From: Telopea speciosissima
Lineage: Eukaryota > Streptophyta > Magnoliopsida > Proteales > Proteaceae
Direction of reading: 5' to 3'
Assembly: GCF_018873765.1 (NCBI RefSeq)
Contig: NC_057918.1
Span: forward strand, 64,048,871-64,112,870
DNA: 64,000 nt
Shown: positions 1 to 64,000 of the stretch, in pieces
Position numbering within the stretch: position 1 is the stretch's first letter
Layout of the letters: each line of letters opens with the position of its first letter
Program-made: the position numbers and the translations under genes
The notes under the pieces: model-generated
Told to the model about the DNA's origin: nothing
Database searches by the model: none
Seen by the model: the letters and a program-made list of their open reading frames with translations, nothing else

Positions 1-5
1 ATGAG

Positions 6-1297
6 CATAGTTAGTAAGTTCGCGTATTTATTGTCGTATTAATATGCGTATCCGATCATATGAATCAATAAATCGATTGTTACTGTATTTTATCAAGTAT
101 AATTTTATACGGGACTTTGAAGAAACACCATATTATATGCATATTAATTATCATATTAATCACGTATTAATAAAGATTTATGAGTTTTAATTAAATAAAA
201 TAAAAAACTAAAACCTAAAAGCCCAAAAGCCGGTGAGAAAACCCCCAAACTTGAAACCCGATGACTCTAGTTCTAGCAAACCATCTACTCTCATAGTCAA
301 GGAAAGCACTCTGGTTCTCTGATCAACCTCGAAGACTCTAGTTCTAGTCCATTTCCATCAAATCTAGGTCTCTGTGTGTGTGTGTGAATCAAACTACTTC
401 ATTTCCTTCTCAATCTAGTACCAAATTTGTACTAGAGAATACCGAGAGTCCAACAAGGTTTGGACTTCCACCACCGCACATAACAAATAATCCGATGCTC
501 TTGACCTCAGGTACTACTGCAATCTGATTAGAAGTTTCAAACCAAACCTAGACTCACCGTGAGAGAGAGCATCTGTGAGAGAGAGCATAGGTTGTTCAAG
601 TGTTAGCTATAACTTTAAGGATTCTTAAAAAGAAAAAAAAAAAGAAAAAAACAAGAAACCCTCTGGATTCTGACCCTAGTGCCTAATCCATAATAATGGA
701 GGATATTTACTAGCTGACACCAATACCTACCTTGGCTCTTCCAAGTCGCATAAATTTGCAGTCAATTGTTTGGTTATGTAGTATAGTCAATAAGAAGTGG
801 AATGGTTCTTGACTTGCAGAAATGAATGTAACCTATTTAGCTCTGGCAAGGGTTTTGGATCTCTAAAATCCCCTGCTTACCCTATCAAATACCTGTTGAT
901 CTCCAATTCAAAAAATAAAAAAAACCCAATGCACTAGGTTCCCACTACTGTTGGAGTTTTATTAATCTGAAGCTCCTCCTCTTGATCCAAAAGAATGAGA
1001 AATGATTCAAATTGGGAAGCCATATTGGTTTTTAATATTCATGAAGGCATGAGAGATTAGAATTTAGTTGCAAAAAAATCAGTTTGCCCCTTGATTTTTA
1101 TTAGGATAAACTCGTATTTCTACCCCTAGACTTTTATAGAGCAACCATATTAAAATACGTATTAAATGAGTACTGTATCATTGTCGTACACATTTTATTG
1201 CGCCAGATTTTTTAAACGAATTATTATTATATGGGCCAATTAATTGTCGTACGTATCCATTCTCATATTATTGCCGTACCCGAATTTACTAACTATG
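6..1297. mobile_element. Non-autonomous hAT-like element, CATAGTTAGTAA termini
   Basis: The left end reads CATAGTTAGTAAGTTCG and the right end CGAATTTACTAACTATG, an inverted repeat of about 17 bp with one mismatch. After the right end comes GTTATGAA; the five window bases before the left end are ATGAG, which fits the last part of an 8-bp target duplication cut by the window edge. The 1.29-kb interior is AT-rich with no transposase-like frame. Superfamily assignment rests on the 8-bp duplication and the end sequence and is inferred. Confidence 0.6.
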
Positions 1298-1305
1298 GTT
1301 ATGAA

Positions 1306-1782
1306 TGTTAAGAGTGAGTTAGTAAATTTTATTAGTATTGACCCCTATTGTTAAAAAAGAAATTGATACAATTAGCATGTCTTTCTTTCATGTGATTTTT
1401 CCAAGAGAATCTTGGCTGTTGGACCTCTAGGGCTAAGGTCAAAATTTATCATGGCATCAACTTGTTCTTTCTTTCTATTAACTATGGATATGTCGAAATA
1501 ATGCTTTGTTTCACCAACATAATCCAAATCAATATGTAAAAATAATGCTTTGTAGCGCCATTATAACCCAAACCCTTTGTCCTTAACTCAACATATATAC
1601 AAATGGGGTTTATGATTTGCAGCTTCTTCCTCATGTCTCACTTCAATTGCCAAATCAGACTCAACTAGATGATGTGTAGGAGCTTGATTCATACCGTAGA
1701 ATATTAGACGGGGTATCATATTTGGTTATTTGTGATGGCAGCTATGGCTCACCTTGCAGAACTACAAAAGATAGGCTTCTAT
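1306..1782. other. Unassigned spacer
   Basis: AT-rich DNA between two transposons. I see no gene, RNA or repeat in it. Confidence 0.5.
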
Positions 1783-1791
1783 TTTATTATT

Positions 1792-2176
1792 GGGTAAATT
1801 ACATGTCACCCCCTGACTTTCAAACGAAACTCAGATCACCTCCTGATTTTTGAAAATACTCAAATCACCCCTTGGTTTAGACCCCAATATGACAAATTAG
1901 TCCTTACCGTTAGTTTTATGTTGTTAAGTGATGATGTCAGTCAGTTAAATAAATTTAAATCCCTAAACTACCCTTGACCAATGTTGAAGATGAAGGAAGG
2001 GTAGTATTGTAAATTTAATTATGATGTTTTAGTACAAGGGTAAAATAGTCCTTTCACACCAATAACTAACTGCATACTAACACTGTTACTGTAGAGGGGA
2101 TGATTTGAGTTTTTAAAAAAACCAGGGGGTGATCTGAGTTTCGTTTGAAAACCAGGAGATAACGTGTAATTTATCC
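1792..2176. mobile_element. Mutator-type MITE, copy 1
   Basis: The ends are GGGTAAATTACATGTCACC and, inverted, a matching GTGTAATTTATCC. It is flanked by a perfect 9-bp target duplication TTTATTATT (1783-1791 and 2177-2185), the length typical of Mutator-like elements. The interior has no coding capacity. A second copy with about 85-90% similarity by eye lies at 35097-35449 and has its own 9-bp duplication. Confidence 0.85.
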
Positions 2177-2185
2177 TTTATTATT

Positions 2186-3650
2186 TCAGTCTCACTTTGT
2201 TATAACAAATATGAATAATGGTTTTGTAGGAAATTTGTAAGAATCAAAGCTTCGAGGCGTATTACAAGGTTTGTAAGGAGCATAGGAACATGGGTGGTCA
2301 CAAATATTAGTCAGGATGGACTTGTAAAGAGATGATCGACTGGTTCACGCATGGGAATGTTAAGGGTTGACCATGGAACTTGTTTAATCTTTAGTATGAT
2401 ATATCCCAACTGCTGAAATATTTTGAATCTATATGTTTTGTAAAGAATTCTAGAGGAGAGGTTCATAAATGTGCAGTTAGGGTAAGATTAGATAAACTCT
2501 CTGACTTTAGAAAGAATGATAATGACACTTTGTTGTTTTCTTATGTTTATTATTTTTTTTTTCTCATAAAAAAAGGGAAGTAATATGTGCCAAGGTCTTT
2601 TCTGAAAAATGTATATTTCTTTGGTAAAATTTCTTTATAGGGAGAGGTTTTATGCACAACTATGCATGATGCACAGTCATGGATTAAACCATTGGATGGA
2701 GTGAAGAGCTGTGTATCATACACAGTCATGCTTTTTGCCAATTTCCTACATAGAAATTTTACAAAATTGAAAATAAGTAGTAAAATTTTCAATTTTAGCT
2801 ATTTTATGGAGAAACAAATAGAGTCAATTAACAAAGGGAAGATCTTGTTGTGACGAAAGTTGGTGAAAAAGAAGGCATAACCCTCCTTTTTTGCTTTTTT
2901 AATAAAATATAATTTTAGGAGAAAGAATGCTACCAGACTACATAACATATAATAATGCATCGCTGTGTCTATGCCTCTACTTTTTCTTATAAAAAAACAT
3001 ATTTGTTGCCTCCTATAAAAGGAGATAAGATACAAGAGGCACTAGCAAATGCCATACAGTCGAATAGTGTTCTTTCTTTATATATATATATATATATTTT
3101 TTTTTGTCATAAAGAAAAATCATATCATTTCACATGTGTATTTAAAAACATATTCAACGCAATGATACCTTTTGATAAGGATATACTGGTAAGTGTAGGG
3201 AGATCGTTGTTAGGCTACGTGACCCCTGCACTCGTTAAAGGCAATGAATACATTGATGCATCCAATAGTGATGGGAGTTTTCATTTCATGCTGATAGGGC
3301 AATCATCTAGCCTTTTCTGTGTCTAATCTATTCTTTTATTTTATTTTTAGTTTATTTTTGAAATTTTTATCAAAAAAAAAAAAAAAAAACAAAAACTTTA
3401 AAAAATAAGAAAGGATCAAGTCTCTCCTACCTCCGAACAAAGACCCAGTGACAAATTTTGAATCACCCCGAGCTAAGATTCTTCCAGGGATCATTCTTTC
3501 TAAATTCCAAAATCTTTACCCAAAAAAAAAAAAAAAATCTCAATTCCAAAATCATAATGAGATAGTTTCGTCATCATCCGCCGCACGCCCATAATCCACT
3601 TTTGAGTTTATCTTTTTTCAGTGTCTCTCTTCCCCACTCTCTCTTTCTAA
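2186..3650. other. Unassigned AT-rich intergenic DNA
   Basis: Contains a short TA run near 3080 and A-tracts near 3370 and 3520. Short open frames here resemble no protein family I know. The right end, with CT-rich stretches near 3615-3650, may be promoter and leader of the Sel1-like gene. Confidence 0.4.
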
Positions 3651-3865
3651 AGAGTGTCCGTTCGGTATAATGTTCTTCCTTTTAAAACCCTACTAAGGCA
3701 GATTCACAACTCTCCTAGGATTTGGGCAGATTTCAAATCTCCTAATGGAACCGACAATGGATGCCAAGTAAATCTCTTCCTTCATTTGTTGGAACTTGGA
3801 AGGATAAACCTTCTTCGGTTATTCCTTTCAAAGCGAGTAGATCATATATTGCTATCCTTTGTTTT

Positions 3866-4551
3866 ATGGGAAAATCACTCCCTTCTGCAGCGAGGTTACA
3901 AGAATTCGCGAGGCTTACATCAGATAAGCTTAAAAATCCTAAACAGGCAAAACCCATATCGAAAAATATTAACTTCTCACCGGAAACAGCTAAATCTGTA
4001 GAATCGAAGCAATTAAAGTTGAAAATGGAGAATAGTGAGAGACAGATTCGTGTGCCGCTGAAGGAAGTGGTCTCTGATTGCGTGAAGAGATGGTTTCAAG
4101 ACGCGCTCAAGGAAGCCAAGACAGGGGATACTGGTATGCAGGTCTTGGTCGGTCAGATGTATTACAGTGGCTATGGAGTTGCTAGAGATGTCCAGAAGGT
4201 AACTTTTTATTCTTTGGGATTTTGTTGGGGCTTTCCTGTTTACATCTAATTTTCTGATTTTGATATTTTTTTTTTTTAATGAAACTTTTATTTCTTGATT
4301 GATTACAGGGAAGAACTTGGATTTCAAGAGCTTCAAGAAGTCGATCTTCAGTTTGGAAGGTCAGCGATAAACACCCAGGTGAGCTGTGCTCTCTCTCTCT
4401 CTCTTGCGCGTATGAGCTCGGTTGTTCCTCTTTTTTGCTCTCAATTCATTTATGGTTCTGTTAGAAATTTATTTACTGGTTTTCATCAGGTTATAATGCA
4501 AGCGATTCAGATTCGGAGGATGAGTTGAAGGCTGATACGGATACCAAATAA
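3866..4551 (+). CDS. Sel1/TPR-like small plant protein, three exons
   Basis: Exons are 3866-4198, 4309-4378 and 4490-4551. All junctions are GT-AG and they join in frame to 154 codons plus stop. The product starts MGKSLPSAARLQEFARL, has a basic, low-complexity N-terminal third, then a conserved block with VVSDCVKRWF and a single Sel1-like helical repeat (about residues 87-120, GQMYYSGYGVARD), and ends in an acidic tail YNASDSDSEDELKAD. It matches what I remember of a family of plant TPR-like superfamily proteins of similar length. Sel1 repeats are protein-binding scaffolds; the partner and role are not known to me. The frame is open upstream to an ATG at 3761, but the second ATG at 3866 fits the family start. 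The two introns are 110 and 111 bp. No in-frame damage is seen, so the gene looks functional. Confidence 0.78.
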
Positions 4552-7497
4552 GATCCTTTTTTTTTCTTCTTGTTTGAAAAAGTAGAAAAAGAAACGTAAG
4601 TAGAATGTTATTGCTTTGAAATTCGTTAAACTGCTTTACATTTTTGGACAAAATAATGAGACAGAAATACCTGTTTATGCTTTAATATCACCTCATTCTT
4701 GATAAGTTGACATGGTTTTCTCACAGGAATCTATTCCTTAAAAGGTCCAACTCTTTTGCCCTTCATCTCAGGAGCCTGTAAAACACTATTATTTTTGAGT
4801 TTGTGGGTCTTATTGCTACTCAGATTCCTTCTCAAACCTACTAATTTTCTATTAGGGTTTACGAGGTATCATCTTATAACCTTGGCAAGAACTGGGAACG
4901 AGAGCAATTAAGAAAAAAGAAGCTAATAAAGCAGTGAGGCTGAATTTAAAACATATGGTAATTGTAATAATGGGACTAAGGATGGCAAGCATGAGGTACA
5001 CAATTGTTAAATCACCCATTAGGAGTGATGATGCAGGAATTCATGGAAGAATGGGAAGATTAAAACAAAGATTTAAAATTTATTTTCAGCAATTGTTAGG
5101 TGAAATCCTCGTAGGAAATGACAATTCAGGAGGAATTAATAGCATTAAACGAACTTAAAACCATATGTATTTCCATATAATTAGTTTATCTGAAGTCAAA
5201 GCTGCTTTGAGGTAGATGGGGGTTTTCAAATTCATTTTCCCGTTAAATATATTCCTTTTTTTTTTTTTTTTCTTTTTAAAAACTTAATTGCTGCTCAAGG
5301 AACCCCAGTTTAATTTCTGATTTCAGTGATTTTATTTCTTTCATCATCACAGTTGTCACCTAAGCTTAACCTAACTATTTTGGTCGGTTGCATGAATGCT
5401 TTTCCACTCATCAGTCTGTTCTCTTGTATGTTCAAGAATTAGTATTAAGTATCTTCTCACCTGGGCCCATGACAATAATTTCAATCTTCAGCCTTTTCTT
5501 ATCCTTTCAGGTTTTTGTTTTGCATTGAGCTACATAATTCTTCATTTTGGCTGTTATTGGCCTTTGTTGGACTTTACTGATTCATCTTACTCAACTTTCC
5601 TTATTTTATTACAATTGGTGATTATTTATTTAGGCTAAAAATGGGCCATTGTTGATACTTAGGGTGTTTGGATAAACTGAAAGATATATTAGACAGCATC
5701 TGTTTAAAAGCAGGAAACATGTGTCGGGGAATGCGTATCCTGAAGAGAATTCTTTTCATCTTACCATTCTTTATCTGGGTTATTCTTTGTTGGAAAAAAA
5801 TCTTCCTGTTCCAGTTGACCCAGTGCTTATGCATATCTCCAGGGGAGAAGATAAATCTGCCAACAACTCAAATACAGCAGGCCCCCTCTTATGAGAGAGA
5901 GAGAATCTGTCGTGTTTTGGTGGATGGAAGAGAGAGAAGGGGAGAGTGGAATGGACAAAGAAACTGTGGGGGAAAGAAAAGGGGAAATTCCTACATGCTT
6001 TGGCAGACCCTAACAGAGTTCCTCATTCACTGCCTTAGAGAGAAGAGGAAACAACAATCTTCAAATGTCTCTTCCTTTCATAATTACTTACATGAATCTG
6101 AAAATTATTTTAATTGCTAACATGTATCCTAGGAAGTTATTATTTGTGAAACTATATATCCTTAGAAGTTATTAGTAGTGCTACTATTTATCCTAAGAAG
6201 TAGTTATTAATGCAACTATATTTTGTTCTGCCTAAACGATGAATGGTTATTGCTCTTAAATAGTTAACTATCTCAAACTTTATAATATATTTGTAATGGA
6301 TCCCATTTTTTTCATTTGACTCCACTAGTGTTGTGTAAATAATTAACCATTATTTGACAGCTTCTAATCAAATTTAATAAATAATCATTATTAATATCTT
6401 GTTATGTTCTTACCAAACAAACAAAGTAACCTTCCTTTTTGTTCAGTAGAATATACATGGTGTTGGTTTGCTTCTTAACCAGGTGTGTAGACCAATAACC
6501 TGTAGGACAGATTATTAGACAAACCGCACAGTACTGAATCCCGGTGAGAGAATATAATATCTCAAAATCTAATGGTCGAATGAGGCTGGAATTAGAGTAG
6601 ACCTCTAAATAAGTTGTTTAAGCCCTCCAAATATCAAGCTGATCCGCTGGTTGGATCTGCTGAATAGTAGGTAACTGAAATAGAAACTATAGGAAGACAG
6701 ATTTTAGAAAAAGAAAGGAAACAAGGTTAACTCACAAACCAGAGGTCGGATGGATCTCCAGTTCTGGCCGAAGGAAGAATCCATAGGAGGGAATTCTTGG
6801 TTAAAGTTTGAGCCCTATCCTTTGGGTGGATTGGGGGAAACATTATTACAAAGCCGCAGTTAGAATAGGGTTAAAAACAGTAACCGCAGGAGAAAAAACA
6901 GAATAGAATCCCGTAGAAAAGTGACTAACAAATAGCTATATTAAAGATATAATAAGAAGTCACAAAGAGGGATAGAGGTTACCTACTGATGACCATGAAA
7001 GAAACAAAAATGGTTGCTGGAATTTGACAAAACAGTATGGAAGAAGAAGAAATAGAAAGAAGATGAGAAGATAGAAGGGGATATGATCAATAGGCTTCAC
7101 CACTTATGGCCTGTGGGAAAGGCTTCACTACCAGTCCCAAACCATGGATTCACCACCGTGGGTTGCACTTGCTTCACCACAAGGGCTGTGACTGATTCAC
7201 CACAATACACGCACGCTAGTTTTCCAAAACATCAAATCTGTGGGCTAGTGTGCCCTTTGCTCTTTATTTATTATAACTAATGAACTGATTATAGAAACTC
7301 TTCTTGTTACTTGGCTGGCAAGCAAACACTAAAAATGAATGCTTCTAGAAAGGATCCTTAGCTATTACATGGAAAATACAAACTAGGATGGAATCCTTCT
7401 AGAGGATCCATTGCTACTAAATGCAAAATAGAAAGGAAGAAAATTAGAAATTCTACTTAATAGATATTTTAATTACTAATTAACTCATTACATGGCC
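4552..7497. other. Intergenic DNA, no recognised gene
   Basis: Begins with the 3' flank of the Sel1-like gene. Several frames of 60-150 codons occur but show no family resemblance, codon structure or splice-supported continuation I can defend. Three imperfect repeats of a CTAGGAAGTTATTA-like unit occur around 6130-6210. The part from 6470 to 7300 has the look of transposon-derived DNA but I cannot name it. Confidence 0.4.
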
Positions 7498-7614
7498 ATA
7501 TATCGTGGTATGGCGTCCATGGCGGCGCCATGGAGGCCATATTGGTCGATATTTGTACCTCAACCATATCGACGGTCGATATGCACACTTCTCCAGCGCC
7601 ATGACACAACTATG
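7498..7614. mobile_element. Partial MITE of the CATAGTTGTCA family
   Basis: Carries a block that is nearly the same as the right part of the MITE at 14303-14743 (TCGTGGTATGGCGTCCATGG, then the paired GCCATGG and CGATAT segments) and ends CGCCATGACACAACTATG. The left terminus is missing or too diverged to place. Confidence 0.6.
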
Positions 7615-8039
7615 AACTCAGCAATACTGGACTAGATTCACAGCCTAGAGACATTCTTTTGATGGTACGGGTTGACTGAGGGCAGGAAGATTTTATTTGT
7701 AACTGAAGGGTACGACTCAAGTTTGATGTATCAAATACCAATAACGGGATTTGACTTGATGTAAAGGGTTGGTAAACACTTGAGCTGAAATGTGAGAGGC
7801 CATGAACCAACAATTTTTGCCTACTGACTACAAACATCGCTTTTCCACTTAAGGTCATGGTTCTAACAGACCTGTGATGCCAAAGGCTCTGGTTCAGTTC
7901 TTCACATGCAAGGGGTACGTGCATGGCTCTACTCACTGACCCAGCCATTTGGTAGCATATATTGATAGGGATTCTTTCACACCTATTGCTTCGGAAGAGC
8001 AACGGATTCCTGAGACAGTTTAGAAGATCAACGGAATCT

Positions 8040-9480
8040 TGAGACAGTTTACATGGAGGCAAAGCATGAGCCTGGTAAAGGCAACGATGATAACAATGAT
8101 GGGGAACAGCAGCCTCGCAATGTACTTCATCCATTTTTGGCCACACAAGATTTTTTGAGGAAGAAGTTTGGCACCGCAATAGTATTTTCCAAACTCGGGT
8201 GAAGTGCAATGATCAACTATGTAGCATGGCCAATGAATGGTGGCAGTTGCACTAATATCTCTGAAGACGTTGTTCGTATGCTTGGGTTGAAGACGGAGTC
8301 ACATCCCAATCCATACAAGCTTACATGGGTGAACAACACTAATCTCATAATTATTAATAGATGCTTGCTCACATATTCTATTGGTGGGTTGAAGGATGCG
8401 GTGCTATGAAACGTCCTACTCTTAAGGTGTGTCACATTCTTCTTGGGTGACCGTGGCTATTTGATAAGAAGGCGCAACTTTCTGGTTACCTACTCTCTTA
8501 AGCACGATGACAAAGAAATGAAGCTTCTTCCTACGAAGGACCGCCCTCAAGCTTAAGCTCAAGAAGGTAGGGGGGATCATTTCTCCTCCAATGAGTTGAT
8601 TCCGATTGTATACTTGGTCCTTACCCAAACTTGACTGAGTCCCGAGTTATTTTCAGAGGAGAAGAATTGATGCAGTAGTGCTAACATGGTTGGACCGACA
8701 TGACCCGATTTGGAAATCCAGATCGAGGCGAAACCAGCCCAGATTGGGCTTTTGGTCTAATAAGGGTTGGTAGGGATTTATTTATTTGTTTTGGGTTTAA
8801 TCTTGTAATTTTCACTTTATTTCAGTTTATTTTATGTTTGTTTTGTTTGGAATAGATATGTAGGAGGATTTGGTTTAATAGTTTCCTTGTCAGAGTAGAG
8901 TCCTATTTCAGTTTTAGAGGAAACTATTAGGACTCTACTCTTGTAATACAATAGAGAAGATATAGATTTGAATATGGAATGAATAAAGTTCAGTTGAGTT
9001 ACAGTACTGTGACTTGAAGACAAGAGTTGGCTTTGCAATCTCCTTTCTTCCTATTGCTCCCCCCCCCCCCCCCCTTTTGTTTTTTAAATATCTAAGCCCT
9101 GCTAGATATCCCTCATCTCTAGCCCTTTCATCTCCAGATTTGGGGTGTTGTTACTTACCTTAGGGCGGCTCGACCTATGAAATCTGGTGATCAACTCATG
9201 TGAGGGTTGTGAGAAACAAGTCAGATCTCAGACCTGATTCTTCTTCTAGAGCCAAGTTCTGATTTCAGAGATAACCATTTGATTGTGAGTTGATTTCTGG
9301 GATTACTTCTTGCTGGATTCCTTAGTCTTGGTGTTGCAATACAATTCCTGAAATTTCAGGTTGAATCATCATCATATGAGGAAGCTATTTCTACTGGAAT
9401 AGCTTCAGATTACTGCCCCTTTTACACTCCCCATTGAGTTGTCCAACGATTGGTAGGTAGAAGGCCTTGTTATGAAATTA
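8040..9480 (+). mobile_element. Broken Ty3/Gypsy remnant
   Basis: The segment from about 8040 to 8560 translates to sequence typical of the Gypsy gag-protease region of plants (for example HPNPYKLTWVNNTN and LLTYSIGGLKDAVL). What follows from about 8670 to 9480 has no coding capacity and resembles the long terminal repeat region of such elements, including a C-rich run at 9060. Integrase and reverse transcriptase are not seen. The element is a small broken fragment; element ends and target duplication were not found. Confidence 0.55.
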
Positions 9481-9764
9481 TTCACATTCCCCTTTTAAGT
9501 TGTTTGTTTCTTTTCTCTCTTTGATTTTGAATACCAGAGAGACCCCTCCCTTTCAACGTTCTCTCTATTCACCCTATATTACTATTCTCCTTTATTTCAA
9601 ATATATTGAACTTCCAATTAATTACAAGATTGCCATTTTTTTCAATTGTTGATACGTTTAGTACTTGTGTGAGCCCATAGCGATTCATAATCAGGGTTTT
9701 GGACCCATGGTTGCATCATCTTGTCTATGAGAAACTCTTCCCCTAGCCTTGGATGATTTATTGG

Positions 9765-9893
9765 TGTTAAAAGAAAGAGTAAGACTGAAATGCTTGGATT
9801 GTTAAAGTGACCAGCCAAGCCTTCTATTTATTACAAAGTAAAAACAGAAAATTACAAGTATGCCCATGTGGCATATAAGTTCACAATCCAACT
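9765..9893 (-). repeat. 3' LTR of Copia-1
   Basis: About 129 bp; aligned with the right repeat over its whole length except for a tandem stretch of about 30 bp present only in the right copy. Confidence 0.85.
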
Positions 9894-12800
9894 CTCCCCC
9901 TCAAGTTGGTGCATAGATGTCACACATGCCCAACTTGAACAAATTAAGATGAAAAACCTTTCCACCCAGTCCCTTAGTGAAAACATCAGCTAACTGATCG
10001 CCTGACTTCACAAAGGGTACACAAATTAGTCCACTCTCTAGTTTCTCCTTGATGAAATGTCTGTCAAGATCCACATGCTTGGTATGATCATGTTGTACTA
10101 GGTTATGGGCAATACTAATTGCTGCCTTGTTATCACAGTATAACATCATTGGAAGACGAACATGAACACCAATCTCTTGGAGTAAGCCTTTGAGCCACAG
10201 TAATTCATAGATCCTTTGTGCCATAGCAGGGAACTTTGCTTCAGCACTAGACCTTGCCACCACATTGTGCTTCTTGCTGCGCTACGTGACAAGATTACCG
10301 CCTACAAATGTAGTATACCCTGATGTAGATTTTTGATCAAGGGATCCACCCCAGTCAGCATCTGTGTAGGCTTTAATATGAAGATGATCATGAGGGGATA
10401 GAAGAACCCCTTTTTCAGGAGCTAACTTCAAATAATGAAGAATACGAAGAGCAATCTCCATATGAATGGAATAGGGGTCATGCGTAAATTGACTTACCAA
10501 AGTCACTGCAAAGGCAATATCCGGCCGTGTATGTGAGAGAGAAATCAATTTTCCCACCAGCCGATGATAGGGGCCCTTATGAACTGGTTCACTGTCTTTA
10601 TCCTTGAGTCGAGTATTAGCTTCCAAAGGTGTATCATAAAGGTGGCAGCCCAACAAACCATTCTCAGATAAAAGGTCAAGGACGTACTTCCTTTGAGAGA
10701 GGAAGGTGCCTTTTGAAGACTGGGCAACTTCAATCCCGAGAAAGTACCTTAATTTTCCTAGATTCTTTATTTCGAACTCTCGTCCTAAGAAACTCTTAAG
10801 AAGGGAGATTTCATCATCATCACTTCCGGTCACCACAATATCGTCAACATAAACTATAAGGATAGTGGCCTTATTGCCAGATTTTTTAATAAACAAGGTA
10901 TGATCGACATTACTCTACTTATACTCTATAGAAATCATGGTCTTATGAAACCTGCCAAACCAAGCCTGAGGAGACTACTTCAGCCCATAAAGTGCACACT
11001 TCAGTTTGCAGACTTTGCCATGAGCATTGTCACATGAAAAACCTGGATGAATATCCATATACACCTCCTCCTCAAGTTCTCTATGAAGAAAAGCATTCTT
11101 GACATCAAGTTGTTGTAAATCCCATCCCAGTTTAACAACACATGATAATAGGACTCAAACAGTGTTCAGTTTGGCAACTAGAGCAAAGGTTTCCTGGTAG
11201 TTGATTCCATAAGTTTGAGTGAACCCTTTAGCCACTAGCCTTGCTTTATATCTATTCACTGTGCCATCCATCATCTGCTTGACCATAAAGGCCCATTTAC
11301 AACCAACTGGTCTCTTGCTCGAAGGGTGAACCATAAGATCCCATGCATCATTTTTTCCCAGAGCTTTCATCTCTTCCATCATAGCTGCTTTCCACTTTGT
11401 ATCTGCAAAAGCCTCCTGCCACTTCTGTGGAATAGGAACAGAGGAAAGAGAAGACACAAAAACACGATAGGAAAGAGAAAGGGAATCATACGAGACAACA
11501 TGAGATATGGGGTGTTAAGTACAAGTCCTAGTACCTTTACGAAGAGCAATAGGTAACTCAGGAGAAGAATCGTTACCAGGTGGAGTTATAGGCTCTGGAT
11601 CGAAGGAGGGTGATGAGATGTGTAAAGGTGCCGTAGTGGTAGTGGTCTCAACTTGCTTATTCTTGGTTTGACTCCGATAGACTTGAAGGTTTAGGTGATC
11701 AATTTACTTTTGGAATCTTTCAACCTGTTGTCTGACTGTACCTTGAGTAGGCTCCCCCTAAACCTTAAAAGTATCTGAGCCATTCTCTCCCTGAATCTGA
11801 ACCGGTGTCTCATCTTGAGGAAGATCACCTATAAGCAGTAAAGAATGTAGAGGGAAAGGATCAACAATTGCCACATCTTCATTATCCATACTGTGGAACT
11901 CCCCCTGAAGAGGTGGCGATGAGTAATAAGCCAAGGACTCATGAAATATAATGTCCATATTCACCAAGGTAAACTGTGTAGGAGGATGATAACACTTGTA
12001 TCCTTTCTAAGTGGCCAAATAGCCCAGAAAGATACACTTGAGACCTCGAGGAGCCAACTTCCCATGAGATTGATGATTGCAAGCATAACAAACACAACCA
12101 AAGGTCTTACGGGGAACAATAAAGGAGGAGGATCCCTATAGAACTTCAACTAGAGCACATGAGTCCAAGATGCGGGAGGGCATGTGATTTATCAGGTAGG
12201 CAGCGAGCGGTAAGTACAACATCACTCCAATACTGAGAAGGGACATGTTGTGCAAACATGAGAGCCCTAGCTACTTCCAGCAGATGACGGTTTTTTCTTT
12301 CAGCCACACCATTCTGAGCAGGAGTATCTATGCAACTGGTTTGATGAAGAATCCCATTGTCAGCCAAATAAGTTTGGAACTGACCCTCCAAGTATTCTCT
12401 GCCATTGTCACTCTGGATTAAGAGTTGCATTGAACCGAGTCTGAATCATTTTATGGAAGAGTTGAAAACACCGAAACACCTCACTTTTATGTTGCATCAT
12501 ATACACCCATGTAGTTCAAGTATGGCAATCGATGAAAGTAACAAACCAACGATGGCCAGAAATAGATGCTCGACGAGCAGGGCCCCACACATTAGTATGA
12601 ACCAAATAAAATGGAGAAAGACTTCTTTTATTTAAAGAAAAATAACTTGAACGAGTTTGTTTAGCTAAAACACAAGCCTCACAAAAAAACTCATCCCTAT
12701 TACATTGTTAAACTAACTGCAGGAAAAGAAAAGACAAAGTGCCAAAAGGAGGATGCCCCAAATTACAGTGCCACTGATGGAGGTCAGAGGAAGCTGGGTT

Positions 12801-14302
12801 GAGCTGATGAGCCTGAGAAGTTAATGCAGCAGGAGAAGGAAAACCATCTTCAAGCAAATAGAGACCACTATGCACCTTACCACATCCAATCGTCGTCCCT
12901 GTCACTTGATCCTGAAAGACACAATGGGATGGGAAGAAGGTTACTTGGCAATTTAAAATTTCGAGTAAGACTACTAATAGAAAGAAAATTATTAGTGAAA
13001 TTATGTATATGCAAAATAGACGATAGAGTAAGAGATGGAGAACAGCAAATAGAACCCTTTCCAGATATAGAAGAAAGAGAACCATTAGCTATTCAGACTT
13101 TGTCTTTTCCTGAGGAGGGGGAATACTGGTGAAAGAGACTGGAGGACCCAGTCATATGATTAGTGGCACTGGAGCCAATGATCCAGAGGCTGGAGACTAC
13201 CGATGCATAATGACCACTAAAGGAAATACCTGAACGAGCAAAGTGGGAACCTGAAGGTGCAGAGGCAGACGCAGAGGACGATACAGTGGTAGGAGGAGAA
13301 GCCTTCAACATGCGACGGAAAGCCTGAAGTTCATCCAGAGAAAGACCAGTGTCGGTAGTAGTGGAAGTGGAAACTGTCTCAATGTGGTTTGCTTGGTTAG
13401 TGGATCAACCACGACCACGACCACGACCACGAGTACAATTGGTCTCAAAATCAGCAGGTTTGCCATGAAGCCTCCAACAATTGGCCTTAGTATGCCATGG
13501 CTTGCTGCAATATTTGCACTTGACAACCTCCTTGGAGCTGTCACCAGTGCATGGGAGCACATCAATGGCAGAAATATGACTAGAGACAGTCTGTAGGGCT
13601 GATCTGTCTGTAGTGGGAGAATGAAGCATGGCTGAACGGCAGCTGTTCTCAGTATGGACCAAAGCATAAGACTGCTCTAGATTAGGGAACAGATCTCTAC
13701 TAAGAAGTAAGAACTTGGACGCGAATCTGATAGTACTCAATGTTCAGACCAGCCAAAAAATCATAGACTCTAATCTTGTCTTCATGTTTGCGGTATGCAG
13801 AAATATCAGTAGCACTGGTGGGCTGATAGTCAGCATAAATCCCAAATGATCAAGCTCTTGCCATAAACTGCGAAGCTCGGCATAGTACTGAGAGACAGAC
13901 ATCTCCATTTGTTTGGTGTCATGAACTTTCTTACGTAGCTCATACATCTGGGTGTCATTCCAGACCTGAGTATAAGTACCCTTCATAGCTGTTCAAATCT
14001 GTGTAGCAGTGTCCAAAAGCCTATAACCTTTGGCAATATTAGGTTGCATGGAGTTAAGCAAGGAGGACATCACCAGAGAATCATGAGAGATCCAAAGTTC
14101 CAGAGAGGGACCTGTATCAGAGGGCATCGCATTAGCACCAGTAAGATGCCCTTTAAGGCCACGACCAGAAATGGTCAAATAGGAGGATCGAGACCATATC
14201 AAGTAGTTGGTCCCATCTAATTTGATGGAGGAGGCAATAAAAGGGAGATACTCTTGATGACCCTGTCCATCAGATCTGGAGGATGCAGTAGTAACACCTG
14301 AC

Positions 14303-14743
14303 CATAGTTGTCACGGCGATCCAAGTCGGTGGAAGGGTGTCACGTCGATATATCGACATGTCGCCCGCCATGGCAACGCCATGGCGAGCATGTCGACCAT
14401 GTTTAATTTTTTATTTTCTGTATTTTTAATGTCATTTAGTATGCTATAATATATGTCCTATAACATCAAAAATCAACATGAAAGTGTACTACACTACTAC
14501 TAGTATACTATGCCACTATGGTTTAATTCATGAAAGTGTAACTAATATCCATTAGTGTATATGAAAGTATGAAAAATTGAAAATATAGATTAACCTGTCA
14601 AAATATCGACCGATATGCCAACATATCGTGGTATGGCGTCCATGGCGTCGCCATGGAAGCCATATCGAACGATATATTTACATCCACCATGGCGTAGCTC
14701 GATATGCCACCTCTCCCAGCGCCAGGACGCCATGACAACTATG
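14303..14743. mobile_element. MITE, CATAGTTGTCA family, inside Copia-1
   Basis: Ends CATAGTTGTCACGGCG and, inverted, CGCCATGACAACTATG. Flanked by 8-bp duplications CACCTGAC (14295-14302) and CACCTGAA (14744-14751). Subterminal segments hold paired palindromes around GCCATGG and TCGATAT motifs. No coding capacity. The 8-bp duplication points to the hAT superfamily. It inserted into the untranslated leader of Copia-1, so it is younger than that element. Confidence 0.85.
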
Positions 14744-15550
14744 CACCTGAAATAATGAACCAAGGACCAAATAGGAGAGAAAATCGACCAAATAGAGGTG
14801 ATTACAGAAATCACCAAATATAGCTGTCAGAATAGACTAAAATCTGGCTTGAGTTCTCTTCTTGGAATGGTTGAGATGTACCCCCAAAATAAGCAACTTC
14901 TGATGAGCCAGACAGAAAAACCCATTAATCTAAAAAATTAGGTCAAAAAAAGGAGATTTCAGAGAACTTTCAAACCAGATATCAGAACTGCCTGAAAGGT
15001 GGATCAAGTTATGCTCTGGGGTAGTCAAGTAGTTCCTCCAAAAATCAGCCCAGTCTGAAGAGAGATGACTGAGATCGATCCTGCTGGGTTTTGGAAGAAA
15101 ACCCTAAGTGTGAAATCGCAGGAAGGGCGAAAAAAGAAGGGTTCTGATCTTCAAACTGTAACAGATGCTCTCCAATAACTGCAGTACTTGATCTACAATA
15201 AGGGGAGATTCGATTCTCCAATATAAGAGAAGAAATCGATCTCCAAAGAAGAGGAAGAACCAAGTGCAAAAGCGGGGCAGCAGCTGTTGGTCTTTAAATT
15301 ACCAAATCATTCTTGAAACAAGGTAAGAAGGAGGGCAGCAACTAGATCCATAATATATCACCTCATTAGTGCTGCCCTTCTAGATGAGGAAGAGCCACCG
15401 AGAGAGGGAAGAAGGGCTGAAGGGAAGGTGGAGGTGGTGGTAGGTGGTGGTGGGCTGTTTTGGGTCAATATAGAGAAAGCTTGGGAGAAAGTGAAGGAAG
15501 GGAAAATCTAGTGCTGGAAACTTAGGTCAGAACTCTTAGCTCTGATACCA

Positions 15551-15708
15551 TGTTAAAAGAAAGAGTAAGATTGAAATGCTTGGATGATTAAGTGACCAGC
15601 CAAGCCTTCTATTTATAACAAAGTAAAAACAGAAAATTACAAGTATGCCCTTGTGGCATATAAGTATTACAAGTAAGCCCCTGTGGCATATAAGTTCACA
15701 ATTCAACA
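15551..15708 (-). repeat. 5' LTR of Copia-1
   Basis: About 158 bp, starting TGTTAAAAGAAAGAGTAAGA on the plus strand and ending AATTCAACA. It contains a short internal tandem duplication of the TACAAGTAWGCCC segment that the left copy lacks. Confidence 0.85.
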
Positions 15709-15713
15709 AATGG

Positions 15714-18550
15714 AATGTAATAGTTGGTGTCTGCTGACATTCTGTACCAATCTCTATTTTCTCCTAAATTAGAAATTTAGAATTATGATTTTCTTGTGGC
15801 TGTTGAATGTTCAATGTCAATATTGCTTTCAACCAATTTCAGCTCCATTGATCAGGAAAAAAAGAAACCTTAACCTGATCCATTTTATTACTTTATTAAT
15901 GGAAGGACTTGCTCAGGTAGCTTATTTTGAATCAATGCCTTCGTCAACTTTTTGTAGTGCATAGCATTTTTGGAATCTATTATTCTTCTTCCCAACTGAA
16001 ATTCTCAGCACCAAAAAAGTTGGTTTATTATAATATCTTAATATGTTTACACAAAAATTCAACATCTTGATTGTTCGTGGGCTATGAAAAATAGAGTTTT
16101 TTCAAGTAATTTACTCCTGTAGTGAAAAGTTTGTTAAAGAGATCCAACACAGCCATGGAAATGTTGTCCAAATACTTCTGCATTATCTGATTCTTCCTGG
16201 CATGAGTTCCTGTATCTTTATTTGTACTTGAGTACCATGAAGGCATTAAATGTTCTGTTTCTTTGGTGATTTTTTCTTCTTGGATGAGCTTACAATTTCT
16301 TATTGAGTTCCCTTCGATGGCATATGATTGAGTATGCTGCATTTGCTCTAAGTTGCATGTGTGTGTGTGTATGCACGGGCGCTTAAGCCAGAATAGGTAA
16401 ATATGAATGATTGAAATCAACAGGTGTAATAGATGAGTGAGGGAAGTGATCGATGGGATTAAGAGAAAAAATATATACTTTTTAAAATCTTTCTAGTCTC
16501 TTTCTAGAAAATGAGATCGATGTGTGAAAGGAGGAGAGAGAAATCTGTCGCTTGTCCAAAAGATAGGAAAGAAGGGACAGAAAATCAACAGGAGGGAGAG
16601 GGAGAGAGATATACCAAAAACCAAAAATCCTATTCAGAAGGGACTTTAGACAGCAAACCAACTTTTCTAATATGCCAAGGACTCTACTTTGCTAATAACA
16701 AAAGAACTCAACTTTGAAAACTCCATCCATTAACGATTAATATAATATGTTAAACCTTGAAAACTCCTAATCGATCGCTAAATGAGATCCCCACGACGTG
16801 CCTTAAAACTCTAATTTGAAAATTACACATATGCCCCCAACTTTAGTTAAAGGACTGTTCTGCCTCTGGTATACAAGATCTGAACCTATACTAATCAAAA
16901 TTAATCCCAACCACATGATCTGGATCGTGGATTGCTTCTGGATTGATTTGTCTGTGTGTTGCTTTAAGATTTGGATGTCAAGCGTGTGGCTTGTGTACTG
17001 CATGTGCCTATTCATAAGCCTTTGAGACATTCCAATTTCTTAAGACAAGTCAAGCTGTCCGTATATTGTTTCTAAATGAATGATCCAAGGGAAATTTTGT
17101 ACTTCAAATGTTATGAGTTCAATATATGGAGTTAGAAGAAAAGAGCTCTTAAATTGTTCATTGTAACATGTGAATCTAGAAAATGAAGCACCCTAATCAA
17201 TATCCAGATGGACCAGATAAGGGATACTCGGGATTTTTTTGATTGGTTTTCACAAGTTAAAAATAAATAAATAAATGAAGAGAATTAGAAAAGAATGTCA
17301 GAACTCTCTTTTTCTCTCTCAGCATTGGGGGCTTGTGTGAAGGTGTTCAGGTCAAGCTAGGTTACTGTCTGGTTCCCCAGCTGTGCATTTTGACTGATAG
17401 TCTGCCCAGGGATTTAAATAATTTGCATATGACATAGAGAACACATTGTATTCTCCATTTTTCACATAATGTCATGTTTCATTCTTTCATCAAGGGTTTG
17501 AGGAAAGAAATGTTCAGATGTTGCAGACTAAAGTTTTCAATAATATGGGAATCCTTCAAGTTCATATTTTCTTTAGTTGTTCTTGCATTAGCTCTTCATT
17601 TTTAGCTTTTCGTCATTTCCTCAATGATGTTGGATGTATTTAGCTCATGGGCTACAATATTTAAGTGCTCTCCTGGTTTCCAGTACTTCCATGATTCAAA
17701 CAATTATAGATTGCAGAATTAAGCATCATTGAGTTAGTTTGATTGCTTCTTACTTTAGTGCTTCATTATGCATTAATATGATGGTATGCATTGTCCTCTC
17801 GCAGGTCATGACTTAGCTTGCATCAACTGTTTCTTCTACAAGGTGCCTGGACCAGATCTTTAGTTTGCTTAAATCATTTTTTTCATGTGTTTTTTAACCC
17901 CCAGTTATATCATATTCAAAGTGTATGTTTGGTTTTTTCTTTGGGGGGGGGGGGGGGGGTGGAAAGAAGCATGGTTTTATCAGAGTAGTGGATTGGCAGA
18001 ATCTCCCGGATTGGATCGGTATTGATCCCGCATTGGTGGGTTGGTCTGGATGAAGGGTAAAATGGTACAGAAATCAGATTTTTTAATGACAACCAGGGCG
18101 ATCGGTATCGGCTGAGGCCGATCCCTTGTCCAACACTGATACCGATTCCTAAAACCCTGGGGGGAGGGGTGTTGGTTTGAATGAACTTGTACTCAAAATG
18201 TTGGATTAGAGTAACAATCATTTATCTTTCAACAACTTTTTTTTGTTTATATATTTATTATCAGACCCCTGGGATAGTGATAACCAATGTATGCCTCATT
18301 GATTCGGAACAGAAAAGGTTCTTAATACTTAACAGTTCCCAGAATGAAATATTCTGTGACCTCTTATATCAATCTATTATAGATAGTTTAGGTCTATAAG
18401 CCCAGCCTGACCCTTTAAAGGGAAAGAGAGCTTAAGAGATCTCCATATTCCATTGCATTGTTCTCGAATGGTGGAGATTGGAGATGCTTTTTTACAGGGT
18501 ACAGTAATCTAATATATGATTATTTTTCGTTTCTAACCTATCAATTTTTG
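15714..18550. other. Intergenic DNA with a degenerate GATCGGTATCGG-type repeat
   Basis: No gene recognised. A G-run of about 16 lies at 17943. Around 17985-18165 is a degenerate palindromic segment rich in GATCGGTATCGG motifs, a repeat type that recurs near 33560, 35540, 57230 and 61450. Short open frames have no known relatives. Confidence 0.4.
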
Positions 18551-18559
18551 AAAAATCAT

Positions 18560-19328
18560 AATTATGGATTATAGATTAGAAAGGAAGGAGAAAACATCAA
18601 CAGAGAGCTGGATCTTTAGTCTCTGGGTCTGTAGTCTATTACACCTTACTTGATTAGCAAGAACATGAGCTAAATAAATTAGCAACCTATCTACTCTCAA
18701 AATACTAAAATTAGAATATGTACACAAAATAGATTTGATGTCCCAAAGATGAGTAAAAAGGCCCCAAGGCCATTGATAGGAGTTTTGATCCAACCAGTTC
18801 ACCAAGTCCATGCAGTCAGTCCAGATGATGATATCCTTGCTTTCCAGTTCTTTTACTTGGCGAAGTCCTTGTAGCAATCCCTTGACTTCGGCCTCTTGCA
18901 CTGTCCCTGTCCTGTGTAACTAAAATCCGCCAAAGACTATTGGAAATAATTATAGAACCCCAGCCTGCTTCACCAGAAGATTTAAGATAACTACCATCAC
19001 AGATAATGAGAATTGCATTAGGCAGTACCAGATCCGTATAGGTATTAAGAGCTAAATGTGGGAGAATAGAAGGGGAAGGGGTAGGTTGGTTATGCAAAGC
19101 TGGGTTTGGGAGCAGATTTTGATACAAAAAATATTCAACGATTGATATCTGATAAAATTCTTAAAGGTTCAAGTTTACCATTAGCAAAGTGGTAACAGTT
19201 TCTAGAATCCCACAAAAAATAACAGGTAATAGACACAACAGAGAGGAAAAAAGATTTATCAAATATAGAAGAGGTTGATGAGGCTAGAGTTGCAATAGAA
19301 CCAATAAGACCGGGTGGCCCATTACCCC

Positions 19329-19364
<36 letters not shown>

Positions 19365-20520
19365 AGAATACCGGGTGGCCAGCGAGGGAACCAAGGGTCT
19401 TCCCAAATATTAATTGAATAGTCCATTCTCACTTTCCAGCAAGTCAAACGACTCAAGTGAGAATAGAGGAGATACTTTCCATATCCAAGAATCCTTCTTT
19501 TGCCCAATACTACATCTAAAGATCTAAAGGGACAAGAGTGAGGAAAGTATTCAGCTTTTAGAACCGTACACCAAAGATCACAAAGATTGGTAATAAGATA
19601 CCAACCAAGGTGCCTAAGTAGGCCTTGGTTACGGACAATGCTAAGATGGAGACCTAAACCGGCCAAGGGTTTGGGAGTACACACTTTGGACCAGGGAATT
19701 AAAGAAAATTTATGTGAAGGTCCATAATGACTTCGCCAGAAATGAGCATGAATAGAGTCTAGACTAGAGCAAAGAGACTTGGGGAAAGATAACATGACAT
19801 GAGGAAGGTTGGAATAGATGCCAAAATAGATTTAATCAAAACTAATCTACCTTTCTTGTTTAATATATATGTTTATTTCTCATAAAATTAAAAAAAAAAA
19901 CTAATCTACCCACTTAGGATAGTAAAGAGGATTTCCAAGAAGATAGTTTTCCTTGAATCTTATCTACAATAGAGTGGAGGGAAAGTCGTTTTGCATTTTG
20001 CTCGTAGAGAGTAAAGGAGATCCTAGATATTGGGAATTGGAAGGCATCTCCTTCATTCCAAGCAAAGAACAGATCTGAGATCTAAGACAAGTTGGGGTGG
20101 ATTTGCTAAAAAACACTTCACTTTTTTTACGATTGATAAACAGCCCAGAAAGATCCTCAAACAAGTGAAGAATTGCTTGGACCGTATCAATATCCTCTAG
20201 AGAAACACAACAAAAAATAAAGACTTCATCGGCAAATAAGAGACGCGTAATCTCAGATGATAAACGAGTAATTTTAATACATTTAAAAAGGTTAAGGTCT
20301 TTATAAACACTAAACAGACGAGAAAGATCTTCCATAGCCAAAAATAAAAGGGTAAAGGCTTAAGGGACACCATAGACGAAACCTCGAGATGGTTCAAAAA
20401 AATCAAAAGCCTCTCCTCTTAACTTAATAGAATAAGAGACATAAGCTATAACATAACTGATAAGATCGTACCAATGATCAGAGAAACTCATAAATTCAAA
20501 GATTGCACAAATAAAACTAA
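18560..20520 (-). mobile_element. L1-type LINE fragment (RT and RNase H), broken
   Basis: The minus strand encodes the second half of a plant LINE. Reverse transcriptase motifs are seen from about 20500 to 19980 (segment with LLFADEVFIF, where the usual catalytic FADD reads FADE at 20236-20225). Next comes the post-RT region at 19795-19400 (IPWSKVCTPKPLAGLGL), and then an RNase H domain at about 19080-18570 with the acidic motifs ICDGSY, EAEVKGL and IIWTDCMDL. The frame is interrupted several times. Endonuclease and ORF1 are absent, as in a 5'-truncated copy. A poly-A tail or target duplication was not identified. The RNase H resembles that of the fragment at 25247-25781, so both probably come from one subfamily. 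Confidence 0.8.
19320..19370. mobile_element. Tiny poly-A insertion inside the LINE
   Basis: About 51 bp dominated by a run of some 32 A, flanked by a perfect 10-bp direct repeat CCGGGTGGCC (19310-19319 and 19371-19380). This looks like a severely truncated retroposed tail. Expansion of a slipped A-tract would not explain the flanking repeat. Confidence 0.5.
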
Positions 20521-22534
20521 GTTAATTTTTTAGGTTAGATGCCAGAAACATGCAATTTCTTTTACTTGATGGCCAATTCAGTTTTGTAACAGGGAGGATT
20601 GTAGGTGTTCGCATTTTAAATTTTGGAAGAAGGAAATAATTGAAGATTCTGGTGTCTAGGATGTGCTTTTTTCCAAGAGATTCACTTATATAAATTCCTC
20701 TATTATTCAAATAAGGATTATTGGGTTACTTAATAAGCAGAGGTTTCATGGTGAAAGAAGTTTGGTGTACCAACAAGGCAATTCCAAGCTTTCTTCCCGT
20801 TCCAACTCAAGCAGCATGGCCATGGCCTCTTATCTCACTTCTTTCGAAGATTACTGAATTGCCCGTAGGGATTTCCTTTTCTGTAAAGAACGATCTTTAT
20901 ATCACTTCTCTGGCCAAAAAGGTGGCTTAGTATGCCTTAAAGGAAAGGTAAAATTTTGTTTACCATAGAAACAATGTAGGTATTTCTTCCTTTACTTAAT
21001 ATAGTTTTTCTTTTCATCTTAACATCTAGTGTATGTCACAAACATTTGCTGGGTGCATTTTCATTTTCAAGCCCTAGCTCTGCCTAAGCCTCAACTTATT
21101 TAAGTGGTTTGGGCTTCTGTTCTAAAAAAATTTTATTTTCATCGTGTGTGAAGGAAAACTCGATCTTTTTTTTTTAGGGCCAACATCAAATCCAGAAAGA
21201 TTTAATGAAGCTGATAGAATGGTCTAAGAAAAACTTTCTCGCTCTTTAATCTTTATGGCTGTATCTTAGTGTCACCAAAAAACAAAATGGTGAAAGAACC
21301 TTCTTTTGAATTCCGCTTGTCTTATTCTCTAAGGTTATTTTGTATAAGGATAAAAAGAGTTCTCAAAATAATTCGAAAATTGGTTTATTATTAGGTCACT
21401 ATAGGATTTACTCTCATTGAAAAAAATAGTATGTTATACTGAAAAAGATAGTCGAAAATATGTATTGGATTCATGTTCGTATCGGTTTAGGGGAAGTTGT
21501 ATTCGAAAAATCGGTTTCCATCTGCTATCCAAATCAATTCAAAAGCTAATCTGATTGAATACAGATATTTCAATTTCAGATAGGATATTATCTGATTCAT
21601 TTAAATCCAATTATAAAAAATATGGTTAAGTAATAGTTTTATAATACTAAAATACCCTTGTCAAGTTCACAGTATATTTACAAGATTCATGAGGACATCT
21701 ATGTAATTTTAGATATGACGCTTCAACATCAACCCTAGGGGCTAGTGGATTCAGCCCTTCACCTTCTCGTTTTCTCGAATTTTGATCTCCTCCAATTCTC
21801 CATTACTAAATGCAAACAGTGAGGCTGCCAACTCCGCTCTCTCTACACTCATGACTCCACTCTACAACTTCGATTACAGATGTAAATGGATAGTCAAAAA
21901 TCCATATCTGATTCATGTTCCTATCAATTAGGAAAATATATGTTCAAAATATTATTTAAATTAATTTGCAATAACTATCGTAATTTATTCGAAAACTAAT
22001 CAAATACTATTAACCGAACCTGGGCCTAGACCCAATTCGGGTTTGGCACCCACCCATGGGGCAGCCGAGTGGACCTGGGTAGGTTGGCCCCTTAAGGAGT
22101 TGGCCTTCCTGCTTTGTGTCTCATCTCTCTTCTATTTCCTATTTAGAGTGGGACACTGTGAGGGGTGATGGGTGGGGGATTGATTATATATAGACATAAT
22201 CAAGTCACCCCTATAAACCTAATGCCATTGTTGAGATATTAGTCTCTCTTTCTCTTAATCTTGTTCACCAAGTTACTAGTGTGTTGTATGTGGGATTCTA
22301 TCCGTTCCCAAGAATTTGTAGTGTGGAGTTTTCCGTAGAAAAGTCTTTCAAGATATCTAGAGATTGATCGTCAACGTTCGTGAAGCTTGTAACCATTTCT
22401 GTTCAAGATCCTCTTCTGCTGCATTCATCTCCGTCTATGCGGTGTTGATTTGTTTATAGATACAAATATGATTAATGTAATATTTGATTCAAATTGGATC
22501 CATTTACATCCTTAATTACAATAAGAGATGGAAG
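20521..22534. other. Intergenic DNA with degenerate hAT MITE traces
   Basis: No gene recognised. At 21440-21650 and between 21876 and 22510 lie degenerate pieces of the GGATGTAAATGGAT-type MITE family; the second pair (GATGTAAATGGAT and, inverted, ATCCATTTACATC) is separated by about 600 bp, so another insertion may sit between. I could not find a clean target duplication. Confidence 0.35.
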
Positions 22535-22852
22535 CACCAGATGTGGACGTTCCTTAATGAGTTTGTATGTCAATTATCATATTATTTTTAATGTGAATGA
22601 TATTTAACTTGCACCAAATTACAAGGATTCCCTCGCACTTGGTGCTTAGGTTTTATTAATTGACGGCACAAGATCCAAAAAAAACCTTGTGTCCCCAAAT
22701 TCAACGTTTTTTTCAAACTAAAACAAACTACGTAACACGCTAATCTGCTGGATCTTCATGCAGTGTGAGAAGTAGAAATCTCATGCGGAAGAGTGAGGAC
22801 TAAGGATGGGATATTAATTTAACATATACATTAAAAATGTAATATATTCTAA

Positions 22853-23026
22853 GGGGAAGTAGTTTTCTGTCCGGGAGTGTGGCCTACGCCAGCACTCCCA
22901 TATATGTGTCTATATCTTTCCTCCTCAAAACAAGGGGGCAGAGGTGTCTTTTCATATGGGGAGGAGAGAGATAGACTCATGGGATTGCTGGCGTAGGCCA
23001 CACTTCCGGACAGAGTTCTTTTTCCC
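22853..23026. mobile_element. MITE, GGGGAA...TTCCC family
   Basis: Near-complete hairpin with arms of about 40 bp (left GTGTGGCCTACGCCAGCA, right its inverse). 8-bp flanks TATTCTAA and TATTCCAA differ at one base. A related older copy, present in both duplication copies, lies at about 23460-23625 and 25970-26150. Confidence 0.75.
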
Positions 23027-23170
23027 TATTCCAAGTGAAGAAACAAAACAAAACAAAACAAAAACCTAAAAAACAAAAAAAATCAAAAAGACAGTATTCA
23101 ATTGTCTTTCTTTTGTTTGTTTTAACGAAGAGAGTAAGAGTAATCCTTTTGAATACCAACATAAATTATT

Positions 23171-23376
23171 AGGGAAAAGGAACTCTAACCAGATCTGTGT
23201 GTGGGGGCATGTACTTGCACGGCTGTGCTCAGACACAGCCTAGTGTGAAAAGACCACCATATATACCCCTAGAAAGATGGAAAGGTCAATGGGTGCGGTG
23301 GTCTTTTTGCTTTGGGCTGTGTCTCGGTACAGGTACACGCCCACACACAGTAGTTCTGGTTAACGTTCTTTCTCCC
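23171..23376. mobile_element. MITE with perfect 8-bp duplication, absent from copy B
   Basis: Ends GGGAAAAGGAACTCTAACCAG and inverted CTGGTTAACGTTCTTTCTCCC. Target duplication AAATTATT at 23163-23170 and 23377-23384. Copy B at about 25875 shows the uninterrupted site (ATAAATTGTTATTCACTC). Confidence 0.85.
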
Positions 23377-23637
23377 AAATTATTGTCATTCACCCAATAT
23401 GTAAAGGTATGTTTTAGTGGCCCCTCTTGGAGAAAATTCTCCAAACAATCTCAATAAACAGAGGAGATTTTTTGTCCACGAGCATGGCCTATGTCAGCGT
23501 CCCAAAGTCAATCTATCTATCTCTTCCCCCAGTAGGAGAAAAAGATGTCATTTCTTAGGAAGGGTGAGAGATAGAGATACAGGTATGCCTATGTAGGCCA
23601 CACTCTTAGATAGAAAACATTTTTCCTATTTATCTTA

Positions 23638-23820
23638 TGGGAGAAAGAATGCCACCTGGTCGTGCTAGACACGCTGCCCCTGCGCCCTGACATAGGGGTG
23701 TGCAAAATGATCACCACACCTTGGTCAATTCCGGGGTTCTTGGGGGGCGACGATCATTTCACACGCCCTTGCGTCAAGGTGCAGGGACAGCGTTCGTGAT
23801 CGGGTGGTGTTCTTTTTCCC
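23638..23820. mobile_element. MITE of the same GGGA...TCCC family, absent from copy B
   Basis: Ends GGGAGAAAGAATGCCACC and inverted GGTGGTGTTCTTTTTCCC. 8-bp flanks TTATCTTA (23630-23637) and TTATCTTG (23821-23828). Copy B near 26158 has the empty site ATTATCATCTAATATTTTT. Confidence 0.8.
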
Positions 23821-24541
23821 TTATCTTGTAATATTTTTGGGAAAAAGAATGATACCAGATTGTATGGATCCTATGCCCAGACACTAGAGCATGCAAAATT
23901 ACCATCCTGCCCATGCTCTCAGCCCCCACAACCAAACAATGATGCCTTGCCCAATATTTTTTTTTAAGAAGGGGACATTGATGCCAAGTGTTTTGACCAT
24001 ATTATCAATAGGAAATTGCTAACCTCACGGATCTTACAGCCTAATCACATCTCAGAAAAAAAATTGGATTTTATTTTTTTAATCCCCTCCCCAACCCTAT
24101 ATTTTACAAGATTCCACGTGAGTATGCTACATGACATATTTGGATATGACCATAACCAAAAGTGACACCAAGGTTGTTTCTTTAAAGTTGTTGAGGTAAT
24201 TTTGTCTTATGAAAATAAATAGTCATTCATTGGGATTTTTATATTGACACCTCCTAAGTTGTTTCCTTTTGTTTTATTCTTAAAAGTTATTTAATGTATG
24301 GATAAAAAATAGGTTTTCAAAAAGTTGAAAGTCATTTAATGCAATATTTAATGTAGGGGTAAAGAACGTCACTCGGTCGTGCCAGACATGTCATCCCTGT
24401 GCCCTGACACAGGGGCACGCGAAGTTGGAGGAGCTTGATGAGTTGTTATATGCCCTCCTTCGTGGTATTCTTCATGAGATGCGCGCACCAGATGTGGACA
24501 TTCCTGTGTGAGTTTACACGCCAATTATCATATTATTATTA

Positions 24542-24667
24542 GGGGAGGAGATCCCTGTCTCTAGGTGTGTGGCACCTGCACCAGCATGGGGCCAATGACT
24601 GAACACACAACATTTTTTATTTTACGCTGGCACAGGAATCACGTGATCAGGTAACGTTCTTTTTCCC
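24542..24667. mobile_element. MITE, GGGGAGG...TTTCCC, absent from copy A
   Basis: 126 bp with perfect 8-bp target duplication TATTATTA (24534-24541 and 24668-24675). Copy A at about 22580 has the empty site ATCATATTATTTTTAATG. Confidence 0.8.
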
Positions 24668-24820
24668 TATTATTAATGTTATTGATATCTAAGCTGCACC
24701 AAATGACAAGGATTCCCTCGCACTTACTGCTTAGGTTTTATTAATTGATGTCACAAGATCCAAAAGCCTTCTGTCCCCAAATTCAATATTTTCGCAAATA
24801 AAAAATAAACAGTGAAGAAA

Positions 24821-24977
24821 GGGGGAAGTTTTCATATACGACCGTGTAAGCATGTACGTTGTGTCCCTTCTCACAAAGAGTTGGAAAAGTCATAAACCCC
24901 CACCCATTAATTAATGCCTTGAAACTCCCAACCTCTCATATACACGGTTTACACAGTTGTGTATGAAAACTTTCCCC
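24821..24977. mobile_element. MITE with GGGGGAAGTTTTCATA ends
   Basis: Inverted termini of about 30 bp: GGGGGAAGTTTTCATATACG on the left, and TGTATGAAAACTTTCCCC on the right. AGAAA directly flanks both ends. Not present at the matching place in copy A. Confidence 0.7.
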
Positions 24978-25005
24978 AGAAAAAAATAAACAAACTAAAA
25001 CAAGT

Positions 25006-25157
25006 CATAGTTGTCAAGGCGTCGCCTAGGCAACGGACGTCCAGGTGCCTTGGTCGCCTAGGTGGGCGCCTTGGACGCCTTGGACGCCTAGTTGGTGTCA
25101 CCTTTAATTTTGACTCTCTCCAGCGTCTTGAGTCGCCTAGACGCCGTGACAACTATG
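25006..25157. mobile_element. MITE, CATAGTTGTCA family
   Basis: Ends CATAGTTGTCAAGGCGTCGC and inverted GACGCCGTGACAACTATG. The interior has repeated GCCTAGGCG and GGCGCCTTGGACG motifs. Copy A reads straight through this site (CTAAAACAAACTACGTAAC). A clean 8-bp duplication is not evident. Confidence 0.75.
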
Positions 25158-25246
25158 AGCCAAACTACGTAACATGCTACTCTGCTGGATCTTCATGCAT
25201 TGTGAGAAGTACAAAAAAAAGGCAGCATTCAATTGTCTTTCTTTTG

Positions 25247-25781
25247 CTCATAAATAGATGGGTGAATGGGTGAATGAGAGCCGTCTATACCTCTCTGACA
25301 GAGATGAACTTTCACAAGATCTTGACACCCTACATCCCCAGGACCTATCCAATAACCTTCTTTTTCGAACAAGACACAAAGACAAAATGTCTCCTAATCT
25401 CAGATGGCAGCTTTAATCCAGCTTCCAAACAAGGAGGTTAGGGCTCAGTGATAATTTTTAATCACCACTTATTTGCATCTACAATGAACTTTGGAACTAC
25501 ATGAACGGCACAGGAAACAGAGCTCAGAGGACTCAAAGAAGAAGTTGAAAGGGCACTTCTTTTGAACTGCCGAGAACTAATCATCTGGACTGACTCAGAG
25601 GAACTAAAGCAGTGGTTAACTGATGATGGTGAACCGATGTGGCCATGGGACCTGTTTCATTTACTCTATGATCTTAAATTTTCTTTTAGATTACTCAATT
25701 CAGTTTCTGTATTAAAACAGCCTAAGATGACTCTGTATCCATCATGTTTTAATCAATTATTTTATCTTTCATAAAAAAAAA
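25247..25781 (+). mobile_element. 5'-truncated LINE, RNase H tail only
   Basis: Encodes only the last LINE domain. Acidic RNase H motifs are seen at LISDGSFNPA (25396-25425), QETELRGLKEE (about 25510-25545) and LIIWTDSEELKQW (25577-25615). It ends in an A-rich tail at 25773-25781. The flanks are a perfect 13-bp target duplication TGTCTTTCTTTTG (25234-25246 and 25782-25794). Copy A at about 23102 shows the unoccupied site. Retroposition by truncated reverse transcription is the natural reading. The N-terminal part of the domain is shifted relative to the C-terminal part by at least one indel. Confidence 0.85.
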
Positions 25782-26695
25782 TGTCTTTCTTTTGTTTGTT
25801 TTAATGAAGGGAGTGTTTATCCAAAAAAAAAAAAAAAAACCGAAGAAGTAAGAGTAATCCTTTAGAATACCAATATAAATTGTTATTCACTCAATATGTA
25901 AAGATATGTTTTAGTTTTAGTGGCCTCGTTTGGAGAAGATTCTCCAAACAATCCTAACATACAGAGAGGGTTTTTTTTTTTTTTTTTTTTTTTGTTGTCT
26001 TAGAGCATGGCCTACGTCAGCATCTCCTGAATCAATCTATCTCCTCCCCTAATAGCGGGCAGATATGTCATTTCTTAGGCAGGATGAGAGATACATGCAG
26101 ATACAAGAAAGCTGGTGTAGGCCGCACTCTTGGACATAAAACATTTTCCCTAATTATCATCTAATATTTTTAGGAAAAAGAACACTACCTAATTGCATGG
26201 ATCCTATGACTAGACATAGGAGTGCACAAAATTATCTCTCGGCCCCATAAAATCAAAAACCTCATCCATTTTAATACTCTCATGCATGCTCTGGCCCCTA
26301 CAACCAGACAACCGATCTCTTGCCCAATATTTTTCTTTAGGAGAGGGCATTAATGCCAAGTGTTTTGACCATATTATCAATAGAAAATTGCTAACCTCAC
26401 GGACCTCATAGCCTAATCACATCTCAGGGACAAAAAAAATACCATATTTTTTTATTCCCCTCCCCCACCCTATATTTTACAGGATTCCACATGACTATGT
26501 TACATCACATATTTGGATATGACCATAACCATAAGTGACATCAAGGTTGTTTCTTTAAAGTTGTAGATCTACTTTTGTCTTATGAAAATAAATAGTCATT
26601 AATCATTGGGATTTTTATATTAACATCTCCTAAGGTGTAAATAGATATGTAATCTTACTTTTTTTTTTTATTCTTAAAAGTTATTTAATGAATGG

Positions 26696-29600
26696 GTCAC
26701 ATCCAGGTTTCTTGGATTGTGTACGAGAGTGTTGGTCGACGCCGGTGTTTGGGTCACCTCTCCAGACTCTCTACCTTCGGTTGAAGGCCCTCTATACGTG
26801 CTTACGAGGCTGGAATAAAACGGTGTTTGGCAACATACACCAGAATGTCAGGAGGGCGGAAGACAGAGTATGCAAGGCAGAAATTGAGTTGGAACAGTGT
26901 TTCTCGGAGGCGGCAAAAGGGGAGTTGGAGGACGCCACCATAGCTCTCAATGAGGTGTTATTACAAGATGACATTTTTTTGAGGCAAAAATCAAGGGTAC
27001 GTTGGCTCAAGGAGGAGACACCAAGTTCTTTCATGCCATGGTCAGGATACGAAGGCTACGGCAGGGGGTGGACAAAATAAAGGATGCGCATGATGAATAG
27101 CTCACCGAGCCGACGGACATAGCAGGTGAGGCAGTTAGATTTTATACTGACATGTTTTCGTCTCAGGCTTGTATCCAGGACGAGGATCTCCTACAGTACG
27201 TTCCACAGTTGGTGACCGAGGAGGAGAATGAGATGTTGTTAGCCACACCCATGTTAGAGGAAGTCAAGGCGGTGGTGTTTGACTTGTCAGCGGACAGTGC
27301 CCCTGGTCCAGACGGGTTTACAGGCTATTTTTTCACGGCGTACTGGGGCATTATAGGGAAGGATGTTTGGGAGACGGTCAAGGAATTCTTTTTGGGGGGG
27401 GTTGTTTGCCACGAAGCTACATGTCAGCAAATTTGGCCTTAATTCCTAAAAAGGAGTGCCTAGAAGCAATGACAGATTTTTGCCCAAGAAGCTTGTGCAA
27501 CTTCTCTTACAAAATAGTTGCAAAGGTTATTTCCACGAGACTCGCAGCTGTACTCCCCAACATAATATCAGAGGAGCAAGGAGCATTCACTCAAGGCAGG
27601 GACATTCATGATAGCATAGCCTTGGTGCAGGAGGTAACTCATGAAATCAATAGGAAGGCGCGAGGTGGAAATGTGATTCTTAAGTTAGATATGACAAAAG
27701 CTTACGACTGACTGGAATGGGAATTTTTATATAAGGTTTTAGGAAAGTTTGGGTTTGCTACTGAGTGGATTTAGATGATTAAAAAGGTAGTAGAGAATTG
27801 TTGGTTTTCTGTGGTGATGGGAGGGGAGCCTACTGGTTTTTTTAAGTCTACGAGAGGGGTGAGTCAGGGAGACCCACTATCGCCAGCTCTGTTCATTATT
27901 GCGGAGGAGGTACTGAGTAGGGGATTGAGAGCTCTATTTATGGAGGGTAGGGCAGAGTACTACAGCCTCCCGAGGGGATGTCCGGGAATTTCTCACAGTC
28001 TTTTTGCTGATGACACGATAATTTTTTCAAGCGGCTTGAAATCATCATTGAAGCAGATCTGTGGCCTAATTAATAGTTATGAAGGTTTCTCGGGCCAACT
28101 GGTAAATAAATCAAAGAGTTACTTTGTGATTAGCGAGAAGGCTTCAAACCGCAAAAGCCTCAAGGTGGAAGGGATTACAGGGTTTCCCAGGAAGAGGCTG
28201 CCAATTACGTACCTAGGGGAGCCCCTGTTCTCAGGAAGACTGCGGATATGTTTCTTTAATGAATTTTTGGCTAAGATGCGTAACAGGGTTGCGGGCTGGC
28301 AAAGGAGAACATTGTTTTCAGGTGGACGAGTAGTGTTGCTCAAACATGTGCTGGCAGCCATGTCGATTCATGTAGTGTCCTCGTTGGACATTCCCACCAC
28401 TATTCAAAGAAAATTCAATGGAATCTACTCGGACTTTCTGTGGGGCCAATCAGAATGGGGTAAAAGGCATCATTGGGTTTCATGGAGCAAGGTGTGTGCA
28501 CCAGTTGCTGAAGGGGGTTTGGGAATTCGAAATTTAGAAGATATGACAAGGGCGTTGCGTCTGAAGGGTCTGTGGAGAGCAATGACTGGGAAATCATTAT
28601 GGTGCAAATTTTTATAAGCTAAATATTTCAAAAATGAACACGCAGCTCTGGCAGGGGAAAGAGTGAGCGGATCAGCGGTCTAGAGGAGGGCATTGCGGTT
28701 GAAGGAGCGGTTGTTATCAAAATCGTAATGGGTCATTGGAAAAGGGGAGGTGCTATTTTTGTTGGACAACTGGTCAGGAAAGGGTGCTCTAATGGATTTT
28801 GTTGATGGGGCGCTAAACCTGGATCTGGAAACCCATGTAAAAGATGTCCTTAGCCGGGATGGAGCATGGAACATGGAGATTTTGAATATGATAGACTCAG
28901 ATAGAGTGCGAAAAGGCTTGTTGGAGGGTCATTTTTTTCTGACTGATCGGGAGGATCGGTTGGTGAGGATACCGACGAAAGACGGGAAGCTCACCACGAA
29001 GTCACTGTGGAACGAGTTGAGAAGGGGTGCAGCTGAAAAGACGTTTGCAAAGTGGTGTTGGAACCAGGCCCTCCCCACAAAGGAGGGTTTCTTCTCTTGG
29101 CAGGTTTTGAGTGGAGGGATCCCCACAGATGAATATATTAAGAAGATGGGGGTACTGCTTGCTTCTAAATGTTACTGTTGTGGCCAGCCCAGGTGTGAAT
29201 CAGCAACTCATGTCTTAATAGAAGGGGGAACGGCGAAGAAGGTTTGGAGGTTCTACTCACAACTCTGTGATGTGGAACTGGTGCCGTTGCAAGACGCCCG
29301 CAGTCGCATAATGTTCTGGCATAGTCAGGCATGTGAGGGAAAGTTGTATGGGGGTGATTATTGGTCTTCTTCCATCACTAATTATTTGGGAATTATGGAA
29401 AGAGCGGAATAATCGAAGGCATGGTGAGAAAGGCCGATCAGCCAGATACATTGTGGAGATCATTAGGAGGTGGGTTGCGGAGTTGCCTATATGTCTCTCA
29501 TAGGGCAGCAAGCCGTCTTTCAGGGAAGCTCTTGCGCTGCAATTCTTTGGTATTTCGCACCGCCCAGGTTCTCTTAAGGCACCCATTCCTGTGTACTGGC

Positions 29601-30292
29601 AGAATCCATCCTTGTCAGTGAAGCTAAATGTAGATGGGGAGTGTAAAGGCAATCCGGGGATAGGAGGGGTGGAGGTGTAATTAGAAACAGCGATGGTCAA
29701 GTGGTGGCGGGCTTCGCTAAATTCTACGGTGTTTGCACTAACTCCTTAGCTGAACTGAGAGCCTTGAGAGACGGGCTTAGGCTTTGTGAGAGCCTAGGAT
29801 TCAAGGAGTTTCATGTTAATTCGGACTCGATGACAACAGTGAAGTGCATAGAGAAGGGAGCACACGGGAATTGGAAGGGTTGGTATTGGTTTCAGGAGGT
29901 GCTAGATTTGGTAAGATCTCTCAACCCAAAGATAGAATTCACCTACAGAGAAGGGAACAGGGCAGCAGACTATCTAGCGAATTTAGCTTGTGAATAGAAA
30001 AAGGATTCCGCTTTTTTGGGGGAATCACATTTGCCTCAAGAGCTCCGGCAAATTGCTCATGAGGATGCCATAGGTCTTCCAGTAATAAGGTTTTAAGTTT
30101 TTTAGTCTTGTAAGGGTGGGTGTGAGCTTTAATAAGAGTGCTTGAGAGTGAATGAAGGAGCCTCAGGGCAGTTTGGGTATGGGGTAAGGCGGGAATGTCC
30201 CCCCCTTTTGTACTCCTTTTCTATTTGATTATTGGAATAAAAGCATAGGGGCTGTCCAGGGTCCCAGAGAATGTTCGGGGTAAAAAAAAAAA
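26696..30292 (+). mobile_element. 5'-truncated L1-type LINE (RT, zf-RVT, RNase H)
   Basis: A 3.6-kb plus-strand LINE lacking ORF1 and the endonuclease. A linker region encodes CLRGWNKTVFGNI. Reverse transcriptase runs about 27280-28100 with SAPGPDGF, LALIPKK, LKLDMTKAYD, GVSQGDPLSP and an intact FADD at 28003-28014. The post-RT thumb (WSKVCAPVAEGGLGIRNL) is followed by a zinc-knuckle domain near 29165-29250 (CYCCGQPRCESATH). RNase H spans about 29620-29997 (LNVDGECKGNPG, AELRALRDG, NSDSM, REGNRAADYLA). Stops interrupt RT just after KAYD (27709) and at 27774, and there are several frameshifts, so it is dead. It ends in an A-tail at 30282-30292 and is flanked by ATGAATGG (26688-26695 and 30293-30300). 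Copy A keeps the empty site near 24295. Confidence 0.92.
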
Positions 30293-30477
30293 ATGAATGG
30301 TTAAAAAATGAGTTTTCAACTTCATTTAAAGCAATAATTTATCCTTATTAAAAAAATTGTATTAAATATTTTTGGGAATAAGACAAGAGACAATTAAATG
30401 AAGTTGTCTAACTCTAAATTCACCACTAGAGTTAGACGCTCCCTACATGTAATTGGGGATACATTACAATCTATAGG

Positions 30478-30838
30478 TAGGGATGTAAACGGATCGGATA
30501 TGGATATTCCCTGCCCGGATACAGATAACCCTAAATGGTTTCGGATGCAAATTGAATTTGGATTTTCGACTATCCGTTTATATATCTAACTTGTGTAACC
30601 CAGACCTTCCTCCCCCAACGGATACGATTCACTCTCAATCCATGTTTTAGTCTCATAATTCTCATTTCCTCATTCTTTAGAACCTGTTGAATCTTCAAAA
30701 ACCTTCTATGTCATTAGTTGGATATCTATTCGGATCAGATAATTTTTTCCCGGACTATTCGAATAAAAAATCGGATACCCTTAAACAAAAACGGATGGGA
30801 ATTGAATTTGAACTTTCGGGTACCCGTTTACATCCCTA
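30478..30838. mobile_element. hAT MITE, TAGGGATGTAAACGG family, copy 1
   Basis: Ends TAGGGATGTAAACGGATCGG and inverted CCGTTTACATCCCTA. Perfect 8-bp target duplication TCTATAGG (30470-30477 and 30839-30846). No coding capacity. Confidence 0.9.
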
Positions 30839-31079
30839 TCTATAGGCACCTCAAGGCTAACTTAGAATTCGAAGCTTATCCAATTTTCAAGTATGTGTTA
30901 TGAAAATTGGTGCCCTGATGAGGACACCTATTGGTAGATTTTTTTTCTTTTCTTTAATGAAGGCACAACCTTTTTTATTTAATACTTGAGAAGCAAAATT
31001 ATGGCACAACCCTTTTGTCTATCAGTATACTTCTACAAAGGTATTGAATTAAAAAGAAAGAAAAATACAAGATTCACAT

Positions 31080-31789
31080 TGTTGCGTGTGAAAACCTCCG
31101 TCGCCCGGTTCACCCACTGATGAGCCTGCAAAAAATCGAGTGAGCGCAAGAGAGCCGATGTGGTTCAGGCCTAGGAATCTCCGACGCTCAAGTCAGGTCT
31201 CCAGTGCAATAGCGTAACAGCTAGTAAAAGTGAGATGTGGAATTGTGCTCCATACCTGGGTATTTATAGAGTGTGGATGAGGTGAGGCGGTTGGGAGAGT
31301 CCTAGTATGGTAGGAGTTCTTCTTTTGGAAGGCACTCTCGCGTAGAGCGGAGTGGAGAGTCATTTTCAGGGTCGGACTCTTGTTAAGCTAAGAGTCCATA
31401 CTTGGCGTGACTTCGTAACGCGTTGGGATTGTGGCTCGATCCTTATCCCGTGATTCTTGGGATGTACTGACGTGACTCCGCGATTCTCGGCAAGCCGTTA
31501 CGAGGACTTTGGTAGAGGGCTCGGTCTAGGAGGTCGGCCAGTGAGGTCGGCATGGGAGGTCGACCTCGGCAGTCACCTCGGCCTAGGCCGTCCTGTGTAT
31601 GCTCGGCCGAAGTTTTAAGGCTGACTTGGATGATGTGTCGCGGGCTCGGCCGAGTGCTCGGCCTAGCCATGCGACCTGACGGAGATCGGGTCGGCCCGTT
31701 TTTCGATTCAGCTCGGTTATGTTCTTGGGGTGACCTCGACTCGGCCACGTGGCAGCTTCTGATTAGTGAGGTGATTTTGTGCTTTAGCA
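31080..31789. repeat. Solo LTR of a retrotransposon
   Basis: 710 bp beginning TGTTGCGTGTGAAAACC and ending GTGCTTTAGCA, with a perfect 5-bp target duplication CACAT on both sides (31075-31079 and 31790-31794). GC content rises in the right half, which is full of CTCGGCC motifs. No internal coding region is attached, so it is a solo LTR left by recombination. Superfamily not certain. Confidence 0.75.
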
Positions 31790-31794
31790 CACAT

Positions 31795-32890
31795 GTTCTT
31801 CTAATACCCAATAGCTTGTGTACAACCTTTACATACATAAAAGGTTCACTAAAAATTTTCAAACATCTAAGCTAGTATTCAGTCTTCCCATTTTCTTCTC
31901 TTTTTTGGTAGTAGTTTCCATTCTCTTCTTGTAGATCGGATTAGAGAGTCATATGAAGCTATAGGAATAAAGAGAAAACAAACATTGCTGTCTTTATTTG
32001 ATTGAGTAATGAGAACAAGAATTTTGAAGAAAATATTAGAAAAAGGGTAAAATAGGGAAATCAGTTCAAATCTTGCTTAAAAGACCTCGCCCTTTGCCTT
32101 TGTTTACTTATATATAATTTATTGAGAGAGGGTTCTCGGAGCAATAAAAAATATGATGTGAGGAGGTGTAGTGTACGCCTTAGGCTTAGAGAGTTTTTTC
32201 CCAATGCCACATCACGAGTTGCCCTTAGTCTCCTCTTAGTCATAATCAAATTACCCTGAGCCTCTACTTTTTTGGAATCAGAGTCGACGATTGTGGCCTC
32301 GGTTGGTTACATAGATTAGCTCCTCAATCCCTCGCTTAGCATTCACAAGCAAAGACTAGGTAAAAATGAGGTAGCAATATATTCCCTTCAACATCGTTGC
32401 CATTTTCCCAACCACAACCAATGGTGCAGCACCCATTGCTAACGTCAACACCTAGAGGAAGAGTAGTCATTTACTGATCTGATTTCGAAAGCTTTGTCCC
32501 TATGATAGATGAGTCATAGTTGGAAAATCAGGTTTTTTGACTTGACTTGTCCTTCAAAATCCCTTATGATCTAGCCTTTTCAAACCTGGTCAGGATGAGT
32601 CACGTTTTTTCTTATTTTTTTTTTAAATACAATAAATATATATAAATTAGTAAAAATTATAAATTGAGTTTGGAAACTATATTGGATTAGAAATAGAATT
32701 TAATGGAGAATCTGCTATTGGGAGGGAGGAAGATGAGGACCTACTTGACAAAGTTGATGAAGAACCACAATCCTTAGATGATTTCAGCTGGGTTGATAAC
32801 ATCTAATAATGAGGTTGACATGGATAACCTGGTTGTACTTGCTAAAGAAAAAAAGTATTGCCCAAGTGGGTAAGAGTTGGTGGATCAGAA
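31795..32890. other. Intergenic DNA, no recognised gene
   Basis: A short acidic reading segment near 32680-32805 (EEDEDLLDKVDEEPQSLDDF) is suggestive of a coding relic but I cannot assign it. No other structure seen. Confidence 0.35.
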
Positions 32891-33041
32891 TCGTCTCTAG
32901 GGAGCCTAGCACCCAAGGTGTTGTCAGGGAGCATCCAGTGGTCGAGCTGTGCTGCACACATCTCGGCACATGCCTAGGGATGTGTGTGGCACAGCCCAAT
33001 GGCTGGCAACACCCTGGGTGTGCTGTGCTCCCTGTAGACGA
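32891..33041. repeat. Long imperfect hairpin (foldback MITE or small-RNA precursor)
   Basis: The left arm starts TCGTCTCTAGGGAGCCTAGC and the right arm, inverted, reads TCGTCTACAGGGAGCACAGC. Pairing continues through GGTGTTGTCAG/GGTGTTGCCAG and then GCTGTGCTGCACACATC/GCTGTGCCACACACATC to a loop of about 15 bases. Arms are about 70 bp with roughly 85% complementarity. No clear target duplication. Confidence 0.65.
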
Positions 33042-33146
33042 ACTAAATTCAGAGTTGGTATATGATGAAGATGTTGAGACCCTTGTAATGGATGAAGGTG
33101 AACAGTTGAACAATCAATTATAACGCCCGTTAGGATATTAAATTTT

Positions 33147-33270
33147 GGTTAGGAGCGAAAGATTCCTCTACTTATATATACACCAAATTCCTTGTGGATC
33201 TTATGTTTGGTTAGGAGTGAAAGATTCCTCTATTTATATATACACCAAATTCCTTCTGGATCTTATGTCA
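33147..33270. repeat. Two-copy tandem repeat, 62-bp unit
   Basis: Unit GGTTAGGAGYGAAAGATTCC followed by TATATATACACCAAATTCC and GGATCTTATGT occurs twice in direct succession with about four differences. Confidence 0.8.
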
Positions 33271-33559
33271 ACCCTTTGCTGGTTAGGAATATTCGGATAA
33301 AAATCATCTCCAGTCCCTCCAAAAAATCCTTTGCAGTGTCTTGCTGTTTGGCCTGAGAACTTGACATGTGGAAGATGCGACATCCAATAGTGGTGAGTTC
33401 AAGAAGAAAGAAAAAAAAATTAGATGAAAAAATTGCAGAGGATTTTAATCCCTACAGCGTCCTCATCCACCAATGAGGTCTAGTCACGTGTCATTTTAAA
33501 ATCCAACACCCAGGATTGATTGATCCCTTTCAAGAATTGAGACCCATTTCTTGTGGATA

Positions 33560-33975
33560 GAACATGGTTTGAGGTATCGGATCGGATTGGACCATATTGG
33601 TTGGATCGGATCTGTATCGGTCGAGGCTGATCTCGAGATTTGACCAATACAACAAGGTTTGATTGGATCGCCCAACTTGGTTGGATCGGTTGATTTGATC
33701 CAACTGAAATTTTTTTTTTTTCAACGTTTTTAAGTTGTTTTTTAGTTTTTTATATTATCTTGATAGATATCAACCGATACTAACCGATTTTGACCAATCC
33801 GATCCTGAGATCACAAAACCCACCAACCCTGGCCGATACATGACCCAATCCATAAAAAAACGATTTTGGGGGGTTTTATCACCGATTTGGACCGATCCAA
33901 TCCCGATCCGGAAAGGTTTCGGCCATGACCGATCGATCCCGAGTCCGATACCAGAATTTTGAACCTTGTCCAGGT
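33560..33975. repeat. GATCGG-rich palindromic repeat (degenerate MITE)
   Basis: Left end TGGTTTGAGGTATCGGATCGG and right end, inverted, GGTTCAAAATTCTGGTATCGG. The interior is rich in ACCGATCC and its inverse. The same repeat type recurs at several places in the window. No target duplication was identified. Confidence 0.55.
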
Positions 33976-34013
33976 ATCGGACCTGTCCGTTTGCGTATTC
34001 GTCTCGGCTTCCT

Positions 34014-34520
34014 ATGACTCTACTATTTTCAATCCTGTTTCTGCAAATCCACCATTCGCATTCCCTCACCTGCTCATCACAGAAAGTCACAGGAAACAAA
34101 ATTTTTGACCAGTGTAATGATTTTCTCCAACTGAGGTCTTACCTGCATTAGACCTAAGATTCGTCGAATTCGTCGTTGAAGATAGCGTTCATGGCTCCCC
34201 CAGCGAAAAGCGATGGATGGGTTGCTTGGGCGATCCTAAGGCGCCAGCGATGATCGGTTCCCAAGCGTTGATTGCTTACAAGGTGGACGGGAAGACGACG
34301 GTGAAGACCTTCAATTTGAGCCCTTACAAGATCGCGCCATCGAAGATCGCTTATGAGATATGGAGATGGAAGCAGAGAACTCATGCCCACCACCATGACC
34401 ACGATTAACCAGGTTTGGCAGGTCGGTGGCGCCGCCGTGAATGAGATTCCGGCCGCCCACACGATACAGATGGAGAATTTGAACTCTAAGGGCGCAGAAC
34501 GAAAAGAAACAAGCATAAGT
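34014..34520 (+). pseudogene. AIR12-like DOMON-domain protein, pseudogene
   Basis: The family (AIR12, and the DOMON part of CYB561-DOMON proteins) comprises secreted or GPI-anchored apoplastic haem b proteins of redox function. Here a signal peptide (MTLLFSILFLQIHHSHSLTC) and mature start (TGNKIFDQCNDFLQLRSYLH) are recognisable. DSSNSSLKIAFMAPPAKSDG, then GSQALIAYKVDGKTTVKTFN, and finally INQVWQVGGAAVNEIPAAHT with ENLNSKG follow. These blocks keep family order but do not share a frame. Two stops follow RSYLH in frame (34149 and 34155, where the family has WTY). A frameshift lies near 34235, where part of the expected INP motif is missing, and another near 34368. The C-terminal GPI-signal region is not seen. 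No introns are needed, as expected for AIR12. It is a decayed copy; the functional relative must lie elsewhere. Confidence 0.85.
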
Positions 34521-34666
34521 GTGATAACGATTTGTAGATTATTCAAATATCAATCAGTTTTAACAAACCCAATTTATCAAATCACTTACATACATAGAAC
34601 CCTCACACTCAGAATTAGGGGAAACCCTAAAAAAACACAGAGAACATAATTAAAATAAAAAAAAAA

Positions 34667-34876
34667 TTAGCCGGTGTAGATTTGAACACCGATGACGATG
34701 AGGAAGATGGTGATGAGAGCAAAGTAAATGATGGTGTGGACAAGAATGGAGATCCCACTGGTCTGCATGTTTCCAAACTCCACCACTCTGTTCTTGCCCG
34801 GTATTTGGAACAGCAGCCCAGGCGTGAACAGCACGAACAGCACCACCGCTATCAGCACCGGCCCCCAATCCGCCAT
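34667..34876 (-). CDS. DUF3339 family small membrane protein
   Basis: A single-exon gene of 69 codons, MADWGPVLIAVVLFVLFTPG at the start. There are two hydrophobic segments, about residues 6-25 and 44-66, joined by a conserved loop with QIPGKNRVVEFGNMQTSG. This is the length and layout of the plant-specific DUF3339 family; members are tiny integral membrane proteins of unknown biochemical role. The frame is open upstream to 34984, but the ATG at 34876 gives the family start MADWGP. It is convergent with the AIR12 pseudogene, about 150 bp away. A Mutator-type MITE begins 221 bp upstream of the start codon, so the promoter is short or includes transposon DNA. No damage is seen. Confidence 0.92.
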   Translation of the reverse strand: MADWGPVLIAVVLFVLFTPGLLFQIPGKNRVVEFGNMQTSGISILVHTIIYFALITIFLIVIGVQIYTG

Positions 34877-35096
34877 TTCCTTCAATCGATCTTTCGAAAC
34901 CCTCTGGCCTCTACTGTGGTGTTTATCCCAGAAACCGGGCAGGTGACGGGTCCTTATCTTACCCGTAAACTGTGTGGGTCTCAATTCTTAATTTTTTTAC
35001 AAAATTCAGAAAAAAATAGAAAAAGTGAAAATTTCCTAAAATTAATGAAATAAATCAATAATGGACAAATTAAGAAAAAAAAACGTATAATAAAAA

Positions 35097-35449
35097 GGGT
35101 AAATTACACCTCACTCCCTGATTTTCAAACGAAACTCAGATTACCTCCTGGTTTTTGAAAAAACTCAAATCACCCTCTGGTTAGTCCCTATTGTTATTTT
35201 TATGTTTTTAAGTGATGATGTCAGCCAGTTAAATAAATTTAAATCCCTAAACTACTCTTGACCAATGTTGAAGATGAAAGAAGGGTAGTATTGTAAATTT
35301 AATTCTAATGTTTTAGTACAGAGGTAAAATAGTCCTTTCACACCAATAACTAACACAGTTACTGTAGAGGGGGTGATTTGAGTTTTTTCAAAAAACAGGG
35401 GGTGATCTAAGTTTCGGTTGAAAACCAGGGGGTGACATGTAATTTACCC
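35097..35449. mobile_element. Mutator-type MITE, copy 2
   Basis: Ends GGGTAAATTACACCTCACTC and inverted GGGGTGACATGTAATTTACCC. Perfect 9-bp target duplication TAATAAAAA (35088-35096 and 35450-35458). It lies in the upstream region of the DUF3339 gene. Same family as 1792-2176. Confidence 0.9.
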
Positions 35450-35458
35450 TAATAAAAA

Positions 35459-35972
35459 TGTAATAATCTTAGAAATAGTTTACAAATTTTTTTATTTTTT
35501 TTTGGGTGTGTGTGGATCTTTTGGTTAAAAAATTCACCAAAAACCAAAGTATTTGTGATCTGGATTGGGTCGGATCGACTGATACCGATTCCCATCCCAA
35601 GATCAGTTAAGAATCGATATCAGACTCGGTCATTCCCATCTCAAGTTTGGTTAAGGATTGGTATCAAACTTGGTCGGTACCATGCCGATTCGACCGATCT
35701 GATATCAATAACTCAATCCATGGTGAGAGAGAGACATAAGAGAGAGGTATTAGCAAAGAGAGACATGTGAGGAATCGTTATCCCCTCCAATTCGTTGTCC
35801 CCTCCAATTCCTCACATGGGGGTAGAAATGACCATCCTACCCCCTGCTCGAAAACACTGTCCAAGGTGGAGTCCACTCCCCCTTATTAAAGGAATTGAAG
35901 GAATTAGAGGGGCCCACGAATTGGAGGTGATAATTATTCGACATGTGAGAGGGTGAGATGGGAAGGACATGA

Positions 35973-36009
<37 letters not shown>

Positions 36010-37080
36010 TAAGATTTAAATTTATGTAAATATCAAACAATCAACAGACAGTTCGTATTTTAATGTAACAGTTATATGATTATGGGGGTGTTTATATCAT
36101 AGAATGAAAGTATGAGGCTCTCCTGGCTTTGTATTTTATGGCGAAAGATAAGATCCGTCTACCCCACTGGCTAGCTCCTTCCACTTTCACAGGAGCTGCA
36201 TTTTTTGATTCCCTTCTCTTTTTAATTGCAAAATTGGCAACCAACCTTCAAAGGTTCAATTGTTGTATTCAGCTTGGTTGTTGGCAGTCGTTCGTGATGG
36301 TGATGTCCTGAGGTTTGGGGCATCGTGCAGCGCAGTAGTGGTTATGTGCGCACAGTGGGGCCTGTTGTGCACACATGGGCTGCGTCGTACGATGCGTACA
36401 ACAGCGCTTCAGTTACACTAGCGGATAAAAATTCGAAATCTTTGGCTTAATTGAGGAAATCTACTTCTTACTTGTTAGGGCATTGTTTAGTTTTTGAAGT
36501 CTATCTATTCTTCTTCAATTATCTAATAAAAATAACAATTACAAATAGTTAAAACTGTTTTTTTGGGTAGACAACAAGACTATTCATTCATGCACGCCCA
36601 ACACCAAACAAAGGAAAATGAAATACTTAAAATAGATAGAGAGCATGATAAACACAAGATATGGATATACGATATCCAAAACCCAGGAGTGAAAATTGAT
36701 CCGGTCACACATGCCATTGACTGGGTCATCTAGACTATGGGTTGGGTCACTACCACTTCCCTAGGTAACAGGTTGTAGCCATTGTTAATTTGAAGCGCAT
36801 GCACATACGTGCCAATAGAAGGGACCCAAATATGCCAAACAATCCATGACCGATGGCTGGAGCGTCAAAGCCGACATTAGTCTCGGTGCCACAAGCACCA
36901 TGGTCGGAAACACCTACAAACACACAAAAAAAGGAAAAAGAAAAACCGCCCTTGACAAAGGGCCCATACACTGATACATATCCTTAGAGCACAAAAAATA
37001 CACCACCCATCCACCAGGCCCACCAAAAACCCTAAACACCCACAGAATGGGCCCACCAAGCATTGTCTCCTCCTTTTTGC
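35459..37080. other. Intergenic DNA with GATCGG-type repeat and (GA)n
   Basis: GATCGG/GATACCGATT-type repeat at about 35540-35720; a GA microsatellite at 35978-36003. No gene recognised. Confidence 0.4.
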
Positions 37081-37084
37081 GCAT

Positions 37085-37693
37085 ATCGACACTCCAACCG
37101 GAGCCAACGGTAGAGACAAAGGCGAAGGCATCGACGCCGCCCTAGGTGATGTCGCAAAACAGGCTGTGGGCCTCCACGGCCTTGCAGTCGAAGAACCATC
37201 GATGGCAGATGTTATCGCATCCGGAGGTGCCGATGTGCTTGAGCTTTGCTTCGGTCCAGATGAATGAGGTGAGGACACCCAACACCAACACAAACACCTC
37301 CATAATGCGTAGGTCTAAATCTCTACCGGCGCCAACGGTGGAGACGAATACAGAGATGCCGATATCGCCCCAGGCAATGATGTAGAGCTCCCTGTCGAGG
37401 GCAGTGGGCTGGGTGTCCACGGTCTTGCGCTCGAGGATCCAGAGAATGCAGGGGTTATCGTTGCCGAAGGTATCAAAGCGCTTGGGCTCGGCTTCATTCC
37501 AGACGAATGAAGTGCAGGTTGTATCATTGCCGTCAGAGATGCACCAGTCGTCGGCATCGTCGGCGGCAGCGGCGTCTTTTTCAGTCGGGGTTTCCAATGA
37601 GCATGGTGGAGGAGATGAGAAGGAAAAGGGAGGAAAGGAAATAACACGCACAAGGTGGACAGATGAACATGCACAGAGGCGGACAAGATTCAT
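37085..37693 (-). other. Unrecognised open frame with a tandem internal duplication
   Basis: A minus-strand frame of 183 codons (37693 to 37142) contains a duplicated module. TSFVWNEAEPKRFDTFGNDN and TSFIWTEAKLKHIGTSGCDN are about 80 residues apart, each followed by a tryptophan-rich stretch and then FVSTVG. The duplication is also plain in DNA (about 37085-37310 against 37318-37530). The second module reads past the frame's stop: where module one has AWGDI, module two has a stop codon (37142-37144) followed by GGVDAFAFVSTVG. This suggests a coding relic of a repeat-domain protein. I do not recognise the family. Confidence 0.35.
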
Positions 37694-37699
37694 GCTCGA

Positions 37700-39010
37700 C
37701 GGCGGACACGGTGCTACTCACAGCGGAGAAAAAGGAAAAAAAAGAGAAGAAGAAAAAATCCTCCAAAAGTCAAATAACCATGTAATACTTCACCAATCCG
37801 AATAATTCTCTATGACACCCCGTGCACATAACAACCCCCTAGGCGTCGTGGACCCGTGGGTATGTTATGAAAAAAAAAACTGATAATTTACGTAACATTT
37901 AAACCATTAAACATGGAGATGCAGACTGCATAGACCACTGTTTTGTACTTCCTTATTAATTATTATTTGAACAAGCGAACACTGCTTAGTTGCATGTGGT
38001 GCACGGTCTCTGTGCTTAGACACATGACCATGCAAAATGACCATCATACCCCTATTTCCAAATTAGGGGTAGTTCAACCTACAAAAAAAAAAAAAAACAA
38101 AAACTTGGGGGAGGAGGATGTCTAACAAGACAATGCCCATAAGGGGTCATTACATTCACCCCCAACATAGTCCCCCTGACAAGGGGCACAATGACCAACC
38201 TACCCCTTCTTGGGTAGGATCCACCCTCCTTATTAGAGAGAGTGGGGAACTGGACTGGGCAAGAAACTGGAGGAGATAATTTTCCCAAACAATGATCGAC
38301 ATATAGTCATGCTAGACTCAAAATGAAGTCAAACCAAAGTCTATTAATTAATTCTATGGTTGGTGAGGAAATGCTGATGCCAATTCACCTAAGGCCCGGA
38401 TTGTTAATTAACCAAATTCAAAGTTCAAAACCGAATATTTGTTATGTGTTCCCCTTACTATCATTAAAAAAATTAATCTAATTATAATATGTTTTTTTTT
38501 TTGGGCATATGTCAGTTATTAGAGTAATAAGTGCACTTGTTTATTGAAATGTCTCTTTTAGATCCTCTTATTACGAAAGCACTTAGAAGTTAGAACAATT
38601 CACGTCTCACATGATTTTCCCTTTTTCACACAATGCACCATTTTAGGAAACTGACTGCTAACAGTGAGTGGGACCCACAATGTATTTAGTAACCCAGTCA
38701 TGTTTGTATACGTGGCTAAACAAGTGGACCCCATATTAGTATTATTATTGGGAATTTTTGACTGCTTCTTCCTTAGTATCTAACAGAAACATGGGGATTG
38801 CACCATGCATGGATGTCACTGACATTGCCAATCCATATCATCATCATCATCATCATCATCATTTTTTATCACCATGCTCATCATTATCATGTTATCATCT
38901 TCATTAGCCTTAATATGAACACAAACAACCAGATTAACACACTCCCCTTAATCCTAATCTCGTTGTTCCCTAAGGCCTCTAAACTCAAGAAGAGTTGGTG
39001 GGAGCAGAGA
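37700..39010. other. Upstream region of the ferroportin gene
   Basis: No gene. At 37970-38290 lie fragments of the AATGACCATCATACCCC-type repeat seen around 23.7 kb. Leader features near the gene include a CAT/ATC microsatellite at 38836-38863 and a CATGCATG palindrome just before it. Confidence 0.4.
38803..38812. promoter_or_regulatory. CCATGCATGG palindrome (RY/CATGC element)
   Basis: A perfect 10-bp palindrome containing CATGCATG about 200 bp upstream of the ferroportin start codon. CATGC is the core known to be bound by IDEF1/ABI3-type B3 factors in iron-deficiency promoters. One such site may be chance; a regulatory role is inferred only. Confidence 0.3.
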
Positions 39011-39133
39011 ATGAAAGTTGAAATAGAAGAAGGCATGAACCAATCTCTTCTTGCTGAATCTTCACAGCAAAACAACTTCCCTTCTCTTATCAAACGCTTG
39101 TATGTTGGCCACTTTCTGGCTAGATGGGGAGCA

Positions 39134-39165
<32 letters not shown>

Positions 39166-42100
39166 TAGGCTTTGATTACTTAAATTTTCTTCCTGACTTA
39201 CTGTTTTGGACTCAACTGCGTTTTCTTCTGAAGTTGGATTGCTTATTAACTATGACAGTTTGCAAAACGTTTTGATGAGCTCTGCATGTAAACTTCTCTT
39301 TTTGAAATGTTGGGTTTGAGAGTTTATGGACTGTTTGTTATTATGACTTTTCATCTTCTATTTGGAAACAATTAGATTTCGATCTCTCTCGGTTACCCTT
39401 TCTTTGGTTTGAACTCTAGTGGGTTTGGCATTAACTGATGGATTGACATTTTTTTTTCTTCAAAACTGCCCTGTGGTATCCCCAAAACTAAAACTTGATT
39501 TTTGGGTAAAAACCCACCATAAAAATTTTCAGATAGCCCAGTTGAATCAAACAGTTTGAATGATTTAGATCCTCCATTCAACTGGGTTAAAATTTAATCC
39601 AGAGGGTCCCTTATTTGTGAGTTTGTATGACCCAAACAGTTTGAGTGATGGTGGTTTTTTTTCTCTTTGTGGATTCCATCTTTATTCTGTTGTTTGACAT
39701 TCAGGTTCTTTCTTGCAGAATGTGGGAATTCTCTGTTGGTTTATACATGATCAACCTTTGGCCAGACTCTCTGCTCTTTGCTGCTATTTATGGTGTTGTG
39801 GAAGCTACATCTACTGCAATATTTGGTCCTGTTGTTGGGCAGTGGGTGGATAGGTTGACATATGTTCAGGTGGGCTAGTCTTGGTTTTTCCTACTGTTTA
39901 CTCCGGACATTCACAATAAAATCAAACATTTGCCAAAGAAATTTTACGTCTTAACCTTGTTATCTGGCAGGTTCTCAGACTCTGGTTGTTGACCCAAAAT
40001 CTTTCCTTTATTGTTGCTGGAGGCACAGTCATAGTATTACTAGTCTACTCAAGCTTGAAGTTGACAAATTTTCCGGCATTCCTATCACTTGTCGTTTTAA
40101 CTAATATTTCTGGAGCAGTTGGTGTGCTTTCAACTCTAGCTGGCACCATTTTGGTAGAAAGAGAATGGTAACCCTGATGCAGAATTTGAATTGTTCAATA
40201 ATAAATAGAATTTCTTCAACTTTATGGAGTTATGATTTGTCTTCTTAAAAACAAGAAAAATACCCGGCTAGAGCAGATTACTACTGTGTTGGTTTTTCTA
40301 ATAATCTGCTGCTGTTGTTTAAGTTCTGGGCTTTGTGTTGTCAAAGCTATATCAATGTGTAGTTAGTAATGTTTCTTCTGTCATGTGGTCATGAATTTAG
40401 TATTTGGTTGTATGTTAACTTTTTATTCTAGGTAGCTAAAAGCATTTTGTAATATCCTTTCGTGGCATTGCAAACTTTAAGCTCTAATGATATTAATTTG
40501 AAGAACCAGTTTTCAATATATTCCTCTCATCCTCTGTTTTCCAAGCTTAACTCCATATTTGTTTTTTTCTTTCTCAAAATCCCCATGAGAACCACAAAAG
40601 CTGAACTGAAAACTATTTTTGAAATATTTGAAAATTATCATGCAGAATCAATTTGTTCCACTGGTTGAAGTTTAAAACTGCAATCCTACTTCAGTTCTAC
40701 AAAAGCTCAATCCATTTAGTTGAATACGACCACAATATAATACTATGCATCTCTGTGCATGCATTCACAAAGGTTCAATTTTTTTTCTCAAAGACCTAGA
40801 CATTGTGTTTCTATAATGACATTTAAAATAGTTATGTCATTATCTTAAAAAATAACCTAAGAATTACTCATATGAACAAAATTTATTCTTGCAATTCACC
40901 TCTGTGCTGTCATTAATGGATCAAGTTCCGATTTATCTAATTGGGAATCTCTCAGTGTTTACGTTATATTGAAATGACAGGGTGGTGGTGATTTCAAATG
41001 GAAAATCTCCAGAAGTATTGACAAAGATGAATTCAGTCATCAGAAGGATCGATCTGAGTTGCAAGCTATTTGCCCCTGTGTTTAGTGGCTTAATTATTAG
41101 CTTCGTATCACTGAAAGCATCTGCAATGACTTTAGCACTGTGGAATTCTATATCTGTTTGGTTGCAGTATTGGCTTCTAAAGTCTGTTCTTAATGGAATT
41201 CCGGCTCTAGGTGAAAGCAATCAAAAAAGGATGGCGAGACTTGCCCCAAGTGATTCATTACAGAGTACATATATTTCAGAGGACACACAGAGTTTGCTTT
41301 CTTATGCGGAAAGTGATTTAGAAATGAGAGAGCAGAATTGGAAAAGTAAAATAATTCAACAGATTTCAAAGATCCCATACATAGACGCATGGAGTGTATA
41401 CTTACAGCAAGAAGTGGTGCTTCCCGGAGTTGCACTAGCTTTATTGTATTTTACTGTCTTAAGGTGAGATATGCTTGATATTGATGCTACATTAGAAAGA
41501 GAATAAGATATTTGGCCTTGTGTTCTAAGTCCAGGAATAAAACAAAGAAGGAAAAAAGCAATAAAGATGACTGATGATTTGTTCAAGTTACAGGGTTGAT
41601 TCCTGGCTTTGGATGTCTATGAGATGGCACAATCTAATTTCATGTCGGTCACATAAATTGTGTTATATGCTACATTATCCTTTCTATGTAGGAAGAAGTA
41701 CCATAGACTTCTTCTAGACATTTTGTTCCTTATTGTCTTTCTACTTTGAACTTCAAGATCATTGACATGTGCACTCATATCTTTGTTTTCTTCTTGCAGC
41801 TTCGGAACATTAATGACGGCTGCTCTGGAATGGAAAGGGATACCTGCTTATGTTATTGGTATAGCACGTGGAGTGAGTGCTATAGTTGGAATAGCTGCAA
41901 CAGTTTTGTACCCGCTTGTACAATCGCGTATTTCAACTCTTCGAACAGGATTATGGTCAATCTGGACTCAGGTACAAACATCATTTTACAAAACTTGGTG
42001 CAAAAGGTCCAAGTTGTTTTTGCACCAAGTTGAGCTATCATTTTCTCATCCCAAATATTTGTAATCAATATGATCACTTTTCCTTGGATTAATTAAATGC

Positions 42101-45100
42101 ATGGTTATTTATGTACAACATTCATAATGCATATTAAGTAGAAACCTCAGGTCCTAGTCACCTAGACTTCGAAGCATGGCATGCTGTTTAAATCCTGCTG
42201 GTGAAAGGGAATTGCCATTTAATGACCAGAAGAATCATGAGAACAACTATAGTTGAATTTGGCAGAGCAGATTATTTAGGATGGAGCGCCGAATGGGGTG
42301 TTTGTTTCCAACTCCATTCCCCCAACCTGCATGTGCTTATATTATGCAGAGATGCAGAAGTTGGGTGTTTCTTGGTTCATAAAACAGCACAGGTGCTTAA
42401 CTCCCTCCCCAAACACACACACACATACCGAGCCACAAAGCTGTGCTTATATGGCCTGGTATATTTATCTCAAACAATATATTTTTTTTCTTTTTGTTTC
42501 ATCATGAAAATTGAGTTCATAATTCTTCCTTTATCCAATGGTGATGCTAAATGCAGTACAGAGGTTCTAGTTTGGCACATATTCTGCCACTGGTGATTTT
42601 ATTCAATGACAAATCTAATGCAAAAAAGGGTCCCACTTTTATGTGACAACTGCTAAGTGCTATGGAATATTCTGTTTCTCACATACCCTTATCTATGAAG
42701 TTAGGAGATCCTTCCAGGGACAATCTTTAGATTTATGGCTATTAGACAATCACTGCCAAACACATCTTAACTATGTCCCTAAGGAAGTCTGCTTTCATAT
42801 CCCTTTGCTGTCTGCATATTTCTTAGTCTTACACTCACCTGGCTCTTGGACAGTGGACCTTGCTGTTTGTATGTGTTGCTTCAATATGGGTACAGAACAG
42901 CTTCATCTCAGCATGGATGTTGATGGGAGGAGTTGCAGCATCTCGTCTTGGATTGTGGATGTTTGACTTAGCTGTTATACAGCAAATGCAGGTTAGCATC
43001 CATCTTAAAGATTAAGATTTGGGATAGATTTTATCGACGAGTATTCTTTTTCTGAACCAAAATGTTGTTTTCACCCTAATAGCTCTGTATATTAAAATTT
43101 AATACTTTTAGATTTAGTTTGACTGAATTCCTCAGCTATGTCTTATGTCTCATTGACTAATTGACTCGATTTTCATTAAAAACTTGATCTACTTTTTCTT
43201 TTCTTTTCAAAATTTATTTAAGGGACAACTCAGAAGCTGCTTCATCTAATTTTTTGTGTGCCTTCTTAGGATCATGTTCCTGAATCTGATCGTTGTATTG
43301 TGGGAGGTGTCCAGAACTCACTTCAGTCTATGTTGGATTTGTTGACTTATGTCATGGGAATAATCATCTCCAACCCACAGGTGAACATCCTCAAACATGA
43401 TTAATGTAGTGTACTGCTTGTTTAAAAAATATGGTTTTATGAATATGTTCACATGCAAATAGCTCCTGGTTAGAAGTTGTTAGCAGCCCGTGACACCCTT
43501 AAGGCACAAAGGCCTCCTGAAAACTTAGGCTCGAGGAGAAAAGCAAGGTGCACTCCTGAAGGATTTGAGGTGCACTGTTTTTCAAATAAATGTATAATTA
43601 ATTTAAACACTATGTTAACAAAACAGGAATTTCATGAATGGCTTGAATGATCAATGAGATCAGTCAAGCTCTCTATTTATAATAATAATAATAATAATAA
43701 TAAAAGAGATTACAAAGGGAAACATTGTTCACGATACTATTCACGACACTGTTCACGTGAACAGTGTCACAGCCCAAAGTACAATCCTACCCTTGTTCAA
43801 AAGTACATAAATAAAACATAAATAAAAAACCAAAAATACCCTTATAATATCGGGTAACACATCTCAACACTCCCCCTCAAGTTGGGGCATAGATATCACA
43901 CATGCCCAACTTGACTAGACTAGGATAAAACAGCTTCCCACTCAACCCTTTGGTGAAGACATCAGCCAGTTGATCTCCAGACTTCACAAAAGGAATACAA
44001 ATCTGCCCACTCTCTAACTTCTCCTTGATGAAGTGTCTGTTAATCTCCACATGTTTGGTACGGTCATGCTGCACTGGATTGTGGGCAATGCTAATTGCTG
44101 CTTTGTTGTCACAGTACAACATCATTGGAAGATGAACAGAACCACGGATATCAAAGAGTAAACTCTGAAGCCACAGTAACTCACATATGCCTTGGGCCAT
44201 AGCACGGAATTCAGCTTCAGCACTAGATCTTGCCACAACATTTTGCTTTTTACTCCGCCATGTGACTAGATTTCCTCCAACAAAAGTACAATAGCCGGAG
44301 GTAGATTTCCTGTCAGGGTTACCACCCCAGTCAACATCTGTGTAAACCTCAATGCGAAGATGGTCACGAGGAGACAAAAGGATCCCCTTACCTGGAGCTG
44401 ACTTCAAGTAATGGAGAATACGAAGAACAACAGCCATGTGAGTGGAATAAGGAGCATGCATGAACTGGCTCACAAGACTCACAGCAATGGCAATATCTGG
44501 TCTGGTGTGGGAGAGATAAATCAGCTTGCCCACTAATCTTTGATATCTGCCCTTATCAACAGGTTCACCATCCTTCTCTTGCAGACGGGTAGTAGCTTCT
44601 AAGGGAGTGTCACAAGGATGACAACCAAGCAAACCAGTCTCTGATAGTAAATCTAGAACATACTTTCTCTGGGAGAGAAAAATGCCTTTTGGAGAATGGG
44701 CAACTTCAATCCCAAGAAAATATCTTAGCTGTCTTAGATCTTTTATGTCAAATTCCCGTCCCAAGAAAGCCTTCAGGTGAGAAACTTCATCTGTATCATT
44801 ACCAGTCACAACTATGTCATCAACATAAACTATGAGAAGAGTGACCCTTTCTGCCTTTTGCTTGATGAACAAAGTGTGATCAGCATGACTCTGTTTGTAT
44901 CCACAGGAGACCATGGCTTTATGAAATCTACCAAACCATGCCCATGGAGATTGCTTCAACCCATAGAGTGCCCTTTTGAGCCTACAAACTTTCCCATGGG
45001 TCTTGTCAGAGGAAAAACCCGGAGGAACATCCATATAAACCTCCTCTTCCAACTCCCCATAAAGAAATGTATTTTTTACATCCAACTGCTGTAGGTCCCA

Positions 45101-48100
45101 GCCAAAGTTGACAGCATAAGACAGTAAGACCCGGATACTGTTCAACTTCGCAACAGGGGCAAATGTCTTCTGGTAGTCGATCCCATAAGTCTAAGTGAAG
45201 CCTCTGGCCATAAGCCTGGCTTTATATCTATCCACTGTTCCATCTGGCTTCTGCTTGACAACAAATACCTATTTGCACCCGACTGGTTTCTTACCCGAAG
45301 GAAGAACAACTAGCTCCCATGTCTCATTTTTAAGTAAGGTCGTCATTTCTTCCATCATGGCTGCTTTCCACTTTGGATTTGCAATCGCTTCCTGCCATTT
45401 ATGAGGAATAGAAACAGAGGAAAGAGAAGAAACAAATGCACGATAGGAAGGAGATAAAGCATCATAGGAAACAACATTGGAGATGGGGTGTTAGGTGCAT
45501 GACCTAACGCCTTTACGAACAACGATAGGTAAGTCAAGGGAAGGATCCTTACCAGATGATGTAGTAGGGTCTGGATCTGGATCAAGTGCAGATGATTGTG
45601 GAGGTGGTATGGTGGTGGTGGTAGTCTCAACTTGTCATGTGCGCTCCTGGGTATATACCTTATCAACAGGGATTTGACTGTCTGGTCTACGCTCCCCCTG
45701 AATAGGAGCCACTATAGGAGTTGAAGTTACAGAGGGCTCCCCCTGAATAGAAGCCAGAAGAATAGCAGACACATCTTCAAAACCCTGATTCTGCTCCCCC
45801 TGAAGAGGTGTCTGGGAATAATATGATAAGGACTCATGGAAGACAATATCCATGGAGACAAAAGTACGACGAGAAGGTGGATGGTAACACTTATATCCTT
45901 TCTGGGTCGCAGAATAGCGCAGAAAAATGCACCGAATGCTCCGTGGATCAAATTTCCCATGAGGATGATGATTGCGGACATAGCAAACACAACCAAAATT
46001 TTTGGGGGGAACCACAAAGGAAGGGGAACCCTGGAGGAGATCAACGGGGGAACGACCATCAAGGACACGGGTAGGCACACGGTTGATGAGATAAGCAGCG
46101 GTAAGAATGGCATCACCCCAGTAGTGAGAATGAACCTGCCGTGCAAACATAATGGCCCGGGCTACCTCAAGGAGATGTCTATTTTTCCTTTTAGCAACCC
46201 CATTCTGGGCAGGTGTGTCAACACAGTTGGTCTGATGGACAATACCATGTGCAGCCAAATAAAGTTGGAACTGACCCTCCATGTACTCTCTGTCGTTATC
46301 ACTGCGTAAAATGCACAAGGTGGCATTGAATTGGGTCTGAACCATACGATGAAATAACTGAAAACAGCGGAAGACCTCACTTTTATGGCTCATCATGTAC
46401 ACCCAACTGGCATGAGTATAACAATCAATAAACGAGACAATCCATCGATGACCAGAAAGGGAAATACAACGGGCAGGGCCCCACACATCAGAATGAACCA
46501 AAGCAAAAGGAAACTCACGTCTTTTATTTAATGAAGAATAACTGGAACGAGTCTGTTTAGCCAAAACACAAGCCTCACATAAAAACTCATTCCTATTACA
46601 ATGCTTAATCAAGCTCGAAAACAAAAGAGACAAAGTACTAAGGGATGGATGACCAAGTCGGCAGTGCCAGAGATGAAGGTCAGGGGACGAGGTGGACTGT
46701 AAATGATGAGCCGTAGAGGAAGCCGAATGCAAAGTAGAAGGCTGACCCGGGTCAAGTAAGTAGAGACCACCCTGCATCTTACCACCCCCAATCGTGTGCC
46801 CGGTCTCCAGATCCTGTATGACACAATGAGAAGGAAAAAAAGTCAGTTTGTAGTTCAGATCTCTAGTTAGACTACTAATAGAGAGAAGGTTGGTAGAAAA
46901 GCACGGAACATGCAAAACAGATTTTAATGAAAGGGTAGGTGAGCAGCGTATGGAACCCTTCCCATTAATAGGAGAAAGGGAACCATTAGCTACTCGAACA
47001 CTAACTTTGCCAGAAGATGGAGAATAAAGATGAAATACATGGGAGGAGCCAGTCATGTGGTCAGTGGCACCAGAATCTATAATCCAAGGACTAGATATAG
47101 CCGATGCACACAGACTACTGACTGGAGTACCTGAGGTAAAATTAGAACCAGGAGGGGCAGCAGGTGTAGATGCTGTAGTGGAGGCAGCGGAAGAGGCCTG
47201 TAGCATGCGACGGAAAGCTAGAAGCTCATCTTGGGTAAGCCCAATGTCAGATGAAGGTGCAGCAGCAGCAGTAGTAGGAGAATCAGCCATATGAGCCTTG
47301 GGCTTAAACTTCCCACGGGCTTTCTTTTCCTCAAAATCAGCAGGCTTCCCATGGAGCTTCCAGCATTGAGCCTTAGTATGATAGAACCTGTTGCAGTGTT
47401 CACACTTGACAGACCTTTAGGGACAGCAGTACCACCATCGTAGTGGTAAGAGAAGGAATCTGGAAGCAACTTGCAAGGCGGAGCGATCAACAGTAGAGGA
47501 ATGCAGCATAGCAGCCCGACGAGATTCCTCATTATGAACCAAGGCAAAGGCCTGCTCTAGGGATAGAAAAGGGGACTGCCCAAGCACTTGCACCCGAATA
47601 GGATCAAACTCCATATTTAGTCCAGCCAAAAAATCATAAACACGTATTTTATCAACGTGTTTGCGATAGGCAGCCAGATCAGTAGCAGTAGAGGGCTCAT
47701 ATTCGGAGTAATGATCCAATTGCTGCCACATGTTCTTGAGGGCAGCATAGTATTTGGAGACAGAGAGCTCCTATTGGGTAGTGGCATTAGCCTTCTTTCT
47801 AATCTCATAGACTAGTGCATCATTCCCCGTGCGACCATAAGTCTCTTTGGCACCATTCCAAATAGTATGGGCAGTGTCCAGTAGAAGAAAATTATCTGAG
47901 ATATCCCTTTGCATAGAATGGATCAAGTAGGACATCACCATCGCATCATTCGATAACCACTTGTTGAGCTGAGAACCCTCTTCCACTGGTTTAGTTGTTG
48001 TCCCAAGAAGATGGCCAGTGAGGCCACGGCCAGCTACTGCCAAATAGGTAGACCAAGACCACTTCAGGTAGTTAGAGCCATCAAGTTTGATTGGGACAAC

Positions 48101-51100
48101 AAGGGGAAGAAAATCAGTGCGGGGCTGGCCATCAATGCCAGAAGAGGCCGAAGAAGAATCTGAACCAATCATTGCAGCAGGTAACCAATCTTTAATGAAG
48201 CAGCAAACAGCCAAAAAATATCCAAAAAAATTCTGGAATCAACCCCCAATAGAAAAGGCATGTATTGGAGCAAAAAATCTCAGATATGTAGGTTGGGAAT
48301 GATGTCGAATGAAGGCAGCAAGGGTGCCAATCAGATGCAGAGAACCAACAGCCCAACCCCAAGATCGATTAATGTCGGGTTTTGAAAAAATCCGAGAAGA
48401 GAGATCGATAAGGGTGGGGTCTTCAACCAATCGATGAAGTGAATAAGGGCTGAGAACAATATCAAATAAAGATCCCACAATAGAAGATGCAGCCGAAACA
48501 GATGCAGAGGCCTGATCTCCAAAAAAAAAATAGGAATCTTCAAATCGCAGATAGTGCTTCAGCTCCACTCGATAAAAAAAAAGAGGTATAAAAAAGGAGG
48601 TATATTGGGGCAGCAGCTAGATCATTACGATCACCTCAGTAGTGCTGCCCTAATGGGAGAAGAAGAACCAAAAGAAAGGAAGAAAGAAGAAGGGAAGAAG
48701 CTCGATGGAGGGAAGGAGAAAAAAATCGAAGGGAGGGAGGTGGGTTTTGAAAACCTAGATCAGAGTGTATTTGGCTCTGATGCCATGTTAACAAAACAGG
48801 AATTTCGTGAATGGCTTGAATGATCAATGAGATCAGTCAAGTTCTCTATTTATAATAATAATAATAAAAGAGATTACAAAGGGAAACACTGTTCATGACA
48901 CTGTTCATGACACTGTTCACGTGAATAGTATCACAGCCCAAAGTACAATCCTACCCTTGTTCAAAAGTACATAAATAAAGCATAAATAAAAAACCAAAAA
49001 TACCCTTATAATATCGGGTAACACATCTCAACACACTATGTTCCATGTACATTTTAAATAATTCACAAATTTATTTAGAAATTGGCACAAATAAAGGGCC
49101 TAAGTACAAATAGAGTTGCTAAAAGGCAAGAAAATAACCTAGATCTTACTTTGTTAGTAAATTAAGGGAAAAAAGGATAAATATGCTCAAACAGAGATAC
49201 ACCATTTTGAAGTTTGAGCACAGCAATCAAGTTCATGTTACTATATACACATAAAATAAACTTAAAAGTATTGTGTAATTCACATAAATGCTAAATATAA
49301 TATAGAATTATAAACTTTGGTAAAACTATAGATAAACTTCATTACATTGATGGGATTAAATACACAAGAGTGCCATATAACATGGAAATATCTAAAAAAG
49401 GAAATTAAATACATGGAAAGAAAGATACAGGTGAAATATATAGAATATTTACACAATATTACAACTAACGCCCATCTCAAACTCAAGGTTGATCGGAGAA
49501 AACCAACTTGAGGGACACCAACGAATGAAAACGACCAGAAGGATGTATTTTGGCAAATAAATATGTAGGTTGGTAAGTTCATAAATTGTATCAGCAAGAG
49601 CATGGTACTCGGCTTCAGTACTAGAACAAGCAACAATAATTTGTTTCTTACTACGCCAAGAGACAAGAGAGTCACCAGGAAAGAAGCAATAGCCTGTTGT
49701 AGAACGCCGATCAATAGCATCACCTGCCCAGTCAGCATCGGAATAGTCCCTCAACTAAGGAGAGGAGCTGGGGAGTATAGTAATACATGAATAGTGTGAC
49801 CTTGACATAGCAAAGAATTTGAAGAACGACAGAAAAATGAAGGGATCGAGGGGAAGTCGTGAACTAACTGGTAAGATGGACAATATAGGCAATGTCAGGA
49901 TGAGTAACTGTCAAGTACACAAGGCTACTGACAAGTTGACGATAAAGGGTAGCATCGACCAGAAGTTCTCCATCAGTTGCTCTTAGTTTGGTGTTGAAAT
50001 CAAGGGGGGTGTCAACAGTTTTGTTATCAATGATCCCTGCATGGGATAATAAATCAGAAGCATATTTGGCTAGTGACAAAAATATCCATTAACGGCAGAG
50101 AAAATTTCAAGATCAAGAAAATATTGTCGTGGCCTACGATCCTTCATCTCTAAATGCTAACTGAGAAAGTTTTAAGGACTGTATTCCTGCATTATCTTCC
50201 CCTGTAGTTAGAATATCATCCACGTATAGCATTAAAAGTATAGTCTCAGAGGTAGTACGCCAAATAAAAAGAGCAGTATCATGCAGGCATACCGAGAGAG
50301 AAAACTCAAAGGTTGTGGAACTAAACTTATCTAACCATGCATAAGGAGCTTGTTTGACACCATATAAAGCACATTGTAAGTGACACACCAGATGAGGACG
50401 AATAGGATATCTTAGAGGTGGCTTCATGTGCATCTCTTCCTATAGATTACCTTTCAGAAAGGCATTTTTGACATCCATCTAAAAAAGAGACCATTGACGG
50501 ACGGCCTCCACGGCAATGAGAGTCCGGATAGAGGCCAATCAAGCAATAAGGGAAAAAGTATCTTTATAGTCAGTGCCATATTCCTGATTGTATCCTTTTG
50601 CAACTAAATAGGCTTTGTACCGCTCAATTGATCCATCAAATCGAGTCTTGATCTTATATACCCACTTACGTCCAACTGCAGTTTTGTCAAAGATTAGATT
50701 AACCAAATCCCAGGTATGAATCTTGTGAAGGGCATCAAGCTTATCTGCCATTGCTTTTTGCCGGTGAGGATTAGTAGAAGTCTCACAGAAGGCGGTAGCT
50801 TCATGTAAAGAAACAAGGGAAGAAAAATAACAATGGGAATCATAAAGATGGATAGATTGTTTTCTTACTCGGTTAAGATATCAACGAGAAGGGACGGTAG
50901 AGGAAACCACAGATGGATTAGTACCATTGGGTAGGAGACAAGTAGTCTACGAGTCAAGAGCAGGTGGTGCAATGGTAAGAGCCGGTGCAGGAGGAAAGTT
51001 AAGAGCAGGTGGAGTGATGAGAGGATTGTCAGGTTTAGGAACTCCTAAGGGAGGAGAGCTGGCCGGCGGAGCGGGAGGACAAAATCTGCTATAGGTTCAG

Positions 51101-54100
51101 GCAAGAAAGTGGAAGGGGAGAAAAATTCAGGGGAAGTCTGAGACATGAGAGATTAGGGGTGCAAGTATGGCCCTGTTGGCCTGAGTCCGCCTTGAGCCCA
51201 AACAGGGCCTAGGCTGAGATACCCTGGCCTTGAGGGCAGATCAAGGCTGGGAATTTCTGGCCCTGAGTTAGAGCTAGGCTGGGGCAGGGTTGAGGCCTTC
51301 GGCTTAGCCCGACCCAGCCCAGCCCAACTTGGCCTCATCTTCTTCTTCTTTTCCTTGGCCTGGCCTAGCCCCTGCATCTCCCTTCCCCCTCCCCATGGTG
51401 AGGGCCATCAAGGTGAGCCCAGCTCAAGCCCTGAGGGTGGGTCAGGATTGGATTTTTTGGGTCTGGCCCATTCAAGGGGACTTAGGGTTGGGTTGCGGTT
51501 TTATAAAGCCAGGCCCAACCCAACTCTATTGCAACCCTATGAGAGATACTGCAGAAGAGACTGTTTGCTTAGAAGACAACATGACAAGATATGCGAAGAC
51601 GACCAGCAACAAGGTCTTGGCACCGACAACCCCTATGTTCGATGCCATAGCCAAGAAAACAACACATTGCAGTGTAAGGAGAGAGTTGCACTCTTTGTCA
51701 GGAAGAAGAACGTAACAAACACAACAAAAAACACGAAGGATAGAATAATTTGGAGTAAAAAAAAAAGGGTGTACCCAGTACACGAGGCTCCTGCCATTAC
51801 AGGGTTTGGGGAGGTTCATAATGTACGCAGCGTTACCCCTGTTTTGCGGAGAGACTGTTTCCAGACTCAAACCTGCGACCTATTGGTCACAATGGAGCAA
51901 CCTTACTGTAGCACCAGGGCCCGCCCTCTATAGAATAATTTAGAGTAATTCCATATAAATGTTCATGAGGAGAGAAGTTTTGAGTTACCGCAGATAGAGT
52001 ACGATTTGTAGTGAAGAGAGAAGTTAATGCAGTATCCCTAGAATGATGAAGTAAGTTTGACAAAGAAAAAAAGGGTATGAGTAGTGTCTAAAATGTGGCG
52101 GTGTTTTTGTTCAGAGACACTGTTTTGAAACTTGTATGTTTTTGGAGGACTAGATGAAGGACCATACAAGCACAATTGTGATAGATGGATAAAAGCTTAG
52201 AGTGAGAATGAAATGAGTTCCACCTAAACCAAGCATAATCATCAATGAATATAGAAAAATAAGGCGAACCACCTTTGGTGGGGATTGGGCTAGGCCTCGA
52301 AACATCTGAATGAATGAGACCAGACGGAGAAGATGAGACAGAAGTACTGTTACTAAAAGGTAAAGCAGGTTGTTTGGCAAGAATGCAATCTGGACAGTCA
52401 AAATCATCTATCCAAACAGAACCCCACTGGAAGCTAGACAATGAACACGAGAAATTGACGTAAGACCTAATTGGGAATTCCATTACGATTGGATAGAAGC
52501 AGCAACGATGTTTTTGGGAAGGTGAAGGGAGGAAAGCTCAAACAAGAGACAAACTTTATGGCTTGTCCCAATGGTTTGGCCCTGTTAAAAAAACAAATCC
52601 TAAAACGATGCATAAAAGAACGGAAATTGCAAACAACAATCAAACAAACGAACACAAGGATTTACGTGGTTCGGCAAGATTGCCTATGTCCACGGTGTGA
52701 TGAGATATGTTTCACTATCAATGGAGAATAAGGTTACACCCGCTCGTCCTCACACCTCTCTCTAATTGCATTACAGAGAAAGAACCCTCACTACATATTT
52801 ATAGCGAAACCATATACATGAATTTTACCAAAATACAAGACATTGTACCCCCAACAAGCCCGTCTGTGGATCTTGCACAACATAACCAGATTGAGAAAGA
52901 ATTATGTTATAACCAAGATTACACAGTAGACTATTAGAAAGCAGATTGCGCATTAAGTCAGGTACTAGATAGACATTGGAAATAGATAAATGAGGCATGG
53001 AGACCTGACCAGTGTAACTAATGTGGGGAGAGGACCCATTGGTAGTTTTAAATGGATGGTAAAGAAAGGGAAATAGTTTTTAAACTAAATAAAGAGGGGT
53101 CATGAGTCATGTGGTTGCAAGCATCAGAATCAATGAACCACGAGAAGTTGCCTGATGTGGTTGAGAAAGCAGTGACAGATTGGGTTGTACTAGAATGAGA
53201 GAGAACATGGTCGATCATTGCCTGAACATCAACAGTGGAGTAGCAAGTGGATGGTGAAGAAGAGTCAGCTATAACTGCAACATCGGTAGTATAGTGAATC
53301 ATGTTCTGGTTCGGATGACGAGACATTGGGATTGGTACAAGTGTAGACAATGGCAGGCTAGATAGACATTGGAAATAGATAACAAGGAATAGTAGATCTC
53401 ACAAAATGTCACAAGCAACGACGATGAAAAATAAAAAACATCTCAACAGGGTAGGTGCGATCCTAGGGGATCGAACAACAACAGGTGTTAGCAGGGTGTA
53501 GGGACAGGGTGTACGAGTTCGGTTTGAGTAGTGAACGGATTGGGCTGGGGGATGGTCTGGGTTCAAGTAGTGGGTTGGATTGGGTCATATTTGGTTTAAG
53601 TAGGGGTTAGGCTGGATGCAAGGGGTCAAGGGTTGGGGGTTGTGTGGGATTGGGCTGGATTCAAGGGTTACGGTGGGATAAGGGGCAAGTACGGGTTTCG
53701 TGAAAGGAGGGGTAAGTTGGGATTTTGGAGGCGGTGGTGTTTGTGAAGGTGGGGGAGAGGACATGCAAAAGGGAGGAGGTTGCAGCTGGGTGCAGGTGGG
53801 GGTAGTAGGAGTGGGGGGCTCGTGGTGCGGTGGTTGGCGGGTTCAGGTGATGAATGGGTTCCAGAGGGGGAGGAGGGGTAACAGGAAGAGCCTAGTTAGA
53901 CGAATGGGTGGGTGGGCAAAGAGGGTGAACAGAGAGGGTGAGTAGAGGGAGAGATCAGGGAAAGGGGTAGAACTGGGGTTTGCAAGCGTGGGTCTAAGGC
54001 TTGTGTTTCTGAGATTTGGACAAGGTTGTGATCGGGTGGGTGTATTGGCGTCTGATAATGGAGTTGTAGGGTGTTTGATTTGCAAGTTCTATTGGAGACA

Positions 54101-55914
54101 GTGATGGACTACGTGAAGGAGATGGGGGGTAATGAGGCGAGGACAGAGGGATTCTGATCGCTGAGTGTTTCCAGATCGTTGAGAGGTTTAGATTGCCGAT
54201 GGCTGGGGTCAATAGGAAGGTAGCGGAACCACTGGGGTTTCCAGAGATGGATCATACAGGGCATAACAGAGTAGGGTAGAATAGGTAAGGCTCTGATAGC
54301 ATGTCATAGTTGTCACGGCATCTAGGCAACCAAAGGCATGGGAGAGGGTCCAAAATCAAGGCGACCAAGGCGTAGGCCTGTAAATGGATCGGATGTGATC
54401 GGATCCGGATACCCTGACCGAATACGGATACCTCTAAACGGATTCGGATGGATTGGGATGCAGATCAAATTTGGATTTTCGACCATCCGTTTACATCTCT
54501 GCCTTGTGTAACCCGGACCTCCCTCCCCCTAGCGGATACAATTCACTCTCAATCCATATCTCTTAGATCATGATTCTCTTTTCCTCGTATTCTAGAACCT
54601 ATTGAATCTTCAAAAACCCTTAAGATCATTATTTACTTAATTTTTTTATTATTAAGTATTCGGATTTTTCTCCGGATATCTCTAAACGAATACGGATGTC
54701 CCTAAACGGATACGGATGCGGATTGAATTTGGATTTTCGGTTATCCATTTACAGCCCTACCAAGGCGTCCAAAGCACCCACCTAGGCGCCCATGTCGACC
54801 AAGGCGCTTGGACTCCTAGGCGATGCTTTTACAATTATGTACCATGTTAACTTTGGTAAAAGCTGTATACAAACTTCATTGCATTGATGGGAATAAATAC
54901 ATGAGTGCCGGCAATATCTAAACAAGGAAAGAAAGATACAGGGAAATATACATACACAATATTACAGTTGACAACAATTACTTGCAACATTTATTAAAAT
55001 ATGACAATAACATCATTTTCCTATCCAAAACCATGAGTAATTAGCGACAAACACAATGGGGATGATGACAAAACCTAAGCTTCATAACAAAACAAAGTTG
55101 CAAAATTATAGAGCAAGCTTTATTTGTTTGTTTGAACAGAGCAATTGAACCACACAAGCGCACAAAAGCGCAAGGCGCACAATGACGTGCATCAGTTACA
55201 TAGGCACACTCCTTAATAACAATTGGTTCTTGATTGCATACTGATCCTGTATCATTTTGAAATATATTGTCACATAGCCAAGCTAGAGGTGGGCCTTGGT
55301 GCAACGGTAAAGGTTGCTCCATTGTGACCAAGTGGTCACGGGTTCAAGTCTGGAAACAGCCTCTCTGGGAAAGCAGGGGTAAGGCTGCGTACATTATGAC
55401 CCTCCCCAGACCCTGCAATGGCGGGAGCCTCGAGCACTGGGTATGCCCTTTTTTTTTTTTGTCAGATAGCCAAGCTATTGTGAAAGAACACAATAAATTG
55501 ATGAAGCATCAACTAATAGCACATCCACTCCCTGAATTAGTATTTTAATTACCACCATTGTCCAGTGGAAGATGTGGTTGAGTTTCTTGATTCAACAGTG
55601 ATGACCTACAATGTATGAACTGGAGTTTAAGAATAACTGTGGGGTGGGGGTGCGAAGGTAGAAAAACAAAATCTCGATATCTATGTATGTGTGGTACACT
55701 GTTAACAAATGGAACAATTGGTTGCAATAAGAAGCTTTATTTACATATATTGAAATATATATGCTAATCTTGGTTCTATTACTGATTTCTTGACCAGGAT
55801 TTTGGGGACTTGATAATCTTGTCATTTGTATTAGTAACACTAGCTGCAGTACTCTATACTTTGCATATCTATCGTGTTCGGAAGCACCTCTTTCATTTTG
55901 ACAAGCTATTTTGA
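39011..55914 (+). CDS. Ferroportin / iron-regulated transporter (SLC40 family), eight exons
   Basis: Exons are 39011-39135, 39719-39869, 39971-40167, 40981-41463, 41800-41971, 42854-42991, 43270-43380 and 55798-55914. Every junction is GT-AG and they join to 497 codons plus stop. The product is a polytopic metal exporter of the IREG1/IREG2 type, which moves Fe2+ and also Co/Ni out of the cytosol across plasma membrane or tonoplast. Diagnostic blocks are [19 protein letters not shown] (residues 31-49), [94 protein letters not shown] and [12 protein letters not shown]. It ends [13 protein letters not shown], some 20 residues shorter than Arabidopsis IREG2. An ATG at 38915 is in frame, but 39011 (or 39035) gives a family-like N-terminus. 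Intron 7 is 12.4 kb, filled with transposons; the other introns are 100-880 bp. The choice between IREG1 and IREG2 is open. Confidence 0.95.
39136..39165. repeat. (TC)n microsatellite at the donor of ferroportin intron 1
   Basis: The TC run begins directly after the GT of intron 1, so repeat length change would alter the sequence next to the splice donor. Confidence 0.8.
43613..43869 (-). repeat. 3' LTR of Copia-2
   Basis: 257 bp, from TGTTAACAAAACAGG to ACACATCTCAACA. Contains an (AAT)n run longer than in the partner LTR and a 24-bp perfect palindrome whose left half is GACACTGTTCAC (43748-43771). Confidence 0.92.
48786..49033 (-). repeat. 5' LTR of Copia-2
   Basis: 248 bp, same termini as the left copy. 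The palindrome is imperfect here and preceded by one extra near-copy of the CATGACACTGTT unit. Confidence 0.92.
49309..49470 (-). repeat. 3' LTR of Copia-3
   Basis: Matches the right LTR in segments AAACTTTGGTAAAA, CATTGATGGGA, ATACA and ACACAATATTACA, with several indels. Confidence 0.75.
51154..51539. mobile_element. hAT MITE with GC-rich interior, inside Copia-3
   Basis: Ends TAGGGGTGCAA and inverted TTGCAACCCTA. Perfect 8-bp target duplication TGAGAGAT (51146-51153 and 51540-51547). The interior is rich in CCCAGCCC and GGCCTGG motifs, unlike the AT-rich surroundings. Confidence 0.88.
51758..51930 (-). mobile_element. Au-type SINE, copy 1, inside Copia-3
   Basis: Reverse complement of a tRNA-derived SINE: the minus strand has the B-box-like GGTCGCAGGTTTGAGTCTGG, then GGGTAACGCTGCGTACATTA and a tail ending TGGGTACACCC plus T-run. 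Target duplication TAGAATAATTTGGAGTA (51741-51757) and TAGAATAATTTAGAGTA (51931-51947), one mismatch in 17. It inserted into the integrase part of Copia-3. Confidence 0.92.
52583..52856. repeat. Solo LTR inside Copia-3
   Basis: 274 bp starting TGTTAAAAAAACAAATCC and ending GTACCCCCAACA, with flanks GGCCC and AGCCC (one mismatch). It includes the ATTTACGTGGTTCGGCAAGA motif common in plant LTRs. It sits between the integrase and protease parts of Copia-3. Confidence 0.75.
54305..54839. mobile_element. MITE, CATAGTTGTCA family, at the LTR junction of Copia-3
   Basis: Ends CATAGTTGTCACGGCATCTAG and, right, GCGATGCTTTTACAATTATG. 8-bp flanks TAGCATGT (54297-54304) and TACCATGT (54840-54847). The interior GGCGACCAAGGCG/GCGCCC motifs match the member at 25006-25157. 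It inserted where the primer-site region of Copia-3 meets its 5' LTR, and was itself entered by the hAT MITE at 54373. Confidence 0.82.
54373..54759. mobile_element. hAT MITE, TAGGGATGTAAACGG family, copy 2 (nested)
   Basis: Ends TAGGCCTGTAAATGGATCGG and inverted ATCCATTTACAGCCCTA. Perfect 8-bp target duplication CCAAGGCG (54365-54372 and 54760-54767). Confidence 0.88.
54845..54973 (-). repeat. 5' LTR of Copia-3
   Basis: 129 bp, TGTTAACTTTGGTAAAAGC to TATTACAGTTGACA. Partner of 49309-49470. Confidence 0.75.
55286..55460 (+). mobile_element. Au-type SINE, copy 2, in ferroportin intron 7
   Basis: Starts GAGGTGGGCCTTGGTGCAAC, with A-box-like GGTGCAACGGTAAAGG, B-box-like GGGTTCAAGTCTGG, the CTGCGTACATTATGACCCTC core and a T-run tail (55449-55460). 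Target duplication GTCACATAGCCAAGCTA (55269-55285) and GTCAGATAGCCAAGCTA (55461-55477). It lies about 320 bp before the last ferroportin exon, in the sense orientation. Confidence 0.95.
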
Positions 55915-57908
55915 AGGATCCGCTGGTAATGATATCATAAGGTAAATGAGATGCATTTGTGAAAGCTCTTTTTGTTCAAGGAAAATGGATTGGATGAGAC
56001 CAGTCGATTGGTGTAGCTCCTCATGTAAGTATGGGCATAGTAGATTTGTGTTGTCATCTGTAATGTAGAAGAAAATTGATGAAAATTTTAAAAGTTCTGG
56101 CAAATGATGCAGGTTTTATTAAATTAAATCCATAACTGTAACAAAAAATACAGTAAAATACGGCCAAATTAAGGCCTAAACACCATTAAAGAAATCCTCC
56201 ATTTCTCTAAACCCTAATGCTATTCCTCCACAGATCCAAGTCCAAGTCTTTGTGTATCAAATGGTTTGTATGGACTTGAAAAAACTATTGAATGTCAATG
56301 ATCTCTGTTTTGGTCACCATTCACCAATGTCCTCCTTGCTAACCTCCTACCTCCTGCAGTAAATAATAGGAAGCTGAGAGCTTTCAGCAACCCTTACCCC
56401 TCCTCTCATCCCACCCACCAAAAAAAAAAAATGGAGAGTAGAGCTTCAACTGAAATACCCATTAGATTTGTTTTAGCAAGGGAAATGAAGGGTTACTTTA
56501 ACATGTCTGTTTCAATTACTAAATAGGGAATAGACCTGAGATGAGTGCAGGGAATATTCACGTACGTGAGCGTACATGAACAACTCACAGCCGTTCAGAT
56601 GGAATCAATTCTGTGGGAATGTTCCATTTGAACAGCTGTGAGACGTACGTGAACATTCACCCCCCTCTGAATTGATGTATAGGATTTGTCTGTTTATATT
56701 CCTTTACAGTGAATAGAAAGAGCTGTTGGACTTAACCCTAGAAAAAGTATTTGAAAATGAGGGTATTTTCCTTAACTATAAATTAACAATAGAATATGAA
56801 TATTAGTGTGAAAATTTTTTAAAAATGGATGGGCCGAATTTGAAGACCCAAGCCCATAAGATTGGACACTAATCTATGCCATGACCAGCCTTTGGGGGGG
56901 GGGGGGGGTTGGTCTTGTCCTGGTTGGGCTCGGACAAAAGTGGCCGGGCCAGCTAGATATTTTCGACCTCTAGAAATGGAGACAAGTGGTAACCACTGAT
57001 TGGTCCCAACTCCACCTCAGACATGGGAGTAAATTTAATCAGAGCATTGGAAGGCCTGAGATGAATGTGCATATATTTTTCAAGGGAGTTTTTATTCTTT
57101 TTTCCTTCAGAAGAAGAAGGTAGGTCGGTCATTAGGGTTGTCTGGTGTGGTCCATCTAAGTCCTACAGCAGATTCGCCTGGTAAAGTACCATTTTGCTTC
57201 TCTTCTATCCATAAATAAGCCAGTTCCGATATCGATATTGATACCAATATTTATCGGTCTGTAGTTTCCGTATCAGGCTTTTTTCCCTCAAAGATATCGA
57301 TATCATATTATATTTTGATTATTTTACTTTCTATTCATATTGTATCATCGATACGGAATTAGGAATTGGTATCAGATACAGTATCTTTCTCGGCCAATAT
57401 CGACCCAGATCAGCATTACCTTAGATTCATTTAAAAATTGATTTTTTTTTAATAAGCGTTTTACCATTTGCCCGTATTGATCCACCGATATGTGATCGAC
57501 TACAAATCGGCATCAGTAAGAACTGATACCAATAATTTTTTTTTGGTAACTTAAATTTACCAAAATCGCCCTATAAAAATTAAAAGTACAAAATAAAAGC
57601 AGAAAAACAAGAAGAATCTGAGTATAATACGAATTGATCGATCCGATATCGATTCCTCAAACCATGATCTATGTCTATTTAGTATTGATGTCGGCCAATG
57701 CAAAGCTAAAAAGTTGAAATTACGCGGCCATCTTGCCGTGCAAGAAACTACTTTTTGCTGTTTTTTGGTTTTGTGTGTGAGCTGGGATTGAAAATTGAAA
57801 CCACAGAAAGTGCCACATAAAGAAAATGTCATGCTATGCTTTTTGATTCTCTGGGATAGCGAGTGATGAAGCCTCACCTGCCGTTCTTTTACAAAGCTTT
57901 TATTAAAC

Positions 57909-57953
<45 letters not shown>

Positions 57954-58767
57954 CAGCATTGCAGCTGGCAGCAAGAGCATGAGAGAGTGACTATTGGTGA
58001 TAGAAAGGGACAGCTGAAGGAATAAACAATTTGGATAAGATCAAATTTCATGGCTTAGCCATATACATGGCTTATATAGCTCACAAGAACATGTGTTGCT
58101 CACGAAATCGTATGCAACAGAATCAATCAAACATCAAATATAATGTGGAAATTAAAACATTTTCACCTGAAGGGGAAAAGTCACGAGACAACTCCGAGAG
58201 CAATCCACTAACATCAAATAAGAATCATAAGGTTTCATTTATAAAGTTTATGCCCAAAACTTGAGTTTATAACAAGATTGAGAGAAATTTGAAAACAATA
58301 AGACTTGAAGAGATTACATTTTTGGTTACCTCACACACACCAATAAGATGCCACTAAATCACCTCTGAAGATCCACCAATGATTTCTCCCAAAATTCGGA
58401 GTTTTCAACCAACAATCACAAACCATAACTGTAGTCGAGCAACTGAACAAGAATGTAAAATATAGAATAATCAGCTTCAAGAATGACTAACCGTGAGAGT
58501 AAACTTCCTGAAGAAAAATCTGTAACCTTTCTCCAAGAACTCCAAGAAACCCTTCTCCTTAACTTCTCAACCAAGCTAAGCCATTCTTCTTCACTCTCTC
58601 ACTTTCTTGTCTTTGAAGAAATTTTTTTAAAAAGTGACTCTTTGAATCCTACAAAGATCAGTAAACAAAAATTGTACATGCTAGTTCATTGGCACTCAAC
58701 TACACATGGGTTGGACCAAACATGGTCCAACACCAAACATATGGCTGAACCCAACATGGCCAACACC
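55915..58767. other. 3' flank of ferroportin and intergenic DNA
   Basis: Includes the ferroportin 3' UTR, a foldback element (56552-56659), a G-run at 56895, a GATATCGATATC/GATACC-type repeat between about 57225 and 57665, and an AG microsatellite at 57910-57948. No further gene recognised. Confidence 0.45.
56552..56659. repeat. Foldback element with ACGTACGT arms
   Basis: The left arm carries TTCACGTACGTGAG and CTCACAGCCGTTCAGATGGAA. The right arm holds the inverse TTCCATTTGAACAGCTGTGAG and ACGTACGTGAACATTC. Small hairpin MITE; no target duplication identified. Confidence 0.6.
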
Positions 58768-59007
58768 TAGGGATGTAAACGGATCGGATTCGGCTCGGAT
58801 AGTGCTATATCTGCATCCGATTAGCTTTCGGACGGATTCGGATAGTGCTAAATGGATACGGACACAGATACGGATTGGATATTTTATCCGTTTACATGTA
58901 AATATAGCTTTTCGGATAACTATAGCCTATCCGTTTAGTTTTCGAACGGATTCTGATGGTGCTAAATAGATACGAAAACGAATTTTAACTATTCATTTAC
59001 ATCCCTA
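58768..59007. mobile_element. hAT MITE, TAGGGATGTAAACGG family, copy 3
   Basis: Ends TAGGGATGTAAACGGATCGG and inverted CATTTACATCCCTA. Perfect 8-bp target duplication CCAACACC (58760-58767 and 59008-59015). It lies about 450 bp upstream of the HMA gene. Confidence 0.9.
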
Positions 59008-59316
59008 CCAACACCCAAGTCCCAACACATATAATTCACAAAAATGTGAAAATACCCTAAAGAAAGATTTTTCAAATATGAATACATTAGGCAGCTAATG
59101 CAATTCTAAAGCTTGGGTTTGGAGTCAAGAGCCAAGCCATCATATTGACTAATATCACAACAAAGTGGGCACCAGGTAGGTCGGTGCCCCTTTAGGACTT
59201 TACCTTCTCCCTATGAAATTAATTGTGAACTACTTTACTTTTTTTGTCCCATCACCAAAAAGAACGAATCTAAAAGGCATTTCCTTATACCTTTTGTTTC
59301 CTTTCTTTCTTGTGTT

Positions 59317-59327
59317 TTATATAAAAA
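59317..59327 (+). promoter_or_regulatory. Probable TATA box of the HMA gene
   Basis: TTTATATAAAA lies about 140 bp before the start codon, leaving room for a leader of about 110 bases. The position is plausible but unproven. Confidence 0.45.
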
Positions 59328-59461
59328 TTAATGTGGTAAAGATCTTTCCAGACTCGAGCAAACACAAGAGTTCTCTTTCAGTTTTTCTAAAATCCTTTAG
59401 CTTCGAAGGGTTTTTCTTCAAGATTTGCAGCTCATCTCATTGAAGCCATTAATTAATCTCA

Positions 59462-59912
59462 ATGGCTACTGTAAGTTTCTCTCCTTAGTCATTCAATCAA
59501 AAGTTATAAAAGAAAATTTTAAAAAAAGTTTAATTAGTGTATATATATAATCTCTTGCACTGGATTATAGGTGGTGGAGCTGAAGGTAGGTTTGCATTGT
59601 GAAGACTGCATCAAGAGGATCTTAAAAGCCATTAAAAAGATTGAAGGTTATTCTCATATCTCTTATCATTTATTTTCTTTCTTGTTATGTTCTGTAATAT
59701 ATCTTTATTTTTCTCTCTCTGTGTCTCATTAATCCTGTGTCTCATTAATTTCTATTAAAAGAAGTTGAATTTTGTGGGTGACAGATATTGAAACATACAA
59801 TATTGATACAAAGCTGAACAAAATCACTGTGACTGGTAATGTAACAACCGAAGAAGTGATGAGGGTTCTCCAAAAAATTGGGAAGACATCAAGTAATTGG
59901 GAAGAAGAGTAG
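59462..59912 (+). CDS. HMA-domain copper-chaperone-like protein, three exons
   Basis: Exons are 59462-59470 (only ATG GCT ACT), 59571-59646 and 59785-59912. All junctions are GT-AG, joining to 70 codons plus stop. The product is a single heavy-metal-associated fold: MATVVELKVGLHCEDCIKRI, with the metal-binding Cys pair at residues 13 and 16, a helix, IETYNIDTKLNKITVTGN as the second and third strands, and a second helix to the acidic end SNWEEE. Such ATX1/CCH-like plant proteins bind Cu(I) or other soft metals and pass them to partners in the cytosol. The usual Met two residues before the first Cys is Leu here. There is no C-terminal isoprenylation box, so it is not a HIPP. The tiny first exon is typical of this family. 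It lies 3.5 kb downstream of ferroportin on the same strand. No damage is seen. Confidence 0.92.
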
Positions 59913-60392
59913 AGGTACTTTGCATTTGGATCATAACTGGAGATCACATTCCATGACGATTTGGTCAGAACTGAGGGAAAATGGCTATTTTTGAATTCAT
60001 TTGTCAGGTGGGAATGTAAAAATCACAGAGAATCATGATTCTTTTAAGTATGCTCTGTTTTGCAATGTCAAGTAAAATATTTATGCTGAGCTATTGAAGT
60101 GTTTATAAGAATTATTAGCAACAACTTGTCCTGAAGCAACCATGACTGTTCTAATTGCCAATGGTGGACATGAACTCAGTCATTTAGTCCTTTAAATTTT
60201 CACCAATTGGGCCATGAATCTGCTAGGAATTTGAATTGTTGTAGGCGATCTTAAGCCCATATGGACACAATTTTTTTATTAAAAGAAAAGATAGAAAAAT
60301 CCTGGATGTTTAAACTAGGCCCCTTGAAAGTGAAACATTTTTTTTTTGGGTAAACAAAATGAAACACCTTCTTGTAAGATTAAAATGACATG

Positions 60393-60601
60393 TGTAATGA
60401 TTCAGTCCCTCCCTTGGCATGATATTATTCGTTTTGACCTAATGGGTCTCATGGCTTGAAAACACATCATACCAAGTAGAAGAGGCTACTCTTTATCAAT
60501 ATCTTAAGATCTCCCTTCCTAATCAATGTGGGACTAAATTTACACTCCCTCACCGATCTCCAAAACCCTTTTGTACTATGCTGTATTCTTGGGGCATTAC
60601 A
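60393..60601. repeat. Short solo-LTR-like element (TRIM type)
   Basis: About 209 bp starting TGTAATGATTCAGTCCCTCC and ending GGGGCATTACA, with inverted tips TGTAATG/CATTACA and flanks ACATG and ACATA. It contains the CAATGTGGGAC motif seen in many short plant LTRs. No internal region attached. Confidence 0.5.
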
Positions 60602-60606
60602 ACATA

Positions 60607-62820
60607 TATTAAGATCCTGATGCAAAAAAGGCCAAAGAGGATGGAGAGGCATTGGGTCATACGTTGATCCACAATGGATAGATGGACACATTTAATTTCT
60701 GTGTAAATTCAAGTATTGCAGAGGTATTAGTGGGTGGCAACCTGGTTTGAAGTTATTACATGCTAAAATCTGAATTGAGAGACTTGGTGTGACATTGACA
60801 TTGCACTGAAAATATTTTAATCTCATCAATATGTTAGTTTTCTTGCCCAAAAAGAATAGAAAATAAATTTTGCTGTTTTCTATTTACTTACTAGAGCATA
60901 AATGAGATATTAGAAAACTGGGTGAAAAGAGAGGAGAGGGTTTCTGATGCTGCCAGTGTTGGAGGAATCTTCCATGCCAGACCAACTGGGGTACTAGAAT
61001 TGGTTTCGTTTATAGAGAGGCCCACATAATCAAAGAAGAGAGGGAGAGAGAGTGTGTGTGTGTGTTAGGGACGTGAGAGGGTGCATCTCCACTCTAAAGC
61101 GTGGGGATTTTTTCCCAAAAGAAAAGGGAAAGGGTTCTCTGAACCTACAACATTTCCTACACCTTCTCAGAAAATATTTTTTAATTTATTTTTGAAGAGA
61201 AAAAAATAATAAAAATTCATTTGAGAGGATGTAGAAAATGTCTTAGGCTCAGAGACACTTTCTTCCAAAAATGTATATTAACTATTGAAGGAGCATCTTG
61301 GATTATTTGTGCAAAGAGTTGGGGATCTACACGCTCTTGGTATGGAATAGAATCTCCCACACCAAGCTAATGGAAGCACGAAAGAGGTGGTATCAAAGGG
61401 GCCCACATGTCAAGGACAAAAACGTGTTAGAGGGCCATACCAAGGTTTGTAATCTCAGATTGATATCGGCTGAGATTGATCCTGATATCAATCCAATCCA
61501 CTTGTATAGACAAGGGTAAAAGGTCAAAAAAATTAGATTTACAAAAAAAAAACAGGGGCAAAAGTATCATAGTTACCCGAGTTTGGACGATCCCGATCCA
61601 ATCCAACTTTGAATTCTACTTAAAACCTTATATGCATAATTAAATAGAAAACAAAATAAACTTTATTGATTTGATTAAAGCTTCATTTCATTATAAAACA
61701 AAAGTATCATATTTACCCGAGGTTCTTGCCTCTCTAAATTTAAGATACCATTGTTGGGACACTTAGGTTGAACCGTATACAATTCTTTTCAAGATTTTCA
61801 TTGGAAAAAAAGAAAAAAACCAATCTTGGTATCCATCTGGTGTAATTATAGCTTAAAGTGTCCAACCAGTATCATAATAAATTCGGAAAGAATCCAAACT
61901 TTTCCGAATGTCAAACATCAAAGTGGGCATATATAGGACTTCGTCTGCCACACCTCCATTGGTGGTTTCTTTTTATCCAAGAATATATAGTTAATCAAAT
62001 GGCTATATCACCATTCAAATGAGGATCACTATCCACCAACCAGGTGGAATCACCTAATTATTATTATAATGAGGATGTTTCAGTATGTAATGGAAGAAAG
62101 TTACAATGAAGATCTCTCAAGAACACCCTTGACATCACTATTGCTCTCTCTTCTCAAAACCTTAACATGAAAACCCCTTAAATCTCACTTACTTTACAAC
62201 AAGATGGGTAAAGAATATAAGTGCTCCTCCATCGGGTCTCCACAAAAAAATGTCAGAGTGGGTCAATCTTCAAAACGGGTACAAGAATTTGACACACATA
62301 ACAAATTCAACTAAAATTTAGAGTTTAGGCAATCATAGGATTTAAACATAAGGAGCAAAACATTAACGATTAACCAAATCGACCCTTTACCTCAGAGGTT
62401 AATGATCAAGAAATGAGGGATTAGATCAGTGTTGATAATTCTGAGAACCATAAGAGCATATCTGGCCAAGCTTCTAAGCCAGCTTAAGAGTGAGAAACAG
62501 AAACCCAGAAATACTCTTTCTTCCTCAACCAACCATTGGCTGACTCATATTACTAACAACTCAGATCAATAAGCCAACTCCAAGGTAATGGCACTTTGGA
62601 GCTGCAGCAACAAATAATGCCTCTGTGATTGTTAGAATTGTAGAAAAACTGAGAAGGGTTCTTTTTCAGATCAATAAAAAGTGTATAATAATACCAAGGA
62701 ACAAACCATGGGTTGGCCCAATAATAAAACCATTATTTAACAACTTAAACATAAGATTAAGTTCAAAATAAACAACTTAAGCCCATTAACATATAAGGAT
62801 AAAAACTAAAGCCCATAATT
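60607..62820. other. Intergenic DNA, no recognised gene
   Basis: A GATATCGGCTGAGATTGATCC-type repeat lies around 61450-61620. Short open frames have no recognisable relatives. Confidence 0.4.
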
Positions 62821-62832
62821 ATTATGGCCAAC

Positions 62833-62977
62833 TTTTTGGGAATTGGAGAGCTTTAATTGAGGTGAGGTGGGGTGGGGTGGGGTGGGGTGGGGTGGGGATA
62901 GGCCCCAAGGTGGTTTGAATTCTTGACCTCTTATTTGAGGAGTTGGTCTTTTGCCAACTGAGCTGACCCCTTGGGGT
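62833..62977 (-). mobile_element. tRNA-derived SINE with GGGGT expansion
   Basis: The minus strand reads GGGGTCAGCTCAGTTGGCAA, a tRNA-like A box, then AGAGGTCAAGAATTCAAACC, a B-box-like segment, about 30 bp further. The flanks ATTATGGCCAAC (62821-62832) and ATTACGGCCAAC (62978-62989) are a target duplication with one change. Inside, on the plus strand, GGGGT is repeated about seven times (62861-62895). Confidence 0.85.
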
Positions 62978-62989
62978 ATTACGGCCAAC

Positions 62990-64000
62990 ATTAAAACTTA
63001 GGAGGGAAATATCCCAACTGGGCTTCAAGCATGGAAACGTCAAGGAGCCCACCAACAAAGCTCTAGATCGAAACTGGAACTTCTATCTTACGCAACCTGA
63101 TAGCAAGAGTGATGGGATCTCTGTATTTGCCGTGTTAGTGCTAGGGTAGAGACAAGTCTCATAAATAGCCTTTAACCCCCCAAACCCATTATAGGAAGAC
63201 AATTTTTTATAAGATCCTTAAAGATACTCACAATATACTTTAGACCCAAATTGGAGATTTACCTTACATATGGATTTTCTTATTGAACCCAAGAATAAAA
63301 TCTAGTGTGTACTAATAAGATAGTTCTAACATAAAACCCATAAATCTATGGTCATTATTAATCCCCTTGGAGGACGAATTCTGAAAATGCCTTCTTTCTT
63401 TTTGACCCTCATACGATGGGCCATTATGACCCACGGTGAAGGAATACCATATTCACCTAGGTGAAGGAAAACCACCACTTTAGCAAATGGAAAACACTGA
63501 GAGGTTTTCTAAGTGATCAACTTGGAAATGAATCTCTTGCCAAGTCTTAAATATATGGTATGTAGTAGTTTAGGTGGGGACCAAATTTTGTGAACTTGTA
63601 GATCTTAGGATCTCCTTCTCAACTGTAAAGTTTCAACCCAACTCGTAATTTGTCAAATGGCAAAATAGGGTTTTGAAAAATCAAGGACTAAAAGAGAGTG
63701 CATAGTAGTGGTGCATGAACATGTAAGAGATATATGCCAAGTACACTGGAGGGTATTTGATTGTATTAGACTTTGAAATCTGATATGTGGAATATTCCAT
63801 AGATATCCAACCATCAGGATCAACATATTACTCTTTCATATTGCAAAAGTGAAGCATCCGCCAAGAGATTCCCTTTCTAGACGACCAATTAGATGAACTT
63901 TTCTCAATTCTTTAAAATATAATATTTTGTAAAGAGAAAGTTCATTCAAATAATCCGTCAGTATAAGCTTCTCATGATTGTCCACCATTTTGAACCATAG
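62990..64000. other. Terminal stretch, nothing recognised
   Basis: AT-rich DNA with no gene, RNA or repeat I can support up to the window end. Confidence 0.45.

Follow-up and report, generated by a model that had tools for sequence, protein, structure and literature searches.

A stretch of about 1.2 kb that already carried two MITEs was very probably duplicated in tandem, after which mobile elements hit each of the two copies independently. The copies lie on the forward strand, only ~120 bp apart, in the 64-kb window (the whole stretch of DNA that was analysed): copy A at ~22523-24350 and copy B at 24474-~30343, insertions included. We placed both by self-BLAST, global alignment and a recount of divergence, and copy B also by joining flanks across its insertions; the ends of copy A are blurred by adjoining repeats. 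Self-BLAST with 21501-31500 as the query gave blocks in the same order and on the same strand (22525-24301 against 24476-26695), the strongest of which pairs 23912-24301 with 26285-26695 at 83.7% (E 6e-124). The same block order came from a global alignment with cheap long gaps, in which the small blocks matching A 22833-23082 to B 25216-25781 are forced and do not represent real homology. That alignment ends at a large LINE of copy B; the final ~40 bp past the LINE were matched separately, and there 32 of 39 aligned sites still agree. Once the elements are removed, the local score of copy A against copy B is 1041, and the maximum over 200 shuffles of two-base blocks is 34. The initial annotation had described two copies sharing the same ordered landmarks, and they are indeed collinear on one strand, also after the insertions are masked. 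Its estimates of 1.24 and 1.27 kb for the copies less their insertions agree with the 1247 bp measured for copy A (without P1, P2 and M0) and the 1271 bp for copy B (without P3, P5, P6 and both LINEs), figures that require the subtraction of three elements, M0, P5 and P6, which it had not listed.

The insertions private to copy A are MITEs, for none of which a strand was assigned. Two of them, P1 (205 bp, 23172-23376) and P2 (182 bp, 23639-23820), have GGG...CCC ends and 9-bp duplications with one mismatch each (AAATTATTA/AAATTATTG for P1, TTATCTTAT/TTATCTTGT for P2). When the flanks are joined with one copy of the duplication, the P2 site in copy B is empty and gap-free, and the P1 site is empty with a 3-bp difference beside it. 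A further MITE, M0 (22854-23026), is flanked by the 9-bp duplication TATTCTAAG/TATTCCAAG, again with one mismatch. Nothing in copy B corresponds to the 306 bp that surround it (22779-23084): positions 25215 and 25216 are adjacent there in self-BLAST, and the empty site of M0 is for this reason not visible.

Copy B has received a more varied set. The MITE P3 (125 bp, 24543-24667, no strand) has GGG...CCC ends and the 9-bp duplication TATTATTAG/TATTATTAA with one mismatch; its two ends are too dissimilar to be picked up by the 9-bp scan described below, so that it was located manually, and with the flanks joined its site in copy A is empty and gap-free. Two other elements of copy B, likewise unstranded, were missing from the initial annotation. 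P5, an inverted-repeat element at ~24825-24977 (ends approximate), has no DNA match to the other MITEs and lies in an A-rich stretch where no convincing target duplication was recognised for it. P6 (25004-25160), with ends CATAGTTGTC..., leaves joined flanks that match copy A gap-free; its flanking repeat is only 3 bp (CAA), which is no convincing target duplication. The remaining two insertions are on the forward strand. A short LINE-like fragment (535 bp, 25247-25781) has a terminal A run and the 13-bp repeat TGTCTTTCTTTTG on both sides, its only domain match being a sub-threshold one to RVT_3 (E 0.27). The large LINE (26696-30291) contains broken pieces of a reverse transcriptase (RVT_1, PF00078), a zf-RVT (PF13966) and an RNase H-like domain (RVT_3, PF13456), ends in an A run and has the 9-bp repeat AATGAATGG on both sides; reverse transcriptase, A run and target duplication, the L1-type features that were tested, are thus all present. 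Joined flanks show that both LINE sites in copy A are empty and gap-free.

In all, six insertions (both LINEs together with P1, P2, P3 and P6) have empty or near-empty twin sites when the flanks are joined. The private insertions that the initial annotation named, five in number (the copy A MITEs at 23172 and 23639, the copy B MITE at 24543 and the copy B LINEs at 25247 and 26696) are all real. The list was incomplete by five elements: M0, P5, P6, a half-MITE (P4) and a second shared MITE (M2). The twin was said to show the uninterrupted target in each case. All five named sites are empty, gap-free for P2, P3 and both LINEs and with the small difference mentioned above for P1; the statement does not extend to the unlisted M0, whose target is missing from copy B. 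Alignment gaps likewise coincide with the target duplications of P1, P2, P3 and both LINEs, and with the 3-bp repeat of P6, and not with those of M0.

Two MITEs are shared by the copies, all on the forward strand. M1, which is related to M0 and for which no target duplication was recognised, occupies 23458-23629 in copy A and 25966-26153 in copy B, where a long run of T lies close to its left end. It had been reported as shared at about 23460/25970, and is found in both copies at the same place. The second, M2, lies at 23839-23952 in copy A and 26172-26325 in copy B, with the identical 9-bp repeat AATATTTTT, a low-complexity sequence, on both sides and at the same place in both copies. With the T run of copy B shortened, the two M1 copies are 80% alike, as compared to 72% and 76% with M0, and their best match is in the same orientation. 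Both M1 and M2 most likely predate the duplication, because each sits at one and the same position in A and B, the 9-bp repeat of M2 is common to the two copies and the M1 copies are mutually closest. At the junction between the copies lies P4 (24356-24421, forward strand, right limit approximate), the left half of a MITE that is 78% identical to P2 over 55 bp.

The divergence between the copies is uneven. Outside the transposons, 85 of 807 aligned flank sites differ (10.5%, K80 0.114), with flank segments varying from K80 0.064 to 0.205, and M1 and M2 together differ at 53 of 275 sites (19.3%, K80 0.226), about twice as much (Fisher p = 0.0003). This recount omits columns with gaps, the segments A 22711-22713 and A 22779-23084, every private element together with one copy of its duplication, a 35-bp insertion of copy B (25812-25846) and the A-rich stretch around P5. 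Rougher counts, with rougher ends and a few columns taken twice at joints, gave 90/822 for the flanks and 52/285 for the MITEs; on these the contrast has p = 0.002, p = 0.026 when the best-conserved long flank segment is left out and p = 0.09 for M2 alone. CpG decay is unsupported as the source of the extra divergence, as only 5 of the 52 MITE differences in the rougher counts are CpG transitions, and in the same counts the share of transitions does not differ between MITEs and flanks (p = 0.49). The CpG observed/expected ratios in copy A are low in M1 (0.27) and M2 (0.0), yet that of the flank at 23963-24300 is also low (0.24); accelerated decay through methylation is not established as the cause. 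A single rate does not account for these data, since the divergence of the shared MITEs is about double that of the flanks, and this excess counts against a simple duplication history, because one common age does not predict it.

The locus had been presented as a self-contained clock for transposon activity. It does order insertions against the duplication, and this order is sound; the dating is not. Plant substitution rates between 3e-9 and 1.3e-8 per site per year would put the divergence of the flanks at 19 to 4.4 million years, which is an interval rather than a date. The end repeats of two copia elements in the window differ by K80 0.042 (250 sites) and 0.045 (115 sites), which at equal rates would make the duplication older than both insertions. 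Mismatches in target duplications number 4/36 for M0, P1, P2 and P3, 0/22 for the LINEs and 0/18 for M2, counts that are biased because M0, P1 and P2 come from a scan allowing at most one mismatch and the LINE repeat length is itself the matching stretch. M2 should be the oldest of these insertions, yet it has no mismatch; such mismatches cannot date insertions. The divergence of the copies was also to be set against that within MITE families. Family distances (M0-M1 at 72% and 76% identity, P2-P4 at 78% over 55 bp) are larger than the distance between the copies; they indicate how old the families are. In its wider composition, the window is A+T-rich, with several inverted repeats and copia-type retrotransposon pieces (RVT_2 and other domains), and holds a piece of a ferroportin-like gene (PF06963, E 9.9e-40, 40973-41467). 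The DNA appears to be that of a plant.

Other histories of the pair have to be weighed against these observations. Two separate landings of M1 and M2 at identical sites, in place of inheritance from the duplicated stretch, would accommodate their larger divergence relative to the flanks; this is scarcely credible given that the sites are identical in both copies, that M2 is bordered by the same 9-bp repeat in each, and that the M1 copies share their orientation and are closer to one another than to the third family member. The shared sites also argue against the idea that the pair belongs to a dispersed repeat, e.g., a decayed transposon, two members of which inserted next to each other. The region is rich in transposons and copies were searched within the 64-kb window only, which leaves this idea some room. 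Self-BLAST found no third copy of the unit within the window, and by eye neither copy is surrounded by terminal repeats or target duplications, and we consider this origin improbable. The possibility that the copies are the LTRs of one retrotransposon was rejected: only ~120 bp separate them, and no clear TG...CA ends are seen by eye.

A tandem duplication followed by independent insertions is the best reading of copies A and B, and it is compatible with a more specific proposal, that they are remnants of a larger tandem gene duplication in which most of the aligned sequence is intronic. Copy B begins within an open stretch of 29 codons (24422-24508) that, by eye, ends in a donor-like GTGTGAGT, and copy A retains ten of these codons with 8/10 residues alike (tblastn E 0.009). 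The 29 residues have no match in Pfam (E up to 1) or among solved structures (E up to 10), no second exon was recognised, and copy A is missing the upstream part and meets stop codons. The unit may be the edge of a decayed gene, and the proposal as a whole is a tentative one, somewhat doubtful on balance.

In the favoured history, tandem duplication with later insertions, the process would have involved 1) the tandem duplication of a ~1.2-kb stretch already containing M1 and M2, possibly by unequal exchange or by an error of replication or repair; 2) the arrival in copy A of at least two Mutator-like MITEs and of a third whose history is unclear; 3) the arrival in copy B of one Mutator-like MITE, two elements of other families and two LINE fragments; and 4) the probable halving of a MITE at the junction, by deletion or rearrangement at a later time, which left P4. 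A cut-and-paste Mutator-superfamily transposase would have mobilised the GGG...CCC MITEs, as their 9-bp duplications suggest, and the LINEs would have been inserted by target-primed reverse transcription, to which the A run and the duplications of varying length point.

Target duplications of 9 bp adjoin the ends of M0, P1, P2 and P3, with one mismatch each, and of M2, alike in both copies. We scanned the whole 64-kb window for inverted GG...CC ends with 9-bp duplications bearing at most one mismatch, and found six elements, three of which are in the unit (M0, P1 and P2); ten shuffles within 50-base blocks gave 0, 0, 0, 0, 0, 1, 0, 0, 1 and 0 matches, i.e., 2 altogether. With 8-bp duplications, there were 2 other matches (0-2 in each shuffle), and with 10-bp duplications 1 match, corresponding to the copy A M2 displaced by one base (all shuffles 0); neither scan recovered M0, P1, P2 or P3. 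The hAT-type 8-bp target duplication was rejected for these MITEs, as the 8-bp scan found none of them and the 9-bp scan found M0, P1 and P2. Within two mismatches, the sequence GGGAAAAAGAAC occurs at both ends of P1 and P2 and at one end only of M0, P3 and M2; over the first 14 bases, the inverted ends have 5 mismatches in M0, 4 in P1 and 3 in P2. Because of their 9-bp duplications, the GGG...CCC MITEs fit Mutator-like elements and are best regarded as putative members of that group.

Allowing at most one mismatch, GGGAAAAAGAAC occurs 7 times in the window, always within 23015-26183, and these matches belong to five elements: M0, P1 (twice), P2, P3 and M2 (in both copies). With at most two mismatches, it occurs 24 times against 11.3 expected (largest shuffle 20), and 15 of the 17 two-mismatch matches fall outside the region. 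Searches of the 64-kb window with nhmmer (E <=0.01) using M0, M1, P1, P2, P3 and P4 returned nothing outside 22.8-26.2 kb; M2 gave one weak match elsewhere (38000-38056), and in blastn an extra 21-bp match (15872-15892). Counted as independent events, six or seven insertions, some older and some younger than the duplication, would lie in or at the unit (M0, P1, P2, P3, P4, M2 and perhaps M1). The region was picked for its MITEs, so that these counts are no unbiased test of clustering. The clustering may reflect a landing-site preference, the nesting of MITEs near MITEs, or chance; that the 1.2-kb unit is the preferred landing site of one Mutator-like MITE superfamily seems unlikely.

With no second genome needed, the ends and target duplications of several transposons can be read off this one locus, and the elements can be ordered relative to a single duplication. 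The locus further calls for caution with such clocks, as the shared MITEs diverge about twice as much as the adjoining DNA. Literature searches returned no paper on duplicated segments with MITE empty sites, only a match on viral genomes when four of the five terms MITE, tandem duplication, Mutator, 9-bp TSD and empty site were matched, and no transposon paper by title for the end sequence GGGAAAAAGAAC.

Mutator-like (MULE) MITEs are short and non-coding, with inverted GGG...CCC ends and 9-bp target duplications. The elements described here are likewise short and non-coding and have 9-bp target duplications; their GGG...CCC ends match each other to varying degrees. They differ in that neither a transposase nor an autonomous partner was seen within the 64-kb window. 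Plant L1-type LINEs have reverse transcriptase, zf-RVT and RNase H-like parts, an A run and a target duplication. The large element has pieces of each of these domains, the A run and the duplication, whereas it is broken into several frames, and the small one, at 535 bp, has a sub-threshold domain match only. The closest parallel for the use of the twin is the BRAMI-1 study in Brassica (PMC3626606), in which, as far as the part of it considered here goes, a paralog without the insertion served as a related empty site: the element-free copy of a locus shows the target and thereby proves the element ends and the target duplication, as here. That part of the study deals with a single MITE family and with paralogs situated in separate syntenic blocks, whereas our copies are adjacent and each has insertions absent from its twin. 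The principle of the paralogous empty site is thus already published, and this locus is a tidy but ordinary instance of it, with private insertions in both copies.

Between the two copies of the tandem-duplicated unit of about 1.2 kb, the MITEs common to both, M1 and M2 (23458-23952 in copy A and 25966-26325 in copy B), show roughly double the divergence of the flanks, i.e., the aligned DNA outside transposons. Copy B alone carries a 35-bp insertion at 25812-25846, about half of whose length is a run of A and which is flanked on both sides by GAAG-like repeats; it could represent a retroposed tail of very short length.

Elsewhere in the window, a copy of the repeat found at 30477-30838 appears to interrupt, at 54304-54839, an element of the family of P6, the element present only in copy B at 25004-25160. 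Two copia-type retrotransposons lie at 9765-15665 and 43612-49034, with K80 between their end repeats of 0.045 (115 sites) and 0.042 (250 sites), respectively. There is also a ferroportin-like gene piece on the forward strand at 40973-41467 (PF06963, E 9.9e-40), and the start of the same family was weakly matched at 38777-39175 (E 0.17).

Two further inverted-repeat elements, at 1792-2176 and 35097-35449, lie on the same strand and are 83% identical; both have GGGTAAATTACA-like ends and an exact 9-bp target duplication.
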